Origin: Thermococcus paralvinellae
GTDB lineage: Archaea; Methanobacteriota_B; Thermococci; Thermococcales; Thermococcaceae
DNA: 64,000 nucleotides
NCBI RefSeq assembly: GCF_000517445.1
Contig: NZ_CP006965.1
Coordinates: 1,836,681-1,900,680, forward strand
Reading direction: 5' to 3'
Both the position numbers and the translations under genes were made by a program. How positions within the stretch are numbered: position 1 is the stretch's first letter; every line of letters starts with the position of its first letter. Under the pieces are notes generated by a model. The model made no database searches and was not told where the DNA came from. It saw only the letters and a program-made list of their open reading frames with translations. Shown in pieces: positions 1 through 64,000 of this stretch.

Positions 1-278
1 GGTCCGCTTATAAAGTTTTTGGAAATATTTTTGTCATCCTGATTGTTATCGAAATTTTATCGAAAATTATTTAAGATTTTTGAATGTTCTATGGTGAACT
101 TTCTTGGACGTTTGTGAATGTCTATGTAGTATAATGTAACATCAGTAACATTAGCATCTTCCGTTTATAAAAATCTTTCTCTAAAAGGCTATATGGAATT
201 AGACAAATAACGAAAAAAAAGTTTAAAGCAAGTGTTTAACAAAGAAAAGTATTCAAGGATATTTGACAAAAGCAAACC
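1..278. other. left-edge non-coding stretch
   Basis: I see no credible ORF, RNA gene or repeat here. It is very AT-rich. Reading leftwards on the minus strand there are TATA-like blocks near 7-22 and near 165-177, so the stretch probably holds the promoter region of a gene that lies off the left edge, and the end of the udg transcription unit. Confidence 0.5.
7..22 (-). promoter_or_regulatory. archaeal TATA/BRE promoter firing off the left edge
   Basis: On the minus strand the sequence reads CCAAAAACTTTATAAG, an A-rich BRE followed by a strong TATA box of the Thermococcales type. Transcription would start outside the window, so the target gene is not visible. Confidence 0.4.
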
Positions 279-845
279 CTAAACATTATCCAGAATTTCC
301 CTCAGCTTTTTGAAGTCCTTCCTAAGTTCCTCTTTGAGCTGGGGCTTATATAAAGCAACTGCCGGATGATACATTGGCATTATTATAATTTTTCCAAAAA
401 GAGTCCTTGCCTCAAATGTTCTCCCGTGAATTTTGCTTATCGGTTCTACCTCAAATCCAAATTTTTTGAGAATGTAGCTCATGGAGTGTCTTCCTAAGGG
501 AACGATTATTTTGGGTCTAATTATGTCAATCTGTCTATCTAAATAGGGCGAACACGCTTTAATCTCATCTTCACTCGGGTCTCTGTTATTGGGGGGGCGG
601 CATTTTACTATATTTGTTATGTACACATTCTCTCTTTTTAGGCCAATTTCGGCTAAAAGTTCATCCAAAACTTTTCCAGCTCTCCCTACGAATGGTAGTC
701 CTTTTTGATCTTCCCAATATCCGGGAGCTTCGCCAACAAACATTATCTTTGCATCATAACTCCCATTACCAGGGACAGCGTTTGTTCTCAACATTCCTAG
801 TGGGCATTTTTTGCAGCTTTTTATTTTCTCTTCAAGCTTTTTCAT
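279..845 (-). CDS. type IV (family 4) uracil-DNA glycosylase, Fe-S
   Basis: Removes uracil from DNA, the product of cytosine deamination that is frequent at high temperature, to start base excision repair. The 188-residue protein has the family 4 layout: GEAPG (about residues 38-42) in the uracil pocket, a C-terminal HPAV motif, and four cysteines (about 11, 14, 82 and 98) that bind the 4Fe-4S cluster in known members. I chose the ATG at 845 because GAGGAG precedes it at good spacing and the overlap with the upstream gene is then only 14 nt; a longer GTG start at 863 is possible. It follows and probably shares a transcript with the helical protein gene at 832-1218. Family call is firm. Confidence 0.9.
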   Translation of the reverse strand: MKKLEEKIKSCKKCPLGMLRTNAVPGNGSYDAKIMFVGEAPGYWEDQKGLPFVGRAGKVLDELLAEIGLKRENVYITNIVKCRPPNNRDPSEDEIKACSPYLDRQIDIIRPKIIVPLGRHSMSYILKKFGFEVEPISKIHGRTFEARTLFGKIIIMPMYHPAVALYKPQLKEELRKDFKKLREILDNV

Positions 846-1218
846 TAGCTCCTCTTTTGCCACGCCTAACACCTAAAGTCTTTTGTGTAAGGTAAGCTCT
901 CAAGAATTCAATCCATGCTGTGTAATAGCCTTTCTCATACTCATCCCTGAACTCATGCTTTAGAATTCCCTCAAAATGCTCTAAGAGCTGCTTGGCTTTC
1001 TCATGGTCAACTTCTTTTACGAGCTGGACTATTAGTGCATCAGTGTCATTGTCTTTTAAAGCTGATATAAATCCATTTATTGCTCTTGAATACCCTCTCC
1101 CCCATTCATCGTTACCTACCATCTTTTCAAGCTTCTCAAGGTGTGATTTTGCTTTGTTGAAGTCCCTCCGCATTAATGCCCTTAGGAACATTTCCATTCT
1201 CATTTCTCTAGCTGGCAT
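832..1218 (-). CDS. small all-helical protein, unknown function
   Basis: A 128-residue soluble protein that I do not recognise beyond a Thermococcales-type conserved hypothetical. It is almost entirely alpha-helical, with two similar halves: a helix with RDFNKAKSHLEKLEK around residues 18-32, and a second with DHEKAKQLLEHFEGILK near 72-88. Each half is followed by a segment of the form DE-x5-Y (GYSRAINGF, GYYTAWIEF), which suggests an internal duplication of a two-helix unit. GGGGGATA precedes its ATG. Its 3' end overlaps the uracil-DNA glycosylase gene, so the two are probably co-translated; a role in repair is only a guess from context. Confidence 0.75.
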   Translation of the reverse strand: MPAREMRMEMFLRALMRRDFNKAKSHLEKLEKMVGNDEWGRGYSRAINGFISALKDNDTDALIVQLVKEVDHEKAKQLLEHFEGILKHEFRDEYEKGYYTAWIEFLRAYLTQKTLGVRRGKRGANEKA

Positions 1219-1282
1219 TTTTATCCCCCAACTTTGACTGCTCTTGGATGTATTTAACTCTTAGCCTGCCATACCTATGCAA

Positions 1283-1314
1283 GTAAATCTGCATATTTAC
1301 GCAAAAGTTTTTAT
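1283..1314 (+). promoter_or_regulatory. tes promoter with upstream inverted repeat
   Basis: GCAAAAGTTTTTATACC (about 1301-1314) fits BRE plus TATA, giving an expected start about 25 nt downstream, just before the tes ribosome binding site. Directly upstream, GTAAAT at 1283-1288 and ATTTAC at 1295-1300 form a perfect inverted repeat with a 6-nt spacer, placed where an activator or repressor could contact the BRE. Confidence 0.5.
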
Positions 1315-1352
1315 ACCATATCGGGTAATTCAATACTAGAGAGGTGACTAAA

Positions 1353-3104
1353 ATGGCTGAAGTTGTAGATGAAATTCCAAGTGGTGAGAAGGAGTTCAGC
1401 GAGCTAACTAAGAAAGTTCGCGATCTTATTGAATATCCTGAATTGAGTGAGGAGGAATTTCAAGAACTTCTCACAAAGGCAAGCAGGGGTTATGGCGGTT
1501 CACTGCCACATAAGACTTATTCTCTTTGCCCAGAAACAAGGAGAATTGTGCCAGCAGTAGTTTGGGAAAAGGATGGAAAAGTATGGATAACAAAAAAGTG
1601 TCCGGAGGGTTTAATCACAGATGTGTATTATGAAGATGTCGAGATGTATTATCGCTTTAAGGAGTGGAGATTTGAAGAAAAGAAATTAGCGAGCTTTAAT
1701 GTAGAAAACAGTGGTGTTAACTGTCCTTTTGACTGTGGTCTCTGTCCAAGACACCGTTCACACACTAATCTGCTCAATATAGTCTTAACTAACCGCTGTA
1801 ATTTGAGCTGTTGGTACTGCTTCTTCTATGCCAAAGAAGGACAGCCAATTTACGAGCCTACGCTTGAACAGATTAGAATGATGCTCCGCAATGCTAAAAA
1901 AGAGATCCCTATTGGAGCAACTGCTGTTCAATTTACTGGTGGAGAGCCTACACTCAGAGAAGACTTAATTGAGATAATTAAGATTGCAAAGGAAGAAGGT
2001 TATGACCACATTCAGCTAAACACCGATGGAATTAAGTTAGCTTTTGAACCAGAGCTAGTTAGGAAGATTAGGGAGGCTGGAGTTAACACTCTCTATCTAA
2101 GCTATGACGGTATGACTCCACAGACAAACTGGAAGAACCACTGGGAAATTCCGCTCATCTTTGAGAATGTCAGAAAAGCTGGTGGACCAGGAATTGTTCT
2201 CGTGCCAACAACGATTAGGAATGTAAACGACCACGAGCTTGGAGCTATAATTAACTTTGGTCTTAACCATCTTGACATTGTTAGAGGAGTCAACTTCCAG
2301 CCTATCTCTCTCGTTGGTAGAGTCCCGAAAAAGGAGAGGCAGAGGTTTAGGATTACAATTCCCGGAGCAATAAAGAAAATTGAAGAGCAGACGAATGGTG
2401 CAATAGCAAAGGAGGACTGGTATCCAATTCCAATAGCTGGGCATATAGCAAAGTTCTTTGAGGCATTTACCGGAAGCAAATACTATATGACCTCTCACTT
2501 TGGCTGTGGTGCTGCAACTTACGTCTTCCTTGATGAAGACAGAGTAATTCCGATATCAAGATTCCTTGATGTTGAGGGCTTCGTAGAGTTCCTTGAAGAG
2601 AAAGCAGAGGAACTTGAAAAATGGAAGAGACTTGGAAGACTTCAGAAACTAAAGATTGGTGCTGAGATATTCCTCAAGTTCAAGAGCTTCTATGATGAAA
2701 AATACGCTCCAAAGAGCTTTGATGTTCTTGACATAATAAAGAATGCCTTCGCTCATGGAACATACGAAGCGTTGGGAGAGTTCCACTACAAAACATTATT
2801 CCTTGGAATGATGCACTTCATGGATGAATACAACTACGATGTTGAGAGAGTTGAGAGGTGTGTAATCCACTATGCAATGCCAGATGGAAGAATAGTACCC
2901 TTCTGTACTTTTAACGTAATCCCAGAGCTTTATAGAGATAAAGTACAGGCACAGTTCAGCTACAGCTGGGAAGAGTGGAAAGCCATGCATCCAGATTGGG
3001 AGTACAAGAAGGACAAGTATATCAGAACTAAAGAGTTTGTTGAAAAGATGAAAAACAGCGAACTTTACAGGAAGACATACATCGACATCAAACAATACTT
3101 CTGA
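1353..3104 (+). CDS. tes: radical SAM tetraether lipid synthase (Tes family)
   Basis: Members of this family (M. jannaschii MJ0619, M. acetivorans Tes) join two archaeol phytanyl chains into the C40 biphytanyl chains of membrane-spanning tetraethers. The 583-residue protein has a Cys-rich N-terminal domain (CPETR, CPEG, then CPFDCGLC near 124-131) and the radical-SAM CNLSCWYC motif near 149-156, followed by TGGEPTLRED and HIQLNTDG. The match to Tes is from recalled family sequence, not a search. Start: the ATG at 1353 has GAGGTGA at ideal spacing; the GTG at 1344 lies in that binding site. It is followed 10 nt later by a small gene, probably in the same operon. Tetraether lipids suit a hyperthermophile or piezophile. 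Confidence 0.85.
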   Translation: MAEVVDEIPSGEKEFSELTKKVRDLIEYPELSEEEFQELLTKASRGYGGSLPHKTYSLCPETRRIVPAVVWEKDGKVWITKKCPEGLITDVYYEDVEMYYRFKEWRFEEKKLASFNVENSGVNCPFDCGLCPRHRSHTNLLNIVLTNRCNLSCWYCFFYAKEGQPIYEPTLEQIRMMLRNAKKEIPIGATAVQFTGGEPTLREDLIEIIKIAKEEGYDHIQLNTDGIKLAFEPELVRKIREAGVNTLYLSYDGMTPQTNWKNHWEIPLIFENVRKAGGPGIVLVPTTIRNVNDHELGAIINFGLNHLDIVRGVNFQPISLVGRVPKKERQRFRITIPGAIKKIEEQTNGAIAKEDWYPIPIAGHIAKFFEAFTGSKYYMTSHFGCGAATYVFLDEDRVIPISRFLDVEGFVEFLEEKAEELEKWKRLGRLQKLKIGAEIFLKFKSFYDEKYAPKSFDVLDIIKNAFAHGTYEALGEFHYKTLFLGMMHFMDEYNYDVERVERCVIHYAMPDGRIVPFCTFNVIPELYRDKVQAQFSYSWEEWKAMHPDWEYKKDKYIRTKEFVEKMKNSELYRKTYIDIKQYF

Positions 3105-3114
3105 GGTGATGCCA

Positions 3115-3411
3115 ATGGAGAGAAAGCTTAAGTTTATTAAACTTAAATTTAGCAAAATTGCTCCTCAAGACGCTATGGATTTACAGTACAAGCTGAGCGT
3201 TAATTCAGCAACTTATAGGGTTTTCATTAATGGATATTCAAAAACAGGAATGATTGTGTTTGATGAGGGAAAGCTTCCAAAAGAAGAGCTCTTGAGAATG
3301 TTTAGCTCTCATGAGCCAGAGATTACAGAGGAAAAAGAAATAACAATAGAAGAGCTCATAAACTCGAGCATGAGCTGGAAGAATGTCATGGGAGAAATTT
3401 TATCCCAGTGA
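3115..3411 (+). CDS. small conserved protein downstream of tes
   Basis: A 98-residue soluble protein of mixed alpha/beta character, without cysteines or membrane segments, starting at the ATG preceded by GAGGTGAT. It sits 10 nt after tes and is likely co-transcribed. It may correspond to the small Thermococcales family DUF3213, but that is recollection only. The pattern (beta-rich N-terminus KLKFIKLKF, SATYRVFINGYSKTGMIVF, then an acidic helix) would fit a small ferredoxin-like fold. Function unknown; a role in lipid synthesis is inferred only from position. Confidence 0.7.
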   Translation: MERKLKFIKLKFSKIAPQDAMDLQYKLSVNSATYRVFINGYSKTGMIVFDEGKLPKEELLRMFSSHEPEITEEKEITIEELINSSMSWKNVMGEILSQ

Positions 3412-3470
3412 CTTTCTTTTCTTGCCTTTTTTGTAAATACTGCTTAGCTTTTCCTAATCGAAAAATTTAA

Positions 3471-3493
3471 GTAATCATTTGATTACATGTAAT
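3471..3493 (+). promoter_or_regulatory. overlapping palindromes at the promoter of the ArsR-like gene
   Basis: GTAATCA-TT-TGATTAC (3471-3486) is a perfect 7-bp inverted repeat. It overlaps a second perfect 12-bp palindrome ATTACATGTAAT (3482-3493). A TATA-like AAAAATTTAA lies just upstream (3461-3470), so the palindromes cover the expected transcription start. This is the geometry of an autoregulatory operator for the winged-helix protein encoded directly downstream. Confidence 0.55.
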
Positions 3494-3509
3494 TTGGGGA
3501 TAACAATAC

Positions 3510-3815
3510 ATGATGCAGGATATTGAAGAAGTTGCCAAAAAGCTTGATGCACTAGGACATCCAATTAGGCTCAGGATAGTGATGCTTCTCGCAAAAGAGA
3601 GCAGAGCGATGTATCTAAATGAAATTGCAAAACGCCTAGATATAACGAGAGCCTTAGCAAAAGTTCATTTAAAAAAGCTTGAAGCAGCGGGGATAGTAAA
3701 GAGCAAGATCATTTTAGTTGAAGGAGAAGCAAGAGCATTGAGATATTATGAATTGCAAGATTTTGAGATTCATCTTTCCCCCAAAATTCTGAGGGGTGAG
3801 AAGGGTGAAGTCTAA
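3510..3815 (+). CDS. ArsR-type winged-helix transcriptional regulator
   Basis: A 101-residue DNA-binding protein. It opens with IEEVAKKLDALGHPIRLRIVMLL, the classic ArsR first helices, then a recognition-helix region YLNEIAKRLDITRALAKVHLKKLEAAGIV and a short wing (about residues 58-85). No paired metal-binding cysteines are visible, so this is not a metal sensor. GGGGAT precedes the ATG at 3510 (a second ATG follows at once). The next gene begins inside this one, which suggests that the regulator and a membrane partner act together. Two palindromes at its promoter suggest autoregulation. Confidence 0.8.
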   Translation: MMQDIEEVAKKLDALGHPIRLRIVMLLAKESRAMYLNEIAKRLDITRALAKVHLKKLEAAGIVKSKIILVEGEARALRYYELQDFEIHLSPKILRGEKGEV

Positions 3816-4095
3816 AAATGTCGTACTTGCTGGAAGTTGGTTAGCGACAACATTAATTTCAGTTGTAGTTTTGTGGAAAGGTGGGACAACAATCTGGAAC
3901 TATGTATTTGTGGGAATTTTGCTTTTCATGGCAACAGGCCTATCCTTTTCCATTGGATATACGCTGGAAGATAAAGAGGAAATCAAAGTGGCAAGAGAAT
4001 TGTCTTCAATTAGTTCTAAGATTGAAAAGATAGAAGCAAAGATTGAAAAGATTGAAGAAGCAGTTGAAGAAATAAGAAGAGTTCTTGAGGAGTAA
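3805..4095 (+). CDS. small membrane protein with C-terminal coiled coil
   Basis: A 96-residue protein with two hydrophobic segments (about residues 7-22 and 28-48) and a charged C-terminal heptad stretch rich in the repeat IEKIEAKIEKIEEAVEEI, which should form a coiled coil. I chose the GTG at 3805, since GAGGGGTGA lies 5 nt upstream; a GTG at 3796 is embedded in that site. It overlaps the ArsR-like gene by 11 nt, so the two are translationally coupled. The arrangement of a winged-helix regulator plus a two-TM/coiled-coil protein is common in Thermococcales, and function is unknown. The stop codon directly abuts the stop of the convergent kinase gene. Confidence 0.75.
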   Translation: MKSKNVVLAGSWLATTLISVVVLWKGGTTIWNYVFVGILLFMATGLSFSIGYTLEDKEEIKVARELSSISSKIEKIEAKIEKIEEAVEEIRRVLEE

Positions 4096-5037
4096 TCAGC
4101 TGAGTATTGATTTTGCCTCTTCATACTTCTTTAATTCCTCAATCCTTGGAACGCTCCATGCTCCCCTTTTAAGTGTTGAGAGAGCAGCGATTAAATTGGC
4201 AAATTTTCCAATTTTTAAGAGCTCTTCTCTGGTGAATTCAAGATTAGTAAGCTTGTCCATATGCCATAGTGCTGATAAAAGTGCTGCCATAAAAGCGTCT
4301 CCAGCTCCCGTTGTATCCACGGGTTTAACTTTGTGAGCTGGGACTTCAATTTTTATATCTCTATGGATTATCTCGCTGCCTTTTTCTCCTTTGGTTATAG
4401 CCAAAAGCTCGAAGTCGAAGTTCTCGATGTCAATTCCATACTCCTTTAAGAATTCAAGTTCTCCATCGCCGATTTTTATTATGTCAGCAAGTCCAAGTCC
4501 TTCTTGTATATCCCTGAGCATTTCTTCTTCTCTTCCTTTCCACAAGTCAAGCCTGATGTTCACGTCATAGCTTATTGGAATCTTTCCTTTCGCTTTTTTG
4601 AGGACTTTAAAAACTGTGCTCCTCGAAGGTTCTCTTGCAAATAACACACTTCCAAAGTGAAGCAAAGAGGCTCTTTCGAGGAAAGAAAAATCTATGTCGT
4701 CAATTTTTAGATTAAAATACGCAACTCCATCGTAGAGGATGAATTCTGGCTTAGCTCCAATTAGTTGAACAAAAACAACCCCAGTGTGCTTTTCTCTATC
4801 AAATTTTATGTACTCTGTGTTTACTCCTTCTCTCTTTAGCTGTTCAACTAAGAATTCACCAAAAGAGTCCACTCCAACTTTGCTTATCAGTGCTGATGGT
4901 GTCTTTAATCTTGATAATCCAACAACTACATTAGCTGGAGCCCCACCAGCATGTTTTTCAAAAGTCTTAACGTCCTTTAACGGCAGTTCTTCTTTTGCTA
5001 TAAAGTCAATTAAGACTTCTCCAATGGCGAATATCAT
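4096..5037 (-). CDS. PfkB-family sugar kinase (fructokinase/ribokinase-like)
   Basis: Phosphorylates a sugar with ATP. The 313-residue protein has the PfkB signatures: GEVLIDF at the N-terminus, GGAPANVVVGLSRL near 31-44, and the C-terminal catalytic DTTGAGDAF with the Asp as general base. The sequence most resembles the fructokinase branch; exact substrate cannot be read from sequence. It is the last gene of the minus-strand sugar arm, 58 nt after the propeller-like gene, with its own ribosome binding site TAGGTGGTG. Together with the isomerase-like gene at 13347 it suggests an aldose-to-ketose-to-ketose-phosphate route for the sugar taken up by the neighbouring transporter (inference). Confidence 0.85.
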   Translation of the reverse strand: MIFAIGEVLIDFIAKEELPLKDVKTFEKHAGGAPANVVVGLSRLKTPSALISKVGVDSFGEFLVEQLKREGVNTEYIKFDREKHTGVVFVQLIGAKPEFILYDGVAYFNLKIDDIDFSFLERASLLHFGSVLFAREPSRSTVFKVLKKAKGKIPISYDVNIRLDLWKGREEEMLRDIQEGLGLADIIKIGDGELEFLKEYGIDIENFDFELLAITKGEKGSEIIHRDIKIEVPAHKVKPVDTTGAGDAFMAALLSALWHMDKLTNLEFTREELLKIGKFANLIAALSTLKRGAWSVPRIEELKKYEEAKSILS

Positions 5038-5095
5038 CGTACACCACCTATAAAAAATTTTGAGAAATTATTTATTGGGCAGGTGTTTGCCCATC

Positions 5096-6550
5096 TCATC
5101 TAAGCTCAATCCTCGCTTTGCCTTTTAGATCCTGTTCCTCAATCTTGAAAGATACTATACCGGTAAAAGAGCTTAGATCAATTACATTCCTGCCCTTTTT
5201 TACATCAAAGCTTTCTGAATATGCTTCATCGATGGGTAGCTTGATGTCATACTCGAAAATCTCAAGTCTATTGTCTTTGCTTAGATGCAAGATAAGTCTT
5301 GGGTTCTTGTAGCCTTCAAGGGGTACTCCACCAAAAGGTTGTTTGGTCACTGAGGGGTATTCAAGTGAGAAGGAAAAGCTAGTCGCTGGAGGATTTTCTT
5401 GTAGGATTTTCTCATCAAGTACAATTATGTCCCTTTGTCCAGTATCAAAGGGCGTTGCAACTAATGCACCTGTGTTTGGAGTTGTGTTTGCGGCAATTAA
5501 CAGCTTTCCATCAACTTTTTCGATGCTTGTTATTCTTGCACCGAAGGTTCCAACTATCTTTACCATGGGTGGAACTATGTAAACGAGAACACTTGGCCCG
5601 CTTATCGTGTTTGTAAATGTTGCGTTCAGCTTTTCCTCCTCGGTTTTTGGCTGATACACTGCATCATGATGGGCATTGTATGCGACTAAAATTCCGCCTC
5701 CAACAGGAAGTGCATTGACCCTAATTGGAGCATAGAAATTGTAGAAGTCAAAGAGCCTAACGAATGAAATATCTTCTCCATTGAGAGGATTTCCAACAAA
5801 GAGTCCTCCTCTAACAAAAGCAAAAAAACGGTTGTATGCTGACTCCATGTCTCCCAACACAGGTCTTATAAAAGCCCCTCCATCAATACTCCTAACATTA
5901 CTTAAGCTGAACTTTGTCCACCTCTTTGTTATCAAGTCATATGCATGTATCTCCTTTATTCCCTCTCCAAAGTTCTTGCCAATTCCAAAAAATGCCGTAT
6001 CATGAACTATGGTTCCTTTTAAGCTTGGTTCCGGATTTACTTGTCTTATTTTTCTACTCCTCCTGTCAAGCTCATAAATCCCCAAGTTTGCATGACCGTC
6101 TTCCCTTGCTAGGAGAAGTTCGTCAGAATAAGGGTTGTATATAATGTCGCTAACCTCCCCAGTCCACTCCGTTGGATGATGGATTGATTCTTTCCAAAGT
6201 AGTCTTATTGAGTCATTTTCTGTGTCATATTCATGAACATGGGAATATTTATTGACGAAGCTTATTGTTGATTTTTCATTTTTCCCCTCATATATAGCTG
6301 GTGCATGAACCCAGCCACCAAAGTAAATGAATTCATCGACAACTTCAACGGCGTTATAGGTGTCTCCACCAGATGTTGGTCTGGACCCAACCAGCTCAAA
6401 TTCATAAATCTTTTCTTTGCGGTCTCTGATAAAATGGGCTTCTCCTTCAAATGCAACTGTAAAATAAAGGGTGTCATTGTGGTATCTGAGACCAAATATT
6501 CCTCCACTTCCCCATTCTGGACCATATCTGGGGGGAAACCTATAGTTCAT
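5096..6550 (-). CDS. propeller-like protein of the sugar cluster, possibly DUF2139
   Basis: A 484-residue protein without a signal peptide, rich in beta-strands and repeated patterns such as YHNDTLYFTVAFEGEAHFI, EFIYFGGWVHAPAIYEG and GGILVAYNAHHDAVYQ, suggesting a beta-propeller. I believe it may belong to the archaeal family DUF2139, but I cannot confirm that. Start: the ATG at 6550 has GGTGAG upstream and gives an 11-nt overlap with the glycoside hydrolase gene; a longer reading starts at 6583. The coupling to a hydrolase, and the propeller-like look, fit a role in binding or processing an oligosaccharide, but no catalytic motif is recognisable. Confidence 0.6.
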   Translation of the reverse strand: MNYRFPPRYGPEWGSGGIFGLRYHNDTLYFTVAFEGEAHFIRDRKEKIYEFELVGSRPTSGGDTYNAVEVVDEFIYFGGWVHAPAIYEGKNEKSTISFVNKYSHVHEYDTENDSIRLLWKESIHHPTEWTGEVSDIIYNPYSDELLLAREDGHANLGIYELDRRSRKIRQVNPEPSLKGTIVHDTAFFGIGKNFGEGIKEIHAYDLITKRWTKFSLSNVRSIDGGAFIRPVLGDMESAYNRFFAFVRGGLFVGNPLNGEDISFVRLFDFYNFYAPIRVNALPVGGGILVAYNAHHDAVYQPKTEEEKLNATFTNTISGPSVLVYIVPPMVKIVGTFGARITSIEKVDGKLLIAANTTPNTGALVATPFDTGQRDIIVLDEKILQENPPATSFSFSLEYPSVTKQPFGGVPLEGYKNPRLILHLSKDNRLEIFEYDIKLPIDEAYSESFDVKKGRNVIDLSSFTGIVSFKIEEQDLKGKARIELR

Positions 6551-7742
6551 TATGCTCACCACACACTTTGTTGAGGAATTCACTATATAATTTGATCAAG
6601 TTCTCTTTAGGTTTTTCGTAATAGTCTGGGGGAACATTAATGTAGACTTCTCTTCTTTTTAGCTCTTTTATTTTGTTTTTAAAGTCCTTAAGCACAAATG
6701 CCGTTGGTTTTAGACTTCCGTCACTTCTGAGAAGTCCAAAGAACCTTTCATGTATTGCCTTATCAAAGGGAGGCTTGTCCCAGAGGCTCTCGTGGTAATC
6801 TGCAAAGTTCCAGTATAGGGCGCCAATTGTTCCAAATTCATAAAGGTGCTTTAATGTCTTTTCAAGCCATTTTGCTGCCTCTTCTTCATTTATGAGATAG
6901 TGTTCTAGGATATCTTTTCCAGTAGCAGATTTTATTTTCTTGGTTTCTCCTTGAGTAGTTGGCATTCCAAACTCTTCCATTAAAACGTTCTTTTTACCAA
7001 GAGCTTTTGTTAAAACACAAGCAAAAGACACAAAATAGGGATCAAGGGGATCTGTGAAATCCGTATAAACAGAATAAGCATGCATACAAAGGAAATCATT
7101 GTAAAGAGCAACATCTTGAACTCTAAAGTTTTTGTTTCTGTCTATGTCCTCCTGATGAATGCCAAAAGTCACTGGTCTACTATCATTAGATTTTATCGTT
7201 TCATAAACAAATTTCAGCCACCTTTTTGCAACTTCCGGTGTTCTTGGTATCCTAACGTTGTCTATTTCATTTGAGATATCCCAGCCATAGATTTGAGGGG
7301 AGTCACTGAATTCTGATGTGATTGTGTCCAATAACAATTCCTCAGCTTTCAGAATCTCTTTGTCTTCATAGATGTCCCTTGCTCTCCTATCAACAACTTT
7401 TCCATTTGAATATGTGAGAAATCTCTCGTGTGGTTTATCTTCCAGCAACCATTCCGGAAGCCAGTTTATTCCACTCATATGTCCTACAAAGAAAGTTGGG
7501 ATTACCTTGAGCTCTAGGTCATTAGCAATGTCAAGAACTTTTCCGAGATTCTTCAGGCTTTTCTCATTAACCTTGTCAATTTTTGGTTGGAAATCCTCCC
7601 AAAGCAGGAAAATCCTAACAACATCGAGATTTAGGTCTTTAATGATTGAAAATTCTTCTTTGACTTCTTTCTCCTCAAACTCTTTCCACCAGAACATAGC
7701 CTTTTTTCTGGGCCAGTAGTTGACTCCTAAAACAAAATTCAT
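6540..7742 (-). CDS. clan GH-A glycoside hydrolase (GH5-like TIM barrel), intracellular
   Basis: A 400-residue (beta/alpha)8 glycosidase resembling the COG3934 endo-beta-mannanase group. Visible landmarks: VNYWPRK near the N-terminus, WDISNEID with Glu159 as predicted acid/base at the end of strand 4, HAYSVYTDF near 221-229, and LMEEFGMP with Glu257 as predicted nucleophile. No signal peptide, so it should act on imported oligosaccharides in the cytoplasm. GGAGGGATAAAA precedes the ATG. It sits 32 nt after the permease gene and overlaps the propeller-like gene, so it is part of the transporter operon. Substrate (beta-mannoside, beta-glucoside or chitosan-like) is not resolvable. Confidence 0.75.
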   Translation of the reverse strand: MNFVLGVNYWPRKKAMFWWKEFEEKEVKEEFSIIKDLNLDVVRIFLLWEDFQPKIDKVNEKSLKNLGKVLDIANDLELKVIPTFFVGHMSGINWLPEWLLEDKPHERFLTYSNGKVVDRRARDIYEDKEILKAEELLLDTITSEFSDSPQIYGWDISNEIDNVRIPRTPEVAKRWLKFVYETIKSNDSRPVTFGIHQEDIDRNKNFRVQDVALYNDFLCMHAYSVYTDFTDPLDPYFVSFACVLTKALGKKNVLMEEFGMPTTQGETKKIKSATGKDILEHYLINEEEAAKWLEKTLKHLYEFGTIGALYWNFADYHESLWDKPPFDKAIHERFFGLLRSDGSLKPTAFVLKDFKNKIKELKRREVYINVPPDYYEKPKENLIKLYSEFLNKVCGEHNEL

Positions 7743-7774
7743 TTTTATCCCTCCAAATAAAGTTTAAGAAGGAA

Positions 7775-8599
7775 TTAGCCCTTTATACCTCCTGAAACGC
7801 CTTTCATATAGTACTTCTGCAGTGCAATGTAAACGAGTAACGGTACTAAGATTGTTAGAACACCTGCAGCTGTCAGTTGACCCCAATTTGGGTTGTATCT
7901 GCTGACGAATTTTGTTATTCCTGCTGAAGCTGGCCAGTTCTCTGGTCTCAGCAGAGTGATTGCAAAGAATAAATCTTGCCATGCAAAGATGAACTGGACG
8001 ACAGCAACGCTTATTATTGCTGGCAAAGCTATTGGGAGGATTATTCTGAAATATATTCCAACACTACTGAGTCCGTCAATTTTTGCAGCTTCCTCATAAT
8101 CTTTTGGGATACTCATGAAGAAGTTCCTAAGGAAAAATATAGTCCAGGGCAAAGCAAAGGCTGAGTGCACGAGGATTATGCCATACATGTGGTTATATAA
8201 CCCCAAATCCCTGAAGAGCTTTAGGAGGGGAATTATAACCGCCTGCTGAGGAACTACCTGAATAGCAACTAAAGTTAAAAAGAGCATCGTCTTGACTGGA
8301 AAGCTAAATGATGTGAATCCATATGCGGCCATTCCTGACACTAGTAGAGGCAAGATTGTTGCAAAGCCTGCGATTATTATTGAATTTAAAATGTTTCTCG
8401 CAAAACCTCTATTGAGGACATCAATGTAGTTTTCTAAGGTAAAGTGGGCATTCTTTAAAATCCACCATCCAGAGACAACTTCGCTAAATGGTCTGATAGA
8501 GGCCATTATCAAACCAAAGAGTGGAATTAGAAGCATTATGCCAATCATCCAAGCGACTATGTTTATAGTTACCTTGTATTTCATACTGACCTTGACCAT
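7775..8599 (-). CDS. ABC sugar transporter permease, MalG/CUT1 type
   Basis: The 274-residue inner-membrane permease has six predicted membrane segments and the cytoplasmic EAA loop EEAAKIDGLSSVGIYFRIILP, which docks to the ATPase. Its C-terminus KYYMKGVSGGIKG is the usual MalG ending. The ATG overlaps the stop of the upstream permease gene by 1 nt, with GGAGGG at good spacing. Works as a pair with the 8599-9480 permease. Substrate follows the binding protein, which is not MalE-like at the sequence level that I remember, so I do not use mal symbols. Confidence 0.88.
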   Translation of the reverse strand: MVKVSMKYKVTINIVAWMIGIMLLIPLFGLIMASIRPFSEVVSGWWILKNAHFTLENYIDVLNRGFARNILNSIIIAGFATILPLLVSGMAAYGFTSFSFPVKTMLFLTLVAIQVVPQQAVIIPLLKLFRDLGLYNHMYGIILVHSAFALPWTIFFLRNFFMSIPKDYEEAAKIDGLSSVGIYFRIILPIALPAIISVAVVQFIFAWQDLFFAITLLRPENWPASAGITKFVSRYNPNWGQLTAAGVLTILVPLLVYIALQKYYMKGVSGGIKG

Positions 8600-9480
8600 T
8601 ACTCAACCCTCCTCTCCTGTATCATTCTCTTTAGCATGCCTATTGAGAACACAAACACTGCCACTGTGAGGAATGTAGCAACAGCTGCTGCGAATCCCCA
8701 TCTGTATCTAAAGAACGCTTCGTAGTACACCAAATAAGCGAGCACTGATAAATAGAGCGGAGGAGATTCTGCTGACAACACAAATATAAGGTCAAAGACC
8801 TTTAGGATGTAGATTGAACTCATCGTGACGACGACTATTAAAGCTGGTTTCAAGAGAGGTAGGAGGACATATCTAAACTTCTGCCAAGGATTTGCTCCAT
8901 CAATTATTGCAGCTTCAAGAATTTCTTTGTCAATCCCCTCAAGCCCAGCGAGAAATACTGTAGTTGAAAAACCCAACCAAGCCCAAAGAGAACCTAACAG
9001 AACAAAATATATTGCAGTTGAGGGGTCTTGTATCCAAGCCCTAGGAGAACCTCCTAGGAGCTCAATAATTTTATTAATAATTCCAGAACGAGGATCGAGC
9101 AAAAGCATCCAAACTATACCAACAACTGTTAGTGGCATAACCATACCGAGCATAACAATTCCTCTCAAGACATTTCTCCCTACAACTTCCTTATTGTGGA
9201 GAAGGATCGAGAATGCTAAGCCTAAGAGCGTGACTAAAGGCAAGAATGTGATGAACAGAAACACGTTATTCTTAATTGATGTTCTGAAAAGTTCATAATC
9301 AAACATTTTTTCATAATTTTGAAGTCCAACAAACTGAGGTGGAGTAAAACCGTCCCACTTAAAGAAGCTCAAGTAAAATGTGTTTAATATTGGATACACG
9401 ATAAAAATAAAGAGGAGTATAAAGGCGGGCGTCATCAGGATGAAAAAGTCTTTAGTTAAGTAATCCTTCCTTCCGCCCAT
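8599..9480 (-). CDS. ABC sugar transporter permease, MalF/CUT1 type
   Basis: A 293-residue permease of the shorter MalF/UgpA type: an N-terminal membrane segment FILMTPAFILLFIFIVYPIL, five further segments, and the EAA loop LEAAIIDGANPWQKFRYVLLP. GAGGTGGG precedes the ATG. It lies 10 nt after the binding-protein gene and overlaps the partner permease by 1 nt. A nucleotide-binding subunit is needed for function and is absent from this cluster. Confidence 0.88.
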   Translation of the reverse strand: MGGRKDYLTKDFFILMTPAFILLFIFIVYPILNTFYLSFFKWDGFTPPQFVGLQNYEKMFDYELFRTSIKNNVFLFITFLPLVTLLGLAFSILLHNKEVVGRNVLRGIVMLGMVMPLTVVGIVWMLLLDPRSGIINKIIELLGGSPRAWIQDPSTAIYFVLLGSLWAWLGFSTTVFLAGLEGIDKEILEAAIIDGANPWQKFRYVLLPLLKPALIVVVTMSSIYILKVFDLIFVLSAESPPLYLSVLAYLVYYEAFFRYRWGFAAAVATFLTVAVFVFSIGMLKRMIQERRVE

Positions 9481-9490
9481 TTATCCCACC

Positions 9491-10810
9491 TCAGCTTGAG
9501 TAATAGTCTTTTGCTTGCTTCTCAAGGTCTTCGGCAATCTTCTGGTAGTCATCTGGGTTGGCCCATAATCTGAAGAGTGCGTCCCAGATTACAGGCTGGA
9601 ATCCACTTGGTACATTGTCATCCAAGTCTGGCACTACAACTGAATTCTTCATAATCTCAACAACTCTGTAATCTGCTGGGTCGTATGCCTCTTTTGGAAC
9701 TGCTAAGTTTGGTGCAAGATAACCTTTTTGTCTTACCATAATCTCTTGATATTGTGCTCCAGCAAACCATTCTGCAACTTTTAAGGCTACCTCTTTGTGT
9801 GGAGCATTCTTTGGAACTATAATCCAGTCGCCACCAGCAACTATTGCAGGCTTAACATTTGGATTGATCGTTGGGAATGGAATTAAGTCATAGTCAACAC
9901 CTGGCTTATATCCTTCACTCTGGAGCATTAAGTTAATCCAGTTGCCCATGAAGTACATGGCAACTTCTCCCTTTCCTAATCTTGCTACTTGAGCTTCCCA
10001 CTTCTCACCAATTGCAACCTTGGGATCACCATAGCAACCTTGCTTGAGGAGGTCGCTTATGATCTTAAATGCCTCAATAACTTGCGGGTCTGTCCACTTT
10101 ATTTCGTGTCTCATAAGCTTCTGGTGGAGCTCTGGGCCACCGACTCTAAGAAGGACAGCCTCAAAGATATCACTCAGTGGCCACTTATCAGCGGCACCGC
10201 TTGCCATTGGCTGAATTCCTTTGCTCTTCAACACGTTACAAACTTGTTTGAGGTCATCTAAGGTCTTTGGCGGTTCAAGATTGTTGTCTTTAAAGACATG
10301 GACGTTATACCAAATACCTGGCTTTGCCCATGCTTTAATTGGGATTCCATAATAAACACCATTCAGATTAACAGGATCAAGTAGATTTTGCATAATTTGT
10401 CCAGAATATTTCTTTGCTATTGGGGTTAAATCTTCAAGTTGGCCTTTTTGACCAAGTTCCTTTATCAGTGCGGGCCATGGGAGGATTGCAATATCGAAGT
10501 TTGGTGAACCAGCCGCTAATTCACTTAAAACGGCATCTCTAAGTTTTGATTGTTGAACATATTTAATCTGTATGTCTTTGTGGGCTTTATTGAACTCTTC
10601 AATGGCCTTCATAAAGGCCTCTCCTTCGCTACCACCCCACTGGCCATAGACTATTACCTCAACAGGCTTAGCTTCTGTGGGTTTTTCTGTTGTTGTAGGG
10701 GCTGCTGTAGGACTCGTAGTTGTCTCCTTTTGAGAGATACATCCAGCAACTATGGCACCTAACAAAAACAGGCTTAAAAGCAATGCAGCTTTTTTAACAC
10801 CACGCTTCAT
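9491..10810 (-). CDS. ABC transporter sugar-binding lipoprotein (family 1 SBP)
   Basis: A 439-residue extracytoplasmic solute-binding protein. The signal peptide ends in the lipobox AIVAGC (Cys24), followed by the Thr/Pro-rich linker usual in Thermococcales binding proteins (residues 29-48), then the SBP domain beginning VEVIVYGQWGGSEGEAF. Later landmarks include GEVAMYFMGNWINLMLQ and AGGDWIIVPKNAPHKEVALKVAEWF. It differs clearly from the T. litoralis trehalose/maltose-binding protein as I recall it, although the adjacent TreT and TrmB genes are the usual companions of that system. First gene of the minus-strand arm, preceded by a TATA box and a TrmB-type site. Substrate unknown; oligosaccharide expected. 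Confidence 0.85.
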   Translation of the reverse strand: MKRGVKKAALLLSLFLLGAIVAGCISQKETTTSPTAAPTTTEKPTEAKPVEVIVYGQWGGSEGEAFMKAIEEFNKAHKDIQIKYVQQSKLRDAVLSELAAGSPNFDIAILPWPALIKELGQKGQLEDLTPIAKKYSGQIMQNLLDPVNLNGVYYGIPIKAWAKPGIWYNVHVFKDNNLEPPKTLDDLKQVCNVLKSKGIQPMASGAADKWPLSDIFEAVLLRVGGPELHQKLMRHEIKWTDPQVIEAFKIISDLLKQGCYGDPKVAIGEKWEAQVARLGKGEVAMYFMGNWINLMLQSEGYKPGVDYDLIPFPTINPNVKPAIVAGGDWIIVPKNAPHKEVALKVAEWFAGAQYQEIMVRQKGYLAPNLAVPKEAYDPADYRVVEIMKNSVVVPDLDDNVPSGFQPVIWDALFRLWANPDDYQKIAEDLEKQAKDYYSS

Positions 10811-10847
10811 TTATGGGCACCTCTTCACAATTGTTCATTGGTGTGTT

Positions 10848-10858
10848 TACTTTTAGTA
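10848..10858. promoter_or_regulatory. TrmB-type operator before the transporter arm
   Basis: The sequence TACTTTTAGTA is a perfect match to TACT-N3-AGTA, the motif reported for TrmB at Thermococcales maltose operons. It abuts the minus-strand TATA box (TATAAATA, 10859-10866, with BRE-like CCGAAAAA beyond it) and ends about 38 nt before the binding-protein start codon. Binding here would block recruitment or promoter opening. Confidence 0.75.
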
Positions 10859-11002
10859 TATTTATATTTTTCGGAGCATACATCTTACACTTATGTACAT
10901 TATTGCTTTTTAATTCTTGATAAACTTCAAGATTTTTCTGATAAATTTTCAATATTAATGAATTCATCATATGGCTCAAAGAAGCAGATTTCTGCAAAAA
11001 AC

Positions 11003-11053
11003 TTTTTATACAACTGATACTAAAAATGTCTGTAATGTTATATACTAAAAGTA
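11003..11053 (+). promoter_or_regulatory. treT promoter with TrmB-type operator
   Basis: A TATA element lies in CTTTTTATAC (about 11002-11011), preceded by an A-run BRE. TACTAAAAGTA at 11043-11053 is the second perfect TACT-N3-AGTA site, placed between the expected start (about 11032) and the ribosome binding site. A half site TACTAAAAATG lies at 11018-11028. The pair of operators over this 258-nt divergent region implies coordinated control of both arms by the TrmB encoded here. Confidence 0.72.
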
Positions 11054-11068
11054 AAAAGGTGACAGCTT

Positions 11069-12307
11069 ATGTTTGAAGTTGAGAATCTCAAGAAAAAAAC
11101 GATCAATGACTATTTCCCTATTGTTGGTAAAGATACAATAGATAGGATAAAAAGGAAAGCCGAGAAATTTGAAGGCTCTGCCATTGCTAATGTAAATTCA
11201 ACAGCTTATGGTGGGGGGGTTGCAGAAATACTCCACAGCTTAATACCTCTGATGAGAAGCCTTGGAATTGAGACAAGATGGTTCGTGATTGAGGGAACAG
11301 ATGAATTTTTTAAGGTTACTAAATCTTTCCACAATGCTCTTCAGGGAAACAAAGAACTCAAGCTTACAGAGGATATGAAAAAACTTTATCTTGACATCAA
11401 CAAAAAGAACTCAGAGGATTTTGATTTGAGTGTTTTTGACTATGTTGTTGTTCACGATCCACAGCCAGCTCCCTTAATAGAGTTCTATGAGAAAAAGAAG
11501 CCTTGGATTTGGCGCTGTCATATCGATTTAAGCGACCCAAACATGGAATTCTGGGGCTTTTTAAGACAGTTTGTTGAAAAATACGATCGCTATATCTTCC
11601 ACATGCCAGAGTATGTACAGAGTGATCTCGATAAAAACAAAGTTGTCATAATGCCCCCTTCAATAGACCCTCTTAGTGAAAAGAACATCGAATTAAAGGA
11701 TAGTGAAATTGTAAAAATCTTAGAAAAGTTTGACATTGATCCAGACAGGCCAAAGATAACCCAAGTTGCAAGATTTGATCCGTGGAAAGGAGTATTTGAT
11801 GCAATTGAAGTTTACAGAAAAGTCAAGGGAAAAATACCTGATGTTCAACTATTACTTGTCAGTGCAATGGCACATGATGATCCTGAAGGCTGGATATATT
11901 TTGAGAAAGTCCTTAGAAAAGTTGGAGAGGACTATGACGTCAAAATTCTGACGAATTTAATTGGAGTTCATGCTAGGGAAGTAAACGCCTTTCAAAGGGC
12001 AAGCGATGTCGTTCTCCAAATGTCAACAAGAGAGGGATTCGGATTAACTGTTAGCGAGGCAATGTGGAAGGGGAAGCCAGTAATAGGTAGGGCAGTAGGC
12101 GGAATTAAGCTCCAAGTAGTTGATGGAGAAACAGGATTTTTAATTAAGACAGTTGACGAAGCAGTAGAAAAAACGCTTTATCTGCTTAAACACCCAGGAG
12201 TTGCGAGGGAAATGGGTAAAAAAGCTAAAGAACGGGTTAAGGAGAACTTCCTCATAACACGGCATTTAGAAAGGTATTTAGACCTCTTCAGTTCATTTAT
12301 TCAATAG
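11069..12307 (+). CDS. treT: trehalose glycosyltransferring synthase, GT4
   Basis: TreT makes trehalose from NDP-glucose and glucose, reversibly. The 412-residue protein has the GT-B fold: an N-terminal domain with NVNSTAYGGGVAEIL near 41-55 (loop that contacts the donor), VVVHDPQPAPLIEF, then the C-terminal Rossmann half with QVARFDPWKGVFDAIEVY and the donor-site motif STREGFGLTVSEAMWKGKPVIG including the conserved E-x7-E. Matches P. horikoshii TreT as remembered. AAGGTGAC precedes the ATG. It heads the plus-strand arm, 9 nt before trmB, the same order as in the T. litoralis trehalose/maltose locus. Confidence 0.88.
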   Translation: MFEVENLKKKTINDYFPIVGKDTIDRIKRKAEKFEGSAIANVNSTAYGGGVAEILHSLIPLMRSLGIETRWFVIEGTDEFFKVTKSFHNALQGNKELKLTEDMKKLYLDINKKNSEDFDLSVFDYVVVHDPQPAPLIEFYEKKKPWIWRCHIDLSDPNMEFWGFLRQFVEKYDRYIFHMPEYVQSDLDKNKVVIMPPSIDPLSEKNIELKDSEIVKILEKFDIDPDRPKITQVARFDPWKGVFDAIEVYRKVKGKIPDVQLLLVSAMAHDDPEGWIYFEKVLRKVGEDYDVKILTNLIGVHAREVNAFQRASDVVLQMSTREGFGLTVSEAMWKGKPVIGRAVGGIKLQVVDGETGFLIKTVDEAVEKTLYLLKHPGVAREMGKKAKERVKENFLITRHLERYLDLFSSFIQ

Positions 12308-12316
12308 TGATGGAAA

Positions 12317-13336
12317 ATGGAGATAAGTGAAAAGGTCTTGGCAATGCTCACAAGACTTGGCTTCACAAAATATGAAGTTCTCACATATTGGACATTGCTA
12401 GTCTATGGTCCAAGCACTGCAAAGGAAATCTCAGAGAGAAGTGGAATTCCATACAACAGGGTTTATGACACAATAGCTTCGTTAAAAGCTAGGGGGTTTG
12501 TGAGTGAGGTAGAGAGTTCTCCAAGAGTTTACGTTGCTTTTTCTCCTTCAATAGCTTTCCTCAAATTCAAAAAAGAAGTTGATGACATTAAAAGACAGCT
12601 TGAAAAGGAGCTAAAAAAAGTCAAAGTAAAAGAAGAGGAAAGACCGGGAATTTGGAGAACTAAGGATTTGGATGAGGCCGTGGAAATGGTTAAAGAATCA
12701 CTGGACATCTCGGAGTATGAAGTAATCCTTGTAGCTCCTGAAAAATTTTTAGAAAAACTTGAAGACAATATTAAAAATGCCCTGAAAAAAGGTGTCACAG
12801 TGTCTCTTTATACCGAGGAAAGGATAGATTTGTCTGATTTCACTAAAATTGGAAACTTATTTGTAAGGAAATTCCACAAGCTTAACCACTTCATTGGAAT
12901 GTTTGATGGTAGAGAAGTCATAGATATCCAAAATATAGGCTTTAGACCTAGAAATCCGCCAAGCTTTAAGGCAACTTATCCAGAGATTATATTCTCCCAA
13001 TATAGTTTCATCCGGGAGGCTTTTAAGGAATCAACCTTGATACTCGAGAGTATAAACCGCAAAGATGATTTACGCTTTTTCACGACTTTTCATGCCGTGG
13101 ACTTGATAAGACGGCACTTAAACGATAGCAACATCTATGCAGAGATTATAGCTAAGAACCTGACAACAGGCGAGATTGAAGAGCTTAGAGGAAGGGTAGT
13201 TGGGTATACCGTAGCGATGGAAGAGGGCATAGATAATTTTGATTTGGAAACTGATAAAGGAATATTCAAGATTGGTGGAATGTTTGCAGTTTTAGAGGAT
13301 TATGAGACTACAAGAATTAGACTTATACTGACCTAA
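12317..13336 (+). CDS. trmB: TrmB sugar-responsive transcriptional repressor
   Basis: A 339-residue regulator very similar in remembered sequence to T. litoralis TrmB, the repressor of the trehalose/maltose ABC operon that is released by sugars. The N-terminal winged helix (LTRLGFTKYEVLTYWTLLVY, then SGIPYNRVYDTIASLKARGF) binds DNA; residues about 85-110 form a coiled-coil dimer helix; the rest is the sugar-binding part, with phospholipase-D-like and C-terminal beta domains ending in GGMFAVLEDYETTRIRLIL. Two TACT-N3-AGTA sites nearby are its likely operators. Closely packed between treT and the isomerase-like gene, hence autoregulated. Confidence 0.9.
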   Translation: MEISEKVLAMLTRLGFTKYEVLTYWTLLVYGPSTAKEISERSGIPYNRVYDTIASLKARGFVSEVESSPRVYVAFSPSIAFLKFKKEVDDIKRQLEKELKKVKVKEEERPGIWRTKDLDEAVEMVKESLDISEYEVILVAPEKFLEKLEDNIKNALKKGVTVSLYTEERIDLSDFTKIGNLFVRKFHKLNHFIGMFDGREVIDIQNIGFRPRNPPSFKATYPEIIFSQYSFIREAFKESTLILESINRKDDLRFFTTFHAVDLIRRHLNDSNIYAEIIAKNLTTGEIEELRGRVVGYTVAMEEGIDNFDLETDKGIFKIGGMFAVLEDYETTRIRLILT

Positions 13337-13346
13337 GGTGGTGTAT

Positions 13347-14825
13347 ATGATAGCTGTTGCAACTTTTACAGATCCTCGACCAACTGCTCTTTCAGAAGAA
13401 CGTGAAAGGGCTTTGATGGAAAAGCACAAAGCTTTGATTGAAGCTTTGAAAGAATTTGAGGTTTTAGATATTAATGCAGAGCTAGGGAAATACGAGGCAC
13501 TTAAAAAAGGAGAGAATTTTGGAATTGACGATAAGGAGGAAGTTCTTGAGGCAGCAAAAATAATAAGCTCAAAAGATGTGAGTGGAATAATTCTAGGCTT
13601 GTGGCACTGGACCGAGAGTAATCTCATAACCCTTTTGGCTAAAGAGACGAACAAGCCTTTGCTTTTATATGCAGATGACGATCCAGCATGGGCTGGAACG
13701 ACTTGCATAACCTCTGTTGGAGCCTCGCTCTGGGAAAGTGCTGTAAACTACTATGCTCTTCATCACACGAGACTGAAAGGCGATGTTGAAAAAGTCAAGG
13801 CATGGGTTAAAGCAGTTGAGGCAGTATCAAAGCTCTCCAAAAAGTCCCTCCTCATCTGGGGTGCTCCTTATACATTGGGAATGGAACACTTAATGGACGA
13901 TTTGCCGAGACTAAAGCGCTTTATCGGAGATTTCTTGATGTTTGATCAGTACTTAATTGTCAGAAAAGCCGATGAGATGCTAAGCGATGAGAAACTTAGG
14001 ATTAAAGTAGAGGAATTCTACGACTGGCTCACTTCAAAAGCTAAAGTAAAGTTTGACAACGTTATGTTGACCCCAGAAGCTCTGAGGAGGCAGATAGCTA
14101 TCTATCTGGCAGCAAAAGACATTTGGGAACAATATAAAAATGAGGTTGCGGGAGTTTCAATTAAATGTCAGCCAGAGCTGAGTGAGATTTATGGAGTTAC
14201 TGCATGTTTAATCCCAGCGCTGTTTCCATTCAACTTAGATGCAAAAGGAGAGAAGCCAATAATTCCGGCCACTTGTGAAGGAGACATTAAGGGAACTATA
14301 AGCTCAATTCTGCTGTTCTACTTGAGCAGAAAGCCGCCTCTTTTTGGGGACATAAAGTATGTGGACGATGAGCTCGTTCTTATAGCAAACTGTGGAGCCT
14401 CTTCGCTTTATTATGCAAAGCTAAGCGAAAATCCAGAGGAAAATCTAAATGCAACGACAATACAAGGACAGTGCCAGGGAAAGAGCGGAGGTGCGTTGAC
14501 ATACAGAACTCCAAAGACAACTCTTACGATTGCAAGGCTTGTTAGGATTGATGGAGAATATTACCTGCTTTACTTCTTAGGTGAAGGGATCGAAATAACT
14601 GAAGAAATTGAGAAAAAGCTTAAATGGGGCAAGCAGTGGCCTCATACAGCTGTGAAAAACCCTCTTGACAAGGAGAAATTCATTGCAGTTATAGGTGCAA
14701 ATCACCTCTCTGCTGTTCCGGGGGACTACACTACTGAGCTTAGATTCATAGCTAAGCTTTGGGGAATCAAAGCTGTTAACTTAGCAGACGAGAAAGATGT
14801 CAAAGAGCTTTTGGAAAAGGTATGA
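13347..14825 (+). CDS. L-fucose/L-arabinose isomerase-fold protein
   Basis: A 492-residue protein resembling the FucI/AraA C-terminal-fold family of aldose-ketose isomerases, or COG2407 relatives. Supporting segments: the N-terminal Rossmann-like part with GIILGLWHWTESN, LLLYADDDPAWAG, then VSIKCQPELSEIYGVTACLIPALF and PATCEGDIKGTISSILL (Cys/Glu/Asp positions like the metal site region), and HLSAVPGDYTTELRFIAKLWGI at the end. Start: ATG at 13347 with AAGGTGGTG upstream. It is the third gene of the TrmB arm. With the PfkB kinase at the other end of the locus, an isomerase step is plausible; substrate not determinable. Confidence 0.72.
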   Translation: MIAVATFTDPRPTALSEERERALMEKHKALIEALKEFEVLDINAELGKYEALKKGENFGIDDKEEVLEAAKIISSKDVSGIILGLWHWTESNLITLLAKETNKPLLLYADDDPAWAGTTCITSVGASLWESAVNYYALHHTRLKGDVEKVKAWVKAVEAVSKLSKKSLLIWGAPYTLGMEHLMDDLPRLKRFIGDFLMFDQYLIVRKADEMLSDEKLRIKVEEFYDWLTSKAKVKFDNVMLTPEALRRQIAIYLAAKDIWEQYKNEVAGVSIKCQPELSEIYGVTACLIPALFPFNLDAKGEKPIIPATCEGDIKGTISSILLFYLSRKPPLFGDIKYVDDELVLIANCGASSLYYAKLSENPEENLNATTIQGQCQGKSGGALTYRTPKTTLTIARLVRIDGEYYLLYFLGEGIEITEEIEKKLKWGKQWPHTAVKNPLDKEKFIAVIGANHLSAVPGDYTTELRFIAKLWGIKAVNLADEKDVKELLEKV

Positions 14826-14862
14826 TTTTTATATCCCCTTTCTTAATTTATTCTGATGAGCC

Positions 14863-15204
14863 ATGTATAAGGGGTTGGCTATAATTTTTGGCTTTCTCTT
14901 TTTAGGCGAAGCTCTGGTTAGAATGTTGGGTCTTCCGATTCCTGGCAATGTTGTAGGGATGATTCTCCTAACTTTAGCGTTGGTTTTCAACGTTGTTAAG
15001 CTTGAAGATGTTGAGAAAGAGGCGGAGCTGTTAGTGAGGAACATGAGCGTAATGTTCATTCCTCCTGGAGTCGGTATAGTTTTGTATTGGGGCTTAATCA
15101 AAAGCCAGGCAATGCCAATTTTTGTAGCTTTAATAGTGAGCTTCTTCGTAACAATGGTTCTGACAGCTAAGTTTGTTGAATTCTTAAGGAGGGGAAGAGG
15201 ATGA
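14863..15204 (+). CDS. LrgA/CidA-family membrane protein
   Basis: A 113-residue protein with four predicted membrane segments, including FGFLFLGEALVRMLGLPIPGNVVGMILL, which carries the LrgA-family GLPIPG-x-V-G-M motif. In bacteria, LrgAB/CidAB act as holin-like or metabolite (pyruvate, glycolate) transport pairs; the role in archaea is not known. A TATA-like ATTTTTATATCC lies 30 nt upstream and GATGAG precedes the ATG. It overlaps the LrgB gene by 4 nt (ATGA), so they form a coupled pair. Confidence 0.85.
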   Translation: MYKGLAIIFGFLFLGEALVRMLGLPIPGNVVGMILLTLALVFNVVKLEDVEKEAELLVRNMSVMFIPPGVGIVLYWGLIKSQAMPIFVALIVSFFVTMVLTAKFVEFLRRGRG

Positions 15205-15875
15205 ACAGCTTTGGCGTCTTTTTAACCTTGGCCTTATTCTACCTGTTCTCAAAGCTCTATCAGAAAAAGAGGGCTTTCTACTTGAATCCTGTTCTTCTCT
15301 CAATACTCTCAATTGCCATAATTTTAAGGACTTTTAACATAAGCTATCAGACTTACATGGAAAGCGCACAAATACTGAGTTTCCTTCTTGGCCCAGCGGT
15401 TGTTAGCTTAGCTATTCCCTTATACAAACAACGGGAGGTTATTAAGACCTATTCAAAGGAAATTGTTCTAGGGATATCATTTGGGGGAACTCTGGCAATT
15501 TTGAGCGCATTTTATGTTGCAAAGCTTTTAGGGGCGGAAAAAATAGTTCTGCTTAGCATTGCTCCTAAGAGCATAACCACAGCAATAGCAATTGGGGTTA
15601 GTGAGAAAATAGGAGGTATACCAGCTTTAACAGCTGTTCTCGTTATTTTAACTGGAATAATGGGGAATGCCATTGGTGTTGAGGTGTTGAATCTTGCCAG
15701 AATTAAAGATAAAGTTGCTAGAGGGTTGGCCATGGGGGTTACTTCTCATGGCTTGGGAACTGCTAGGATAATTCTCGATGATGAGCTTGCAGGAGCAGTC
15801 AGCGGATTGGCAATGGCATTAAATGGGATTTTCACTTCTATTGTTCTTCCTTATCTCATCAATATCCTCAAGTAA
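15201..15875 (+). CDS. LrgB/CidB-family membrane protein
   Basis: A 224-residue polytopic membrane protein. Family landmarks are visible: FLLGPAVVSLAIPLYKQR near 67-84, SIAPKSITTAIAIGVSEKIGG near 130-150, and the C-terminal GVTSHGLGTARI. Partner of the LrgA-like protein. The last 57 nt overlap the convergent tfx gene on the other strand, an unusually long convergent overlap for this window. Confidence 0.87.
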   Translation: MNSFGVFLTLALFYLFSKLYQKKRAFYLNPVLLSILSIAIILRTFNISYQTYMESAQILSFLLGPAVVSLAIPLYKQREVIKTYSKEIVLGISFGGTLAILSAFYVAKLLGAEKIVLLSIAPKSITTAIAIGVSEKIGGIPALTAVLVILTGIMGNAIGVEVLNLARIKDKVARGLAMGVTSHGLGTARIILDDELAGAVSGLAMALNGIFTSIVLPYLINILK

Positions 15876-16274
15876 GCACTCGCTTATTTTAAGTCTATCC
15901 TGGGCATCTAGGAAAAGTGTGAAGTCTCTCTTTGCGACTCTGTCATCTAAAGGGGCATGCTCAACAAGAAAAGCTATTATCTCGGCTGTGCTATAAGGGA
16001 CTTTGATTTTAAGTTCATCAGCTTTTTTGAATAGTTTGTCCGGGATTGTGAAGATGTCTTCGCCTTTTTTCACTTCAATGCTAATCTTTGAATTTATTTG
16101 TTCCCAAATGAGAAGAGTGTTTTTGGCTTTTTCAATCTTTTCTAGGGCTCTATGCTCAAGAATACTTACATTGGCCCTACTTGTGCCTAAAAGCTCGGCT
16201 ATTTCACTCTGCTTTAATCCTTTAGCTCTGAGCTGCAATATTCTAATCTGTTGTTCAGTGAGGAAGCTCTTCAT
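15819..16274 (-). CDS. Tfx-family DNA-binding protein
   Basis: The 151-residue protein matches the archaeal Tfx family, first described as a binder of the fmd (formylmethanofuran dehydrogenase) promoter in Methanothermobacter. The N-terminal helix-turn-helix FLTEQQIRILQLRAKGL then QSEIAELLGTSRANVSILEHRALEKI is sigma-70-region-4/LuxR-like; the C-terminal acidic domain is typical of the family. AAGGTG precedes its ATG. Because Thermococcales lack the fmd operon, the target here must be different; it may control the adjacent LrgAB pair or the lipoprotein gene (inference from position only). Confidence 0.85.
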   Translation of the reverse strand: MKSFLTEQQIRILQLRAKGLKQSEIAELLGTSRANVSILEHRALEKIEKAKNTLLIWEQINSKISIEVKKGEDIFTIPDKLFKKADELKIKVPYSTAEIIAFLVEHAPLDDRVAKRDFTLFLDAQDRLKISECLLEDIDEIRKNNRSENPI

Positions 16275-16380
16275 TTTTAAACACCTTAATTTAACATTAT
16301 ATTAACTATTAAAAATTTTTTGGATATGCTCAAAATATTTATATCCCTCTATCAATATAGTTTAAAAGGGGAATCCCTCT

Positions 16381-18063
16381 ATGAACAAAGCAAGAAACCC
16401 CATATTCTTTATCGTTATTTTGATAATCCTAATTTTGAATTTAGGATGTATTAACATGCGATCTTCTCAATCTACGCCCTCACTAACAAATACTATTTCA
16501 CACCATACAATGGTAAAAAATGTTGGGCCTCATATAAGTGATTTCAATGTTATGGCAGAATACGATGAGGAGGGCAATGTTTTAATAATACTTGTAGAAG
16601 TGAGAAATGAAACCAACTATTTAAGGGTCGATGGAGTATTAAACTTAAGAATCGTTGACAAATTTGGGGTGCCAATATACAATGGAACAATTAAAATTAA
16701 AAAAACAGACTTCAGAGTATATGAAATCAACAACACAACGGCTTACAGGGCTCAATACATAATAGAGAGTTCAAAATTTGAGAAGGGGTTATCTAATGTG
16801 GGACGTGTTTATGCTGTTTTGGAAGTTGGTAATCAAAGCTTAGAGAGAACATTTCTTTCATATAAACTACCAGAAATGAACAGAGAAAAGAAAAGAGTAT
16901 ACCTTGAGAAAATTTATCTTAGAAATGCTTACCAATCAAACACAACTCAAATTATTGAAAATCTAACAGTGAAAGTAATTCGGTACGGAATTTATATTAA
17001 TCCAGACGATTTAAGGAAGTATTTGAGGTTTGATGTAGTCCTTAGGAACAATAGAAAAAATGAAGTTAAAATTATTGGAGAGAGAGCAGTGTTATTTGTT
17101 AATAGCTACCCAGTTGAGGGATACAGCATTGGATGTGAATATCCTTTAAGGCTCAAGCCAAACAGTTCAATAACAAAAAGCATTTTCTTTCCCTTAGAGT
17201 TTGTGGACACTAGTACTGGAGAAATTTTCCTTAAACTAGAGGAAATAGAGGAGTCCCCTGAAAAATTGCTAAATGTTAGACTGCCAAAACTTAACCGTGC
17301 TATCACTTATATCCCAATTAATATTACAAAAAATGCAGAAAAGTTTTCTATTACAATAACAATTGAGAAGTACGCGTCGTTTGTCTATGAAACACTCGAA
17401 GGTTCCGATAAGGGTGTACAAGTTGTTCTAAAACTGAAAAATACAGGAGCTAATGAAATCATAATAGATCCACAAAGTATTGAATTAATAGTTAATGGAA
17501 CAAGTTTTGCACCAATCCAAACAGAGGATATATTCATTAGACTAATGCCGAACTCAGAAAAAGAGACATGGTTGCTTTATCCATATGCAGAGGGAAAAGG
17601 GGTACTAAAACTTCATTTAATTGACTGGAATAGGGAGGAATTCCTTGAATTTCCTCTTGGAACAATTGAAAAGCCAAATGTCACCAAAGTTGTTATGAAC
17701 AAAACAATGGTGGTATATCCCTTTGTCATCAAGCTGTTAGAAATTGAAAAGCTCCCGTATCTTGAAATAGACAAAATGGAAACAATGGTAAGGATTAAGG
17801 TTGAAATTAAAAACATTGGAGAAATTGAACACATAGCTGGATTTGAAAGGTGGGCACTAGCAACCCAAGAACGAATAGCTTATATAAATCCCGTCTTAAG
17901 TCAGATCGGAGAAGTTATCATCTTACCCGGGGCATCTACAATAGGTATGGTCGCTTTTACTGGTGTTCCAGATGTGGAAGAATATAAGTTGAAAATACCA
18001 ATCCCAAGATGTCAAAAGACTGTGGTATTTAAGTTGAATTTAACTGTACACTCGAAATCTTGA
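16381..18063 (+). CDS. large surface lipoprotein, unknown function
   Basis: A 560-residue protein with an N-terminal signal peptide ending in a lipobox, LNLGC (Cys23), so it should be anchored to the membrane and face outwards. The mature part is beta-rich with many Asn-X-Ser/Thr sites (N-glycosylation is common in Thermococcales surface proteins) and recurrent segments of the type VVLKLKNTGANEIII and VRIKVEIKNIGEIEHI, i.e. Ig-like/CARDB-type strands seen in surface proteins. A TATA-like ATATTTATATCC near 16336-16347 and AAGGGGAA before the ATG support a single-gene unit. I do not recognise a specific family. Confidence 0.75.
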   Translation: MNKARNPIFFIVILIILILNLGCINMRSSQSTPSLTNTISHHTMVKNVGPHISDFNVMAEYDEEGNVLIILVEVRNETNYLRVDGVLNLRIVDKFGVPIYNGTIKIKKTDFRVYEINNTTAYRAQYIIESSKFEKGLSNVGRVYAVLEVGNQSLERTFLSYKLPEMNREKKRVYLEKIYLRNAYQSNTTQIIENLTVKVIRYGIYINPDDLRKYLRFDVVLRNNRKNEVKIIGERAVLFVNSYPVEGYSIGCEYPLRLKPNSSITKSIFFPLEFVDTSTGEIFLKLEEIEESPEKLLNVRLPKLNRAITYIPINITKNAEKFSITITIEKYASFVYETLEGSDKGVQVVLKLKNTGANEIIIDPQSIELIVNGTSFAPIQTEDIFIRLMPNSEKETWLLYPYAEGKGVLKLHLIDWNREEFLEFPLGTIEKPNVTKVVMNKTMVVYPFVIKLLEIEKLPYLEIDKMETMVRIKVEIKNIGEIEHIAGFERWALATQERIAYINPVLSQIGEVIILPGASTIGMVAFTGVPDVEEYKLKIPIPRCQKTVVFKLNLTVHSKS

Positions 18064-18169
18064 AGAGGATGCAACTGCTCGGTATACACAGCGTGTAGAT
18101 AGATACGCGAACTTGAGAACTCTGTGAAAAAATACATAAAACCTGGTTATTTCCAAAATAAAGAAAGAA
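18064..18169. other. intergenic, convergent gene ends
   Basis: Non-coding gap between two convergent genes. No RNA gene or operator recognised. No strong hairpin is apparent. Confidence 0.4.
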
Positions 18170-18868
18170 TTATTTGCGTGCATACTTGTAGAACATTTCA
18201 AAAAACTCAAAGACGTTGTTCGAGCTTTGAATAATTTTGTCTAAATCCTGTCTCAATTGATTGTTCCTATATATATCTAATATATTATCGACAATGTGTG
18301 TCAATATGCGTTTAAACTCGTCTTTATCCTTTTCGTTGTGCACTGCATATGTTCTAAATTCTGTTACTTTGTAATAATCTACCGCAACAAACACATTGAA
18401 TATGTCTTTATCCTTCAGAGACTCTGTTGTTGCTTGGAACTGAAATGCTACATTATTTGCAATTGTACGCAACACATTGTCACAATTAATAAAACTGAAT
18501 TCACAATGTTTATGTGAATATTCTATAAACTCATCAAACAATTTTTTAACATCCAAGTTTGTCTTTAACATCAGGTCTATTATGTCTTTTGTTGTTTTGG
18601 CGAAACCTTTTTTAAACAGTGAATGTACAAAAAGTGGGTGGTATGCCTCTAATAGTGCATTTTCTTCGCCTACACGTGTTATTTTGAAAATGATTGCTTC
18701 GTTCTCATCTTGTGCACCAAGAACAACTTTAATATCGTGAAGATAGGCAACAAAAGCATCATCAACGCATTTTGTCGTATCACATGTTCTAAAAGCAGTG
18801 TCTATAAAATTACGCACTGCTTTGAGACTTTTTTTTTTGATTAAGGCCTTTTCTTCGAATAAATTCAC
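18170..18868 (-). CDS. orphan protein beside tRNA-Tyr
   Basis: I do not recognise this 232-residue protein. It is soluble, helical, and unusual for its neighbourhood: rich in Phe, Asn and Cys (for example TCDTTKCVDD near 30-38, HKHCEFSFINCDNVL near 143-157), and uses CGT/CGC arginine codons at several points while neighbours prefer AGA/AGG. It ends FEFFEMFYKYARK. It lies downstream of a tRNA gene, the classic landing site of archaeal integrating elements, but I find no integrase and no second copy of the tRNA end. The start (ATG at 18868) lacks a good ribosome binding site. It may be a remnant or cargo of a mobile element. Confidence 0.6.
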   Translation of the reverse strand: MNLFEEKALIKKKSLKAVRNFIDTAFRTCDTTKCVDDAFVAYLHDIKVVLGAQDENEAIIFKITRVGEENALLEAYHPLFVHSLFKKGFAKTTKDIIDLMLKTNLDVKKLFDEFIEYSHKHCEFSFINCDNVLRTIANNVAFQFQATTESLKDKDIFNVFVAVDYYKVTEFRTYAVHNEKDKDEFKRILTHIVDNILDIYRNNQLRQDLDKIIQSSNNVFEFFEMFYKYARK

Positions 18869-19038
18869 GTGATACCACCATAGTACATATGATACGATAA
18901 CAAATTAAATGTTTTGTTTCCAAATTAAGGAAAGGAGTTTTTATAATCTTTGAAAATTAGTTCCTTTTGAGTGAGTTCCTAGAACGTGCTGCCGCGTTTT
19001 GGTTAAAACATGAGCAAGAATTTTAAAAGAGTTTTTGG

Positions 19039-19116
19039 TGGTCCCGCGGCCCGGATTTGAACCGGGGACCTGCGGATCTACAGTCCGCCGCCACTCCCAG
19101 GCTAGGCTACCGCGGG
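19039..19116 (-). tRNA. tRNA-Tyr (GTA), CCA encoded
   Basis: On the minus strand the acceptor arms CCCGCGG and CCGCGGG pair fully, giving the C1-G72 pair typical of archaeal tRNA-Tyr. D arm GCC...GGC; anticodon arm GCGGA-CTGTAGA-TCCGC with anticodon GTA; T arm CCCGG-TTCAAAT-CCGGG; discriminator A followed by an encoded CCA. A TATA box AATTTATAAATCC lies about 45 nt upstream on the same strand. Confidence 0.95.
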
Positions 19117-19199
19117 ACCCTACAGCCCAGCCCTTCGTTATGTAGTCCATGTAGTGGATTTATAAATTTTTCCCTAAAGAAATTGGAAAAAGACAAGAA

Positions 19200-20267
19200 T
19201 TAGTCTTTCTCAACTTTTACTCTAAGTTCCTCTGCAAACCAGTTGACACGTTGTGGGAATGGAATCTCAATTCCTTCCTTATCGAGAGCTTCCTTAAGCT
19301 TCTGTAAGATTGTACTTCTTACGTCAAACCACTTCTCACTTGGGGCCCATGCTTTGACATATATATTGACACTGCTTTCTGCGAGTTCATTAACGTATAC
19401 CATTGGCTCCGGTTCTGCCAAAACGAGAGGCATCTCTTCCAACGTTTTCTTTATAACCTCAATGGCTCTGCTTATGTCTTCTTTGTATGCTATTCCTATC
19501 AGTACATCAACTCTCCTTGCTGGATATTTCTGAAGATTTCTTATCTCACTGTTGAACACTTTTTCATTTGGGATTCTAACTAAAGTTCCGTCCCAAGTCC
19601 TTATCCTCGTAGAGAGAATTCTTATGTCATTGACAATCCCAGAATAGCCAGCAACTTCAACAGGGTCGCCAATTTTAAGTGGCTTGTCAAAATACATAAA
19701 TATGCCGGAGATAAAGTTTGCTATTACAGTTTGAGCAGAAAAACCTAAGACTATACCAGTTATTCCACCTGCAACTACTAGTGTTGTAAGTTTTCCAGTG
19801 AAACCGGCTATGTTAAGTGCTATTAAGAATGCAATGGTAAGGAGAGAATAATAGAATAGCTTAGCTTTCAGTTGCATTTCTGGTAGATTGCCTTTTTTTG
19901 CTCCACTCATTAAAAGATAATCCTTCGATTTCTTTGCAATGAGATATGAGAAGTAAAACACAAGAAAAGCCGTTATTATGTTACTTAGTGTTGTCCCGGC
20001 TATTCTAATAGACAAAATGCCCAGTGTATCAAGGGAGTATATCATAGCAATTACGATGACTAGCTTTTGTACCGTGTTAGCGGTGTCCTCATTAATTATC
20101 CACACATATTTCGTTGTTCTTGAAAGCTCGATAATCCATTTTTTGAGAAGGTTTGCTAATACTAAGCCAATAATGGCAATAGCTATGGCTTTTCCAACTG
20201 AGAGCATGGTTATATTGGCCAACGGCATTGAGGAGAGCAGTGCAGTTGTATTTAGTGGAATCTCCAT
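19200..20267 (-). CDS. MscS-family mechanosensitive channel
   Basis: A 355-residue membrane channel that opens under membrane tension to release solutes during osmotic downshock. It has an N-terminal hydrophobic part with several membrane segments, then the pore-lining helix region LTTLVVAGGITGIVLGFSAQTVIANFISGI and the conserved beta domain start FDKPLKIGDPVEVAGYSGIV. The C-terminal alpha/beta domain ends IPFPQRVNWF, as in many MscS proteins. ATG at 20267 is preceded by GAGGTGGT. It begins 2 nt after the DUF432 gene stop, so they form an operon. Confidence 0.92.
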   Translation of the reverse strand: MEIPLNTTALLSSMPLANITMLSVGKAIAIAIIGLVLANLLKKWIIELSRTTKYVWIINEDTANTVQKLVIVIAMIYSLDTLGILSIRIAGTTLSNIITAFLVFYFSYLIAKKSKDYLLMSGAKKGNLPEMQLKAKLFYYSLLTIAFLIALNIAGFTGKLTTLVVAGGITGIVLGFSAQTVIANFISGIFMYFDKPLKIGDPVEVAGYSGIVNDIRILSTRIRTWDGTLVRIPNEKVFNSEIRNLQKYPARRVDVLIGIAYKEDISRAIEVIKKTLEEMPLVLAEPEPMVYVNELAESSVNIYVKAWAPSEKWFDVRSTILQKLKEALDKEGIEIPFPQRVNWFAEELRVKVEKD

Positions 20268-20269
20268 CT

Positions 20270-20908
20270 TTACCACCTCATCAAGAAGTTGGGTAACGAC
20301 AGTGCCTCTCTAGTGGGGGTTAATCCCTCCTTTGGGGGTTTTCCAGTATTGTTGACTTCGGGAGTGTGGTTTTTTGTAGTAATTATTAGGAGGGGATAAT
20401 AGGCTTTATCACTTGTGTAGAACAATACACTGTCTTTTATCGGAAAGACTATCCTGTCGAGCATTTTCCATTCTTTAGAGGGATTACTAATAATTATCTT
20501 GGCTACCCCAATTGAATCAGGTTCTTTTATGTAAAAGTCACTCTTATGGTATCTTGTAATAACACCAACATCCATCGTTCCGTAAAGGGCATATTTCTCT
20601 TTTCCAAGCAGAAAGTGGTCTATTGTGAGATTCCCAACTTTTACATCAACTTCTATTGGTGCTTCGATATATCCAGAAATTGCATCCTTTGGGGGGACAG
20701 CAATTGGTTCGTTCAGCTTAACCATTAGAAGCCTAACTCCATAACCAACGGCTGGGGAGGGTAGAATTTTAAGTCTATCAGCTTTTTTTATTATTCGTCT
20801 AACCTCATCTCTCCGGTAAACAACAATTTCGTCAGTTTCTTCGGTGAGATGAATTTTTTTGTCCCAAACTTTGATGAACTTTGTTCTCAGCTCATATTCT
20901 CCAAACAT
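20270..20908 (-). CDS. DUF432-family protein, MscS partner
   Basis: A 212-residue soluble, beta-rich protein that matches the archaeal DUF432 family as I remember it (segment GYVRLLMVKLNEPIAVPP variant near 56-73, and YALYGTMDVGVITRYHKSDF near 107-126). DUF432 genes are repeatedly found next to mscS in archaea; here the spacing is 2 nt. The protein could modulate the channel or its assembly, but no biochemical role is known to me. The C-terminal 30 residues are low in structure and rich in Pro, Thr and Asn. Confidence 0.75.
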   Translation of the reverse strand: MFGEYELRTKFIKVWDKKIHLTEETDEIVVYRRDEVRRIIKKADRLKILPSPAVGYGVRLLMVKLNEPIAVPPKDAISGYIEAPIEVDVKVGNLTIDHFLLGKEKYALYGTMDVGVITRYHKSDFYIKEPDSIGVAKIIISNPSKEWKMLDRIVFPIKDSVLFYTSDKAYYPLLIITTKNHTPEVNNTGKPPKEGLTPTREALSLPNFLMRW

Positions 20909-21012
20909 AAAGAAAAATAGGAGTTGGAAGATTTAAATTTTGCTAAGTGTTTTTAAGGAGTTAAAAATGTTTAAATGAGAAAGCTAGAAACAAAATGATG
21001 GGTGGCTGAAAA

Positions 21013-21783
21013 ATGTATGAAAGGGATAAGCTCTTAAGCGAGATTAAGTTTCTCATGGAAAATGACTACTTGTTTGAAATGTTTAAACGAACTTTTGAAA
21101 AGTATGAATACTACTTTAATACCACAAACTACATTGTCCTAAATGTTTATCAGTTTAATGATCATGGAAGTATTCATGTCCTTTTGACGACTAGAAGAGC
21201 ATTGGAAATCCTAAGAATTCTCAAAAAATTTGGTATTCAAACAACAGCAGAAAAACTTGGCAAGCCTTTTGAGTGGAGCAAATTCATAGTTGCATTTGGT
21301 GCTTTGTTCCATGATATTGGAAACATGATTCACCGCGAGAACCACTACCTTTTCAGCACGATTTTAGCAGAACCAATCATAGATGAACTTGCCAAGGAGT
21401 TTGAGAAGACGGACTGGCTGCTTTTGAAGGCACTGACTCTTAATGCAATATATACCCATGATGAAGCAACGCAGTGCACAACAATTGAAGGTAGTTGTGT
21501 TACAGTTGCTGATGGCTGCGACATGGAACAGGGACGTTCAAGACTTGTTCACAAGAAAGACAAGGTTGACATTCATTCAGTTTCAGCACTTGCAATTGAG
21601 AAGGTTGAAATAAGCGAAGGAGACAGCAGAACACCAATAATCATAGATGTCAAAATGAAGCACCTATCTGGAATCTTTCAGGTTGACGAAATCCTGACTA
21701 AAAAAGTTAGGAACTCTTTGTTGAATGGAAAAGTTAAGATTAGGATTCATGCAGAAAACCAATTGCTGGAGAAGGTGGTTTAA
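21013..21783 (+). CDS. HD-domain metal-dependent phosphohydrolase
   Basis: A 256-residue predicted phosphohydrolase. HD-family residues are visible: His in NDHGSIHV (near 50-56), the HD pair in GALFHDIGN (100-101), a further His in MIHRENH and THDE in the central part. A following segment SCVTVADGCDMEQGRSR resembles the region used in archaeal HD proteins of COG2316/COG1418 type. Substrate unknown, candidates being nucleotides or cyclic nucleotides. It overlaps the DUF434 gene by 1 nt, so the pair is coupled. Confidence 0.82.
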   Translation: MYERDKLLSEIKFLMENDYLFEMFKRTFEKYEYYFNTTNYIVLNVYQFNDHGSIHVLLTTRRALEILRILKKFGIQTTAEKLGKPFEWSKFIVAFGALFHDIGNMIHRENHYLFSTILAEPIIDELAKEFEKTDWLLLKALTLNAIYTHDEATQCTTIEGSCVTVADGCDMEQGRSRLVHKKDKVDIHSVSALAIEKVEISEGDSRTPIIIDVKMKHLSGIFQVDEILTKKVRNSLLNGKVKIRIHAENQLLEKVV

Positions 21784-22451
21784 TGCTTTCTCCTCTTTTT
21801 GAGGCGTATTTGGATTTGAAGTATTTGCTCAATAGAGGATATAAGAAAAACGTTGCATTGAATTTTGTAGCTAATCACTACAAGCTGAAAAAGGAGGATA
21901 GGTATCTCTTAACTAGATGTGTGTTTAGTGATAAAGAAATAAAAGCCAGAGAAAAGAAGAGAAAGCCAATTGATTTTATACGAAATAAAGTCCTAGCTGT
22001 TGATGGGTTTAATGTTCTAATAACTTTGGAATCGGTTCTTGAAGGAAAAGCTATACTTTGCGAGGATGGTCTTGTTAGAGATTTAAAGTATCAAAGGGGA
22101 TATAGGCTTAGTGAAAAAACTAAAGAGATGTTATTTTTCCTCTTGGAGTTTTTATCTAAGTTTAACCCAAAAGAAGTCATCCTTCTCTATGATAAGCCTA
22201 TCAGCAAAAGTGGAGAAATTGCAAAGCTCACAAATGAAATTATGAAAAAAGTTGGTCTTTCTGGAACAGCAGAAGCCACAACTTCTGTGGATTTTGAACT
22301 TAAGAAATTTCAAATTGTTGCAACTTCGGATTTGGCTGTTGTTGATAAGGTAAAATATGTTGTGGATATACCACAGGAATTCTCAAAGAGTAAGGGAATT
22401 AAAATAAAAGAGCTCGAAGAAATTTTAAGAGCGGGAATAGAGATTTATTAA
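21783..22451 (+). CDS. DUF434-family protein (COG2454)
   Basis: A 222-residue protein that fits the archaeal/bacterial DUF434 family. The N-terminal helical part includes RGYKKNVALNFVANHYKL; the second part has AVDGFNVLITLESVL (near 74-88) and LLYDKPISKSGEIA, reminiscent of the NYN/PIN-like ribonuclease fold with acidic residues in DGFN and YD. Nuclease activity is not established. Translationally coupled to the HD protein. Stop overlaps the convergent DUF5305-like gene by 4 nt. Confidence 0.75.
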   Translation: MLSPLFEAYLDLKYLLNRGYKKNVALNFVANHYKLKKEDRYLLTRCVFSDKEIKAREKKRKPIDFIRNKVLAVDGFNVLITLESVLEGKAILCEDGLVRDLKYQRGYRLSEKTKEMLFFLLEFLSKFNPKEVILLYDKPISKSGEIAKLTNEIMKKVGLSGTAEATTSVDFELKKFQIVATSDLAVVDKVKYVVDIPQEFSKSKGIKIKELEEILRAGIEIY

Positions 22452-23467
22452 CTCTCTTCTAAATCTCTCCTGTATTCATAGACGATTCCATCATCTACAA
22501 TTGCATAGACGTCATTATCCCCTTCTTGATAATGCATTATTGGCTTATCAATCAAGTCAAATGTCTTTCTCAGGTCTTCTTCTGTAGCAAGTGTGATTTT
22601 CTTATCTACTTTATTTGGAATTCCTTTAATTATGTATCTCTTTAGGTCTTCGAGTCCATCTTTTGCACCATTTGCTTTTGCTGTGTACACCATTCCAAAG
22701 ATTGGGAGAGCACTTAAAAGTGCTAAAATTGGGAATGCTTTCTTCGCTGTGCTGACACTAGTTGGTTTTCCGAGAACACTCAAGAAGTTTGTCTTAACTT
22801 CCCTGTCAACTAAGTTTTTCTTAGTTTTGACTTCCTCATTTGTGAAATATATGAGCCCGTTTCCTGAATCTATGACCATGTTAATGGTTTGCTCAAATTT
22901 TTCATTAACCTCCTTTCCGTTAACTTTTCCTTTGGCTGAAACTTGGACTATAATTTTTATGTCTCTTGAAAGTCTTTTAATGCCAAGACCCTCCGTAACT
23001 TCTGTTGTTCTCTTATTTATCTCATTTAGATCAAAGCTTATTGCCTCTACTATCATTCCATTTTCAAGATCTCCGCTTCTTTCTACGAGCTTTTCTTCCC
23101 AAAATATTATCTTTTCTTTGCCTTTTGATGTGTAATATGTTGTCACTATGGTGAGCTTGTATTTTCCAGTTATTTCCTCTCCAGGAGTGAGAGTGTAAAC
23201 GTAAACTCCTGCTATTGACTCAGTTATGTCTTTTGGATAGTACTCCATGCTCTTTACGTTCCCATAAAGGGATACATTAGAAAAGAATGCTTTGTGCTGA
23301 AAAACACCTTTCTGCATATAGCTTCCCACATTCTTAGTGGTTCTTGTTACAGACTCTTTTTGAAAAGCTAGTACACTATAAGTTGAGAATAACAAAAAGA
23401 ATATGAGTAGCATTCCAAATGTTATCTTGCGTTTCTTCGTCTTTATTTTTTTCAAATTAGTTTTCAT
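22448..23467 (-). CDS. DUF5305-like membrane-anchored protein of the fibre-like operon
   Basis: A 339-residue protein with an N-terminal membrane segment (ITFGMLLIFFLLFSTYSVLA), an extracytoplasmic beta-rich region and a second membrane segment near residue 247 (FPILALLSALPIFGMVY), followed by a cytoplasmic tail of about 85 residues. It looks like the archaeal DUF5305 family, which I recall next to signal peptidase genes. GGAGGT precedes the start; ATG at 23467 chosen, with a TTG option 3 nt upstream. It is the last gene of the block, 51 nt after the Cys-tailed exported protein, and may help to anchor or assemble the exported subunits (inference). Confidence 0.68.
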   Translation of the reverse strand: MKTNLKKIKTKKRKITFGMLLIFFLLFSTYSVLAFQKESVTRTTKNVGSYMQKGVFQHKAFFSNVSLYGNVKSMEYYPKDITESIAGVYVYTLTPGEEITGKYKLTIVTTYYTSKGKEKIIFWEEKLVERSGDLENGMIVEAISFDLNEINKRTTEVTEGLGIKRLSRDIKIIVQVSAKGKVNGKEVNEKFEQTINMVIDSGNGLIYFTNEEVKTKKNLVDREVKTNFLSVLGKPTSVSTAKKAFPILALLSALPIFGMVYTAKANGAKDGLEDLKRYIIKGIPNKVDKKITLATEEDLRKTFDLIDKPIMHYQEGDNDVYAIVDDGIVYEYRRDLEES

Positions 23468-23518
23468 CAACTTTAATACCTCCAATTTTGTTATCTATAA
23501 TAATGAAAAATGTCAGCT

Positions 23519-24436
23519 CTATGGGCAGGGACAGCAGTGATCACAGTTGTCTATAGCTTCAACCTCTATCGAATCTGTTTCTATCTCATAACCCACAATC
23601 CAAGCACCATCATTGAGTGCATACGTTCCTTCACTTGTGAACTCTTGGTGTCCCGCAGGGTTAACTCTTGTATAAATTGTTATGTCCATATGTTCGCTTT
23701 CACCTTTTCCAACAGTTACTACCCATTCCATATGGGTGGAGCCCATATTCCCTCCTCCTTGTTTCACAAAGGTATAGCCTCCGTCTGTTGCTGAAGTTTG
23801 GCTTAGGTCAACTTCAAATTCTGCTGGAATGACGTCTTTAATTGTAAATTCTTCCTCTGGGCCGTAGTTGGTTATTTCTATCCTTATGGTCCAGCTTTGG
23901 TTTGTTTTTATTGGCACAGTTGTGTTTCCACTTATGAGAATTTTTGTTAGCTCTACTTGAGGCTCAATTACATTAATTTTCAGTGGACAGACACTTATCT
24001 CGGCATCTCCTCTATCCCACTCCGCATAAAGCATGATTGGAACTTCGTAGCTCCCTACTGGGGCATCACCGGCTGCACTTACATTTCCTTCAAAGGAGTA
24101 TTCCTCTAGGTCAAACAGAATAACCCATCCACTTTCAAGGTCTACATTTACTCCAGAAGGTAAGCTTGAGTAGTCTCCTTCAATTCGTGCTTCTAACGTT
24201 TCTCCAAGCTGGTTTTTTATTGTTAGAGCATTAAATGTCAGAGACCTTCCCTGCTCTACTGTAACAACTGCAGAATAACCACTCTGAGTACACTGGTAAC
24301 TTATGTATGATTTATTGCCTTGGACTATATCAACCCAAACTTTTCTTTCACTTTCATATTCTCTGAAATTCCCGCTAGAGCCAATGAGTATCATAGAACT
24401 CGCTAGCAAGATTAAAAACACTGCACTCCATTTCAT
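23519..24436 (-). CDS. exported protein with NFxxYxxxR mature start and Cys-rich tail
   Basis: A 305-residue exported protein. Signal peptide about residues 1-22 (ending LIGSSG), then the mature start NFREYESERKV, which matches the starts of two DUF1102-like proteins upstream. The middle holds two Ig-like/DUF11-type beta domains: one around residues 66-160, and one from VELTKILISGN to IEVEA (WTIRIEITNYGPEEEFTIKDVIPAEF). The C-terminus ends in an unusual cysteine cluster, CDHCCPCP, after a single earlier pair (CTQ, CPL). The ATG overlaps the signal peptidase stop by 4 nt (ATGA). Likely a surface-fibre-associated or adaptor subunit. Confidence 0.75.
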   Translation of the reverse strand: MKWSAVFLILLASSMILIGSSGNFREYESERKVWVDIVQGNKSYISYQCTQSGYSAVVTVEQGRSLTFNALTIKNQLGETLEARIEGDYSSLPSGVNVDLESGWVILFDLEEYSFEGNVSAAGDAPVGSYEVPIMLYAEWDRGDAEISVCPLKINVIEPQVELTKILISGNTTVPIKTNQSWTIRIEITNYGPEEEFTIKDVIPAEFEVDLSQTSATDGGYTFVKQGGGNMGSTHMEWVVTVGKGESEHMDITIYTRVNPAGHQEFTSEGTYALNDGAWIVGYEIETDSIEVEAIDNCDHCCPCP

Positions 24437-25497
24437 AATCCAACACTCTCCCTGAGTTTATTAAAAATCCTTGAGCGATGAAGTCTATATCTGACTATGT
24501 CTTCGTTTCCAGTTCCTACTGCAAAGTAGAGGAGAGCCAAGAAGAATGATGCTTCTGCGAGATATGCAACAAATGGTAGATAAGGACTTACACGATAAAG
24601 TTTTGTTAGAGTTCCTTCAGGTAAAATTGGCAGATATGCATAGATGTTAATTTTCTCTCCATAGACTCTTGTATCTTCCGGAACACTTACCCGAACTTTT
24701 ATCTTTTCTTTATTGTTTCCAGGTATCTTAAACGATTTTTCACCTAAAATTTCAACCCTATCCCCTTGGGCCTCAACGAAGTATAAGAATGGGTAAATGG
24801 CATTATTTTCTAATGTCAGCTCTTTTTCAAAAGTTGAGCCTGGCAAATACCATCCTTCTCTCTGACCACTGGCGAGGGTTGAGGAATAGCTGAAAGTTAA
24901 AGTTCCCCATGAGAGCATCATCGAGAGGATTAAAACTGCCACTATTAGGGAGGCAGTTACTGCATAAAGTGTTTTAAATTTCACTCTTATGTACTTCCTT
25001 TTACCCTTCTTTTTTCTCTCCTTTCCACTGGTTGTCAAGAGGATTGCTCCAAGAACTAAAAACACTATTGCAATATACAGGTTTGAGCTTTTTTTAGAGA
25101 GATCTTTTATATAATCTCCTGCTCTTGGTATCTTTAAAGGTTCTCCCCCAATTGTCACAACCTCGCCTATCACTGCATCTTGTGCTATCTTTGGGTTTTT
25201 GTCTTCTTGCTGATCCGTTGCAACATTATTGTCACCTTTTGTTATGTATCCCTCGTAATCTTTTGCATAGACCCTATGAACTGTCCATTCATTATTCATT
25301 TTAAAAACAATAATATCATTGACATCGCCTTTTGAGAATGGATTTATGAAAAACAAATCTCCTTTCTCCAATGTAGGCGTCATGCTATCCGAGTAAGCAT
25401 AGGATATAAGGATTGGTCTATCAAGAACAAATCCAGCTATTGATGTGATCAGGAATAGACCAACAACAAATGTAAAAAGAAGCTCTAGAAATTTCAT
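24433..25497 (-). CDS. signal peptidase I (Sec11/SipW type) with extra extracytoplasmic domain
   Basis: A 354-residue membrane peptidase. Catalytic motifs are of the Ser-His-Asp (Sec11/SipW) kind: YSDSMTPTL (Ser38), VHRVY (His74) and TKGDNN (Asp89). After the catalytic domain and a membrane segment (residues about 127-143), a very basic linker KERKKKGKRKYIRVK precedes another membrane segment, a beta-rich extracytoplasmic domain of about 120 residues and a last membrane segment. Most archaeal signal peptidases stop after the first part, so this enzyme has a dedicated extension. ATG at 25497 has AAGGTG upstream and overlaps the upstream stop by 4 nt. Surrounded by exported small proteins, its likely substrates. 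Confidence 0.88.
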   Translation of the reverse strand: MKFLELLFTFVVGLFLITSIAGFVLDRPILISYAYSDSMTPTLEKGDLFFINPFSKGDVNDIIVFKMNNEWTVHRVYAKDYEGYITKGDNNVATDQQEDKNPKIAQDAVIGEVVTIGGEPLKIPRAGDYIKDLSKKSSNLYIAIVFLVLGAILLTTSGKERKKKGKRKYIRVKFKTLYAVTASLIVAVLILSMMLSWGTLTFSYSSTLASGQREGWYLPGSTFEKELTLENNAIYPFLYFVEAQGDRVEILGEKSFKIPGNNKEKIKVRVSVPEDTRVYGEKINIYAYLPILPEGTLTKLYRVSPYLPFVAYLAEASFFLALLYFAVGTGNEDIVRYRLHRSRIFNKLRESVGL

Positions 25498-25991
25498 CCG
25501 CACGCACCTTCATAAGCTTGTATTTTAAAGCTTCCAGAAACTTCACCAAGGGTATAATTTGTGGTGTTAATATAGATACCAACATTCACTGACTCATATT
25601 CACCCAGTGTAAAGCTAATACTATCCTCGGGTGTCATGTTTGAGTAGTAAAATCTTAAGCCATCCATTTGTGAAGTAATAATTACGCAAATAACTGATGT
25701 TCCTGTTTGGGTTACATTGTTCTCTACTCTCATAACGTCATCAAACTTGTAAATTGCATCTCTCGACAACCCCTCTCCGTATCCGGGGTAAAATGGATTA
25801 TCCTCACTAATATCAATTGTCAAATTTCCTCCATGATAGAGAAAAGCATACGGTGGGAGTGGTGTCTCAATAGTAAATGCACCATTACCATCTTCAAGAG
25901 CATAAGAAATAGGTACTGGTTTGTTAATGCTAATTGAGAAGAACAATACGAAAATTACTGCTACAGATAATATTATCTCCTTATTGATCAC
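25494..25991 (-). CDS. DUF1102/TasA-like exported or anchored small protein (third paralogue)
   Basis: A 165-residue protein with an N-terminal hydrophobic segment (EIILSVAVIFVLFFSISI), then a beta-rich domain homologous in pattern to the two upstream paralogues: PPYAFLYHGGNLTIDISEDNP, FYPGYGEGLSRDAIYKFDDVM and V-N-V. It lacks the NFxxYxxxR start, so it may stay anchored or be cleaved after ISYA. It has two cysteines, CVII near the middle and the C-terminal GACG, as in its paralogues. I chose GTG at 25991 with GAGGCGA at 5 nt spacing; the longer reading to 26033 has no ribosome binding site. Candidate minor or terminal fibre subunit. Confidence 0.72.
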   Translation of the reverse strand: MINKEIILSVAVIFVLFFSISINKPVPISYALEDGNGAFTIETPLPPYAFLYHGGNLTIDISEDNPFYPGYGEGLSRDAIYKFDDVMRVENNVTQTGTSVICVIITSQMDGLRFYYSNMTPEDSISFTLGEYESVNVGIYINTTNYTLGEVSGSFKIQAYEGACG

Positions 25992-26059
25992 TTTTATCGC
26001 CTCACAAATAAAAACTAAAATATCTGAGAGCAAATGCTCTCAATAAACTAGATTCATCA

Positions 26060-26596
26060 TCACGGGCATGCGCCTGCAATTGCATGTATCTGAAGTTGTG
26101 TTTGATAGGTTCCTAGTGCCATGTTTGTGTTGTCGAATATAAACCCAATTGGGACTGGGCTTCCATGGTATACTGTAAATGTTATTGAAGCAGCTGGACC
26201 TGCACTTGGGCTACTATAGTCGCCTGCGAATACTTCAACATCGTACGAACCTGAAACGCTGAGGGTTACACAAATTGGGTAGTCAGTTTGATTGTTTTCC
26301 CAAAGATCGTTGCTAACATTAAACATTTCTTCAAAAACATAGGTTGTGTTCGGGCTGAGTCCAAGTCCACCCCAAGCTGGCCTGTTTGGGTTATATTCGC
26401 TGATATCAATGTACAATTTTCCATTGCTTAAGCGTGCATATGGTTGTACTGGTGTCAAATCAATTAGCTCATTGTCATCTGCAACAATAGCAACTGTGAT
26501 GTCTCTGTCTGCTTCATAATACCTAAAGTTGGCTCCAGCGCCAACCGCCAACATCATCCCTACTAAAAGTAGGGCCAAACCAATAAGTTTATTCAT
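26060..26596 (-). CDS. DUF1102/TasA-like exported protein (second paralogue)
   Basis: A 178-residue exported protein. Signal peptide to GAGA (residue 22), mature start NFRYYEADRDITVAIVADDN, then ELIDLTPVQPYARL and a beta-sandwich-like region: NPNRPAWGGLGLSPNTTYVF, EEMFNVSNDLWENN. A central Cys (YPICVTLS) and a C-terminal Cys (GACP) could form a disulfide. GGAGGT precedes the ATG. The gene is 17 nt after the first paralogue. The fold and context recall TasA/camelysin proteins and the archaeal bundling pilin AbpA, which polymerise by donating an N-terminal strand; that analogy is inference. Confidence 0.8.
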   Translation of the reverse strand: MNKLIGLALLLVGMMLAVGAGANFRYYEADRDITVAIVADDNELIDLTPVQPYARLSNGKLYIDISEYNPNRPAWGGLGLSPNTTYVFEEMFNVSNDLWENNQTDYPICVTLSVSGSYDVEVFAGDYSSPSAGPAASITFTVYHGSPVPIGFIFDNTNMALGTYQTQLQIHAIAGACP

Positions 26597-26613
26597 TTTT
26601 TATACCTCCTTAC

Positions 26614-27204
26614 TCACTGTCCGCACTTGCCAACCAAAGCAGCTGGCTCTGTCCCAAGTCTGTAGGCTTTTATTCCCATAGCAACGTTCCATATGTCTCC
26701 TGGACTATCGCCATCTGCACTCAAGTCAAGACCAATCTTAACTGTATCTCCTGGTGTAACTACGAAACAAACATCCTCATCTGCTGTATCTGATGAACTA
26801 GCTATGGCTCCAGTTGCTACTTCATATACATCTCCCTCATGTCCGTAGAACTCTACGTTAGTGCTGTTTGAGGTTATCCTAACAACTATAGTCATGTTCT
26901 CCCAAAGGTCGTTGCTAACTTCAAAGACTTCATCAAAATTGTATTCACTTGATGGGCTTATTCCGTTTCCATATCCTGGATAGTTTGGGTTATTGACTGA
27001 GAAGTCAATTACTAGAACACCGGTTACGTCGTCTATGTATGCATAGGGTTGTATTGGTGTTAAATCAATTAGCTCATTGTCGTCCGGAACAATATGCCAG
27101 TGGACGCTTCTGCTTGCATTGTAATCACTAAAATTGGCTCCTGCACCAAGCACGAGACCAAAGGCCACTAAAAGGCCGAAAATTCCAAGTGCTAACTTTT
27201 TCAC
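26614..27204 (-). CDS. DUF1102/TasA-like exported protein (first paralogue)
   Basis: A 196-residue exported protein, the first structural gene of the block. Signal peptide to GAGA (residue 23), mature start NFSDYNASRSVHWHIVPDDN, then ELIDLTPIQPYAYI, almost identical to the next paralogue, then NPNYPGYGNGISPSSEYNF and EVFEVSNDLWEN. It carries a longer C-terminal part with a Cys in EDVCFVV and another in GKCGQ. I chose GTG at 27204 because AAGGAGATG gives proper spacing; an ATG at 27213 is inside that site. A TATA-like CCTATATAC lies near 27270-27278 on this strand, giving a leader of roughly 50 nt and its own promoter. Likely the major subunit of a surface filament (inference). Confidence 0.8.
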   Translation of the reverse strand: MKKLALGIFGLLVAFGLVLGAGANFSDYNASRSVHWHIVPDDNELIDLTPIQPYAYIDDVTGVLVIDFSVNNPNYPGYGNGISPSSEYNFDEVFEVSNDLWENMTIVVRITSNSTNVEFYGHEGDVYEVATGAIASSSDTADEDVCFVVTPGDTVKIGLDLSADGDSPGDIWNVAMGIKAYRLGTEPAALVGKCGQ

Positions 27205-27267
27205 TTTTTTCATCTCCTTATTTTTCGGAGCCCCCTTGAATAGGGACTTCAAAGGAAATCTTTGCAA

Positions 27268-27317
27268 CTGATGTATATAGGTAATTAGAAAATTCGAAAG
27301 GGTAATCGGTAATTACC
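27268..27317 (-). promoter_or_regulatory. promoter of the fibre-like operon with three GGTAAT repeats
   Basis: Plus-strand GGTAAT occurs at 27280-27285, 27301-27306 and 27308-27313; the last forms a perfect 10-bp palindrome GGTAATTACC (27308-27317) that overlaps the stop codon of the upstream regulator gene. The cluster sits directly upstream of the minus-strand TATA (near 27270-27278). This is a good candidate operator for one of the two adjacent winged-helix proteins. Confidence 0.5.
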
Positions 27318-27759
27318 TCTCTCCTTTTATGATTTTTCTTTCTTTCATCCTTTGAACTATGGATAAAGCCAAAAAGGCGCTTGAAATCACAAAACCCTCC
27401 CAGCTTTGTGCTATGTAACTCAATATCACTGAGCTAAGAGCAAGTATGGTATAAACAGTGGCCCATCTCACATCATTTTTATTTACAATCTCCATGTAGA
27501 CATCAACGTTTTCAGGAATTCGGATGAGTTTAATGGTTCCATGCTTAAATTCTATTATTCCCTCCCTTTCCATCTTTGGAATGTGAGTTTGTATCAGGCT
27601 TACATAAACGCTTTTTCTGTGTTTCCTGTCAGTATTCCCTTCTTTTTCTGCAATGTATCTAACTAAATCTCTGAGATCAGCTTCTCCATTTGATTTCTGT
27701 AAGAACTCTATGACACACATTCTCCTATCGTTCCCCAAGATCATGGCTGAGGTAGTCAT
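27313..27759 (-). CDS. winged-helix regulator with C-terminal membrane hairpin
   Basis: A 148-residue protein: an N-terminal winged helix of the archaeal DUF7344-like type (RRMCVIEFLQKSNGEADLRDLVRYIA, then RKSVYVSLIQTHIPKMEREGIIEF) followed by two membrane segments (about residues 98-115 and 118-134) and a basic tail. A membrane-tethered transcription factor could sense the state of the cell surface. It overlaps the upstream small winged-helix gene by 4 nt (ATGA) and lies directly before the exported-protein genes, whose promoter overlaps its stop codon. Probably the local regulator. Confidence 0.75.
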   Translation of the reverse strand: MTTSAMILGNDRRMCVIEFLQKSNGEADLRDLVRYIAEKEGNTDRKHRKSVYVSLIQTHIPKMEREGIIEFKHGTIKLIRIPENVDVYMEIVNKNDVRWATVYTILALSSVILSYIAQSWEGFVISSAFLALSIVQRMKERKIIKGER

Positions 27760-27974
27760 TTATCTCGCCTCAAACGGTAATGTCGCCGATGATTGGTGTT
27801 GATATAGTACACCTCTATTATGTTTTCTTTGATAAGGCTTCTAAGTACGCTTTCAACTTTTTGTCTCGTACACTCAATCCCTCTCTCGTTAAGCTTCCTA
27901 GTAAGAATAGCAACAGTTGAATAACCTTCTCTACGTAGAATATCAATGATATTCTCTCTAAGTTTCTGCTTCAT
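27756..27974 (-). CDS. small winged-helix DNA-binding protein
   Basis: A 72-residue winged-helix protein: KLRENIIDILRREGYSTVAIL, then a recognition helix CTRQKVESVLRSLIKENIIE and a basic wing INTNHRRHYRLRRDK. The size leaves no room for a sensor domain. ATG at 27974 follows AAGGTGAG; the GTG at 27983 is part of that site. It heads the operon, with a TATA-like TTTATAG about 30-40 nt upstream on this strand. It is translationally coupled to the membrane-linked regulator, so both probably act on the fibre-like operon. Confidence 0.75.
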   Translation of the reverse strand: MKQKLRENIIDILRREGYSTVAILTRKLNERGIECTRQKVESVLRSLIKENIIEVYYINTNHRRHYRLRRDK

Positions 27975-28243
27975 ACTACTCACCTTACGGTATTGTCGTA
28001 TGCTTATACTATAAATACTTTCCTAAAAAGTCTGATTTTTAGAAAATTGTAAATTTTAGAGCATATAACTCTCAAAAAAAGAAAATTTGCTTTTTATTAT
28101 TATTTAATCTTTCGCTTTTGAAATGGAGTAATTTGAAAAGTTTTTTAATTTTTGGAAAATTTACAATTAGTTTCATGAAAACAACAACTTGATTACTTGA
28201 AATCCAGCAATAAGAAAATTTTAAATCTGGAGCCCGGGGGTTT

Positions 28244-28319
28244 GGTAGCCCCGCGGGGATTCGAACCCCGGTCGCGGGATCCAGAGTCCCGCATGCTTGG
28301 CCGCTACACCACGGGGCTA
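28244..28319 (-). tRNA. tRNA-Gln (CTG), CCA encoded
   Basis: Minus strand: acceptor arms AGCCCCG/CGGGGCT, anticodon arm CGGGA-CTCTGGA-TCCCG with anticodon CTG, T arm CGGGG-TTCGAAT-CCCCG, discriminator A and an encoded CCA. A TATA-like AAATTTAAAAACC lies upstream on this strand. It is intron-free. Confidence 0.94.
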
Positions 28320-28466
28320 TGCCCATGAACATTCACACGATGAAGGTTTTTAAATTTTACTCCTTTTCTCTCTTTAGGTTTTTTCATGCTCCCAATACTC
28401 TCTCTGCATCTATGCAAAAGCAAAAATTTATATTTTTCTTCCGTGTAATCATTACCGGGGATTTCA

Positions 28467-28724
28467 ATGGACTTTGCCCTCTTTATGGAAAGATATGGAT
28501 ACAAAATTCTGTTGCTGATTGTTAGCGCAGCTGTACTTGCAGTCATTCTCACGCCTTTTGTGATGACTTTCTGGGCCTTCAGCAGTAGCGGCATTGTGGC
28601 CGCGGTTATCGCGGTAATAGTGTTCGCAATAGGCATAGCATTAATGGTCGTCCCGAAATTCTCGAATTTTGCTGACAAGATAAGGCAGACTCACATCATT
28701 GAAGACTGGAACGAGAAAAAGTGA
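28467..28724 (+). CDS. small two-TM membrane protein
   Basis: An 85-residue protein with two strongly hydrophobic helices (about residues 13-35 and 43-63) separated by a short loop, and a soluble charged C-terminal tail FADKIRQTHIIEDWNEKK. The ATG follows GGGGATTT. It stands alone between tRNA genes that are transcribed in the opposite direction. I do not recognise a family and cannot assign a function. Confidence 0.7.
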   Translation: MDFALFMERYGYKILLLIVSAAVLAVILTPFVMTFWAFSSSGIVAAVIAVIVFAIGIALMVVPKFSNFADKIRQTHIIEDWNEKK

Positions 28725-28808
28725 GTCTCTACAAGAAATAAGAAAGCAAATTTTACACTAATGAACAATTTTCGCTGATGCAAGGTTTAGCCAAGCAAAC
28801 TGTTTGTT

Positions 28809-28820
28809 AGAAAAGTTTGT
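28809..28820 (-). terminator. tRNA-Lys 3' trailer, T-run
   Basis: On the minus strand the tRNA 3' end is followed by AACAAACTTTTCT. The same segment follows tRNA-Asp (29014-29026), so it is probably a reused archaeal oligo-T terminator. Confidence 0.45.
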
Positions 28821-28898
28821 TGGCGGGCCGGGCGGGATTCGAACCCGCGACCACCGGGTTAAAAGCCCGGTGCTCTGACCAGGCTGAGCTACCGGCCC
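28821..28898 (-). tRNA. tRNA-Lys (TTT), CCA encoded
   Basis: Minus strand: acceptor arms GGGCCGG/CCGGCCC, D arm AGCTC...GAGC, anticodon arm CCGGG-CTTTTAA-CCCGG with anticodon TTT, T arm GCGGG-TTCGAAT-CCCGC, discriminator G, encoded CCA. A TATA-like GCTTATAAAATG lies upstream on this strand (about 28924-28936). Confidence 0.95.
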
Positions 28899-29013
28899 TC
28901 GCTTAGGGATAAGCCAATGTCATTTTATAAGCTTTACTATTGTTTAGTCCCAATAACAGTTGACCAACAGGAAGACTATTGTTCAATTTTGCACTCTTTC
29001 AAAGCTTTGATGC

Positions 29014-29026
29014 AGAAAAGTTTGTT
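29014..29026 (-). terminator. 5S-tRNA-Asp transcript 3' trailer, T-run
   Basis: AACAAACTTTTCT on the minus strand directly after the tRNA-Asp CCA, identical to the segment after tRNA-Lys. Likely termination/processing site of the 5S-tRNA-Asp transcript. Confidence 0.45.
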
Positions 29027-29104
29027 TGGCGCCCGGGTCGGGATTTGAACCCGAGTCGCGGGAGTGACAGTCCCGCATGATGGGCCGGGCTACACCACCC
29101 GGGC
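29027..29104 (-). tRNA. tRNA-Asp (GTC), CCA encoded
   Basis: Minus strand: acceptor arms GCCCGGG/CCCGGGC, anticodon arm CGGGA-CTGTCAC-TCCCG with anticodon GTC, T arm TCGGG-TTCAAAT-CCCGA, discriminator G, encoded CCA. It is 7 nt downstream of the 5S rRNA gene with no promoter between them, so it is co-transcribed with it, as known in Thermococcales. Confidence 0.95.
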
Positions 29105-29111
29105 GCTTTGA

Positions 29112-29237
29112 GTGGCCGGCGGCGTCCCCGGTTTCCCGCCCCCTCTCGGAGGGCAGTACACCCGGGATCGCTGGCGGGCTTAACTTCCGGGGTCGAAACG
29201 AGACCGGGTGTAACCCCGCCGCTATGGCCGCCGTACC
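29112..29237 (-). rRNA. 5S ribosomal RNA
   Basis: On the minus strand the sequence follows the Thermococcales 5S rRNA from TACGGCGGCCATAGCGGC through the conserved AAGTTAAGCCCG and CCTCCGAGAGG segments to GCCGCCGGCC, whose end pairs with the 5' end (helix I). About 125 nt. Ends are approximate by a few nucleotides. It stands apart from any 16S/23S genes and heads a 5S-tRNA-Asp unit. Confidence 0.95.
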
Positions 29238-29258
29238 GATACATACTCACCGTTAGTT

Positions 29259-29276
29259 GATTTATAAAGTTTGCGG
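29259..29276 (-). promoter_or_regulatory. 5S rRNA promoter
   Basis: Minus-strand GCAAACTTTATAAATC provides BRE and a TTTATAAA TATA box (29261-29268) centred about 27 nt upstream of the 5S 5' end, which is the canonical archaeal distance. Confidence 0.65.
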
Positions 29277-29328
29277 TGTTGAAAAAGATTAATAATGCTG
29301 AACTCCTAAAACTTCAAAGGTGGTGATA

Positions 29329-29904
29329 ATGGGATTAATTGAGGATAAGGCTTTAGTTGAGGCGGCTCTTTTCGTTGCCGGGAGGCCTTTGAGCATAAAA
29401 GAACTCTCAAAAGCGCTTGGAATAAGGTCTCTTGATTATCTAGAAAAACTGATTGAGTTAATTGCTGCGGAGTATGCTGAGAGAAAAAGTGCAATCGAAG
29501 TTGTTAGGGTTTTGGGAGATAAATATGTTATGCAGGTTAAGCAGGAGTACTCTCAGAGGGTAATTCACCTGATGCCAAAGCCTGACTTAAGGACTGGTGA
29601 GCTAAAAACCCTTGCATTAATTGCATATCTCCAGCCAATAGAGCAGAGCAAGATAATAAAACTCAGGGGAAGTCAAGCATATGAACACATCAAGCGTCTC
29701 CTTCAAATGGGGTTAATTTATGCTGAACCCTATGAAAGGACTAAGCTTCTAGGAACAACTCAAAAGTTTGCTGAGCTTTATGGATTTCCAGAAAATGACC
29801 CACTGCTAATTAAAGAGGCATTCAAAAAGGTTGTTCATGCTGAATATGCCGATTTAATCGAAAAACTTGAGAAAACTGAAAAAGGTGAAAAAGAGGCTGA
29901 GTAA
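29329..29904 (+). CDS. scpB: segregation and condensation protein ScpB
   Basis: Kleisin-associated subunit of the SMC-ScpAB chromosome-organising complex. The 191-residue protein has two winged-helix domains: LVEAALFVAGRPLSIKELSKALGI at the start, and RTGELKTLALIAYLQPIEQSKI with LLQMGLIYAEPYERTKLLGT, which carries the family hallmark of the second domain. ATG at 29329 is preceded by AAGGTGGTGA. No scpA or smc gene is adjacent here. C-terminal tail is a charged EKTEKGEKEAE. Confidence 0.88.
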   Translation: MGLIEDKALVEAALFVAGRPLSIKELSKALGIRSLDYLEKLIELIAAEYAERKSAIEVVRVLGDKYVMQVKQEYSQRVIHLMPKPDLRTGELKTLALIAYLQPIEQSKIIKLRGSQAYEHIKRLLQMGLIYAEPYERTKLLGTTQKFAELYGFPENDPLLIKEAFKKVVHAEYADLIEKLEKTEKGEKEAE

Positions 29905-30027
29905 TTTCTTGGAGCTTTAGTTTTCTAATTTCTAAGCAAAAAAGAAAATTCGTGGTTATTTTGTAAAATTTGGAGCTTCAAAAAGTTTAAATACTTGAAT
30001 TGAAAATTACTATCTAGGTGAGTGTAT

Positions 30028-31095
30028 ATGACCGTGTTGACCAAGGAACAGATTGTTGAGCTTATCCGAAAACAAAAAGGACTCAACTTAGATGAAATCG
30101 AGGAAAAAATTGCTGAAATAGTTCAAAGAGATAAAATCTCAGAGCATGCTGCTGCTCTATTACTCGCTGAGCAGCTAGGAGTTAACTTGGAAGAGACAGT
30201 TTCTCTGATGTACATCGCTGATTTAGTTCCAGGCATGAGGGATGTGAACATAGTCGGCAGGATTATGCGCAAGTATGGAGTCAGAGAGTACATTAAGAAA
30301 GATGGAAGCAGGGGGCAAGTTGCAAGCCTCTTAATTTATGATAGCACTGGAAGAGCTAGAGTAGTTCTCTGGGATGGGAAAGTTTCCGAATACTATAATA
30401 AGCTTCAGATTGGGGACATAATAAAGGTAATTGATGCAAATGTCAGAGAAAGCTTGGCGGGACTTCCAGAGCTTCATGTGAACTTCAGGAGCAGAATAAT
30501 TGTGAATCCAGAAGACCCAAGAGTAGAAGAGATACCTCCGCTTGAAGAAGTTAGGACATATTCATATTCAAGAAGGAAAATTGCAGATATTATGGGTGGG
30601 GAAAAGTTTGTTGAGCTCAGAGGAACAATTGCAAAGCTTTACAGAGTTATAGTTTACAATGCATGTCCAGAGTGTAAGAGGAAAGTTGACTATGATCCAG
30701 GAATGGAAGTGTGGATTTGTCCGGAGCATGGGGAGGTAACACCGCTAAAAATGACAGTAATTGACTTTGGAATTGATGACTCAACAGGCTATATCAGGGT
30801 TACACTGTTTGGTGAAGACGCTGCTGAGCTTTTGGGGGTTGATCCAGAGGAAATAAGCGAAAAGCTAAAAGAGCTGACAGAGATGGGAATGACAATCAAG
30901 GAAGCTGGAAGAAAATTAGCCGAGGAAGAGTTCTATCCACTACTTGGAAGGGAAATAATCGTTAGAGGAAACGTTGTCGAAGACAGATTCTTAGGACTTC
31001 TCCTCAAAGCGTCTTCATGGGAGGATGTGGATTATAAAGGAGAGATTGAGAGAGTTAGGAGAGAGCTCAAAGGCATTCTTAAGGAGGTGTTCTGA
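30028..31095 (+). CDS. replication protein A, 41-kDa subunit (RPA41)
   Basis: Large subunit of the heterotrimeric single-strand DNA-binding protein of Thermococcales, used in replication, repair and recombination. The 355-residue protein has an N-terminal helical part, an OB fold (VNIVGRIMRKYGVREY, LLIYDSTGRARVVLWDG), a second OB fold with a zinc finger CPECKRKVDYDPG...CPEH (about residues 211-235), and a C-terminal helical region. A TATA element AAAAAGTTTAAATAC lies near 29979-29993, and AGGTGAG precedes the ATG at 30028. First gene of the three-gene RPA operon, overlapping the next by 1 nt. Confidence 0.93.
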   Translation: MTVLTKEQIVELIRKQKGLNLDEIEEKIAEIVQRDKISEHAAALLLAEQLGVNLEETVSLMYIADLVPGMRDVNIVGRIMRKYGVREYIKKDGSRGQVASLLIYDSTGRARVVLWDGKVSEYYNKLQIGDIIKVIDANVRESLAGLPELHVNFRSRIIVNPEDPRVEEIPPLEEVRTYSYSRRKIADIMGGEKFVELRGTIAKLYRVIVYNACPECKRKVDYDPGMEVWICPEHGEVTPLKMTVIDFGIDDSTGYIRVTLFGEDAAELLGVDPEEISEKLKELTEMGMTIKEAGRKLAEEEFYPLLGREIIVRGNVVEDRFLGLLLKASSWEDVDYKGEIERVRRELKGILKEVF

Positions 31096-31466
31096 TGGAA
31101 GAGCTTCAACCACAAATTAGACGTAGAAAACCAGCTGTGGAGAGAAAAATCGGTGAGATAACTGAAGAAGATACAAGGGTTGCATTAATTGGAAAGGTAG
31201 TCAAAGTGGATAAGCTTGACTATTTATTCTGGCTGGATGATGGAACTGGTGTTGCTGTAATCGAGACAGAGGAAAATGTCCTTCCAAAAGTTGGAGAGAC
31301 TGTTAGAGTAATAGGCAGAATAATCAGAAATGAGGGAATGCACATTTATGCCGAGGTTGTTCAAGACTTTGGTGACGCAGATTTGGAAGCTTTAGAAGAA
31401 ATTCAAGAGCTTGAGAAAAAAGTTTTGCCAAAAATTGAAAATGCCTTGGCGTGGTGGTCAGAATGA
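31095..31466 (+). CDS. replication protein A, 14-kDa subunit (RPA14)
   Basis: Smallest subunit of the RPA trimer; a 123-residue single OB fold (TRVALIGKVVKVDKLDYLFWLDDGTGVAVIE) with a C-terminal helix that would join the three-helix trimerisation bundle. Translationally coupled on both sides: TGATG with RPA41, ATGA with RPA32. Confidence 0.9.
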   Translation: MEELQPQIRRRKPAVERKIGEITEEDTRVALIGKVVKVDKLDYLFWLDDGTGVAVIETEENVLPKVGETVRVIGRIIRNEGMHIYAEVVQDFGDADLEALEEIQELEKKVLPKIENALAWWSE

Positions 31467-32266
31467 AGAAGCGCTTACCCGCTACAAGAGTTTATATTAA
31501 AGACATCCTTGAGGGATTCTATGTCAAAAGCGAGGGTGACTTTGAGCCCAATTATCTAATCACAAAAGATGCGAGAAAAGTTTACAGAGCTAAGATAGTT
31601 GCAACTGTTGTGAGAGACCCAGTAATAGCTGAAGATGAGACGTATGGAAAGTTTCAAGTTGATGATGGCACTGGTGTAATCTGGGTTCTGGGATTCAGGG
31701 ACGATACAAAGTTTGCCAAGCTCGTTAAAAAAGGCGACTTAGTGCAGATTATTGGAAAGATTGCAGAGTGGAGAGGGGATAAGCAGATTTTGGTTGAAGG
31801 AGTTTCAAAAGTTCATCCAAACATGTGGATTCTCCACCGCTATGAGACACTGAGAGATAAGGTGGAGCACATAAAGAAGGCCAAGATTGCGTTTGAAATC
31901 TACAACACATATGGCATAACAGCAAAAGCCAAGGTAATTGCAAAGAATAAGGGGATAAGTGAAGATTTGCTTGAAACAATTGATGAGCTCTATGCAATAA
32001 TGATTGAACAAAGGGCAGAGGAAGCATTGGAAGAGGAAATGTTCGAGGAAGAAGAGAAGAAAGTTGATGAAACCCTTGAAGAGGCCAAAAAGGCTATACT
32101 TGAGATATTGAGATCAAAAGGTGAAAGACCAGTTTCAAGAAAGTATATAGAGAGAAAACTGCAGGAGAAGTTTGAGCCAGATGTCATTGATGACGCTATC
32201 AGGGAACTCCTGGCAGAAGGGGAAATCTACGAACCAGAAATTGGCTATTACAAGATTCTGGCTTGA
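31463..32266 (+). CDS. replication protein A, 32-kDa subunit (RPA32)
   Basis: Third RPA subunit, 267 residues: an N-terminal OB fold (YRAKIVATVVRDPVIAEDE, VDDGTGVIWVLGF, VQIIGKIAEWRGDKQILVEG), a helical acidic linker with many Glu/Lys, and a C-terminal winged helix (ILRSKGERPVSRKYIERKL) as in eukaryotic RPA32. ATG at 31463 overlaps the RPA14 stop by 4 nt; the GTG at 31451 is within RPA14 and not preferred. Ends the operon. Confidence 0.92.
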   Translation: MKKRLPATRVYIKDILEGFYVKSEGDFEPNYLITKDARKVYRAKIVATVVRDPVIAEDETYGKFQVDDGTGVIWVLGFRDDTKFAKLVKKGDLVQIIGKIAEWRGDKQILVEGVSKVHPNMWILHRYETLRDKVEHIKKAKIAFEIYNTYGITAKAKVIAKNKGISEDLLETIDELYAIMIEQRAEEALEEEMFEEEEKKVDETLEEAKKAILEILRSKGERPVSRKYIERKLQEKFEPDVIDDAIRELLAEGEIYEPEIGYYKILA

Positions 32267-32303
32267 TTTTATTTCCTTCTTTGTTAAAAATAGAAAAATA
32301 AGC

Positions 32304-32684
32304 TTAATATTGTTCTCTCATTGTCCTTATTACTGGGTCATAAATAAGTGTTGAGGTTATGCTGTCCACACTCCTAAAAAATTCTTCCTTTCCTTCTTCA
32401 AACCTCATGTTATCAACTTTGATTATTTCACACCTGCTACCAAGAATCCACTTTCCGAGGATTATTTTTTCTTTTCCATTGTATGAGGCGTCAATTCTTA
32501 TGAGGCCGTATGGTACATCTGCGGTCCACCAGTTTGCTTTAAAGTCTATTTTCCATCCTAGCTTTTCTAGTTCCTTAACCATAATATCCATTGTTTCTCC
32601 GGGACCATAAGGAGTTCTAAAAGTAATAACGAGCCATAACTCATCTCTCCCAAGATTTTCCTCAAATACCTCTTGAAAAGTCAT
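32304..32684 (-). CDS. small conserved protein coupled to DGGGP synthase gene
   Basis: A 126-residue soluble alpha/beta protein without cysteine clusters (one Cys) or membrane segments: LWLVITFRTPYGPGETMDIMVKELEKLGWKI, then a strand-rich middle TADVPYGLIRIDASYNGKE. I do not recognise it. It overlaps the upstream UbiA-type gene by 4 nt (ATGA), so it is co-translated and may be linked to lipid synthesis only by position. Confidence 0.7.
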   Translation of the reverse strand: MTFQEVFEENLGRDELWLVITFRTPYGPGETMDIMVKELEKLGWKIDFKANWWTADVPYGLIRIDASYNGKEKIILGKWILGSRCEIIKVDNMRFEEGKEEFFRSVDSITSTLIYDPVIRTMREQY

Positions 32685-33526
32685 AATCTCACCCCCGTTG
32701 TGATTGAACCAAGGAGGAAGCTAAACACAGCCAGATATATCGCGGCTTTTAATTTTTTCTGGGCCTTTCCAGCTATTTCAGGTGTTGGATTCTTCAAAAG
32801 CTCAAAAACTGCGGCTAAAATTAATCCATCAACAACTATCATTGGCAGATATCCGATTCCAATTCCCACTTTTATTGGCAAAAATGATGCCATAACTGTC
32901 ATTATCCCAAATAAAGACGCCAAATAAGCAGATTTCTTAATTCCCCACACAATTGGTAGAGTTTTTGCTCCTTTCGCTTTGTCTCCATCAATATCTTCGA
33001 TGTCTTTCATAATTTCTCTAGAGAGGTTTACCATAAAGGCGCACAATGCTAAATATCCGGCTAGTCCAATTTTGCCTACTGCAATTGCACCATAGAGAGG
33101 TGTTGCTCCTGTTAAGCTTGCAACCATGATATTCCCAATGATCGGCAGTGGCTTGAGCTTCCACGCGTAGATAAATAAGACAGAATATGCAACTACAGCT
33201 AGCAGAAATGCATATATGTTGAGTTGATAAGCTAAAACAAGCCCCACAATAAATAAGAACACAGCGTACCAAAAGGCAGTCTTCCTCGACATTGCCCCTC
33301 TTGGCAGAGGTCTTGTTGGGCGGTTGATTTTATCAATCTCATAGTCAAAGTAATCATTTATTGTATTCCCAGCACTGCATCCTAAAAATATAACTGCAAA
33401 GATTAGAAATGCTGTTTTTAACTCTGGAAAATGTCCTAATGCTACAATTGCGCCCAGTATACCAACTAATCCAGCGACAAAACAATTATGGGGTCGTAAT
33501 ATTTCAATAAAGGCTTTGGGCTCCAC
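32681..33526 (-). CDS. digeranylgeranylglyceryl phosphate (DGGGP) synthase, UbiA family
   Basis: Adds the second geranylgeranyl chain in archaeal ether-lipid synthesis (geranylgeranylglyceryl phosphate to DGGGP) in the membrane. The 281-residue polytopic protein has the two Asp-rich prenyl-diphosphate motifs: NDYFDYEIDKINRPTRP (about residues 57-73) and DIEDIDGDKAKGAKTLP (about 173-189), and eight or nine membrane segments. The GTG at 33526 (giving MEPKAFIEILRPHN) has AGGTG upstream and matches the start of Pyrococcus homologues; a GTG at 33535 overlaps that site. With Tes at 1.3 kb, this window encodes two membrane-lipid enzymes. Confidence 0.9.
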   Translation of the reverse strand: MEPKAFIEILRPHNCFVAGLVGILGAIVALGHFPELKTAFLIFAVIFLGCSAGNTINDYFDYEIDKINRPTRPLPRGAMSRKTAFWYAVFLFIVGLVLAYQLNIYAFLLAVVAYSVLFIYAWKLKPLPIIGNIMVASLTGATPLYGAIAVGKIGLAGYLALCAFMVNLSREIMKDIEDIDGDKAKGAKTLPIVWGIKKSAYLASLFGIMTVMASFLPIKVGIGIGYLPMIVVDGLILAAVFELLKNPTPEIAGKAQKKLKAAIYLAVFSFLLGSITTGVRL

Positions 33527-33573
33527 TATACGCACCTAATATAAAGAAAATTGTGGGGTATTAAAACCTTTTC

Positions 33574-34644
33574 CTAGAGGCCATTTCTGTCCAATAAGCC
33601 TAGTTCTTCTCCATCTTCTCTAACCCTAATTCTCCCGAATCTAATTTCACGAACTTCCTTCATTATCTCTTCATCTAAAGGGGTTAGGATTTCAGCTTTC
33701 AGTTCTTTGAAGTTTATGAACTTGAGAATTCCTAATCCCAGGCAGAAACCTTCTTTGTCAATTAAGCCAAGAAGGATATTGCTTAACTTTTCAAAATCAA
33801 AATACTGTAGAACATTTTTATCAATCTGCCTTGGAACATTTGCAATATCAACCTTTACAACAAAGTACTTTTCTCCAATCTTTCTCCCATGGATTATTAG
33901 CCATTTAAACAGAGTTTCTAGGAGGGATTTTTCATTCTCATTGATTTCTTCACCTTGAAAGAGCTGGGTTCCACTTATGATGAACTGATTTAGGTTAATT
34001 GTATATGGCCTTGAATCTTTAAAATACTCTTTCCATTTCTCTTTTCTTATCTTCTTCCTCTCCTCTCTGCTGAATTTTCTTGCCTTTTCGCTTACTTTCA
34101 GACGGAAAATTTGGATTTTTCCTTCAAATGGCTTTAATATGGGTTCTAGCTCATCTTTTCTTTGGAGTGCAATTAACACATCAGGTTTGACAGTTTCAAT
34201 CTTCATTCTCTTAAGTTCAACACCTGAGCCACTAATTAATCCTGTTGTATCTATAATGATTACATCAGACTTTTTCTCTGCTTCTTCTGTAAGTAGCTTA
34301 ACTCCCGCAATCATCTCTCCAAAAAATTGATTTGGAGTTATACTACCTACAAAGTAATGTTTGTACGCTTTTATATCTCCAAAAGACTCAAATAGCCCAT
34401 CTGGGAATCCTAGGCTTATTGTGGCCGGAGGAAGAATGCCTTTCTGTCCAATGTCACTGTCAATTATCGCAACTCTGAATCCTAACGAAAGGAGCTCATT
34501 TGCTAAAAAAGTTGCTAAAGTTGTTTTGCCACTATCAACCCCACCCAAAATCATTATTTTAACTGGCTTTTTATGATTTTCAAGGATTGTTAAAATATCT
34601 CTTCTATCCTCTGGTACCTCTTGAGTGTACTTTGCCTTGTTCAT
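33574..34644 (-). CDS. Clp1/Nol9-family polynucleotide 5'-kinase
   Basis: Phosphorylates 5'-hydroxyl ends of RNA and DNA, as shown for the P. horikoshii Clp1 homologue; used in RNA processing or repair. The 356-residue protein has a Walker A GGVDSGKTT (about residues 34-42), IIDSDIGQKG (Walker B-like region), VIIIDTTGLISG, and a lid with Arg/Lys-rich REERKKIRKEKWKEYF, followed by a C-terminal beta domain. Its own strong binding site AGGAGGAG precedes the ATG. It is 47 nt from the DGGGP synthase gene on the same strand. Confidence 0.88.
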   Translation of the reverse strand: MNKAKYTQEVPEDRRDILTILENHKKPVKIMILGGVDSGKTTLATFLANELLSLGFRVAIIDSDIGQKGILPPATISLGFPDGLFESFGDIKAYKHYFVGSITPNQFFGEMIAGVKLLTEEAEKKSDVIIIDTTGLISGSGVELKRMKIETVKPDVLIALQRKDELEPILKPFEGKIQIFRLKVSEKARKFSREERKKIRKEKWKEYFKDSRPYTINLNQFIISGTQLFQGEEINENEKSLLETLFKWLIIHGRKIGEKYFVVKVDIANVPRQIDKNVLQYFDFEKLSNILLGLIDKEGFCLGLGILKFINFKELKAEILTPLDEEIMKEVREIRFGRIRVREDGEELGLLDRNGL

Positions 34645-34690
34645 GGTTTAAATTTCTCCTCCTAGAATAAAAAGTTAACTTAGGAAAAGC

Positions 34691-34768
34691 TTTATATTTG
34701 CGATCTAGTAAATGGGTGAATATATGGCTGTTCAGTTTACAAAAACCAAAAACTTTATTAAACTCTGA
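34691..34768 (+). other. possible micro-ORF with its own promoter, before the Lrp-type gene
   Basis: A TATA-like CTTTATATTTG (about 34690-34700) is followed at the right distance by GGGTGA and then an ATG (34724) opening a 14-codon frame, MAVQFTKTKNFIKL, that stops at 34768. A second TATA-like AATTTTATAATTG follows for the regulator gene. The element could be a leader peptide or chance; coding potential cannot be judged at this length. Confidence 0.2.
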
Positions 34769-34811
34769 AAGCTTAATTTTATAATTGACAAGGAAAAATT
34801 AGGAGGGTTAA

Positions 34812-35284
34812 ATGATGGAGGAAAAAGTTTCACTTACCACTAGACAAATCGAGCTCTTAAGAAAGCTCTACAAAGAGGGGAAAACAATTGAAGTCCATAC
34901 GGTTGAGAAAACTCAGGATGAACTTGCAGAAGAGCTTGGAATTACAAGACAAGCACTGAGCAACCACCTTAAAGTTTTAAAGGATCTTGGCTATATAAGG
35001 ACTGGAAGAGGCTTCATAGACCTCACAGAGAAGGCACTAGAACTTCTTGGTGAAAGAAAGGGTGACGTTTTTGTCTTTGTGAAGATCGAGCCAACGAAGA
35101 GAAAGCAGGTTTACGACGCGATAAAGAAGCTTAAGGTCAAGAGGGTTTACAGAGTCACAGGAGATATTGAATTGATTTAATTGTAGAGGCTGATAAGACT
35201 AGACTTGACGAAATCCTTGAGGAAATCGCTTCATTAGACGGGGTAAAGGAGACAGTTACTCACGTAGTCCTTGAGACTTTCTGA
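34812..35284 (+). pseudogene. winged-helix/Lrp-AsnC-type regulator, frameshifted by a 5-bp duplication
   Basis: The frame opens with a MarR/ArsR-like winged helix (TRQIELLRKLYKEGKTIEV, DELAEELGITRQALSNHLKVLKDLGYI) and continues into an AsnC/Lrp ligand-binding-type domain (VFVFVKIEPTKRKQVYDAIKKLKV) but stops at 35180, after 122 codons. Shifting frame at 35166-35175, where the pentamer ATTGA is tandemly duplicated, restores the missing end: DLIVEADKTRLDEILEE, then SLDGVKETVTHVVLETF and a stop at 35284. Removing one ATTGA gives a perfect open frame. Recent lesion, sequencing error or phase-variable switch cannot be told apart here. Its end overlaps the convergent engB-like gene by 29 nt. Confidence 0.85.
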
Positions 35285-35828
35285 GTTTTTTATCTATAAT
35301 TTTTTTCAATTCCTCTATGTTTGTTCCAAATTTGGCTGATACTGGGACAAAAAGCTCTTTGTAGTCCTCCCAAGTTCCGCTTAAGCCAAATTTTTCTATC
35401 AGCTTGTTGATTGTTAAATTTACATTTTTTATTTTATCGAGTTTATTAACAGCGACTATCGTGGGAATTTTAAGCTCTTGTAAGAACTGGAAGAATTCGA
35501 CATCTATTGGTATTTCGCCTCTCTTTTCCCATCTCTCAATGATTTCTAAGGCGCTTTTACCATCAATAACTAATATCGCCAGCTCAATTTCGTCTGCATG
35601 TTCTTCAATAAAGTGGACAATTTCTGTTTTTATTTTTTCTTGAACGTGTTTTGGAAGCCCGCTCATGAAGCCAAATCCTGGCATATCAATCACTCTCTTA
35701 TTTCTCCATACAATCTCAACAGGTTTTCTCGTAACTCCTGGTTTCTTCCCTCTCCTCACCTTTTTTCCGGTGAGTTTATAGATTAACGTGCTTTTACCAA
35801 CGTTTGAACGTCCCACAAAGATTATCAT
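35256..35828 (-). CDS. engB: EngB/YihA-type GTPase
   Basis: A 190-residue GTPase of the ribosome-associated EngB (YihA) family. G motifs: GRSNVGKST (G1), the threonine of PGVTRKPVE (G2), DMPGFG (G3), NKLDK (G4) and SAK (G5). In bacteria EngB acts in large-subunit assembly; the archaeal role is inferred. The ATG is preceded by a weak GGTGAG. Convergent overlap with the damaged regulator gene. Confidence 0.85.
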   Translation of the reverse strand: MIIFVGRSNVGKSTLIYKLTGKKVRRGKKPGVTRKPVEIVWRNKRVIDMPGFGFMSGLPKHVQEKIKTEIVHFIEEHADEIELAILVIDGKSALEIIERWEKRGEIPIDVEFFQFLQELKIPTIVAVNKLDKIKNVNLTINKLIEKFGLSGTWEDYKELFVPVSAKFGTNIEELKKIIDKKLRKSQGLRE

Positions 35829-35923
35829 TTTATCTCACCATATAGCTCTAATTTTTCCCTTTAAAGCTTAAGAACCAAAAATACTTAAGTGATAAATACT
35901 TCAAAAATATTTAGGTGGTTGTC

Positions 35924-36586
35924 ATGGCTGAGCAACAAACTCAAACAAATCAGCTTGTTAATAAGTTTGTAATTTCTCTTGTTGACGGAAAAATACTTGG
36001 ATATGTTGCAGATATTAACGTTGAAGTTGAGGGAGATCAGTTTTACTTCATACTTCGAATGAAAACTTTAGAAAACCTCAGTAAGACGGGAGAATTTCAT
36101 TCAGGAATGTTTTCAACAGAAAGAAAAATCAGGATTAGACCAGGTGATATAGTTAATGTCGGTAGGGATGTGATAATCCTAGGTAATGGAAAAGTTCCCC
36201 CTCTTAGAGAAATTGAACGCCTCCATCAAATAGCAACTGAGTACAATACCCTTGTGAGAGAGCTTGAGCAAAAAGATATGGTAATAAAGGAGCTTAAAGA
36301 GGAAAACAAACAACTAAGTAAACAAATTGACGAACTTATGAGGGAGCTTAGAAAACTCCAAGTAATAAAAGAGGACTTTGAGCACTTAAAGGAGCAATTA
36401 ATAAAGCAAGAAGGCCAATTGGAGATGGCAAAAGAATATATCAGGCTTCTTGAAGGACTTAGACATGATATTGATAAGATAAAAGCTGATGTAGAAAGGT
36501 TAGTTAAGGGATATCTCGAGGATGCAGTGAGAAGAATAGTTAACGAGGAGCTAAATGCAAGAGGTTTAAAGAAAACACTACTTTAG
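35924..36586 (+). CDS. PRC-barrel-like protein with long coiled coil
   Basis: A 220-residue soluble protein: the N-terminal 90 residues (FVISLVDGKILGYVADINVEV, TERKIRIRPGDIVNVGRDVII) look like a PRC-barrel or similar small beta barrel, and the rest (residues about 95-200) is a heptad-rich coiled coil (REIERLHQIATEYNTLVREL, EENKQLSKQIDELMREL). ATG at 35924 follows AGGTGGT. Convergent to the Sec61-beta gene with a 4-nt overlap. I do not recognise a named family; a scaffolding role is possible. Confidence 0.7.
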   Translation: MAEQQTQTNQLVNKFVISLVDGKILGYVADINVEVEGDQFYFILRMKTLENLSKTGEFHSGMFSTERKIRIRPGDIVNVGRDVIILGNGKVPPLREIERLHQIATEYNTLVRELEQKDMVIKELKEENKQLSKQIDELMRELRKLQVIKEDFEHLKEQLIKQEGQLEMAKEYIRLLEGLRHDIDKIKADVERLVKGYLEDAVRRIVNEELNARGLKKTLL

Positions 36587-36753
36587 CCAAGGAGTTGGAC
36601 TCCAAAGACATGTAAAAGTATTTCAATTGCTATGAAAATCAGCACGAGAGCTATTGCCCCTCTTGGACTTATCTTTATTGCTTTTGTGTCCTCATCGAAG
36701 AACCTCATCAAACCAGCACCAGTTGGTGGTAAGGTTGTCTTTTCCTTTGCCAT
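36583..36753 (-). CDS. preprotein translocase subunit Sec61-beta (SecG)
   Basis: A 56-residue tail-anchored subunit of the Sec61/SecYEG channel. It starts MAKEKTTLPPTGAGLMRFF, the conserved Sec61-beta N-terminal region with the P-x-G-A-G-L-x-R-F-F motif, then ends in a single membrane helix (GAIALVLIFIAIEILLHVF). The ATG follows GGGGTGAG. It is a complete gene that is easily missed because of its size. It overlaps the convergent coiled-coil gene by 4 nt. Confidence 0.93.
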   Translation of the reverse strand: MAKEKTTLPPTGAGLMRFFDEDTKAIKISPRGAIALVLIFIAIEILLHVFGVQLLG

Positions 36754-36898
36754 TATTCTCACCCCTTGTGTGTTGCTAAGTTTTGGAATATAAAAAAGTT
36801 TTTGTTAGAAACCTTTTTAAATGCACTAACTCAATGGCATTCGGATAAGGGGCTACCCCAATGAATCCCGCTAATGAAGATCTAAGAGGTGGGAGGAA
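36754..36898 (+). promoter_or_regulatory. S6e promoter and leader
   Basis: AAACCTTTTTAAATGC (about 36808-36822) supplies BRE/TATA for the S6e gene. The leader contains a small GGGG-CTA-CCCC hairpin (36849-36859), of unknown role, and ends in GAGGTGGGAGG right before the S6e ATG. Confidence 0.4.
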
Positions 36899-37276
36899 AT
36901 GGCTACATTCAAGCTTGTAATCTCAGACCCAAAGAGCGGAATTGCAAAGCAGATTGAGATTAGTGGGCCAGAAGCAGAGAAGCTGATCGGCAAAAGGATA
37001 GGTGATGAGATTCCAGCAAAGGAACTTGGGCTTGATCTAAGTGCAATCTTTGGTAAAGATATTCCAGCAGATGCAGAGCTCCTCATTAGGGGTGGAACTG
37101 ATAAAGATGGCTTCCCAATGAGACCAGACGTTCACGGACCAAGAAGAGTTAAAATCCTTCTCTCAAAAGGTCCAGGCTTCAGACCAAAAGAAAAGGGTGA
37201 GAGAAGGAAGAAGACCGTTAGAGGTAACACAATCAGTCCCGACATTGTCCAGATTAATGTCAAGCTAGTATATTGA
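36899..37276 (+). CDS. rps6e: 30S ribosomal protein S6e
   Basis: Ribosomal protein of the archaeal/eukaryotic S6e family. The 125-residue protein has [18 protein letters not shown] at the start and [30 protein letters not shown], the S6e signature, then a basic [19 protein letters not shown] segment. It is followed by aIF2-gamma, a common archaeal pair. Confidence 0.95.
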
Positions 37277-37366
37277 ATTTCTCCATTTTTACTTTTAATT
37301 TCCTTGGTCTTCTTTGTGGTAAGGTTAATAAAGGATTCTCCCATTTTATTTTTGGAGGCGAGAGCC

Positions 37367-38599
37367 ATGGCAAAGAAGAAGTTTAAACAATCTGAGGTTA
37401 ATATCGGAATGGTTGGTCACGTTGATCACGGTAAAACGACACTAACTAAGGCTTTAACCGGAATTTGGACAGATACTCACAGTGAGGAATTGAGAAGAGG
37501 TATTACAATTAAGATAGGATTTGCTGATGCTGAGATTAGGAAATGTCCAAGCTGTGGAAGATATTCAACTTCTCCTGTTTGTCCATATTGTGGAGCCGAG
37601 ACTGAATTTGAAAGGAGAGTCTCATTCATTGACTCTCCGGGCCACGAGGCATTGATGACAACAATGCTCGCTGGAGCTTCGCTGATGGATGGAGCAATTC
37701 TTGTAATAGCAGCAAATGAACCTTGCCCAAGACCACAGACGAGGGAGCATTTAATGGCTCTCCAAATCATCGGCAACAAAAACATAATAATTGCCCAGAA
37801 TAAGATTGAGCTTGTGACCAAGGAGCAAGCTTTAGAAAACTACAGACAGATTAAGGAGTTCATTAAGGGAACAGTTGCTGAAAACGCCCCAATAATTCCA
37901 ATCTCAGCTCTTCATGGGGCGAATATTGACGTTCTCATAAAGGCAATTGAAGATTTCATACCAACTCCAGAGAGAGACCCCAATAAGCCTCCAAAGATGC
38001 TTGTTTTAAGGAGCTTTGATGTCAACAAGCCAGGAACTCCACCAGAAAAACTTGTTGGTGGTGTTATTGGAGGTTCAATAGTTCAAGGAAAGCTTAAAGT
38101 TGGAGACGAAATTGAGATAAGACCTGGTGTACCTTATGAAGAACATGGAAGGATAAAGTATGAGCCAATAACGACTGAAATTGTTTCTCTACAAGCAGGA
38201 GGAAGGTTTGTTGAAGAGGCCTATCCTGGTGGATTGGTAGGAGTGGGAACAAAGCTCGACCCATTCTTGACTAAAGGTGACCTGATGGCAGGAAACGTTG
38301 TTGGAAAGCCTGAAAAATTGCCTCCAGTATGGGAGGAGCTTCGCTTAGAAGTCCACCTCTTAGAGAGAGTTGTCGGTACGGAAGAAGAGCTTAAGGTTGA
38401 GCCGATAAAGAAGAGGGAAGTTCTCCTCTTAAACGTTGGAACAGCGAGAACTATGGGTCTTGTCACAGGACTTGGAAAAGATGAGGTAGAACTCAAACTC
38501 CAGATTCCAGTATGTGCGGAAGTTGGTGAGAGAGTAGCAATAAGCAGACAAGTCGGCTCAAGATGGCGTTTGATTGGTTATGGATTCATTAAAGGCTGA
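37367..38599 (+). CDS. translation initiation factor aIF2 subunit gamma
   Basis: GTPase subunit that, with alpha and beta, carries Met-tRNAi to the small ribosomal subunit. The 410-residue protein has GHVDHGKTT (G1), the zinc knuckle [22 protein letters not shown] (G3), QNKIEL (G4) and two C-terminal EF-Tu-like beta domains ending in [18 protein letters not shown] at 37367 follows GGAGGCG; the longer frame upstream is ignored. First of a run of translation/transcription genes that continues to S27ae. Confidence 0.95.
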
Positions 38600-38633
38600 C
38601 TTTTCTTCTTAATTTTAATTTGTGGTGATTTTG

Positions 38634-39044
38634 ATGAGAAAAACTTGGCTTGTTCTTGTTGATACAAACTTTCTTCTAGTTCCCGGTCAGTTTGGAGTTG
38701 ATATAATCAGTGAGCTTAATCGAATTCTTGATGTTAAGTTTGAGATTGCTGTTCCGAATATAGTTCTCGATGAGCTCAATGTTATAGAGCATAAGGCTAA
38801 AGGAAAAGATCTAATGGCCATTAGAATGGCCAAAAAGCTAGTTGAGAGGTTTAAAGTTGTTGAAATTGGGAAATTTGGGGAAAAACCAACTGATGTCCAA
38901 ATTTATGAATTTGCCGTGAAAAACCCTAATGTTGTTGTTTGTACAAACGATAAACTCCTTAAAAAGAAGCTCAGGGAGAAAGGAATTCCTGTTGTCTATC
39001 TCAGACAAAAGAAAATTCTTGAGCTTGAGGGTATGTTGGAATAG
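38634..39044 (+). CDS. PIN-domain protein (FCF1/UTP24-like)
   Basis: A 136-residue PIN-domain protein resembling the archaeal homologue of the rRNA-processing nuclease Fcf1/Utp24. Acidic residues of the PIN active site are visible: VDTNFLL, IVLDELNVIEHK and VVVCTNDKLLKKKL. The ATG is preceded by GGTGAT. It lies just after aIF2-gamma, its usual archaeal neighbour, supporting a role in ribosome maturation. Confidence 0.85.
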   Translation: MRKTWLVLVDTNFLLVPGQFGVDIISELNRILDVKFEIAVPNIVLDELNVIEHKAKGKDLMAIRMAKKLVERFKVVEIGKFGEKPTDVQIYEFAVKNPNVVVCTNDKLLKKKLREKGIPVVYLRQKKILELEGMLE

Positions 39045-39127
39045 CGACAACTTTAAAAGCTAATTCTTAAAGCTAAATGCAGAAAAACTTTTAGGTTAGT
39101 TGATAAAAGGTTTGAGAGGTGGTAAAG

Positions 39128-39664
39128 ATGAATCCGTTCCACGACCTTGAGCCAGGACCAGAGGTTCCAGAGGTTGTTTACGCATTGATTGAGATTCCAA
39201 AGGGGAGCAGAAACAAGTATGAGCTTGATAAGAAAACAGGTTTAATAAAGCTTGACAGAGTTCTTTACAGCCCATTCTACTACCCAGTTGACTATGGAAT
39301 CATACCACAGACATGGTATGATGACGATGACCCATTTGATATCATGGTTATCATGAGAGAGCCCACTTATCCTGGAGTTCTTATAGAGGCAAGACCAATA
39401 GGGTTGTTCAAGATGATTGACAGCGGAGATAAGGATTACAAAGTCCTAGCAGTCCCAGTTGAGGATCCATACTTCAACGACTGGAAAGATATAAGCGATG
39501 TTCCAAAGGCATTCCTTGATGAGATTGCCCACTTCTTCAAGAGATACAAGGAGCTACAAGGAAAGGAGATCATCGTTGAAGGATGGGAAAACGCCGAGAA
39601 AGCAAAGCAAGAAATTTTAAGGGCTATTGAGCTTTATAAAGAGAAATTTGGAAAGAAGGAGTGA
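39128..39664 (+). CDS. ppa: inorganic pyrophosphatase
   Basis: Hydrolyses pyrophosphate to drive biosynthesis forward. The 178-residue family I enzyme begins [20 protein letters not shown], the Thermococcales form, and has the signature [10 protein letters not shown] (Mg-binding aspartates) and [16 protein letters not shown] precedes the ATG at 39128. Confidence 0.95.
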
Positions 39665-39712
39665 TTTCTTTCTTTTTATCTTTAAAATAATTAAAAAGCG
39701 GGAGGTAGCGGG

Positions 39713-40282
39713 ATGTACAAGCTTTTGACAGTTAAAGATGTTGTGAGAATTCCTCCAAGAATGTTTACAATGGATCCAAAAGAAGCCGCAAAAATAGTTC
39801 TGAGAGAGACTTATGAGGGAATTTATGATAAGGATGAGGGAGTTATCTTGGCAGTTCTTGATGTTCATGAGGTTAGTGAGGGGGTTATTGTTCCTGGTGA
39901 CGGTGCAACTTACCATGAGGTTGTTTTTGATGTTCTCGTGTGGAAGCCTGAGATGCATGAGGTTGTTGAGGGAGAAGTTGTCGATGTTGCTCCTTACGGT
40001 GCTTTCATAAGAATTGGGCCAATGGACGGTCTCGTTCACATTTCACAGCTTATGGATGACTATGTGGTCTTTGATGAAAAGAACAAGCAATTCCTTGGAA
40101 AGGAGAAGAAATACCTTCTCAAGCTTGGCGATGAAGTTAGGGCAAGAATAATTGCTATCAGCGTTAAGAGCAGGATAATCAGAGAGAACAAGATTGGTCT
40201 AACGATGAGACAACCCGGTCTTGGAAAATTTGAGTGGATTGCAAAAGAAAAGAGAAAGAGCAAAGAAGGTGAGGCTGGATGA
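39713..40282 (+). CDS. RNA polymerase subunit E' (Rpo7)
   Basis: Stalk subunit of archaeal RNA polymerase; pairs with subunit F and binds the emerging RNA. The 189-residue protein has the N-terminal tip domain (VKDVVRIPPRMFTMDP) and a C-terminal S1 domain (GEVVDVAPYGAFIRIGPMDGLVHISQL). GGGAGGTAG precedes the ATG. Overlaps spt4 by 4 nt. Confidence 0.95.
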   Translation: MYKLLTVKDVVRIPPRMFTMDPKEAAKIVLRETYEGIYDKDEGVILAVLDVHEVSEGVIVPGDGATYHEVVFDVLVWKPEMHEVVEGEVVDVAPYGAFIRIGPMDGLVHISQLMDDYVVFDEKNKQFLGKEKKYLLKLGDEVRARIIAISVKSRIIRENKIGLTMRQPGLGKFEWIAKEKRKSKEGEAG

Positions 40283-40464
40283 AAGAAAGAGCCTGCAGAC
40301 ACTGTCACTACATAACAACCGAGGACAGATGTCCAGTCTGTGGGAGCAGGGATTTAAGTGATGAATGGTTTGACTTGGTTATAATCATGGATGTTGAAAA
40401 TTCAAAAATAGCACAAAAATTGGGCGTGAAAGTTCCAGGAAAGTACGCAATAAGGGTCAGATAA
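40279..40464 (+). CDS. spt4: transcription elongation factor Spt4 (subunit E'')
   Basis: Forms the Spt4-Spt5 processivity factor. The 61-residue protein has zinc-binding CRHC and CPVCGS and the conserved SDEWFDLVIIMD. ATGA overlap with the Rpo7 gene. Confidence 0.94.
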   Translation: MKERACRHCHYITTEDRCPVCGSRDLSDEWFDLVIIMDVENSKIAQKLGVKVPGKYAIRVR

Positions 40465-40466
40465 AG

Positions 40467-41009
40467 ATGTGCAAGGAATTTTACTTCAAACTCCCTCCTT
40501 CTCTTAGAAATGAGCTTAAAAAGCCGTTGGGTGAGTTGGTTAGAGGTGAGCTTCCCCATCCTTATATTTTGGTAAAAGAAAAGCTTGAAAAAGCTCCCTA
40601 CCTCATCACAGTTGGGGATGTTGTTACGGAAAATGTTTTAAAGCTCGGCATAAAGCCCAATGTGGCAATATACGATCACAAGACTGAACGAAACGAATAT
40701 AACCCTGAAATTGAGCCCAATGCAGTAATACTGACAGCCAGCAACCCACCAGCAACCATAACGAAAGCTTTATTAAATGCAATCCGAAAATCCATCGAGC
40801 TTGCCAAGAGAGGGTTGAGAGTCCACATTAAAGTTTATGGTGAAGAAGATTTAGCCGCGATTCCCGCGGTGCTTTATGCTCCCCTCAATGCGTTGGTTAT
40901 TTATGGTCAGCCCAAGGAGGGCATAGTGCTTATAAAGGTAACACCGGAATGTAAGCGTAGATGTGCTGAGATATTGCGTAAGATGGAGGTGGTTTACGAT
41001 GGAGATTAG
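40467..41009 (+). CDS. GTP-dependent dephospho-CoA kinase (DUF359)
   Basis: Last step of archaeal CoA synthesis, phosphorylating dephospho-CoA with GTP, as shown for the T. kodakarensis protein of this family. The 180-residue protein shows [25 protein letters not shown] and [17 protein letters not shown], the DUF359 blocks with conserved Asp, Lys and Glu. It is 2 nt after spt4 and its end overlaps the S24e gene by 11 nt. Confidence 0.9.
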
Positions 41010-41298
41010 AGTTACTGAAATTAAGGAGAACAAGCTCCTCGGGAGAAAGGAAATTTACTTCGAGATTATCCATGAAGGAGAACCAACTCCCTCAAGAAAG
41101 GACGTAAAAGGAAAGCTCGTTGCAATGCTTGATTTAAACCCAGAGACAACAGTTATTCAGTACATTAGGTCTTACTTTGGTAGCAGGGTTTCAAAGGGCT
41201 ATGCAAAGGCTTATGATAGCAAGGAGAGAATGCTCTACATTGAGCCTGAGTACATTCTAATTAGAGATGGCATAATTGAGAAGAAGGAGGGAGAATGA
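40999..41298 (+). CDS. rps24e: 30S ribosomal protein S24e
   Basis: A 99-residue ribosomal protein of the archaeal/eukaryotic S24e family: [35 protein letters not shown] and YGKAYDS variant [21 protein letters not shown] precedes the ATG at 40999. Overlaps the S27ae start by 1 nt. Confidence 0.94.
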
Positions 41299-41450
41299 TG
41301 GGGCAGAAGTGGAAGCTTTATGAAGTTAAGGATGGCAAAGTTGTAAGGAAGAACAAGTACTGCCCAAGATGCGGTCCTGGAGTCTTTATGGCAAATCACA
41401 AGGATAGATGGGCTTGTGGAAGGTGCGGCTACACTGAGTGGAAGAAGTGA
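41298..41450 (+). CDS. rps27ae: 30S ribosomal protein S27ae
   Basis: A 50-residue zinc-binding ribosomal protein ([16 protein letters not shown], then KYCPRCGPG and [13 protein letters not shown]), the archaeal form without the ubiquitin fusion. Complete though very short. The T-rich TTTCTTTTCTC that follows is a likely terminator of this operon. Confidence 0.95.
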
Positions 41451-41531
41451 TTTCTTTTCTCTAATTCCTTCGATCCCTTGAATCTTTTCTGCAGGATATT
41501 AAATTCTAAGAGAATAAGAGAAAAAGAAAAA

Positions 41532-42818
41532 TCAGCCAAGGGCAGCTTGGACTGCTAAATCTGCTCTGACTATCCCATAGCCATAGTAGATGTCCCATCC
41601 TGGATCTCCAAGGTCATCAGCAGTAACGTGAAGTATTCCTCTAATTGTGTTTGTTGTCATGTCGTCAAATGTTCCCACGGGCAATACTGTACCATATTTG
41701 TTGTAATAGGCGGCTTGAATAAGTGCAATGACACCACTTACATGTGGAGTTGCCATTGAAGTTCCGCTAAGGGTTTCATAGTCATCATTTGGATATGTGC
41801 TGAGTATATCAACACCTGGAGCGCTGACTTCTGGCTGAAGGTTGCTGAACCAAGCTATTCCGTCGGTAGAGTTTGTGGCGCCGACAGCAATAACTTCTGG
41901 ATAGATTGCTGGATAGCTCGGCTGGTCTGCGGCTTCGTTACCTGATGCAGCAACAATAACAACACCATAGTTGTACGCTGTAATAATCATGTCATGGAGT
42001 GCTGTATCATCAACAGGACCACCGAGACTCATTGAAATGACCTCAGCAGCATCGTCGTCCGGATCCCCAACAATTATGCCGTCTCCGTCTGCATCTAACA
42101 CTCCATCCGGGCCGAGCAATGCCTGTTCAATACCAAGCATTATATCACTGTAAGTTCCAGAACCTCTATCATCGAGAACCTTAATTGCATAGATTTCTAC
42201 TTTTGGAGCAACACCAACAACACCAATATCATTGTTAAGAGCTGCAATTGTTCCAATAACGTGAGTTCCGTGGCCGTTTCCATCGTACCAGTCTGCTGGG
42301 TCTGTTGAGACAACTCCACCAATTGTACTTACTTCCCATGCAATGTTTGCTGCGAGGTCTGGGTGATCCCAGTCAACGCCTGTATCAAGAACTGCAACTT
42401 CAATGACGCCATTTGAAGCGCCAGTTGTTATGCTCCATACATCAGGTGCATTAATTCTGTCAATTCCCCATGGGATTACCTGTGGCGGCTGGGTTGGAGT
42501 GTACCACGGAGGTCTTCCCACTCCATTCCCCGGATATGCATATGCCACTTTATCAAGCTCAACTTTCTTAACCCCTCTTACTGATTTTAGCTTTTCAATA
42601 GCATTTTCTGGAATCTCAATTACAACAGCTGGAATGAGTTTATATCTTATTTTAATCTGCCCACCAAGTCCTTTTACTGCTTTTTCGTCAAAAGAATCTC
42701 TGTCAATCATCACAATAACTTTGACTTTCTCTGACTGCTGTGCTGTTGCTGGTTTAAAGGCTAGTGATGCTACCACTAAAATTGTCAACAAGATACCTAA
42801 CAATGCTTTAAGACGCAT
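41532..42818 (-). CDS. secreted subtilisin-like serine protease
   Basis: Extracellular calcium-dependent peptidase (S8), resembling T. kodakarensis subtilisin. The 428-residue pre-pro-protein has a signal peptide (cut near ATAQQ), an I9-type propeptide (residues about 28-95) and the catalytic domain: Asp145 in VLDTGVD, His183 in GHGTHV, oxyanion Asn294 in SGNE and Ser354 in GTSMATPH. An inserted acidic loop, LDADGDGIIVGDPDDDAAE, matches the calcium-binding loop of Tk-subtilisin. Single gene with a weak upstream site GGAGGGAAA. Confidence 0.92.
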   Translation of the reverse strand: MRLKALLGILLTILVVASLAFKPATAQQSEKVKVIVMIDRDSFDEKAVKGLGGQIKIRYKLIPAVVIEIPENAIEKLKSVRGVKKVELDKVAYAYPGNGVGRPPWYTPTQPPQVIPWGIDRINAPDVWSITTGASNGVIEVAVLDTGVDWDHPDLAANIAWEVSTIGGVVSTDPADWYDGNGHGTHVIGTIAALNNDIGVVGVAPKVEIYAIKVLDDRGSGTYSDIMLGIEQALLGPDGVLDADGDGIIVGDPDDDAAEVISMSLGGPVDDTALHDMIITAYNYGVVIVAASGNEAADQPSYPAIYPEVIAVGATNSTDGIAWFSNLQPEVSAPGVDILSTYPNDDYETLSGTSMATPHVSGVIALIQAAYYNKYGTVLPVGTFDDMTTNTIRGILHVTADDLGDPGWDIYYGYGIVRADLAVQAALG

Positions 42819-42990
42819 TTAATTTCCCTCCTGTATATATTTGATCTTCGTCGGATATTCAATTCAATTAATAAATTTTTCGGTGAAATTTATGTTTTCG
42901 TTTACGTTTGTATAGGAAATAATTGGAAAATTTTTATATGACATATGTAACGAAAAGGCTAAATATCTTTGCAATTTTCTTCATTATGCA

Positions 42991-43590
42991 ATGTATTTCA
43001 CATACAAAGACCTCAAACTAAAGCTTCACCCTCAGGTTTATGAGCCTGCTGAAGATACCTTTTTGCTAGCTGAGAATTTGAAAGTTAAAGAGGGTGATAT
43101 TGCTTTAGATATTGGAACAGGAACAGGGATAATTGCTCTTTTGATGGCAAAAAAGGCAGAATATGTTCTTGGGGTTGATGTTAATCCAATAGCCATTGAA
43201 CTAGCAAAGGAAAATGCAAAAATTAATGAAATAAAAAACGTTGAGTTCCGTGTAAGCGATTTGTTTGAAAATGTTGAAGGGAAATTTGACGTAATAACTT
43301 TTAATCCTCCCTATCTACCGGGAAGACCTGAAGAGTTGAAAGAACCAATTGACTTAGCCTTAATTGGTGGGAAAAGAGGAAGAGAAGTTCTTGATAAGTT
43401 TATTGATCAAGTTATTGATTACTTAAAACCAAATGGAAGAATTCAAATTGTTCAATCATCAATAACAGGTGTTGAAGATACCATAGAAAAGTTCACAAAA
43501 TTGGGGTTTAAAGTGGAGATTACCGCAAAAGAGAGATACTTCTTTGAGGAAATTGTTGTTATCACAGCTAAGCTAGATGAATCCTTCTAA
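42991..43590 (+). CDS. HemK/Mtq2-like methyltransferase
   Basis: Likely methylates the glutamine of the GGQ motif in release factor aRF1. The 199-residue SAM-dependent enzyme has VYEPAEDTFLLAENL, the SAM motif LDIGTGTGIIALLMA, and the hallmark FNPPYLPG (NPPY) of glutamine/adenine N-methyltransferases. No ribosome binding site precedes the ATG; the TATA-like CTAAATATC at about 42959-42967 would put the transcription start at the ATG, so a leaderless mRNA is likely. Confidence 0.87.
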   Translation: MYFTYKDLKLKLHPQVYEPAEDTFLLAENLKVKEGDIALDIGTGTGIIALLMAKKAEYVLGVDVNPIAIELAKENAKINEIKNVEFRVSDLFENVEGKFDVITFNPPYLPGRPEELKEPIDLALIGGKRGREVLDKFIDQVIDYLKPNGRIQIVQSSITGVEDTIEKFTKLGFKVEITAKERYFFEEIVVITAKLDESF

Positions 43591-43711
43591 CTTCTTGAAC
43601 AAACCTGACTTTTGGTTTATTCTCAGAATCATAATCTTCTTCGAAAAGCTCAATTTCAAATTCCTTTTCACGTGTTTTGATGATTAAAGTAGGTTTTATA
43701 TGGCTCAACAT
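43568..43711 (-). CDS. small acidic/basic protein, possibly leaderless
   Basis: A 47-residue frame, MLSHIKPTLIIKTREKEFEI then ELFEEDYDSENKPKVRFVQE and VRRIHLA, with protein-like amino acid use and no low complexity. No ribosome binding site, but AAAAGTTTAAAAAC (TATA near 43731-43740) is about 25 nt before the ATG, which fits a leaderless transcript. The end overlaps the convergent methyltransferase gene by 23 nt. Function unknown. Confidence 0.5.
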   Translation of the reverse strand: MLSHIKPTLIIKTREKEFEIELFEEDYDSENKPKVRFVQEVRRIHLA

Positions 43712-43866
43712 AATTGCCACTACTTTTTAGTGTTTTTAAACTTTTTTGTTAATCGCCGAACTATTTATCGACGATAAAATATTATTGCTGATGAAGTTAA
43801 ATGGCCAAAGTTGTGTTGCAAAAATTTTTAAACACACTCTTTTACTCCATCTTAGGTGAACCTAAA

Positions 43867-44850
43867 ATGAGTGAGACGATAAAACCCAACATGCCTGAAG
43901 AAATTGCGAGACTCTTTAAAAAGCAGCATTATGCTCTTGTTGGTAGGCATAGTGGAGTCAAGTTATGCCATTGGTTAAAGGAGAGTATAAAACATAATAG
44001 AGTCTGCTACAAGCAGAGGTTCTACGGTATTCACTCTCATCGCTGCCTTCAGATGACACCAGTTTTAGCATGGTGCACCCACAACTGCATATTCTGCTGG
44101 CGCCCAATGGAAGGCTTTTTGGGGACAGAACTGCCGCAGCCTTGGGATGATCCAGCGTTCATTGTCGAGGAAAGCATAAAAGCACAAAGAAAGCTATTAA
44201 GTGGATTTGGTGGAATAAAGGACAGGATTAACGTGAAAAAATTTGGAGAGGCACAAGAGCCTAAGCATGCTGCCATCAGCTTATCTGGAGAGCCTACCAT
44301 ATATCCCTACATTGGAGATTTAGTTGAGGAGTTTCATAAGAGAGGATTTACAACATTCATAGTAACGAATGGTACTGTTCCTGAAGCAATAGAACAGATG
44401 AAAAAGGAGAACAAACTACCAACACAGCTCTATGTCTCCTTGACAGCCCCAGATATCGAAACATACAACAGAGTCAACATTCCAATGATTCCAGATGGAT
44501 GGGAAAGGATACTTAAAACTCTTGAGCTAATGAGAGACTTACCAACGAGAACTGTAATAAGACTGACTCTTGTTAAGGACGAAAACATGCACAATCCAAA
44601 GGGTTATGCAGAGCTAATCATGAAAGCTAAGCCAATGTTCGTTGAGGCTAAAGCTTACATGTTTGTTGGCTTTTCAAGAAATCGCCTGACAATCAATAAT
44701 ATGCCCAAGCACGAAGAAATTAAGGCATTTGCTGAGGAGCTTGTAAAATACCTGCCAGGCTATCACATTGAAGATGAGTATCAGCCAAGCAGAGTAGTGT
44801 TGATAATGAGAGATGACATAAGCAAAGAGGAGCGCTTCATAAAACATTGA
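43867..44850 (+). CDS. taw1: 4-demethylwyosine synthase Taw1 (TYW1)
   Basis: Radical-SAM enzyme making 4-demethylwyosine at position 37 of tRNA-Phe from m1G and pyruvate. The 327-residue protein has the radical-SAM CTHNCIFC (Cys 70/74/77) and the second cluster ligands in KLCHW, NRVCYK and HRCLQM (Cys 34/47/60), the pattern that defines TYW1. SGEPTIYPYI and TNGTVPE follow. ATG at 43867 follows GGTGA; the frame opens earlier at 43801 but a TATA-like AAAAATTTTTAAAC lies inside that stretch. Confidence 0.93.
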   Translation: MSETIKPNMPEEIARLFKKQHYALVGRHSGVKLCHWLKESIKHNRVCYKQRFYGIHSHRCLQMTPVLAWCTHNCIFCWRPMEGFLGTELPQPWDDPAFIVEESIKAQRKLLSGFGGIKDRINVKKFGEAQEPKHAAISLSGEPTIYPYIGDLVEEFHKRGFTTFIVTNGTVPEAIEQMKKENKLPTQLYVSLTAPDIETYNRVNIPMIPDGWERILKTLELMRDLPTRTVIRLTLVKDENMHNPKGYAELIMKAKPMFVEAKAYMFVGFSRNRLTINNMPKHEEIKAFAEELVKYLPGYHIEDEYQPSRVVLIMRDDISKEERFIKH

Positions 44851-44946
44851 TAATTACAGGACAAATTTTATTTGTTCTTTTCACATTATTTTTGGAAAAA
44901 CTTAATTTGTTCTAAAGAGATATTACTATGTGAGAGGTGCTAAATA

Positions 44947-47199
44947 ATGAGGCATGTAATATCACTGGTATTAATTGTACTCATGATAACTCCTCATGTG
45001 GGAGTTAGTGCGAAGCCGCTGTTAGATGGTTCTGTAGAGTTTTTGGTAAAAACAGAAAACTTAGCAAATACTACTAAAGATATAAGTTTGGCATTGATGG
45101 CTTTAGTAGCTGCTCACGAAAAAGTTGACGATGATTTAACTAATAATATCACAAGGCTTGTTGATTTACTAATTTCACGTCAGAATTATGATGGAGGGTG
45201 GGGATATTTCGCTGGAAGCACTAGCGATGTTGTTGATACCTCCTATGCAGTTATTGCTCTGAATAAGGCTCTTGCTCTTTACAAAAAAGGAACTTCTAAG
45301 TATTTAGAAATCTCGCGCTCTGTGGATAGTGGGGTTGAATTTATTTTAAATGCTTATTCTGGAAAAGGTTGGGGGTATGTTAGAGGCACTGCACCAGAAT
45401 TTTATCCTACTGTTATGGCAGTCTGGGCATTAGGAGAGAGAGGGTTCAAAGCGAATCATCCATATATAAAGAACGCTCTTATTTATCTAGAAAATACCAA
45501 AAGTTATGAGATGGGTGAATATAGAGCATTAGCACTGAAGATTTTAGCTTTTAGAAGTGTTGGGTATCAAGTAAATAGAGAGTTAATTGAGAAAGTGAAA
45601 ATGATACTAAACTCCGAGAATTTAACAGTAAGTGATAGGGCATTTCTAACTTATGTCCTTGTAACATATGAGGGCATAAATTTTGATACTGTAAGAGCCC
45701 TTTTAATTTTAGAATCTATAAAACAGGGAGAGAACATGTTTTATTGGACAGACAAACCTTCAATATTCGCTCCTACACACATATTTGAGGCTTCATCTTA
45801 TGCTACTTTAAGTTATGCTTTGGTAAGTGATAAGCTTAGTGAGGAAATGGAAAACCCATTTAGGACGTCATGCTCTGCATTAAAAGAACTTCAAAATCCC
45901 GATGGGGGCTGGGGATACCGCGATGGATTTCCCTCAAGTGAGAAAGCGACCTATTATGCATTAAAAGCTCTTAAATTATGCTACTTTAGAGATCCAAGCA
46001 TTGAAAGGGGTTTAGAATGGGTAAAATCAAAGTATGAAAAAGACAAACTAATCATGAAAGAGAGTCATGAGATATACTCACCTTACGTTTATACTCTTCT
46101 AACACTCCTTGAATTTAATATACTGAACGAAACTGAAAAAGCAGAAAATATTGAGCTTATAAAGAGTGTTAAGATGGACACTGGAAAGTGGGGCAACTTC
46201 TTGGGACCTCAGCCTTATGATACTGCTCTGGCAATTAAGTCCCTTCTCGCTCTAGGAGTTTCACCAGACGATGCTGACATCCAGAAAGCTAAGGAGTGGC
46301 TACTTTCACTCTCAAAAACTGGATGGGGAACATATGTAGGTAAGGGATTTTACTCCCATATGCTTCCGCCAGAAGTCTCAGTTACCCTTGAAGTCCTTGA
46401 AGCTTTAGCTCCAGTTTCAACAAAAGAGGAGCTTGAATCACATCTTGAATGGCTTATTGAGCAGAGATCTGAAGAAGGAGGTTGGGCTAACATAAAGGAA
46501 CACTATCTGTTTGGAATACTTCAGTATAAAGAAAAACCAACAGTCGAACTCACGATAAGGACTGTGGAACTGTTAGCAAAATTTGGATATGATTATAGAC
46601 AAGAGATTTTAAACTGGCTTATGGGTAAGGAGCATGATAGTTTATGGGGAAACACGATTGTTGATTCAGCTTTAGCCATAATGTTTCTCTCACAATGTAA
46701 GCCCATATCGAGGATTAACCTCTATGATGTGATAAGACTAATTCCAGAGCAGAAATTCTACTTGGTTTACACAGATGACAGGAATTTGACAGCTCAACAA
46801 GTAAAGGCTTCTATTAACAAGCTCTTTGAAACGAATATAACTGTTGAGAAGTTCCAGGAGTTTGAAAACGCAAGTTACATAGTGCTGGCGGACTTTGAAG
46901 ACTTTAACATTGGAGATTACAATCCTTATGTCAAGCTCAAGGTGAAGAACGAAACGATATATATCAATGGCAAGGAATATGAAACTAAAAATACAGTTGT
47001 CCTGATTCCAGGAAAAATCGATACCGGTTATGTACTCTTTGTCTTTTATAATAAAGGTCTTGATGATGTTGTAATCAAGCTCTTTGACTCTGGCTTAGTG
47101 AAATATCTCAAAGGTAATGCGCTGGTTGTAATCTATGAAGACAAAAACCAAAATGGGGTAGTTGATTTGGATGAGTTAACTGTAGAGTTTTTGAGGTGA
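44947..47199 (+). CDS. exported alpha/alpha-toroid (squalene-cyclase/TED-like) protein with terminal EF-hand loop
   Basis: A 750-residue exported protein; signal peptide residues 1-22 (ending VSA). Repeats of the prenyltransferase/squalene oxidase type recur along the chain: DGGWGYF (about 83-89), GKGWGYVRG, NPDGGWGYRDG, TGKWGNF, TGWGTYVG, EEGGWANI, a sign of an alpha/alpha toroid as in terpene cyclases or TED domains. No catalytic DxDD motif is visible, and the protein is exported, so it is probably a binding or adhesive module. The C-terminus ends YEDKNQNGVVDLDELTVEF, an EF-hand-type calcium loop. It is 7 nt before the CetZ-like gene and opens the block. Confidence 0.75.
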   Translation: MRHVISLVLIVLMITPHVGVSAKPLLDGSVEFLVKTENLANTTKDISLALMALVAAHEKVDDDLTNNITRLVDLLISRQNYDGGWGYFAGSTSDVVDTSYAVIALNKALALYKKGTSKYLEISRSVDSGVEFILNAYSGKGWGYVRGTAPEFYPTVMAVWALGERGFKANHPYIKNALIYLENTKSYEMGEYRALALKILAFRSVGYQVNRELIEKVKMILNSENLTVSDRAFLTYVLVTYEGINFDTVRALLILESIKQGENMFYWTDKPSIFAPTHIFEASSYATLSYALVSDKLSEEMENPFRTSCSALKELQNPDGGWGYRDGFPSSEKATYYALKALKLCYFRDPSIERGLEWVKSKYEKDKLIMKESHEIYSPYVYTLLTLLEFNILNETEKAENIELIKSVKMDTGKWGNFLGPQPYDTALAIKSLLALGVSPDDADIQKAKEWLLSLSKTGWGTYVGKGFYSHMLPPEVSVTLEVLEALAPVSTKEELESHLEWLIEQRSEEGGWANIKEHYLFGILQYKEKPTVELTIRTVELLAKFGYDYRQEILNWLMGKEHDSLWGNTIVDSALAIMFLSQCKPISRINLYDVIRLIPEQKFYLVYTDDRNLTAQQVKASINKLFETNITVEKFQEFENASYIVLADFEDFNIGDYNPYVKLKVKNETIYINGKEYETKNTVVLIPGKIDTGYVLFVFYNKGLDDVVIKLFDSGLVKYLKGNALVVIYEDKNQNGVVDLDELTVEFLR

Positions 47200-47206
47200 T
47201 TAAATC

Positions 47207-48301
47207 GTGAGGGCTTTGATAGTAGGGATTGGCCAGTGTGGAACTAAAATAGCAGACTTGTTTGCATTGGTGGATTTTGAGGCATTGGCAATAAACACCT
47301 CTAAAAGTGACTTGGAGTATCTTAGACATATTCCCCGTGAGCGACGAATACTTATTGGAGAAAGTTTAACAGGTGGGAAAGGCGTAAATGCAAATCCAGT
47401 ATTGGGTAGAGAGGCTATGAAGCGAGATTTACCTTTGGTTATGAGAAAGATAAAGCTGATGAGTGGGTATGAAGACGTTGATATATTCTTTCTTACTTTT
47501 GGCTTTGGTGGAGGTACAGGGGCTGGAGGAACACCGGTTTTAGCTGAAGCTCTCAAAGAGGAATATCCAGACTCTCTTGTTGTAGCTATAGGAGCCTTGC
47601 CTTTAAGAGAGGAGGGAATAAGGCCAACTATAAATGCAGCAATAACAATTGATAAGCTCTCAAAGTTCGCTGATTCAATAATTGCAATAGACAACAACAA
47701 GCTGAGAGAGGCTGGAGTTGGCATAACTAGAGCTTATGAAAAGATTAACTACACAATAGTCGAGCGTATTGCTTCTCTATTAGCGTTAATTGACATTCCG
47801 GGTGAGCAAACACTAGATGCTAGCGATTTGAAATTTGTTCTCAAAGCTTTTGGTAGCTTTGCCACTGTAGGTTATGCAAAAGCTGAGGCAGATAAAATTA
47901 AGAGTCTTTCTCGTTTAATACTCAAGTCATTTGAAAATGAGGGACTTTACCTTGATGCAAACATAGAGTCTGCATTGTATGGGTTGGTCGCGATTCATGG
48001 GCCTCCAGAGGTTTTAAAGGCAAATGAAATATTTGAGGCTCTCGATTATCTCATCCAGAAAATTAAAGGAAAGCAAATATTTAGGGGCTTTTATCCTGAC
48101 TCAAGAGAAAGGGAAGTCGAAGTTGTTACTCTTTTAAGTGGAATTTATGAGAGCAAGAGTATAGAGGATATAATATTAACAGCAAAACGGTATGCACAAT
48201 CATTTATGAGAGCAAAAGAAGAAGCAAAACTGAAGAAGAGAGAACTTTTATCTGGTCTGCCCGATTTTGATGACCTATATCCTGGTGAGATACATGAGTG
48301 A
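47207..48301 (+). CDS. tubulin/FtsZ-superfamily GTPase, CetZ-like
   Basis: A cytoskeletal GTPase. The 364-residue protein has the N-terminal nucleotide-binding MRALIVGIGQCGTKIADLF, the tubulin signature FGFGGGTGAGG (near 98-108) and the C-terminal activation domain with LDASDLKFVLKAFGSFATVG. Similar to archaeal CetZ or a noncanonical FtsZ; it is not the standard FtsZ1/FtsZ2 by sequence. GTG start with AGGTGAT upstream. In haloarchaea CetZ proteins control cell shape and motility. It lies between surface-protein genes and overlaps the next by 8 nt, so it may position the surface structure (inference). Confidence 0.85.
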   Translation: MRALIVGIGQCGTKIADLFALVDFEALAINTSKSDLEYLRHIPRERRILIGESLTGGKGVNANPVLGREAMKRDLPLVMRKIKLMSGYEDVDIFFLTFGFGGGTGAGGTPVLAEALKEEYPDSLVVAIGALPLREEGIRPTINAAITIDKLSKFADSIIAIDNNKLREAGVGITRAYEKINYTIVERIASLLALIDIPGEQTLDASDLKFVLKAFGSFATVGYAKAEADKIKSLSRLILKSFENEGLYLDANIESALYGLVAIHGPPEVLKANEIFEALDYLIQKIKGKQIFRGFYPDSREREVEVVTLLSGIYESKSIEDIILTAKRYAQSFMRAKEEAKLKKRELLSGLPDFDDLYPGEIHE

Positions 48302-48926
48302 AATACTAAAAGATTCAGTTGAGATTGCACTTGAGCTTGACGAAAAAGGAGTTTACTCTCATATAGCTCATGAAAGTGCAGAGGATATAATCAGGATAAT
48401 ATCTTCTCTTGACGCTGAAAGGGCTAAAAATAGAGGGGAAATTATATATTATCAAGACGATTGGGACGAGTTGATCAGACAGAGAATACAAAAAGGAAAG
48501 AGGCATACTGCTTTTGATTTCTATAATCCTGCTTTGTTAAATATTTGGGAATCCAAGATAGAATACCTAAAAAAAGTCAAAAATTCTGTAAAAGTAGCAA
48601 TGCTGGGTGTTGTGAGTTTTTTGATGGCAACAGTAATTTTATCTCTATTTTCTGGCAGTCCATGGTTTTTAGTTGGGGTTAGTGTTCTTCCACTGTTGAT
48701 GTTCCTCAGTTCATATAAAAAAGAGAGACTTGACTTTACGTATTACCAACTTACACAGTTCTTTATAGATGAACTTAGAGAGCTTATTATTAGACATCAG
48801 TTGGACAATACAAGATACAAGTTTAAAATATTCACATATGACTATTTTGGAGTCCTAACAAGAAAAATAGGTTCGAATATCTTTGCACTAGTCAAAATTG
48901 AGGATGATACGACTAATGTTGAATAA
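48294..48926 (+). CDS. cytoplasm-facing membrane protein next to CetZ-like gene
   Basis: A 210-residue protein with two adjacent membrane segments (about residues 99-116 and 121-140) and large soluble flanks: an N-terminal helical part (SVEIALELDEKGVYSHIAHE) and a C-terminal part with YYQLTQFFIDELRELIIRHQ. I do not recognise it. ATG at 48294 has GGTGAG upstream and overlaps the CetZ-like stop by 8 nt, so the two proteins are made together. It could tether the GTPase to the membrane. Confidence 0.72.
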   Translation: MSEILKDSVEIALELDEKGVYSHIAHESAEDIIRIISSLDAERAKNRGEIIYYQDDWDELIRQRIQKGKRHTAFDFYNPALLNIWESKIEYLKKVKNSVKVAMLGVVSFLMATVILSLFSGSPWFLVGVSVLPLLMFLSSYKKERLDFTYYQLTQFFIDELRELIIRHQLDNTRYKFKIFTYDYFGVLTRKIGSNIFALVKIEDDTTNVE

Positions 48927-48974
48927 GAATTGTTAAATATTGTTTTAGATTCTAATAATAGTGGAAGTGAAAAT

Positions 48975-49586
48975 ATGGGAAGGGCACAAATATCATTGGA
49001 GTTTGTGCTGATATTTGGTATAATGCTTATCTTACTAGCTTACTCTGTTAACAATGTAACATTCACACAAAATTCTCAGACAGTTGGAACTCTTAAAGTT
49101 CAAGTTAGCTTGGAAGCTAAGAATTTTGCAAATTCGATTTCAGACACCATTTCTCAAGTTTATGCTCAAGGGCCAGGTTCAAAAGCAACAACCTATGTCA
49201 CTTTGAAGTATCTCAATGATGAAAATTACCTGAAAAAATCATTTAATTTGAGTGGAAATCCTGAGATCTTCATAACTTATCTCAATGGAACTTATGTTGG
49301 GATTATTGATACAACTAATAATACCCTTGTGACATCAGGGATTGCAAAAAACACTTTTTGGAGCCAGTCTTTATATAGGACCAACCTTATGGTGAGCACA
49401 GGATTCACACCAAGTGGAACTGCTATTTATGATGGAAGCACAGTTAATGGCCTTTTAATTGTAAATCCAAGTCAGCTTCCTAAAAATCTTGTAATTGTTG
49501 TTGAATGGGTTCCAGGAAATGGAAACACTTGGACACTTGATATAACGACTGGTGAACTTAGAATAAACATAGATCCCGGTGGATGA
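48975..49586 (+). CDS. class III prepilin-like protein 1
   Basis: A 203-residue protein with a canonical archaeal class III prepilin signal: MGRA-QISLEF, i.e. A-Q-x-S-x-E, followed by a hydrophobic helix (VLIFGIMLILLAYSV). The remainder is a beta-rich extracytoplasmic domain with many Asn-X-Thr sites. Likely a type IV pilus subunit, or a pseudopilin of a related machine, cut by an EppA/PibD-type peptidase encoded elsewhere. Its ATG has weak GGAAGTGA upstream; stop overlaps the next gene region. Confidence 0.8.
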   Translation: MGRAQISLEFVLIFGIMLILLAYSVNNVTFTQNSQTVGTLKVQVSLEAKNFANSISDTISQVYAQGPGSKATTYVTLKYLNDENYLKKSFNLSGNPEIFITYLNGTYVGIIDTTNNTLVTSGIAKNTFWSQSLYRTNLMVSTGFTPSGTAIYDGSTVNGLLIVNPSQLPKNLVIVVEWVPGNGNTWTLDITTGELRINIDPGG

Positions 49587-49588
49587 GA

Positions 49589-50020
49589 ATGAAAAAAGGA
49601 CAATTGAGTCTTGACCTTCTATTTGCAGTCTTGTTGGTAATGATAATTATTACAAATATCACATACCTAGCTACCAGTGAGATTGGTCATGCTGAGACCT
49701 TTGATATCCTCACAAAGGTTAAACTTTTCTCTTCTACATTGGTGGATCACACTGCTAAGGTTTATGCAATTGGAGAGGGATATAAAATAAGAGAAGTTGC
49801 TCCAGATTTAAATGGTGGGACAATTAGAGTTGTTTTTAATGGTACGACAAATAGGATAATAGTAAATGTAACAGTTAATGGCAGAAGTTTTTGGATTACA
49901 AGAAATTCTACGGTGCCCTTGTATACTTCCACTGTGAACTTAAGTAGCAATGAAGAATTTTGGATTGTTGCCTATTATGATACAACTGAAGGGATGCTCT
50001 ATGTTAAGGTCGAGAAATAG
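49589..50020 (+). CDS. class III prepilin-like protein 2
   Basis: A 143-residue protein starting MKKG-QLSLDLLFAVLLVMIIIT, where the E of the class III motif is replaced by D. Beta-rich extracytoplasmic domain follows. The ATG at 49589 has CCGGTGG 6 nt upstream; an ATG at 49583 would overlap the previous stop by 4 nt. Its 3' end overlaps the next frame by 20 nt. Confidence 0.72.
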   Translation: MKKGQLSLDLLFAVLLVMIIITNITYLATSEIGHAETFDILTKVKLFSSTLVDHTAKVYAIGEGYKIREVAPDLNGGTIRVVFNGTTNRIIVNVTVNGRSFWITRNSTVPLYTSTVNLSSNEEFWIVAYYDTTEGMLYVKVEK

Positions 50021-50471
50021 AGCTCAAACTGCGCTTGAAATGATGTTCATTGCCGGTATAATTATTGTGGGAATCATGTTAGTTGTCCCTACATATCTGG
50101 AAGAAAGTAGGGATATATCAATTGTCGCATATGTAAGGGCTTCAGCTTCTCGTGCATGTGATTATTTAAATATGGGTGTTCTCTCCAATGATTCGAGGTA
50201 TTCTGTCTTAAATCCAGTTCTTGAAAGATTAAATGGACTCAGTCCGAATCTGAGAGTGCTCAAACTTGAAACTTCACAATTTAACAACACGATAACAATT
50301 ACTGTTGTCTTGACAACTCCCTACTCCACCATAGATAATGAAACTTTAGCTTCTGCCATTGAGAATTTTATTTTACATGACTTGAACACAACAACTAACT
50401 TAGTTCTTTCAAATGGAACTTTAGTTTATGGAGACACTGTAGTAAATATTGTTGTGAGGGTAGAAAAATGA
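50001..50471 (+). CDS. class III prepilin-like protein 3
   Basis: A 156-residue protein with MLRSRNRA-QTALEMMF, an A-Q-x-A-x-E class III signal, and a hydrophobic helix (IAGIIIVGIMLVVP). The domain that follows is beta-rich. ATG at 50001, inside the end of the previous gene, is preceded by AAGGGA; a longer frame from 49950 is unlikely. Overlaps the next gene by 4 nt. Confidence 0.72.
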   Translation: MLRSRNRAQTALEMMFIAGIIIVGIMLVVPTYLEESRDISIVAYVRASASRACDYLNMGVLSNDSRYSVLNPVLERLNGLSPNLRVLKLETSQFNNTITITVVLTTPYSTIDNETLASAIENFILHDLNTTTNLVLSNGTLVYGDTVVNIVVRVEK

Positions 50472-51919
50472 GGAGAGGTCAAATCTTATCCTTAGACGCT
50501 TTACTTTCGCTTGTAATTGTTGTCATGGTTATTGGTGTGGTTATAAATGCAAATGACATGATAAAAGCTGGTATTACAAATTTAGTTGAGTGGTATGATA
50601 AGACTAACATAGCAAATAACATGCTCGATATTCTGACGAAAAGTCCGGGGTATCCAAGAGATTGGGAGAAAAATGTAACAGCGGTCAAGGTTGTTGGACT
50701 AAGGAGTACTGAATATTCTTATGCTCTGGATTATGATAAGCTTATGAAGTTAAATTCATCAATAAATGTTGTCAACGTCAAAAATAGTCTTGTAAACTTG
50801 AGCGGAGGGAGAGACTTTCAGCTGGAGTTTTACCTAACGACAAAGAATGTTAGTGTCAGTGGAAATTTTCCAGAAATAATTAATGTAGTTCTGGAGAGTT
50901 CTTCTGGTTCTGGAGGAGTTAACTTAAAAATAGATGGAGGGAATGACAGAACCTTTAATGTTAAATGGGTCATTCTTAATAAGAAAGGAAGGGTTTATGA
51001 AAATGAGGATATATGTAACCTCGTACGAGGTGTAAACGTGGATTTGGCAGTTGGGGATATTCTGAGCTTAGAAACAAGTGAAACGATCTATGTATCTGCA
51101 ATAAGACAGGGAGGTCAAGCGAGCTATACCCTACCTCCAGGCACTATAGTAACGATTGAGATATTGAATGTTGATATCGGTCAAGGGAGTAATATTGAAG
51201 TAAATTATGGTGGAGGTTCATGCCCCTACGAGTTTAAGATTGTTGGTCAAGGCAATGTCAGAGTTAAATTCCAAGCTGAAATCTTGGAAGATTTATCAAT
51301 CTCGTCACAATTTATATATCCCACTAATTCATCAGAGCCAACTTTTAACTTTGCAATAATTAATGGAACTGTTGTTAATAGTATTGATACTATTATTAAG
51401 TCCAAAAAAGCTTCACCTTGGATTGAATACCAAGAGAGAAGGTTTGTAGTTGCAAAGCTGATTTATAGTAAGACTATACAAATAATGCAAAACCAAAAGA
51501 GAGAGCTCATAGTTGGGAAACTTAAGCAGAATATTCCTAGCTATGCTTATCTTGAGATTGAAGTTCCTCAAGAGGCAGGCAATGTGACATTTGTTATATT
51601 GGATGGTGAGACTCCAAAGGGATTATTGATCAAAAAAGATACACCCGACTCAAACATTACTGCAATTTTGGCTTGGAAAGAGGGAACACAGAACATTATA
51701 AAATTTTATGAGGGAAACATAACTACCGTTAGGATACCTTGGGGAGATATATTTAGTGAGTTTAATCCAGAAGATGGTGCAAAACCTGTGGAATTCTGGC
51801 TTTATGAAAATAACTTTAGTGGAAATGTGATTTTGAGGGATCGAGGCAATATCGGTTTGCTCTTAGAACCGAAGTTTGAACCGATTCTAATAAAGCTCTG
51901 GGTGTGGGATGACAGATGA
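50468..51919 (+). CDS. large prepilin-like surface protein 4
   Basis: A 483-residue protein that starts MRRG-QILSLDALLSL and then a hydrophobic helix, so the class III-type Q is kept but the spacing to the acidic residue changes (Q-I-L-S-L-D). The extracytoplasmic part is beta-rich with Asn-X-Ser/Thr sites and one short Cys pair (EDICNLV, GSCPYEF). Larger than usual pilins, so it may be a tip or branch subunit. ATGA overlaps on both sides. Confidence 0.7.
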   Translation: MRRGQILSLDALLSLVIVVMVIGVVINANDMIKAGITNLVEWYDKTNIANNMLDILTKSPGYPRDWEKNVTAVKVVGLRSTEYSYALDYDKLMKLNSSINVVNVKNSLVNLSGGRDFQLEFYLTTKNVSVSGNFPEIINVVLESSSGSGGVNLKIDGGNDRTFNVKWVILNKKGRVYENEDICNLVRGVNVDLAVGDILSLETSETIYVSAIRQGGQASYTLPPGTIVTIEILNVDIGQGSNIEVNYGGGSCPYEFKIVGQGNVRVKFQAEILEDLSISSQFIYPTNSSEPTFNFAIINGTVVNSIDTIIKSKKASPWIEYQERRFVVAKLIYSKTIQIMQNQKRELIVGKLKQNIPSYAYLEIEVPQEAGNVTFVILDGETPKGLLIKKDTPDSNITAILAWKEGTQNIIKFYEGNITTVRIPWGDIFSEFNPEDGAKPVEFWLYENNFSGNVILRDRGNIGLLLEPKFEPILIKLWVWDDR

Positions 51920-54084
51920 GGAGAGGCTTTGTATTTACCCTTGATGCATTGCTCTCATTGCTCCTAGTTATGATATTTGTGACGAGCATAGTTGCGATAG
52001 AAAGTAATACTCAAGTGTATACCACTTATATGAGAGAACAGAGCAAATACATAGCTGAAGACATTCTAACAACCCTTAGAACTGTATCTCTAAAGGACTT
52101 GGTTCCACCTCAGAAAATTGAAGAATGGCTTGCTGATGGGACATTAAACACTACCCTCGTTTCTCCAGATATGAGTCCTTTGGAAATAGTTGCCACATAT
52201 TGGGCTACTGAACCATTATATCCCTCTGCAGATTTGCGGCATAAAGCTGAAATAATCTTGGGTTATGTTCTAAATAGAACATTAAAGGGGTATAGTTATG
52301 AACTTATGATAAACAACTACACAAGTCCTTACCTGAGAAAAGTTGGGAGTAATTCCTCAAAAGTCCCCAATATCTCACCTGCAACATTAGTTTTAAGCGG
52401 CTATGCCTACAATCAGACGCCAAGAGGATATATGGTGAGAGCCTATTTGACGAAGTTAGGGAGCAAGGAAACGGAATATACCTATATTGGCATGTACTAT
52501 GAGGCACCTGGATGGACAATGACAGATTATTTGACAATTAAACAACCTATTCCTCATGAAGGTGCTTTACCATCGGATGCTAACATAACTGAAGTGCGTT
52601 GGTTGCCTCTTCCAAAATGGGCTAAAGTGGGAAGATATTACACCAAAATGCAGCTATATATAGATGGGGAGGGTGTTACTTGTGGTCAGTTTAGAGCGAA
52701 TCAATGGGTTGATGTGAAAAAATGGGAGGTGCTTATAGATAATGACCCCAACGATCCAAGAACATGCAATATGCTTGAAATAATTTTGAAACATTCAAAT
52801 CTGAAACAGCATGTCTTTGAAATTAGGATTTATAATCCCGCCGGTCTGTATAATCCAACATACTATACAGCCGGTATAGTTAACAACTTCATCTCAATTT
52901 CATATGTAACCTCCTCTTTCACTACATTTAAGTATCAGAAGATATTCTATTTTGACAATGTTACATCTTATCACTTGCCCCTATCCATTGGCAGGGCAAT
53001 ATTTATACCTGGAAACTTAACTTATATGAAAGTCCAATTGGCCTTTAAAAACCTTCCAAGTGATGTAAAACCTGTGCTGTATATCGATGGATACTACATC
53101 GGGATTGGGAAAGAAATTTCGTCGGGAGTATTTGTGTGGGACAATGCTACAATTTCAGCAAAAGCAGAGTATTCTGCACTTTCACAGACTTATCCATATA
53201 TAATAGTTACGGCTGGTGAGTCTATTAGAAATCTGGATCCTCCCTTACAGCTCGATGGTGAGAATTCATATGTTAAAATTGATTACATATTTAATCCAGT
53301 AATATTGACGCCCTACTCGATTGATCTCACAAAGCAGATAACATCCAGTGATATAACGGACTCATCAAATTGCAGATATGACTCAACATATGGAGTCACT
53401 CTGTGTAGGGATCTAACGTGGGGTTACTTTATCCATCAAAAAGTATCCCCTATATGGACGAAATTTCACTTTATAATTCTCCATGATATCAATGATCCAA
53501 ATACTCACATGACAGTAGAGATAAGCAATCCCAATATTACAGCAACTAAAATCTGGGATAACTCGGATAGCATTTCCTTTATAGGAATAAGTTCGCTAAC
53601 TAAAGATGTTAATGGTAATCCAATTGATCCCGTTTTTGCTCCCGGAACTAACTACATACATGCTTATACTGATACCGCGTACGAAATTGCAAAGGAGTTA
53701 TCTTCTGGTGAGTTCACGTATATAATCCAAGCTTATGCTGGCTATGGGGATGTATTTCCGAAACTCCTTAGAAGTGGATGCAATGGATACAATATAACAT
53801 ACTATTGGGGAAATCCTGAAAATCCAAAGGTGGGACATGTTCTCGCAGGGAGTGATCCATATTGCAGTGTTACTGCAGCAGACTTAATAGCTGGGAAAAG
53901 TATATACGCTGTCGATGATGCGATAGTAAGGTTGTTCAATAATCTTGGAGGAGATGGTACGAGTACGAACCCTCTACTGATTGAACTTCCGCCCAATGTT
54001 AATATAGAATTTGCCTCAATGGGAGAGATTCCCGGATTATCTAGACCAATAACAATTACATTGAGAGTATGGAGGGAGCAATAA
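51916..54084 (+). CDS. large prepilin-like surface protein 5
   Basis: A 722-residue protein starting MRRGFVFTLDALLSLLLVMIF: the basic start, acidic residue and hydrophobic helix of the class III type remain, but Gln is lost. The exported part has mixed beta content, several Cys (for example TCGQ, RTCNM, NCRYD, LCRD, GCNG, YCSV), consistent with disulfides, and Asn-X-Thr sites. It ends ITITLRVWREQ. Coupled by ATGA to the previous gene, and by 1 nt to the next. I recognise no enzymatic domain. Confidence 0.7.
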   Translation: MRRGFVFTLDALLSLLLVMIFVTSIVAIESNTQVYTTYMREQSKYIAEDILTTLRTVSLKDLVPPQKIEEWLADGTLNTTLVSPDMSPLEIVATYWATEPLYPSADLRHKAEIILGYVLNRTLKGYSYELMINNYTSPYLRKVGSNSSKVPNISPATLVLSGYAYNQTPRGYMVRAYLTKLGSKETEYTYIGMYYEAPGWTMTDYLTIKQPIPHEGALPSDANITEVRWLPLPKWAKVGRYYTKMQLYIDGEGVTCGQFRANQWVDVKKWEVLIDNDPNDPRTCNMLEIILKHSNLKQHVFEIRIYNPAGLYNPTYYTAGIVNNFISISYVTSSFTTFKYQKIFYFDNVTSYHLPLSIGRAIFIPGNLTYMKVQLAFKNLPSDVKPVLYIDGYYIGIGKEISSGVFVWDNATISAKAEYSALSQTYPYIIVTAGESIRNLDPPLQLDGENSYVKIDYIFNPVILTPYSIDLTKQITSSDITDSSNCRYDSTYGVTLCRDLTWGYFIHQKVSPIWTKFHFIILHDINDPNTHMTVEISNPNITATKIWDNSDSISFIGISSLTKDVNGNPIDPVFAPGTNYIHAYTDTAYEIAKELSSGEFTYIIQAYAGYGDVFPKLLRSGCNGYNITYYWGNPENPKVGHVLAGSDPYCSVTAADLIAGKSIYAVDDAIVRLFNNLGGDGTSTNPLLIELPPNVNIEFASMGEIPGLSRPITITLRVWREQ

Positions 54085-56474
54085 TGAGGAGGGGTTTTTT
54101 CCTGAATTCTGCAGTTTTACTGCTTTTAATTCCACTCCTCCTGCTTCTGGCTACCTATGAGGATGTTTCCTCCCAAGTTATTCAGGCTCAAAGTATAAGA
54201 ACTCAAGCTGAAAGAACGTATAGAGTTGTCTCTTATTTAGAGTTGGATTTTCAAAAAGCTTTAGAGATTTCAGGAAAAAGGGCAATTGTTGCTGTTGTTG
54301 ATTATGTTTCTGTTACTGGTAATTTTATATCTCCCACATACATGGTAAATAATACAATCAAGGATTTAGTTCTTGAAGGAAATTCCACGAGTTTATCAGG
54401 ATATAATTCAAACAGAGTTATGAGAGGGCAGTCACTAAGAGAATGGCTTATGAACATAACTGAGGAGCTTAATAAGCAGGGTTTTGAGGTTTCTCCAACT
54501 ATTGATGATATTCTAAATAGCATAGAGCTTACAGTTGCTCCTTTGGACTCTTTCAGAATAGTCATAAAAGCAAGAATACCAAATATAACTATCAAAGATG
54601 CTTCGGGAAGAATAGTGTATACAGGCTCAATACCGAGCAATGGGGGTTATATATACTCTATAGTCGATTTGCAAAATCTTGAGGATCCTCTGTTCTCAGC
54701 AATGACAGGAGGAAGATATCATAGATCTATCAGAGCCTGTCGGTATTCATTTCCAGAGATTTTAGAAAAGCCAATTAAAGTTTTGGAAGGCAATAGCAGT
54801 AGCACAGCTTCCCATGTAGTAGGAACTCTTTCGCAAACATTAGATACTGAAAAAATATTCTTTGGGGATTACTATCCTGGAGAAGGTGCTAAGGCTTATG
54901 TTTTATTGAATGAACCTGACCAAAATGTTACGGTGCCAATTGTTTTTAATACTACGTTAAATGGGGTAAGAACCTCCCCACTAAGTGTTTTCAATGAAAA
55001 TGATATGGGAGTTTTAGTGTTTGAAAATACGAGCGGAACAAGCGGTGGAACAGGAGCAACTGTGACTTGGTGTTCTCTGCTCGGGTATAGATTAAATCTA
55101 ACCATTCAAAATAATGTTGGCACAAACTTAGTGAACTTCCAAGTTCCAATCTATATTGATAGATTTCATTTGGATCTAATAACGCTAAACACCTTCTTTA
55201 GCACTGCTGATTCAGATAGAGATAATGTTCCAATACTAGAGATATATGATGAAAACTGTAATCCAATAAACTTTTGGGTGGAAAAGTGGGATACCTCTAA
55301 TCAACAAGCGGTTATATGGGTTAATGTTACAATTCCTGCGAACTCTCAGATAACTCTTGGAATTTATTTTGACTCTACGGGAACTGAAACTTTGGGAGAT
55401 CCAGATAAAGTATTTGATTTTTATGATGATTTTAGTGGTACCACATTGAATACTTCAAAATGGGAGCAATACAATGCACAAGTCTCAATTATTAACGGGG
55501 TGCTGAAAATTACAAATGCTTATGCTGGAATATATACAAAGAAGACTTTTAGTCCGCCGGTTATAATTGAGTTTAGGCAGAATATAAAAAACAGATGGGC
55601 CGAGTTATATATTGCTGTCAGACAAAACAATTACCCCTACGCTTGGGGTCCGTTGTGGTGGGTAAGAGCGAATTGGATACAGCCTGCGAGCTGGGCATAT
55701 TTAGACGATCATGATTGGGGGCTCTATTCTAATGTTATTGTAAACTTGCCAACAGGATGGCATGAGGGGACAATATACTGGTTTAGATATAACTCGGTAT
55801 TGGAATGGGATACTGGGGCAATAGCTTACAATCCATTTAACTTTTATCAAGACTACAATGGAGCAATTGCATTAGGAACATGGGATCGAAATCAAGAGTG
55901 GGATTGGATTAGAGTTCGCAAATATGCATCAACTCCTCCAACTGTCACAGTATCCCGGACTATAGAAACAAAACCTTCATCCACAGTGACGACTACAGCA
56001 ACAGTGACAAGTGCGAGAGCTTACGACATCCAACCGTTTATAAACTGCATTATGGATCAACGTTACTTTGGTATTTATAATGCTCCCTCTTTCTTTGAGC
56101 GCTTAGAGGGTAGTACTATAAACCATGATGAGTATGAGACACTAGCTCATCAAATTCAGGATGAATTAGGAATTAAATATGGAGATCAGTATTATCCGAT
56201 TGGATTAGTAAGCTTTATGATACCTCACGCAACTTATGATGAAAAGCTCTTTAACTTGTTCAATACATTGGGCATAGCTTTAGAAGAAGATCAAACAAGC
56301 TTTGACTATTATTTCCTCCAATACTATTTTGGGGGAGGATCTAAAGTTGTAGGGTATAGAGTTTATGGAATTTCAGACAGTCCAGATAGGAGTAGCGTTT
56401 ATTTCTTCTTAGATAATCAGACAGCTGTGGCTATATTTGGAGCGCAAGGGGCTCAGGATTTACTTCAGAGGTGA
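54084..56474 (+). CDS. large surface protein 6 with DUF2341/lectin-like region
   Basis: A 796-residue protein with MRRGFFLNSAVLLLLIPLLL at the start, the last and most eroded of the prepilin-like series. The first half is beta-rich. From about residue 325 there is a DUF2341-type segment (LNLTIQNNVGTNLVNFQVPIY, IWVNVTIPANSQITLGIYF) followed by a concanavalin-A-like region (FDFYDDFSGTTLNTSKW, WDRNQEWDWIRVRKY), then a Ser/Thr-rich linker near 630-650 and a C-terminal domain. These domains commonly bind carbohydrate at cell surfaces, so this is a candidate tip adhesin. ATG at 54084 overlaps the previous stop by 1 nt. Confidence 0.72.
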   Translation: MRRGFFLNSAVLLLLIPLLLLLATYEDVSSQVIQAQSIRTQAERTYRVVSYLELDFQKALEISGKRAIVAVVDYVSVTGNFISPTYMVNNTIKDLVLEGNSTSLSGYNSNRVMRGQSLREWLMNITEELNKQGFEVSPTIDDILNSIELTVAPLDSFRIVIKARIPNITIKDASGRIVYTGSIPSNGGYIYSIVDLQNLEDPLFSAMTGGRYHRSIRACRYSFPEILEKPIKVLEGNSSSTASHVVGTLSQTLDTEKIFFGDYYPGEGAKAYVLLNEPDQNVTVPIVFNTTLNGVRTSPLSVFNENDMGVLVFENTSGTSGGTGATVTWCSLLGYRLNLTIQNNVGTNLVNFQVPIYIDRFHLDLITLNTFFSTADSDRDNVPILEIYDENCNPINFWVEKWDTSNQQAVIWVNVTIPANSQITLGIYFDSTGTETLGDPDKVFDFYDDFSGTTLNTSKWEQYNAQVSIINGVLKITNAYAGIYTKKTFSPPVIIEFRQNIKNRWAELYIAVRQNNYPYAWGPLWWVRANWIQPASWAYLDDHDWGLYSNVIVNLPTGWHEGTIYWFRYNSVLEWDTGAIAYNPFNFYQDYNGAIALGTWDRNQEWDWIRVRKYASTPPTVTVSRTIETKPSSTVTTTATVTSARAYDIQPFINCIMDQRYFGIYNAPSFFERLEGSTINHDEYETLAHQIQDELGIKYGDQYYPIGLVSFMIPHATYDEKLFNLFNTLGIALEEDQTSFDYYFLQYYFGGGSKVVGYRVYGISDSPDRSSVYFFLDNQTAVAIFGAQGAQDLLQR

Positions 56475-56480
56475 AATAAA

Positions 56481-57248
56481 ATGAACGTTGAAGACGTATT
56501 CTACAGGATAGGTGGATTTGTAGAATCGGCATGGAAGAAGATAAAGGATTTTATAAATCCAAAATCTCAGGATAGTCCTCCTACTTTTGAATTTCTAAGA
56601 AAAATTGTAAAAAGAAAAGTTACAGTTCATGAATTATTAGTTCTAAAGCTTCAGTTAGCTTTTATCTCCTATTTGCTTCTATCCTTACTCCTCGTAGTTT
56701 TCTTGCCAAACGAGTTATATTTGGTTGCCTTAACGGCTGTGTATTTCATATATTTGAGAACAATATTCCGCAAGTATAGAGAATTCTTCATCGAGTATAG
56801 GCCGTATCAAATGTTCTATTACTCAATCAGCGTCATAGGCTTTCTAGCATTTTTTGGATACTCACTTTTGAAAAGATTTTCTTTAGGCATTCATTATTCG
56901 TTGGGTTATCTTGTTTTTGTTTCTGTTGTGGTTATCATGTTTAGGTTTTATTTCAAGTCCAAATACGGCAGAAACTGGACTTACGGTGTCATAGAGGAGA
57001 TTAAAGAAAATGTTGTGAAAATTAGTGTACACGATGACATAAGAGCGAACGTTAGGCCTGGTGAATACTGGGTTGATAAGGTTCCAGATGTGAAAATCGG
57101 AAGAGTAGTGAAAGTTTTAGTTGAGGAAAGAGCATTTAGAGGAGCTGTACCGACGAAAATAATTGAGGTTTACCTAAGTGACCAGCCTTCATCATCAAAG
57201 GCCTCAACGGAAGCAAAAAAAGAGAACGAAACTAACAGTAGCTTATAA
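56481..57248 (+). CDS. multi-TM membrane protein (possibly DUF2101)
   Basis: A 255-residue protein with four membrane segments between about residues 57 and 160 (LQLAFISYLLLSLLLVVFLP; LYLVALTAVYFIYL; MFYYSISVIGFLAFFGYSLL; YLVFVSVVVIMFRFYF) and a soluble C-terminal domain (VIEEIKENVVKISVHDDIRA) with a low-complexity end. Resembles, from memory, the DUF2101 family of Thermococcales. It lies 6 nt after the last surface-protein gene and is the final member of the block. Its 3' end overlaps a minus-strand gene by 79 nt. Confidence 0.68.
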   Translation: MNVEDVFYRIGGFVESAWKKIKDFINPKSQDSPPTFEFLRKIVKRKVTVHELLVLKLQLAFISYLLLSLLLVVFLPNELYLVALTAVYFIYLRTIFRKYREFFIEYRPYQMFYYSISVIGFLAFFGYSLLKRFSLGIHYSLGYLVFVSVVVIMFRFYFKSKYGRNWTYGVIEEIKENVVKISVHDDIRANVRPGEYWVDKVPDVKIGRVVKVLVEERAFRGAVPTKIIEVYLSDQPSSSKASTEAKKENETNSSL

Positions 57249-57463
57249 ATCCCAGTCCAAGGCTGTTTTTTGTAAGTCTTTGCAGAAAGCCACTCATCTT
57301 CTTTAATTCTCATTGGTTCCACAGAGTTAGTTGGTGGTCTTATTGATATTTCTGCACCCTTTTCATATATGGTGAAACCAAGTTCTTCTAAAATTGGCTT
57401 TATCACTTTTGTAGCTAGTTTCCTGTCTCTAAATTTTATTTTGTAGTAGATTGTATAACCCAT
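57170..57463 (-). CDS. small conserved protein with convergent overlap
   Basis: A 97-residue protein, MGYTIYYKIKFRDRKLATKV, then IKPILEELGFTIYEKGAEISI and PPTNSVEPM. It looks like a small ferredoxin-like fold family in Thermococcales, which I cannot name. The first 75 residues are outside any other gene; the C-terminal 26 overlap the previous gene by 79 nt on the other strand. TATA-like TTTTTAAGAG (about 57483-57493) lies only 20-30 nt upstream of the ATG, so leaderless translation is likely, and the inverted repeat at 57481-57497 covers it. Confidence 0.6.
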   Translation of the reverse strand: MGYTIYYKIKFRDRKLATKVIKPILEELGFTIYEKGAEISIRPPTNSVEPMRIKEDEWLSAKTYKKQPWTGIYKLLLVSFSFFASVEAFDDEGWSLR

Positions 57464-57480
57464 CTTTAGACCCTCATTAG

Positions 57481-57497
57481 TACTCTTAAAAAGAGTA
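57481..57497. promoter_or_regulatory. inverted repeat over the promoter of the 57170-57463 gene
   Basis: TACTCTT-AAA-AAGAGTA is a perfect 7-bp inverted repeat with a 3-nt spacer that coincides with the minus-strand TATA region of the small gene. It looks like a regulator-binding site. The outer TACT...AGTA resembles the TrmB motif but with 9 nt between, not 3, so I do not call it TrmB. Confidence 0.4.
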
Positions 57498-57547
57498 AGA
57501 ATGGAAACTTTAAAAAGTTTTCTATTTTACTATTGTGAATTAAAAAA

Positions 57548-58114
57548 TTAAAGCTCACCACAGAGCTTAGCAAAATTTCTGTAGATTTCGCTTCCTTTTT
57601 CTGTGTGTGCAACCTCTGGATGGAACTGAACTCCATAGATTGGCAGTTTTTTGTGCTTCATGGCTTCAACTTCACAGAACTCACTCTTAGCTAAAAGCCC
57701 AAAATACTTTGGCAGTTCTTTTACCTCATCCATGTGACTTTCCCATACCTTTAAACGTCTTGGCAAACCTTTAAAGATGTCATTTTCCTCTAAGATCTCG
57801 ACCTCAACTAAGCTGTACTCTGCTTTTTCTCCTCTCCCAACTTTTCCGCCAAAGTGCTTTGCTATTAACTGATGGCCGAGGCAAATTCCCAGAATGGGAA
57901 CATTGAAGTTTTCATAATTTTCGAGTATAGCTTCACAGTTACCTGTTCTTTCCAAGCTTGGTCCTCCTGAAAAAATTATCCCTTTTGGATTCATGGCTTT
58001 GATTTCTTCTAGAGATGTTGTATTTGGTATTATCTTTGCCTCAACGCCTAAATATCGTAAAGTTCTCCAAATTCTGTGAACGTATTGCCCGTGGTTGTCC
58101 ATTATAATTATCAT
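57548..58114 (-). CDS. guaAa: GMP synthase glutamine amidotransferase subunit (GuaAa)
   Basis: Provides ammonia from glutamine for GMP synthesis. The 188-residue class I amidotransferase has GICLGHQ (catalytic Cys78) and the C-terminal FHPEVAH (His, Glu) triad. In archaea it is separate from the ATP pyrophosphatase subunit, which is encoded 9 nt upstream. Confidence 0.95.
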
Positions 58115-58123
58115 CTTTATCCC

Positions 58124-59047
58124 TCACTCAAACTCTATCGTCGCAGGAGGTTTGTTTGTAATGTCGTATAAAACTCTCCCAACCTGCGGGATTTCGCTTG
58201 TAATCCTAAAAGCTATCCTCTGCAGAACTTCCCACGGAACGTTCATTGCGTTTGCAGTCATCCCATCTAAGCTCTCAACGATTCTAACAGCTATTGTCTC
58301 TTTGTAAGCCCTTATATCACCTTGAACTCCAACAGTCTTCACATTTAAGAGCACGGCAAAAGCCTGCCAAGGCTTTAGCTTAGCTTTTTCAACTTCTTCC
58401 TCTACTATGGCATTTGCCTCTCTAACGATTGCAACTTTTTCGGGAGTTACTTCACCGAGAACTCTAACAGCCAATCCTGGTCCTGGAAAAGGCATCCTAT
58501 TGTAGATTTTCTCTGGCAATCCGAGTTCCTTCGCTAATTCTCTTACTTCATCTTTATAGAGATCTCTTAAAGGTTCAATTAGCTTTAGATTTAATCTCTC
58601 TGGAAGGCCCCCAACGTTGTGGTGGCTCTTAATCTCCCCTTGACTCTCAATCCAGTCTGGAGCAATTGTTCCTTGAATCAAAAACTCTGCATTGATTTCC
58701 TTTGCAACTTCTTCAAAGACGTCAATGAAAGTCTTTCCAATTATCTTTCTTTTCTCTTCAGGATCAGTTACACCTTTTAATGCCTCAAAGAATCTATCTT
58801 GGGCATCAACGTAAATTAAATTTAGGCCAAATTCATCTCTAAAGGTTTTTATGACGAATTTTGGTTCTCCTTTTCTAAGAAATCCAGTATTTACGAATAC
58901 TGCATAGAGTTTATCCCCAATTGCTTTGTGAGCTAAGATGGCTGCTGTTGAGCTGTCAACTCCTCCGGATAATGCTATTATCGCCTTTCCATCTCCAACT
59001 TTCTCTCTAATCTCCTCAATCTTTTCTTCAATGAATTTTTCCCACAT
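58124..59047 (-). CDS. guaAb: GMP synthase ATP-PPase subunit (GuaAb)
   Basis: Adenylates XMP and aminates it to GMP using ammonia from the partner subunit. The 307-residue protein has the PP-loop [22 protein letters not shown], and the C-terminal dimerisation domain [21 protein letters not shown] at 59047 has GGTGAT four nt upstream; alternatives at 59056 and 59053 lie in that site. Order GuaAb-GuaAa on the minus strand. Confidence 0.95.
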
Positions 59048-59183
59048 GAGCATCACCTTTTCTTTTGCGTGGATTTCATAAATTTATAAATTTATGCCTA
59101 GATTGAGAAAGATATAAATATTAGTTAGGCATTTTTATGTTAAATATCAGAAAAAAGTCAGTGAAAATTGGGAAACAAAAACA

Positions 59184-59942
59184 TCATTTCTTAAGCTTCT
59201 CAAGTATCTCTAAGGCCGCCTTCCTTCCGCTCAGGAACATACCTCCGAATATTGGCCCCATTCTTGGCGCTCCAGCAACAGCATTGGCAGCCATTCCAGT
59301 GACGTATAAGCCTGGGTAAACCTCTTTGGTGTGCTCTACCGTGAGCTTCTCTCCCATCTCTGCCCACATCGCGCCCTCACCGGGAACCCTCTCTATTAAA
59401 CCTCTCTTCTCAAGGAGCTGGGTTATCTGTGCCCCATGACCTGCCGAATCAATCACAAACTTAGCTTCAACCGTAAGCGGGTCAACGTGAAGGCTTGTCA
59501 TTTTAACAGGCGTCCAGTTTATGACGATTCCAGCTACGCGGTTCTTCTTGATGACTAAATCCTCGACCTCTATCATGTTGAATATCTTTACTCCAGCCTT
59601 TACTGTCTTGCTCGCTATCGTTGTTGCCGCTTCAATAGCATCGGCAACATAATAACCCCTCTCAAATTCGTCATACCTTACTTCGAACTCGTCAAGTATT
59701 TCCTTAGCCTCCTCTTCTACTACTATTTTATTGAAACCCATGGCTCCACCCCATATTCCTCCGCCTGTGCTTAGCTTCTTCTCGAAGATTGCCACCTTTG
59801 CACCGCCTTTAACAAGATAATAGGCAGCAACCATTCCTGATGGACCAGCTCCAACTATAGCAACGTCGAGGTTTAAATGCTCCAAAAGCTCTCTGAAATA
59901 GGTTTCGATTATTGCCCTACTTATCACGACATCCTTCAGCAT
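59184..59942 (-). CDS. thiamine thiazole synthase Thi4 (archaeal His type)
   Basis: Makes the thiazole precursor adenosine diphospho-5-beta-ethyl-4-methylthiazole-2-carboxylate from NAD and glycine. The 252-residue protein has the Rossmann GAGPSG (31-36), FEKKLSTGGGIWGGAMGFN and GMFLSGRKAA. At the position where yeast Thi4 has its sacrificial Cys, there is His169 (SAGHGAQ), so this is the archaeal type that uses free sulfide catalytically. ATG at 59942 has GGGTGATG upstream. Diverges from thiC over an 81-nt gap. Confidence 0.9.
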   Translation of the reverse strand: MLKDVVISRAIIETYFRELLEHLNLDVAIVGAGPSGMVAAYYLVKGGAKVAIFEKKLSTGGGIWGGAMGFNKIVVEEEAKEILDEFEVRYDEFERGYYVADAIEAATTIASKTVKAGVKIFNMIEVEDLVIKKNRVAGIVINWTPVKMTSLHVDPLTVEAKFVIDSAGHGAQITQLLEKRGLIERVPGEGAMWAEMGEKLTVEHTKEVYPGLYVTGMAANAVAGAPRMGPIFGGMFLSGRKAALEILEKLKK

Positions 59943-60023
59943 CTTCATCACCCGAAAATTTCATAAAGGTCGGCTAAAACTTAGTATTGAAATTTAAAAA
60001 CCTTGTTATATGTGGTGGCGAAA
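59943..60023. promoter_or_regulatory. divergent thi4-thiC promoter region
   Basis: The 81-nt gap contains GAAATTTAAAAACC (about 59989-60002), a BRE/TATA-like element for thiC, and minus-strand CTTTATGAAA (near 59960-59969) for thi4. Two thiamine genes share one control region, so a common regulator is likely. I see no THI-box riboswitch. Confidence 0.45.
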
Positions 60024-61313
60024 ATGACCCAAATGGATGAAGCTAAGCGGGGGATAATAACAGAGGAAATGAAGTTCATTGCTGAACGCGAGGGTATAAG
60101 TGCCGAAAAGCTTAGGAGAAACGTTGCCAAGGGCTACACAGTCATCTTCCGAAACATAAGACATGATTGGGTTAAGCCAGTTGCTGTCGGTGCTGGGGTT
60201 AGGGTGAAGATTAACGCCAACATAGGGACCTCAAGGGACATTATCAACGTTGAAGAGGAGATAGAGAAAGCAAGAATTGCAATTAGGTATGGAGCAGATA
60301 CAATAATGGATCTATCCACTGGTGGAGATTTGGATGAAATTAGAAAGAAAATCATGAGAGCTGTAGATGTGCCAATCGGGACAGTTCCAATTTATCAAGC
60401 TGCCGAAGAAAAGTTGGCAAAAGGCAAGGCAATCATTGAGATGACCGAGGACGATATGTGGAAGGCAGTAGAAAAGCACTTCAAAGATGGTGTTGATTAC
60501 GCAACAATCCACGTTGGAGTTACTAAAAAAGTTGTAGAAAAGATGAAAAGAGTTAAGAGAGTTGTTGGAATGGTCTCGAGAGGTGGCACTTTCTTAGCAG
60601 CTTGGATTCTCCATTGGGAAAAAGAGAATCCCTTCTATAAAGACTATGATTATCTCTTAGAGCTTGCTAAAGAATATGACGTAGTTTTGAGCTTAGGGGA
60701 TGGTTTAAGGCCCGGTGGTTTGCCAGATGCTGGTGATGAACTTCAAATGAGCGAGCTTTTTACCTTAGGGCGCTTGGTAAGAAGGGCGAGAGAATTTGGA
60801 GTTCAAACGATGGTTGAAGGACCAGGGCATGTGCCAATAGACCAAATTCCCATGCAGATAAAGATAGCGAAGGTCGCGACGGACAACGCACCCTTCTACG
60901 TCCTTGGGCCTTTAGTTACGGACATATTTCCTGGCTACGATCACATAGCTGGAGCAATTGGGGGAGCTATAGCCGCTCTAAATGGTGCCGATTTCCTCTG
61001 TTATGTTACGCCAGCGGAGCACTTAGGATTACCAGATAAGGAGCACGTGCGCTTGGGAGTGATAGCTTCAAAGATAGCGGCGCATGCTGTTAATTTGACG
61101 CGCTTTGAGAGCGACTACAAGAAAGATTATATTATGAGCTTAGCCAGAGGCTCCCTAAACTGGGTAAAGCAGTTTGAAATGGCGATGGATAAAGAGCGCT
61201 TTGTGGAAATTAGGAAGGAGAGGCCAACCTCAACTGAAGCTTGTAGTATGTGCGGCGATTTGTGTGCAATAAAAATTATCAATGACATGCTTAGAAGAAA
61301 AGGTGAGGTTTAA
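60024..61313 (+). CDS. thiC: phosphomethylpyrimidine synthase ThiC
   Basis: Radical-SAM-like enzyme converting 5-aminoimidazole ribotide to HMP phosphate. The 429-residue protein has the TIM-barrel body (VGAGVRVKINANIGTS, DLSTGGDLDEI, EGPGHVPIDQIPMQ) and the C-terminal cluster CSMCGDLC, whose three Cys ligand the 4Fe-4S cluster. ATG at 60024 has GGTGGCG upstream. ThiC uses AIR, a purine intermediate, and the next gene is purC, which competes for the same branch. Confidence 0.95.
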   Translation: MTQMDEAKRGIITEEMKFIAEREGISAEKLRRNVAKGYTVIFRNIRHDWVKPVAVGAGVRVKINANIGTSRDIINVEEEIEKARIAIRYGADTIMDLSTGGDLDEIRKKIMRAVDVPIGTVPIYQAAEEKLAKGKAIIEMTEDDMWKAVEKHFKDGVDYATIHVGVTKKVVEKMKRVKRVVGMVSRGGTFLAAWILHWEKENPFYKDYDYLLELAKEYDVVLSLGDGLRPGGLPDAGDELQMSELFTLGRLVRRAREFGVQTMVEGPGHVPIDQIPMQIKIAKVATDNAPFYVLGPLVTDIFPGYDHIAGAIGGAIAALNGADFLCYVTPAEHLGLPDKEHVRLGVIASKIAAHAVNLTRFESDYKKDYIMSLARGSLNWVKQFEMAMDKERFVEIRKERPTSTEACSMCGDLCAIKIINDMLRRKGEV

Positions 61314-61972
61314 TGCGTTTAATTTACAAAGGGAAGACCAAGGATGTCTATGAAGACGGCGACTTTCTAATCTTTTACTTTAAGGACAGCATCTTGGGCT
61401 TTGGGAATAAAGAAGACACAGGGGGAAACGAGGTAATTGGGGAAAGAGAAGGCAAAGGAAGTATAGTTTTGAAACAAACGGAGTTTTTCTTCAAGCTGTT
61501 GGAAAAGAACGGCGTAAAGACCCACTTTGTCGAGAAAATTGACGAAAGAAGAGCGAAGTTTTTAAAAGCTGAAAAAATACCTCTCGAGGTAATCTACCGC
61601 TACAAGGCTTATGGAAGCTTCCTAAGGCGTTATGGTGAATTCGTTAAACCTCTCCAAGAGCTGAACATCGTTGAGTTTACGCTAAAAAGCGACGCTTTAG
61701 GTGATCCCCTCATTTGTGAAGAAGCCATAGAAACGCTCGGCATTGCAACTAAGGAAGAGATTGAGGTGATGAAAAAAACAACAAGAAAAGTTGCTCAAAT
61801 TTTGAAAGAATTTTTCAAAAGCAGAGGTCTCGAGATAATTGACTTCAAGCTCGAGTTTGGGCGAAAAAATGGTGAACTTTTGATTATTGACGAAATAAGC
61901 GGTGATACTATGAGAGTTATGAGAGATGGGAGAGTTTTGAAGCAGGAAGAGGTTTTGGAGGTTGTTGAATGA
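61313..61972 (+). CDS. purC: SAICAR synthetase
   Basis: Joins CAIR and aspartate in purine synthesis. The 219-residue protein has YKGKTKDVYEDGD at the start and YRYKAYGSFLRRYG, IDEISGDTMRVM as in archaeal PurC. Start ATG overlaps the thiC stop by 1 nt and its stop overlaps a purP remnant by 4 nt, so the operon order was thiC-purC-purP-purO. Confidence 0.94.
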   Translation: MRLIYKGKTKDVYEDGDFLIFYFKDSILGFGNKEDTGGNEVIGEREGKGSIVLKQTEFFFKLLEKNGVKTHFVEKIDERRAKFLKAEKIPLEVIYRYKAYGSFLRRYGEFVKPLQELNIVEFTLKSDALGDPLICEEAIETLGIATKEEIEVMKKTTRKVAQILKEFFKSRGLEIIDFKLEFGRKNGELLIIDEISGDTMRVMRDGRVLKQEEVLEVVE

Positions 61973-62094
61973 TCATCTCCACAATAGCTTCTCACTCCTC
62001 GCTCCAAATAATTCAAGGCGCAAAGAAAGAAGGCTTCAAAACCCGTTTATACGTTTCTCCAAAGAGAAAGAACTTCTACTCTTCGCTTCCATAG
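61969..62094 (+). pseudogene. purP: purP remnant (formate-dependent FAICAR synthetase, 41 codons)
   Basis: A short frame beginning MIISTIASHSSLQIIQGAK, then KEGFKTRLYVSPKRKNFYSS and LP, matching the first 41 residues of archaeal PurP, an ATP-grasp enzyme of about 330 residues. The frame ends in TAG at 62092; one nucleotide appears missing, because the next bases read as ATAGTC if an A is inserted, then the rest of the gene is gone and purO begins 13 nt later. ATGA overlap with purC shows that the intact gene was co-translated. The enzyme activity must come from another copy elsewhere. Confidence 0.85.
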
Positions 62095-62107
62095 TCAAGA
62101 TAATAAC

Positions 62108-62713
62108 ATGAGGTATGTTGGGAGAATGGTTGGCGTTGGGCTAAAGGATGGTAAGCCTTTCGCTTTCTATCGTGTTAGCTCTCGCTCTTTTCCTAATAGA
62201 ACGGCAAAACTTAGAGGAGACGAAGTTGCCGTACTAAATCTAAGGGAGACAACTAATCCATATGTGAGCTACACAGCTGTGAAAATTTTCAGGGACTATG
62301 CAGTGATTAGTAATGGTTCCCACACGACATTTATTGCTCATGCTTTGGAGTGGGAAAAACCAAAAAAAGCCCTGATTCACGTTTTGGACGCTATGGATTA
62401 TGAGAGAGATGTCCTAAACACGCCAAGAATTGCTGGGATAATCCAAAGAGACAAAAATGAGGCATTTTTGGGCTTCGCGGGAAAAGATGAGTTTTGGGTC
62501 AAAAGAGTTAAGCTCAATGAAGGAAAAGCATTCTTTACGGCAACTTACAACGTTGAAGGTATTGAAACGCTTAGCTTGGACTTTAAAGATGAAAATGACT
62601 TAGCTGAAAGGGTTGTTTTGGAATTAAAATTTGCTCACCCAGTTTTGGCAATTGGAGTTGTTGATTTTGGAGATAAATTTAAAATAGGAATAAGAGGAGT
62701 GAAAAACCTCTAA
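62108..62713 (+). CDS. purO: IMP cyclohydrolase PurO
   Basis: Closes FAICAR to IMP, archaeal type. The 201-residue protein has YVGRMVGVGLKDGKPFAFYR, VSSRSFPNR and GSHTTFIAHALEW as in PurO. The ATG at 62108 matches the family start, but no strong ribosome binding site is left upstream, probably because the purP deletion removed it. Stop overlaps the convergent ribH gene by 4 nt. Confidence 0.9.
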   Translation: MRYVGRMVGVGLKDGKPFAFYRVSSRSFPNRTAKLRGDEVAVLNLRETTNPYVSYTAVKIFRDYAVISNGSHTTFIAHALEWEKPKKALIHVLDAMDYERDVLNTPRIAGIIQRDKNEAFLGFAGKDEFWVKRVKLNEGKAFFTATYNVEGIETLSLDFKDENDLAERVVLELKFAHPVLAIGVVDFGDKFKIGIRGVKNL

Positions 62714-63171
62714 GGCATCTTCTTTAGTTTTTTCTTTAAATTCGCCATCTCTAGAGTCGCTAAAGCGTATTCAAAGCCTTTATTTGATTTTATTCCAGCC
62801 CTGTCCAGCCCTTGAATTTCGTCATCAACGGTTATGACACCAAATATCACAGGAGTTTCGTATGTTAAGTTTATATGAGCTACTCCTTTAGCAACTTCAT
62901 TGGCAACGAGTTCAAAGTGGTATGTTTCGCCCTTAACAACGGCTCCTAAGGCTAAAATTGCGTCGTAGTTTCCCTTTTTCGCTAATTCTTTTGCGATAAA
63001 TGGAATTTCAAAAGCTCCGGGAACTTTGAAGATGTCTATGTCCTCAACCCCATGTCGCTTAAAACAGTCTAATGCACTATCTAAAAGCTCCTTAGTAAGC
63101 AAATCGTTAAATCTACTTACAACTATCCCTATTTTCAAGCCTTCACCTTTATATTCCCCTTCGTAAATCAT
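62710..63171 (-). CDS. ribH: 6,7-dimethyl-8-ribityllumazine synthase
   Basis: Penultimate step of riboflavin synthesis, building an icosahedral or pentameric complex. The 153-residue protein has GIVVSRFNDLLTKELLDSAL, VPGAFEIPFIAKELAKKG, LGAVVKGETYHFELVANEVA (with the active-site His) and GVITVDDEIQGLDRAG. The ATG overlaps the upstream ribBA stop by 4 nt. Confidence 0.95.
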   Translation of the reverse strand: MIYEGEYKGEGLKIGIVVSRFNDLLTKELLDSALDCFKRHGVEDIDIFKVPGAFEIPFIAKELAKKGNYDAILALGAVVKGETYHFELVANEVAKGVAHINLTYETPVIFGVITVDDEIQGLDRAGIKSNKGFEYALATLEMANLKKKLKKMP

Positions 63172-64000
63172 TCTTCCCCCTCCAAAAGAGGTTTTAAATT
63201 GTGTCCAAGCTTGAGCATCTTAGCTTCTAAATATGGTTTGTTAACCTCATTAACTTCTCCAAAAATCGGAATAACTTCAACAACCTCTATCCCAAACTCT
63301 TCTAAAGCTCTAACCTTCCTTGGATTGTTCGTCAAAAGCTTAACTTTTGAGACTCCTAAAGCTTTGAGCATTTGGTAAGCAACACTGAAATCCCTCTCAT
63401 CTTCATTAAAGCCTAGTATTTTATTCGCTTCAACGGTGTCAAAGCCTTTATCTTGAAGTTCATAGGCTTTGATCTTGTTTTTTAATCCGATTCCTCTTCC
63501 TTCCTGCCTTAAATAAAGTAAAATTCCACCCTCCTGGGCAATCATCTTTAATGCATTAGCTAATTGACTTCCACAGTCGCACTTTAGAGAAGCCAAGGTA
63601 TCGCCTGTTAAGCACTCCGAGTGTATTCTAACCAAAGGAACGTCGTAAGGCTCTTTTATTATGGCTATATGATCTTTAAAGTCAAGTTGGTTCTCAAAGG
63701 CGACTATCTTAAAGGTTCCGTATTTACTAGGTAGATTTGCTTCAGCAAAAACTCTAACGAAGCTCTTTCTCTTCACAACTTCTTTAAGCACTTCTTTAAT
63801 TGTGATCATTGGTAAATCATGCTTCTCTGCAAAGTTTCTTATAAATTCAAAGTTGTGAGAATTTCCTTCTTCATCTAAGAGCTCGATTATTAGGGCATAT
63901 CTCTTAAACCCGAGCATTTCCATAAGCTCAAGGGAAGCTTCCGTGTGTCCCTTTCTTTTATTTATGCCAACTCCCCCTAAAAGGTGCAGATGACCTGGAT
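63168..64000 (-). CDS. bifunctional DHBP synthase/GTP cyclohydrolase II (RibBA), N-terminus off the edge
   Basis: First enzymes of riboflavin synthesis. The visible 277 residues are the end of a DHBP synthase domain (PGHLHLLGG at the right edge, then KRKGHTEASLEL), continuing in frame into the GTP cyclohydrolase II domain: VRIHSECLTGD, the zinc-binding CDCGSQL, YLRQEGRGIGL and LLTNNP. The frame stays open to base 64000, so the apparent ATG at 63923 is internal. Coupled to ribH by a 4-nt overlap. Confidence 0.92.
   Translation of the reverse strand, partial: PGHLHLLGGVGINKRKGHTEASLELMEMLGFKRYALIIELLDEEGNSHNFEFIRNFAEKHDLPMITIKEVLKEVVKRKSFVRVFAEANLPSKYGTFKIVAFENQLDFKDHIAIIKEPYDVPLVRIHSECLTGDTLASLKCDCGSQLANALKMIAQEGGILLYLRQEGRGIGLKNKIKAYELQDKGFDTVEANKILGFNEDERDFSVAYQMLKALGVSKVKLLTNNPRKVRALEEFGIEVVEVIPIFGEVNEVNKPYLEAKMLKLGHNLKPLLEGEE

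Follow-up and report, generated by a model that had tools for sequence, protein, structure and literature searches.

The operon at positions 22448–27974 of the Thermococcus paralvinellae window (the window being the whole stretch of DNA that was analysed, 64,000 nucleotides) raises the question whether its genes together build an extracellular fibre, and to which of the known fibre systems such a fibre would belong. The evidence set out below makes it very likely that the operon's product is an extracellular pilus of the AbpA/Taf type, with subunits joined by donor strands, and a Sec-exported cousin of Taf.

Gene content, conservation and control region

The operon comprises two winged-helix genes (WH1 and WH2), three DUF1102 exported proteins (D1–D3), a signal peptidase (PEP), the exported protein CYS and a DUF5305 protein. 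The eight reading frames are uninterrupted, all of them on the minus strand and where the original prediction had placed them, in agreement with its packed one-strand operon. The features of the locus are as follows.

27756..27974, minus strand: WH1, a small protein with a winged helix, encoded first in the operon (open reading frame; same position in relatives)
27313..27759, minus strand: WH2, DUF7344 winged-helix regulator with a hydrophobic C-terminal region (Pfam DUF7344; ATGA overlap with WH1)
27301..27317, minus strand: dyad GGTAATTACCGATTACC, predicted to act as the operator of the pilin promoter (overlap with the WH2 stop codon)
27274..27280, minus strand: TATA box CTATATA of the D1 promoter (consensus match; position conserved in relatives)
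27205..27256, minus strand: predicted D1 5′ untranslated leader (hairpin 27248–27229)
26614..27204, minus strand: D1, pilin-like DUF1102 protein with a Sec-type signal peptide (DUF1102, 182.5 bits)
26060..26596, minus strand: D2, second pilin-like DUF1102 protein, mature N-terminus NFRYYEADRDITV (DUF1102, 181.7 bits)
25494..25991, minus strand: D3, DUF1102 domain without a donor-type N-terminus (DUF1102, 118.1 bits, profile from position 12)
24433..25497, minus strand: PEP, Sec11/SipW-type signal peptidase with an added Ig-like domain (TIGR02228; ATGA overlaps with D3 and CYS)
23519..24436, minus strand: CYS, exported protein, mature N-terminus GNFREYESERKVWV (DUF11-like C-terminal domain, Cys-rich tail)
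22448..23485, minus strand: membrane protein of the DUF5305 family, with two hydrophobic segments and its C-terminal part in the cytoplasm (Pfam DUF5305)

ATGA overlaps join three gene pairs (WH1/WH2, D3/PEP and PEP/CYS). In 34 Thermococcaceae loci, the window itself included, the genes follow the same order on a single strand; the arrangement is therefore not due to chance. D1 and D2 are present in 33 of these 34 loci and D3 in 18, while one locus has lost D1–D3. D3 is absent from Pyrococcus-like genomes and from some Thermococcus genomes. The operon core is also found in Archaeoglobales, and a search of viral contigs gave no relative. The pilin genes have been exchanged between lineages, which suggests that diversifying selection acts on the fibre at the cell surface.

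WH1 starts at ATG 27974, with GTG 27983 as an alternative, and its match to MCM4_WHD is borderline (24.3 bits, cut-off 24.4). WH2 is assigned to DUF7344 by Pfam with 69.1 bits, against a cut-off of 27.8, and a model built in this analysis finds homologues of it in haloarchaeal Taf loci (55–90 bits). The pattern GGTAAYNNNNNRTTACC matches only one place in the 1.96 Mb genome, the dyad, with the pilin TATA box 37 bp downstream of it. Among the 52 Thermococcales leaders with a TATA call, 51 show the dyad with 0–2 mismatches, at 35–38 or 47–48 bp from the TATA box. A dyad that is single in the genome and lies upstream of the pilin promoter speaks for the local control that had been proposed.

The predicted pilin leader carries a covarying hairpin. 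Pairing in the 6-bp stem amounts to 99.2%, and 20 distinct stems together show 33 double-changed cells, in leaders registered by hand; the folding z-scores have a median of −1.84 (n = 52 leaders; 24 of 52 below −2), with controls near 0. Within the leader, CTCC at 27230–27227 is able to pair with the Shine-Dalgarno sequence GGAG at 27217–27214. Such sequestration is strong in the long-leader Thermococcus group and in some others; it is absent in Pyrococcus-like genomes and was therefore rejected as a universal feature of the leader. No Rfam family matched the D1 leader. The sole Rfam match above threshold is a tRNA at 28246–28318.

Mature N-termini and the signal peptidase

D1, D2 and D3 all score above the Pfam gathering cut-off of DUF1102 (PF06510, 22.2 bits). 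D1 most likely starts at GTG 27204, behind the Shine-Dalgarno sequence GGAG, a start that is also used by its relatives, and its mature N-terminus NFSDYNASRSVHW lies at 27135. The signals of D1 and D2 are short, of the Lys type, and directed to Sec. The mature N-terminal segment is conserved and common to D1, D2 and CYS, with a phenylalanine at mature position 2 (P2′) in 33 of 33 D1, 33 of 33 D2 and 28 of 29 CYS sequences, the one exception being a miscalled start. Mature residues 1–22 are the part of D1 that is most common to D2 and CYS, and they are also more conserved (0.79 versus 0.69). D3, for which GTG 25991 is the most likely start, lacks this segment and instead has a hydrophobic segment before its DUF1102 domain that resembles the first segment of PEP; a profile of the D3 N-terminus matches the PEP N-terminus with 93% probability, versus 1.3% for D1. 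The expectation of three small exported DUF1102 proteins thus stands as far as the family is concerned, but the three proteins are not equivalent, and D3 is probably a membrane-held base subunit.

CYS is 43% identical to D2 in the N-terminal part and 27% identical elsewhere. Its DUF11 match is weak here (16.7 bits), although relatives exceed the cut-off. The Cys tail that had been noted for this exported protein is real in the window but not conserved: it is absent from part of the relatives, and the Pyrococcus-like genomes have a short, strongly diverged version of the gene. CYS is predicted to be the counterpart of TafC, a tip or adhesin. The DUF5305 protein (50.2 bits against a Pfam cut-off of 29) occurs in a single copy in the genome, and its homologue in a haloarchaeal Taf locus scores 151 bits.

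PEP is an archaeal signal peptidase I (TIGR02228, 57.4 bits against a cut-off of 51.85), with a catalytic region that matches SEC11A (3.5e-10) and with invariant Ser40, His76, Asp91 and Asp97, numbered from GTG 25503 (31 sequences for Ser40 and His76). Its match to SipW is weak (29 bits, cut-off 190). Besides PEP, the sole type I signal peptidase in the genome is a housekeeping enzyme, and this, together with the phenylalanine at P2′ in D1, D2 and CYS, supports the assignment of PEP as a dedicated peptidase. Besides further membrane helices, PEP has an added extracytoplasmic domain (approximately residues 199–290) for which Pfam has no description. This domain models as a PapD-like Ig fold; the Foldseek E-values are 0.002–0.02, and the matches include PapD-like domains, MSP, DraB and Caf1M (probability ∼1.0, E-values of 0.006–0.02) as well as YadV. 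A profile of the domain matches HYDIN (0.033), and a match of the same profile to the designed protein 4ow4 was set aside, covering 38 residues.

What the added domain does may be read in two ways. The chances are about even that it is a spacer or membrane-topology element and that the pilus assembles without a chaperone; this estimate concerns the domain only, not the pilus, and is not additive with the other estimates given here. PapD-like and MSP-like domains are generic Ig folds, the Foldseek E-values are weak, and TasA monomers are stable and self-complemented (PMC9674648), all of which would fit a spacer. Such a role is less easily reconciled with the retention of the domain in Thermococcales, Archaeoglobales and Halobacteria, and with the presence among the model matches of DraB, Caf1M and YadV, which are true pilus chaperones. 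More tentatively, PEP may be a two-in-one enzyme: besides cutting the pilin, it would use the PapD-like domain fused next to its active site to hold on to the open Ig fold pending the arrival of the donor strand. We know of no signal peptidase that doubles as a pilus chaperone. If this reading is correct, PEP would be the first known peptidase-chaperone, conserved from Thermococcales to Halobacteria, and would sit in a module equipped with its own operator, single in the genome, and with a structured leader RNA for the pilin.

The D1 fold and the proposed pilus

The proposed comparison of predicted folds with TasA and AbpA was carried out for D1 only. The D1 model has a pLDDT of 85.7, with low confidence at the N-terminus (block means of 57 and 44 for mature residues 1–22). 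Its best match in the PDB is AbpA, the Pyrobaculum bundling pilin (7UEG, E-value 5.7e-6, probability 1.00), which is the only match with an E-value below 0.001, and the second is the Natrinema Tafi pilin 9P0A (probability 0.99). The TM-scores to AbpA are modest (0.44 and 0.42). Other donor-strand pilins, SafA, CfaB, FimG and Saci_0406, appear lower in the match list. Sequence searches of D1 and of the D1–D3 profile against the PDB gave no match to solved pilins.

Secreted proteins with Ig-like folds are frequent in archaeal envelopes. The DUF1102 proteins might accordingly make up a surface layer, a sheath or an adhesive coat that is not fibrous, with secreted Ig-like proteins that are cut by a dedicated peptidase but not polymerised through donor strands. 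No fibre has been observed for the operon, and many of the Ig-like matches to the D1 model are unrelated. However, the D1 matches with a probability of at least 0.99 and an E-value below 0.004 are three only, all of them archaeal filament or tube structures. A coat would also leave unexplained why a flexible yet conserved N-terminus is common to three different proteins, and why the genes co-occur with named Taf fimbrial proteins, and we consider it unlikely.

For the donor-strand pilus we infer a pathway that covers polymerisation, the base and tip roles, the chaperone role, the dyad binder and the role of the hairpin. D1 and D2 would be exported by Sec and cut by PEP directly before the conserved Phe-containing N-terminal segment. 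This segment, unfolded in the monomer, would then complete the incomplete Ig-like fold of a neighbouring subunit, yielding a polymer. D3, with an acceptor domain and a membrane helix but no donor segment, would serve as the base; in view of the genomes that lack D3, such a base is not universal. CYS, which combines the donor segment with a different head, would act as tip or initiator, like TapA or TafC, and the extracytoplasmic Ig-like domain of PEP, next to the active site, may retain new subunits or guide them. A winged-helix regulator, most likely WH2, would switch production by way of the dyad that precedes the pilin promoter, and the hairpin leader would add control at the mRNA level.

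Most Thermococcales seem to have such a pilus system, of which no description was found. The literature searched contained no Thermococcales filament of this kind and no relevant paper on DUF1102, DUF5305, TafA/TafE or Tafi. New here are the PapD-like Ig fold modelled for the extra domain of PEP, the genome-unique dyad and the covarying leader hairpin. The proposed pilus would join AbpA, the haloarchaeal Taf fibres and DUF1102 in one family and give DUF5305 and DUF7344 a likely role. To our knowledge, archaeal donor-strand fibres have no known chaperone or usher, and the proposed pilus, if real, would make their mode of assembly testable. Thermococcales are genetically tractable hyperthermophiles.

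Comparison with the TasA, AbpA and Taf systems

The original prediction held that the operon mirrors both tapA-sipW-tasA and the AbpA system; the AbpA fold and the dedicated peptidase bear this out, but the closest system is haloarchaeal Taf/AbpA. That the operon is tapA-sipW-tasA in the strict sense, with subunits of the TasA/CalY (M73) family, is very improbable, in spite of the Sec11/SipW-type peptidase with its weak SipW match, the fibre subunits and the phenylalanine at P2′, as sequence and fold favour AbpA/Taf and D1–D3 do not match Peptidase_M73 (PF12389) in Pfam, whereas a separate gene at window positions 9430–9987 gives the only such match of the genome (45 bits); membership was rejected largely on this M73 result. 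As in tapA-sipW-tasA of Bacillus subtilis, a dedicated Ser-His signal peptidase is encoded in the fibre operon and a phenylalanine occupies P2′ of the subunits; in TasA this residue (F29) lies in the donor strand (PMC9674648), at P2′ of the site cleaved by SipW (PMC10269814). TapA shares the N-terminus of the subunit, comparable to CYS here. The subunits, however, are DUF1102 rather than M73/camelysin proteins and the gene order is different. The catalytic region of PEP resembles that of Sec11/SipW-type peptidases, to which PEP adds membrane helices and the extracytoplasmic Ig-like domain.

The AbpA pili of Pyrobaculum calidifontis (7UEG) are an archaeal donor-strand fibre (PMC9715654, PMC9674648). 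AbpA is the best structural match of D1, yet D1 has no detectable sequence similarity to the solved chains. For Taf the relation extends to the sequence. The D1–D3 profile aligns over nearly its full length with a haloarchaeal TafA/TafE-like profile (HHalign, 96.7%, E-value 4e-10; control 0.1%), made from pilins that were picked for their RR motif. The NCBIfam equivalog cut-offs for TafA, TafC and TafE are not reached by the operon proteins, the best score being that of D2 on TafA (19.5 bits against 190), TafC has no match in the genome, and membership of Taf at the equivalog level was therefore rejected. In one Taf locus (L117), TafA, TafC, TafE and TafF score above cut-off, alongside a DUF7344 protein, a DUF5305 protein and a peptidase homologous to PEP along its whole length.

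The operon differs from Taf in several respects. The signal peptides of D1 and D2 are of the Sec type, whereas those of the haloarchaeal Taf pilins, chosen by their RR motif, are of the twin-arginine type. In addition, all genes lie on one strand, the CYS domains are DUF11-like instead of laminin-G-like, and the small WH1 gene and the conserved dyad are extra. Nevertheless, the pilins of the Taf fimbriae (Tafi; TafA, TafC, TafE and TafF; 9P0A, Natrinema sp. J7-2) are homologous to those of the operon and have in common with them the mature N-terminal motif A-F-x-x-x-x-A-x-R, and the neighbours of the pilin genes are likewise a DUF7344 protein, a TafC with the same type of N-terminus, a DUF5305 protein and the same extended signal peptidase.

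Gene content and distribution of the operon

The eight genes that the original prediction had read from the sequence are all present as described, in an archaeal genome that consists of a single contig of 1.96 Mb.

27974-22448, minus strand: operon, in the order WH1 and WH2 (winged-helix genes), D1, D2 and D3 (DUF1102 exported proteins), PEP (extended Sec11/SipW-type signal peptidase), CYS (Cys-tailed protein) and DUF5305
27317-27301: dyad GGTAATTACCGATTACC, predicted operator upstream of the D1 TATA box

Family profile searches assign WH2 to DUF7344 and the last gene to DUF5305, and D1, D2 and D3 score 182, 182 and 118 bits with the DUF1102 profile. PEP scores above the cut-off for archaeal signal peptidase I. 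CYS is exported and shows a weak DUF11 match. ATGA overlaps at WH1/WH2, D3/PEP and PEP/CYS suggest that translation of these pairs may be coupled. Elsewhere in the genome there is neither a DUF1102 copy beyond the D1-D3 trio nor a second DUF5305 gene, and its type I signal peptidases are PEP and one other, a housekeeping enzyme of 164 residues. A separate protein of the TasA/CalY (M73) family, whose predicted mature form has Phe as its second residue, is encoded at G000:C1:9430-9987 (locus L001 1462-2061) of the same genome, which holds no second SipW-like gene to serve it; an M73 match is present in 20 of the 25 Thermococcaceae covered by the search.

A search of 36 other Thermococcaceae genomes detected DUF1102 in 33, in one of them as a fragment only. 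Counting the window, 34 loci preserve the order WH1-WH2-D1-D2-(D3)-PEP-CYS-DUF5305, and the flanking genes often vary. D3 is missing from part of the Thermococcus genomes and from Pyrococcus-like genomes, in which CYS is also short or unrecognised and WH1 unrecognised. The operon core extends to Geoglobus and Archaeoglobus assemblies, and haloarchaea host more distant relatives.

Several loci depart from this arrangement. At L042 6316-8186 (genome G011) D1-D3 and the dyad are naturally deleted, so that PEP directly follows WH2, a DUF1102 C-terminal remnant lying between them; the PEP, CYS and DUF5305 frames are still open. An insert of ∼5 kb separates WH2 from the D1 leader (the predicted 5′ untranslated RNA) at L085 1677-6900, encoding a row of paralogous proteins of ∼210 residues each. 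At L053 5272-6335 (genome G028) the PEP reading frame is interrupted, giving frames of 147 and 228 codons, through a sequencing error or a real frameshift. In the Halorubrum stretch L112 1814-5899 an extended peptidase adjoins DUF5305 with a DUF7344 gene near. This stretch contains no DUF1102 match, and the pair of peptidase and DUF5305 may therefore have other substrates.

Some operons look like mosaics, in which pilin genes of another lineage (D1-D2 in L053 and L079, D1-CYS in L039 and L061) lie within a resident operon, bounded by highly conserved regulators and DUF5305. If L053 and L079 are not compared with each other, their D1 and D2 have nearest relatives in another genus (68-79% identity), whereas the nearest relatives of their D3, PEP and regulators belong to their own genus (85-93%). 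Comparison of L039 with L061 gives 93-99% identity for the regulators and DUF5305, and 63-75% for the genes in between. The pattern suggests that surface-fibre genes were replaced by recombination. The window's D1 shares 68-77% identity with D1 from many loci of Archaeoglobales (L072-L082, L087), and some Thermococcus D1 proteins are less like it (45-50%); these identities suggest gene transfer between the two orders.

Predicted pilin-like fold, shared N-terminus and peptidase

The D1 model, built from 68 sequences with the signal peptide removed, has a pLDDT of 85.7 and shows a nine-stranded beta fold apart from the poorly defined N-terminus (residues 1-20, block means 57 and 44). Its best match in the PDB, and the sole one below 0.001, is AbpA, the bundling pilin of Pyrobaculum (E 5.7e-6), followed by the Natrinema Tafi pilin, an archaeal tube protein and, more weakly, several donor-strand pilins; TM-scores are modest (0.44). 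A fold unrelated to TasA/AbpA, an outcome that would have refuted the original prediction, was thus not found, at least for D1.

After a short Sec-type signal, mature D1, D2 and CYS start with [A/G]-x-F-x-x-[YF]-x-[AS]-x-R. Identity over the first 22 residues exceeds that elsewhere, both for D1 and D2 (53% versus 43%) and for D2 and CYS (43% versus 27%; shuffled CYS N-termini, 28%). Phe occupies mature position 2 in 33/33 D1, 33/33 D2 and 28/29 CYS proteins (the single exception has a misplaced start), counts which, as the search pattern itself requires the Phe, show the segment at every signal end rather than a free residue choice. In TasA, this Phe lies at P2′, a placement poorly handled by general signal peptidases, and the cut is made by SipW (PMC10269814); it is also one of the residues of the donor strand (PMC9674648).

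D3 does not have this segment. At its N-terminus, a hydrophobic segment followed by RPxPVSYA resembles the start of PEP (93%, E 3e-7, 26 columns), compared with 1.3% for D1 signal peptides. Since the N-terminal segment of type I signal peptidases, as in PEP, is an uncleaved anchor, the same may hold for D3. Possible anchoring and the absent donor segment together suggest that D3 could be the base subunit. With so few columns matched, however, the resemblance to PEP might be convergent.

Residues 199-290 of PEP are modelled with good confidence (block means mostly 88-91) as an Ig-like domain, which by the positive-inside rule would share its side of the membrane with the catalytic domain. Foldseek places it next to PapD-like and MSP domains, and also next to some true pilus chaperones (DraB, Caf1M, YadV), with probabilities near 1 but E-values of 0.006-0.02, and its profile touches HYDIN, with PapD-like repeats, at 0.033. 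A chaperone role can be hypothesised for this domain.

Predicted control elements upstream of D1

The dyad, whose start lies 37 bp upstream of the TATA box CTATATA, is the only perfect match to GGTAAY-N5-RTTACC in the genome. Allowing up to two mismatches, it recurs in 51 of the 52 Thermococcales leaders having a TATA call, copies that are not independent, as several of the genomes are close relatives; the same regions read backwards mostly show 4-6 mismatches. Nearly all dyad-TATA distances fall into two classes, 36-38 and 47-48 bp, which differ by roughly one turn of the helix. In archaeal promoters a site upstream of the TATA box points to an activator, and this position suggests that the dyad is a putative activator site. 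Among Archaeoglobales a perfect copy occurs only in L094, one of the two loci whose WH2 match is strong; this makes WH2 a tentative candidate for the binder.

In most relatives a hairpin directly follows the predicted transcription start, at the same place but differing in sequence. The first 42 nt of the leaders have a median z of -1.84, with 24/52 below -2, against medians between -0.2 and 0.24 in five control regions; the leader in the window itself gives one of the weaker signals (z -1.3). Across twenty distinct 6-bp stems pairing reaches 99.2%, and there are 33 double changes, a level reached in 0/500 shuffles. Because the stems were aligned by hand and the loops replaced, this alignment is biased to structure, a bias of which the z-scores are free. 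Sequestration of the ribosome site is lineage-specific. The leader might have a function in control.

Relation to Taf and AbpA fibres

The NCBIfam fimbrial families include TafA, TafC, TafE and TafF, all above cut-off at L117; that Taf proteins form a fibre is read from the title of PDB entry 9P0A and the family names. The D1-D3 profile matches a TafA/E-like profile over nearly full length (96.7%, E 4e-10; control profile, 0.1%). A PEP profile from Thermococcales and Archaeoglobales matches haloarchaeal peptidases with ∼116 bits in the catalytic part and ∼29 bits (E 1e-7) in the added domain. The operon is probably a donor-strand pilus operon, a variant of the Taf/AbpA kind. It shares with the L117 Taf locus DUF7344 and DUF5305 proteins and a signal peptidase. 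The two differ in that the L117 TafC has a lectin domain of laminin-G-like type, as would suit an adhesin at the tip, whereas CYS, its counterpart, has DUF11-like domains in its place.

Follow-up and report, generated by a model that had tools for sequence, protein, structure and literature searches.

A linkage in Thermococci of the genes for CetZ, a tubulin-superfamily GTPase, and for a squalene-cyclase-like toroid protein to the pilin genes considered here is already in print, being described in a passage of Makarova 2016 (PMC4858521) that cites Szabo 2007. In the sections of Brown and Duggin 2023 (PMC9856176) that deal with these genes, all Thermococcales cetZ regions analysed are pilin-associated with a conserved order, and the authors suggest that CetZ serves as a scaffold on which type IV pili assemble; the same sections report a single CetZ in Thermococcales, with conserved nucleotide and cofactor genes nearby too. 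Minor pilins are placed near the base of the pilus in the corresponding passage of PMC4858521, and part of PMC10191384 describes assembly of bacterial type 4 filaments as started by a tip complex capped by a subunit without Glu5. No experiment on these genes was found in the literature searched. What is added here is the family-wide gene order, the distant motor, the reading of graded pilins as a tip and adhesin cassette, a proposed membrane tether for CetZ and the allele swaps of the large pilins; with respect to the relevant sections of PMC9856176 the tether, the grading, the motor distance and the swaps are features of the present analysis.

The locus lies in a 64,000-nucleotide stretch of the Thermococcus paralvinellae genome (the window), where the ORF table and Pfam searches delineate ten ORFs, all on the plus strand, spanning 44947-57248 and here called g1 to g10. 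With preferred starts for g3 (48294), g4 (48975), g5 (49589), g6 (50001) and g9 (54084), the successive intergenic gaps from g1 to g10 are 7, -8, 48, 2, -20, -4, -4, -1 and 6 nt, so that the ten-gene plus-strand block of the preliminary description is present, with gaps of -20 to +48 nt. Its six prepilin-like proteins were also recovered, but their supposed steady rise in size from 143 to 796 residues is interrupted by a drop from the first to the second (203, 143, 156, 483, 722 and 796 residues). There was no Rfam match between 43000 and 59500, and for g3, g5, g7 and g8 no Pfam family scored above the cut-off. The order g2-g9 is the same in all 33 evaluable Thermococcaceae loci, the window included (32 from the ORF table, with g5 of the remaining locus, L036, removed by the overlap filter and recovered with tblastn; the contig-end loci L034, L069 and L070 were excluded from this count). 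The arrangement is thus far from chance, and the linkage of CetZ to pilin-like surface proteins, which had been drawn from the window's sequence, is borne out by its constancy in related genomes. The full ten-gene set is found in 31 of the 33 loci, L053 lacking g1 and L048 having no g10 at this position; L047 carries a split g10, and the toroid gene is lost at the site in one genome (G024). A g8 search left nine Thermococcaceae genomes without this gene, and cetZ is present in seven of 11 genomes checked (eight of these nine, G035 being the one omitted, and three others). During this survey cetZ was seen close to a contig end in G088 and G117.

The second gene, g2 (47207..48301, +; 364 aa), encodes CetZ, a member of a polymer-forming family, with the Pfam Tubulin (2.3e-30) and CetZ_C (5.2e-15) domains both above cut-off. 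Its best PDB profile matches are 4b46, 4b45 and 3zid, which we take to be CetZ structures, and the motifs GGGTG[AS]GG and TLDxSDLKFVL, the latter presumably the T7 loop with its catalytic acids, occur in 36 of 36 CetZ sequences. Identity within the family is 82-93%, with a mean of 87%. The adjacent g3 (48294..48926, +; 210 aa) encodes a membrane protein in which a conserved N-terminal domain (about 84 residues) is followed by a hydrophobic hairpin and by a tail at the C-terminus; a simple hydrophobicity scale gives one strong peak, and reading of the sequence together with the model gives two helices. Mean identities of these segments are 82, 31 and 49%, respectively, the N-terminal domain being the only part of g3 about as conserved as CetZ, and a scan of 84,980 species found homologues in Thermococci only. 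From this pattern of conservation we propose that the N-terminal domain may tether CetZ. A fold claim for g3 was dropped: the AlphaFold model has a mean pLDDT of 79, neither Foldseek (best E 0.48) nor VIA (top match a designed bundle, Z 7.6) found a significant fold match, and the matches listed are common helical arrangements.

The block opens with g1 (44947..47199, +; 750 aa), an exported alpha/alpha-toroid protein with a signal peptide and a single hydrophobic segment (residues 4-22), no further TM helix being predicted. SQHop_cyclase_C (7.6e-17) and SQHop_cyclase_N score above the cut-off and its PDB profile matches are squalene-hopene cyclases, with which it shares the alpha/alpha-toroid and three QW-like repeats (at 79, 316 and 506). 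However, g1 falls below the NCBIfam cyclase cut-offs, and that of the window lacks DxDD, the catalytic acid motif of squalene/hopene cyclases; this pattern occurs in three of 34 orthologues (twice at the extreme C-terminus and once at residue 518), and CGEQ in 0 of 34. The last gene, g10 (56481..57248, +; 255 aa), encodes a DUF2101 membrane protein (1.8e-69) with four hydrophobic segments, predicted as TM helices, and a conserved C-terminal domain, and its family was confined to Thermococcaceae among the genomes searched.

Between these lie the prepilin-like genes, whose predicted mature N-termini are graded from g4 to g9 as Glu5, Asp5, Glu5, Asp6, Asp6 and none. The product of g4 (48975..49586, +; 203 aa), with the site [GA]|QISLEF, matches the Pfam Class_IIIsignal family (1.9e-6), and that of g6 (50001..50471, +; 156 aa) matches it below the cut-off (0.023); Glu stands at +5 in 35 of 35 members of each family, while g5 (49589..50020, +; 143 aa) has Asp at +5 in 34 of 34. 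Two large proteins follow, g7 (50468..51919, +; 483 aa), with Gln at +1, and g8 (51916..54084, +; 722 aa), with an aromatic residue there, and both have Asp at +6 (35/35 and 33/33, respectively). The largest, g9 (54084..56474, +; 796 aa), contains a DUF2341 domain (4.2e-23) and shows an F/Y-x-x-N motif, with Asn at +4 and no acid across the eight tabulated residues, in 33 of 33 sequences. As PF04021 misses most of these pilins, g5, g7, g8 and g9 were classed as pilins by reading their N-termini.

The exteriors of g7-g9 are only 30-35% identical within the family. Between the window and L033 both g7 and g8 are 86% identical, as against 40% and 53% between the window and L031, even though the CetZ proteins of L031 and L033 are 97% identical; the exteriors diverge fast and swap alleles, as adhesins do. 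The g8 model (pLDDT 77.7) has an N-terminal helix followed by beta-sandwiches resembling carbohydrate-binding modules. Whole-chain TM-scores are low, and per-domain ranges alone were used: residues 183-339 and 467-605 match BcsB (VIA Z 9.5, rmsd 3.0, 121 aligned, and Z 8.7, rmsd 2.5, 108 aligned, respectively) and 341-458 a CBM (Z 7.1, rmsd 3.2, 104 aligned), where a Z below about 8 may reflect a mere common arrangement. Against the PDB the g9 profile gave no match, and that of g4 only an entry at chance level.

The absence of a pilus ATPase or platform gene from the block, already remarked in the preliminary description, extends to the Thermococcaceae cetZ loci as a whole, in none of which a search hit an ATPase or a TadC/PilC homologue. 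The suggestion that an assembly machine might lie elsewhere likewise proved sound: the genome has one PF00437 ATPase above the cut-off, an ORF with an intein-like insert, and one adjacent TadC pair (L075:9767-15148), 107 kb from cetZ, and across 22 genomes the ATPase-cetZ distance is 31-971 kb. Also away from the block are three tandem short genes for major-pilin-like proteins with Glu5 and a prepilin peptidase gene. Archaellin searches gave no match in this genome or in G028, likewise complete, although each retains the block. With the sole clear T4P ATPase and TadC pair at this distance and no archaellin match, the block goes with a type IV pilus.

The g7-g9 end of the series recurs in distant archaea, at 26 loci that remain of 32 after six without a g8-like ORF (L171, L174, L178, L182, L187 and L192) were dropped before counting; one of the 26, L162 (G329), is not an independent case, as its contig resembles one of Thermococcus. 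An acid at +6 only is seen in 24 of 24 distant g8-like ORFs with a called site, a count partly biased because the g8 profile includes the N-terminus, the match ranges at many of these loci beginning well past it and those at others not. Likewise, the first 16 mature residues are acid-free in the 17 g9-like ORFs with a called site, and the 18th is acid-free by eye (the cleavage-site rule called none in L169 and L184 for g8, and in L176 for g9). A T4P ATPase lies near seven of the 26 loci and TadC genes also adjoin these relatives, which shows that the pilins are those of a type IV pilus. The preliminary description had allowed that the link to CetZ would be chance if such pilins regularly stood beside a pilus ATPase and a TadC/PilC homologue; this does occur in part of the distant loci, but the link is constant within Thermococcaceae and is not thereby made fortuitous. 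The only CetZ-profile match among the 32 distant loci, in L165, was discounted on its N-terminus, which we take to be FtsZ-like, and a CetZ relative in G058 (L065), kilobases from two TadC-like ORFs and with an opposite-strand gene between, was set aside as too weak. With no clear CetZ neighbour of the cassette in other archaea, CetZ is not needed for such pili in general.

Taken together, the block most probably encodes a surface filament's tip, made in concert with an intracellular tubulin-like protein. More specifically, we lean, with somewhat more belief than doubt, towards a type IV pilus cassette of minor (tip) pilins and adhesins, joined to a cytoskeletal partner; an acid-less subunit caps the assembly-starting tip complex in bacteria, hence this reading of g4-g9, in which we propose g9 as tip cap and adhesin. 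The distant ATPase and TadC proteins would assemble g4-g9 first, with g9 and its DUF2341 domain at the very tip, g9 being the subunit that lacks the acid believed to attach each pilin to its upper neighbour. Next below would come g8 and g7 with their adhesin-like exteriors and then g4-g6, beneath which the short Glu5 major pilins would polymerise. With less certainty, CetZ might polymerise in the cytoplasm, held at the membrane by the g3 N-terminal domain, and there mark or brace the assembly site, while the toroid might act on the cell exterior, in the S-layer or where the pilus is rooted, and g10 within the membrane. CetZ might in this way place the pilus, as the preliminary description supposed of the cytoskeleton and the surface structure.

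A competing view, which we consider unlikely though deserving of weight, is that CetZ serves cell shape or the envelope in a general way, is merely co-expressed with the pilus genes and makes no contact with the pilus machine. The single CetZ and the neighbouring nucleotide and cofactor genes reported in PMC9856176 would fit such a role, as would the cassettes outside Thermococcaceae that have no clear CetZ. Nevertheless, cetZ follows g1 after 7 nt, overlaps g3 by 8 nt and adjoins g3 in all 33 evaluable loci, whereas a gene for shape in general would be expected to wander.

A short pseudopilus, or a surface complex that is not filamentous, made of the pilin-like proteins and exporting or anchoring the toroid as in the type II secretion system, is rather improbable: the operon is led by an exported protein and the large pilins have big exteriors, but the genome encodes a peptidase and, in tandem, three short Glu5 pilins with which to build a long fibre, and the ordinary signal peptide of the toroid would have it exported anyway. 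CetZ, as a polymer former, might instead serve the archaellum with its block, for example as part of the polar cap seen in Pyrococcus furiosus, a prospect we rate as very slight. This cap is a cytoplasmic sheet in a related genus, of unknown protein composition according to a passage of PMC5517150. Against such a partnership, the block is intact in this genome and in G028, two complete genomes without an archaellin match, and PMC5517150 never saw the cap without archaella; the archaellum reading was therefore set aside in favour of the pilus tip and its cytoskeletal partner.

The way in which the filament genes are ordered hints at how filament assembly starts. As a tentative and rather doubtful extension, the graded cassette could be an ancient complex that initiates the tip of archaeal pili and corresponds to the bacterial HIJK complex, with its order coded from shaft to tip; in Thermococcaceae, g3 would couple it to a tubulin-family polymer devoted to fixing the pilus site. 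If true, tubulin-family proteins would be joined to pilus placement and archaeal pili would gain a defined initiation complex. Genetic tools exist for Thermococcus, and the block offers a small, self-contained setting in which to study what CetZ does outside haloarchaea.

The set shares with GspH-I-J-K and PilH-I-J-K of the bacterial T2SS and T4aP, as described in parts of PMC10191384 and PMC4471445, a small group of pilins with a large Glu5-less subunit, read as tip starter, the cap without Glu5 corresponding to g9 (33/33); it differs in the +6 acid of g7 and g8, in having six subunits and in their very large exteriors. No sequence relation to GspH-K emerged, the g4 and g9 profiles having no such PDB match. 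The fold matches of g8 are beta-sandwich proteins. By gene content, the system resembles the type IV pili that the relevant passage of PMC4858521 assigns to clade 1, in Thermococci and class I methanogens, and to which it gives two TadC, DUF2341 adhesins, at least five minor pilins and a peptidase; here too we find a T4P ATPase with two TadC, DUF2341 in g9, six prepilin-like N-termini and the peptidase. The acid series goes undiscussed in the main text of that paper, from which 'glutamate' and 'GspK' are absent, and the grading, which predicts a starter subunit and a tip occupant, departs from its 2016 archaeal pilus model, where minor pilins stand near the base and not, as we read g4-g9, at the tip. 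Finally, the haloarchaeal cetZ2 described in part of PMC9856176 together with pilB2/pilC2 regulons likewise combines a gene for CetZ with neighbours from a type IV pilus system, but that cluster holds ATPase and platform genes, which the Thermococcus block is without.

The block at 44947-57248 of the window comprises ten ORFs on the plus strand (g1-g10) with an intergenic spacing of only -20 to +48 nt, which upholds the close packing claimed in the preliminary description and makes it likely that they form a single predicted transcription unit; the ORF-free stretch directly before g1 measures 96 nt. Pfam searches assigned a squalene-cyclase-like toroid to the exported protein g1, Tubulin and CetZ_C domains to g2, a class III signal to g4, DUF2341 to g9 and DUF2101 to the membrane protein g10. 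The six pilin-like proteins g4-g9 have 203, 143, 156, 483, 722 and 796 residues, so that the rising size ascribed to them earlier fails at the first step. Elsewhere in the window, a 560-residue ORF (16381-18063) is without any Pfam match at 1e-5, and a run of minus-strand ORFs (22448-27759) includes one DUF5305 and one DUF7344 match.

A close CetZ (82-93% identity) is found in 36 of 37 Thermococcaceae genomes, including the complete 1.96 Mb genome bearing the window; the sole genome without one, G001, has a completeness of 75%. Conservation of gene order in relatives was borne out: g2-g9 are unchanged in all 33 evaluable loci and the full set of ten in 31, the window being counted in both. Matches to the membrane protein g3 are confined to Thermococci (two peptide patterns scanned over 84,980 species), and DUF2101 is confined to Thermococcaceae (115 genomes of the phylum searched, 87 matched), with no match in 14 control genomes. 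Seven CetZ matches occur in genome G058, three of them clustered on one contig (C37, locus L050). A Thermococcus-type g7-g8-g9-g10 set, with an extra 594-residue ORF separating g8 from g9, lies on a contig binned to a non-Thermococcaceae genome (L162, G329:C71:1-6617), by either binning contamination or transfer. Since the N-terminal 84 residues of g3 are nearly as conserved (mean family identity 82%) as CetZ (87%), unlike its hairpin (31%), we propose that g3 is a putative membrane tether of CetZ; its model gave no clear match to known folds.

The absence of a pilus ATPase or platform gene, noted earlier for the block, extends to every Thermococcaceae cetZ locus, none of which has a motor match. 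The window's genome has a single type IV pilus ATPase above the family cut-off, adjoined by its single pair of TadC platform genes, 107 kb from cetZ; over 22 genomes the ATPase and cetZ lie 31-971 kb apart, with a median of 173 kb. This ATPase ORF (L075:9767-13144, outside the window) contains about 530 inserted residues, with LAGLIDADG-like motifs, that on visual inspection look like an intein; ORFs of like length occur in many relatives, and that of G003 has 631 residues. Single open frames of about 1,100 residues in G009 (C29:1947-4304) and G058 (C81:36974-39313) each gave two secretion-ATPase domain matches and are apparently fused double ATPases. Because no archaellin was found in the window's genome or in G028, both complete, the block does not depend on the archaellum. 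Other pilus genes of the window's genome are three short tandem pilins, each with Glu5, at about 837 kb, and, at about 1203 kb, a prepilin peptidase accompanied by a pilin of 58 residues.

Mean family identity is 30-35% over the outer portions of g7-g9, versus 53-62% over their N-terminal portions. Against the congeneric cetZ locus L033, g7 and g8 of the window are both 86% identical, against L031 only 40% and 53%, and g1-g6 and g10 retain 76-93% identity with both loci. This fits adhesins under outside selection whose alleles may be exchanged. The predicted model of g8 has beta-sandwiches resembling carbohydrate-binding modules.

A g8 profile search recovered relatives in 151 of 396 genomes. 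Among 32 loci examined from outside Thermococcaceae, 26 contain a g8-like ORF, all 24 with a called cleavage site having an acid solely at +6 of the mature protein. In 18 loci a g9-like ORF follows downstream within two co-oriented ORFs; no acid occurs among the first 16 residues of the 17 for which a cleavage site was called, nor, judged by eye, among those of the eighteenth. Locus L185 (398-10727) has tandem duplicate g8-g9 pairs (1261+623 and 906+660 residues). As a type IV pilus ATPase is present at 7 of the 26 loci, and in five (L170, L172, L173, L177, L188) the ATPase gene and two TadC genes lie downstream in the same orientation, pilins of the g7-g9 type probably belong to type IV pili. 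CetZ, g3 and DUF2101 may then be read as additions by Thermococcaceae to a pilin cassette.

The CetZ-pilin gene link is real, strongly conserved and already known from Makarova 2016, which cites Szabo 2007, and from Brown and Duggin 2023 (PMC9856176), in which every Thermococcales cetZ region analysed is pilin-associated and a scaffolding role is suggested. For the acid grading of the pilins, a limited check of parts of the literature found no statement, and the words 'glutamate' and 'GspK' are both absent from the main text of Makarova 2016 (PMC4858521). Numbered from the mature N-terminus, Thermococcaceae have Glu5 in g4 (35/35), Asp5 in g5 (34/34), Glu5 in g6 (35/35), Asp6 in g7 (35/35) and g8 (33/33), and no such acid in g9 (33/33). 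The most likely reading of the block is a tip cassette for a pilus, joined to a cytoskeletal partner; the tip assignment and the tethering of CetZ by g3 are both proposals. One review cautions that Glu5 is frequently missing in archaea (PMC4471445); in the bacterial type 4 filaments reviewed in PMC10191384, a tip complex of minor pilins, capped by a subunit without Glu5, is the starting point of assembly.
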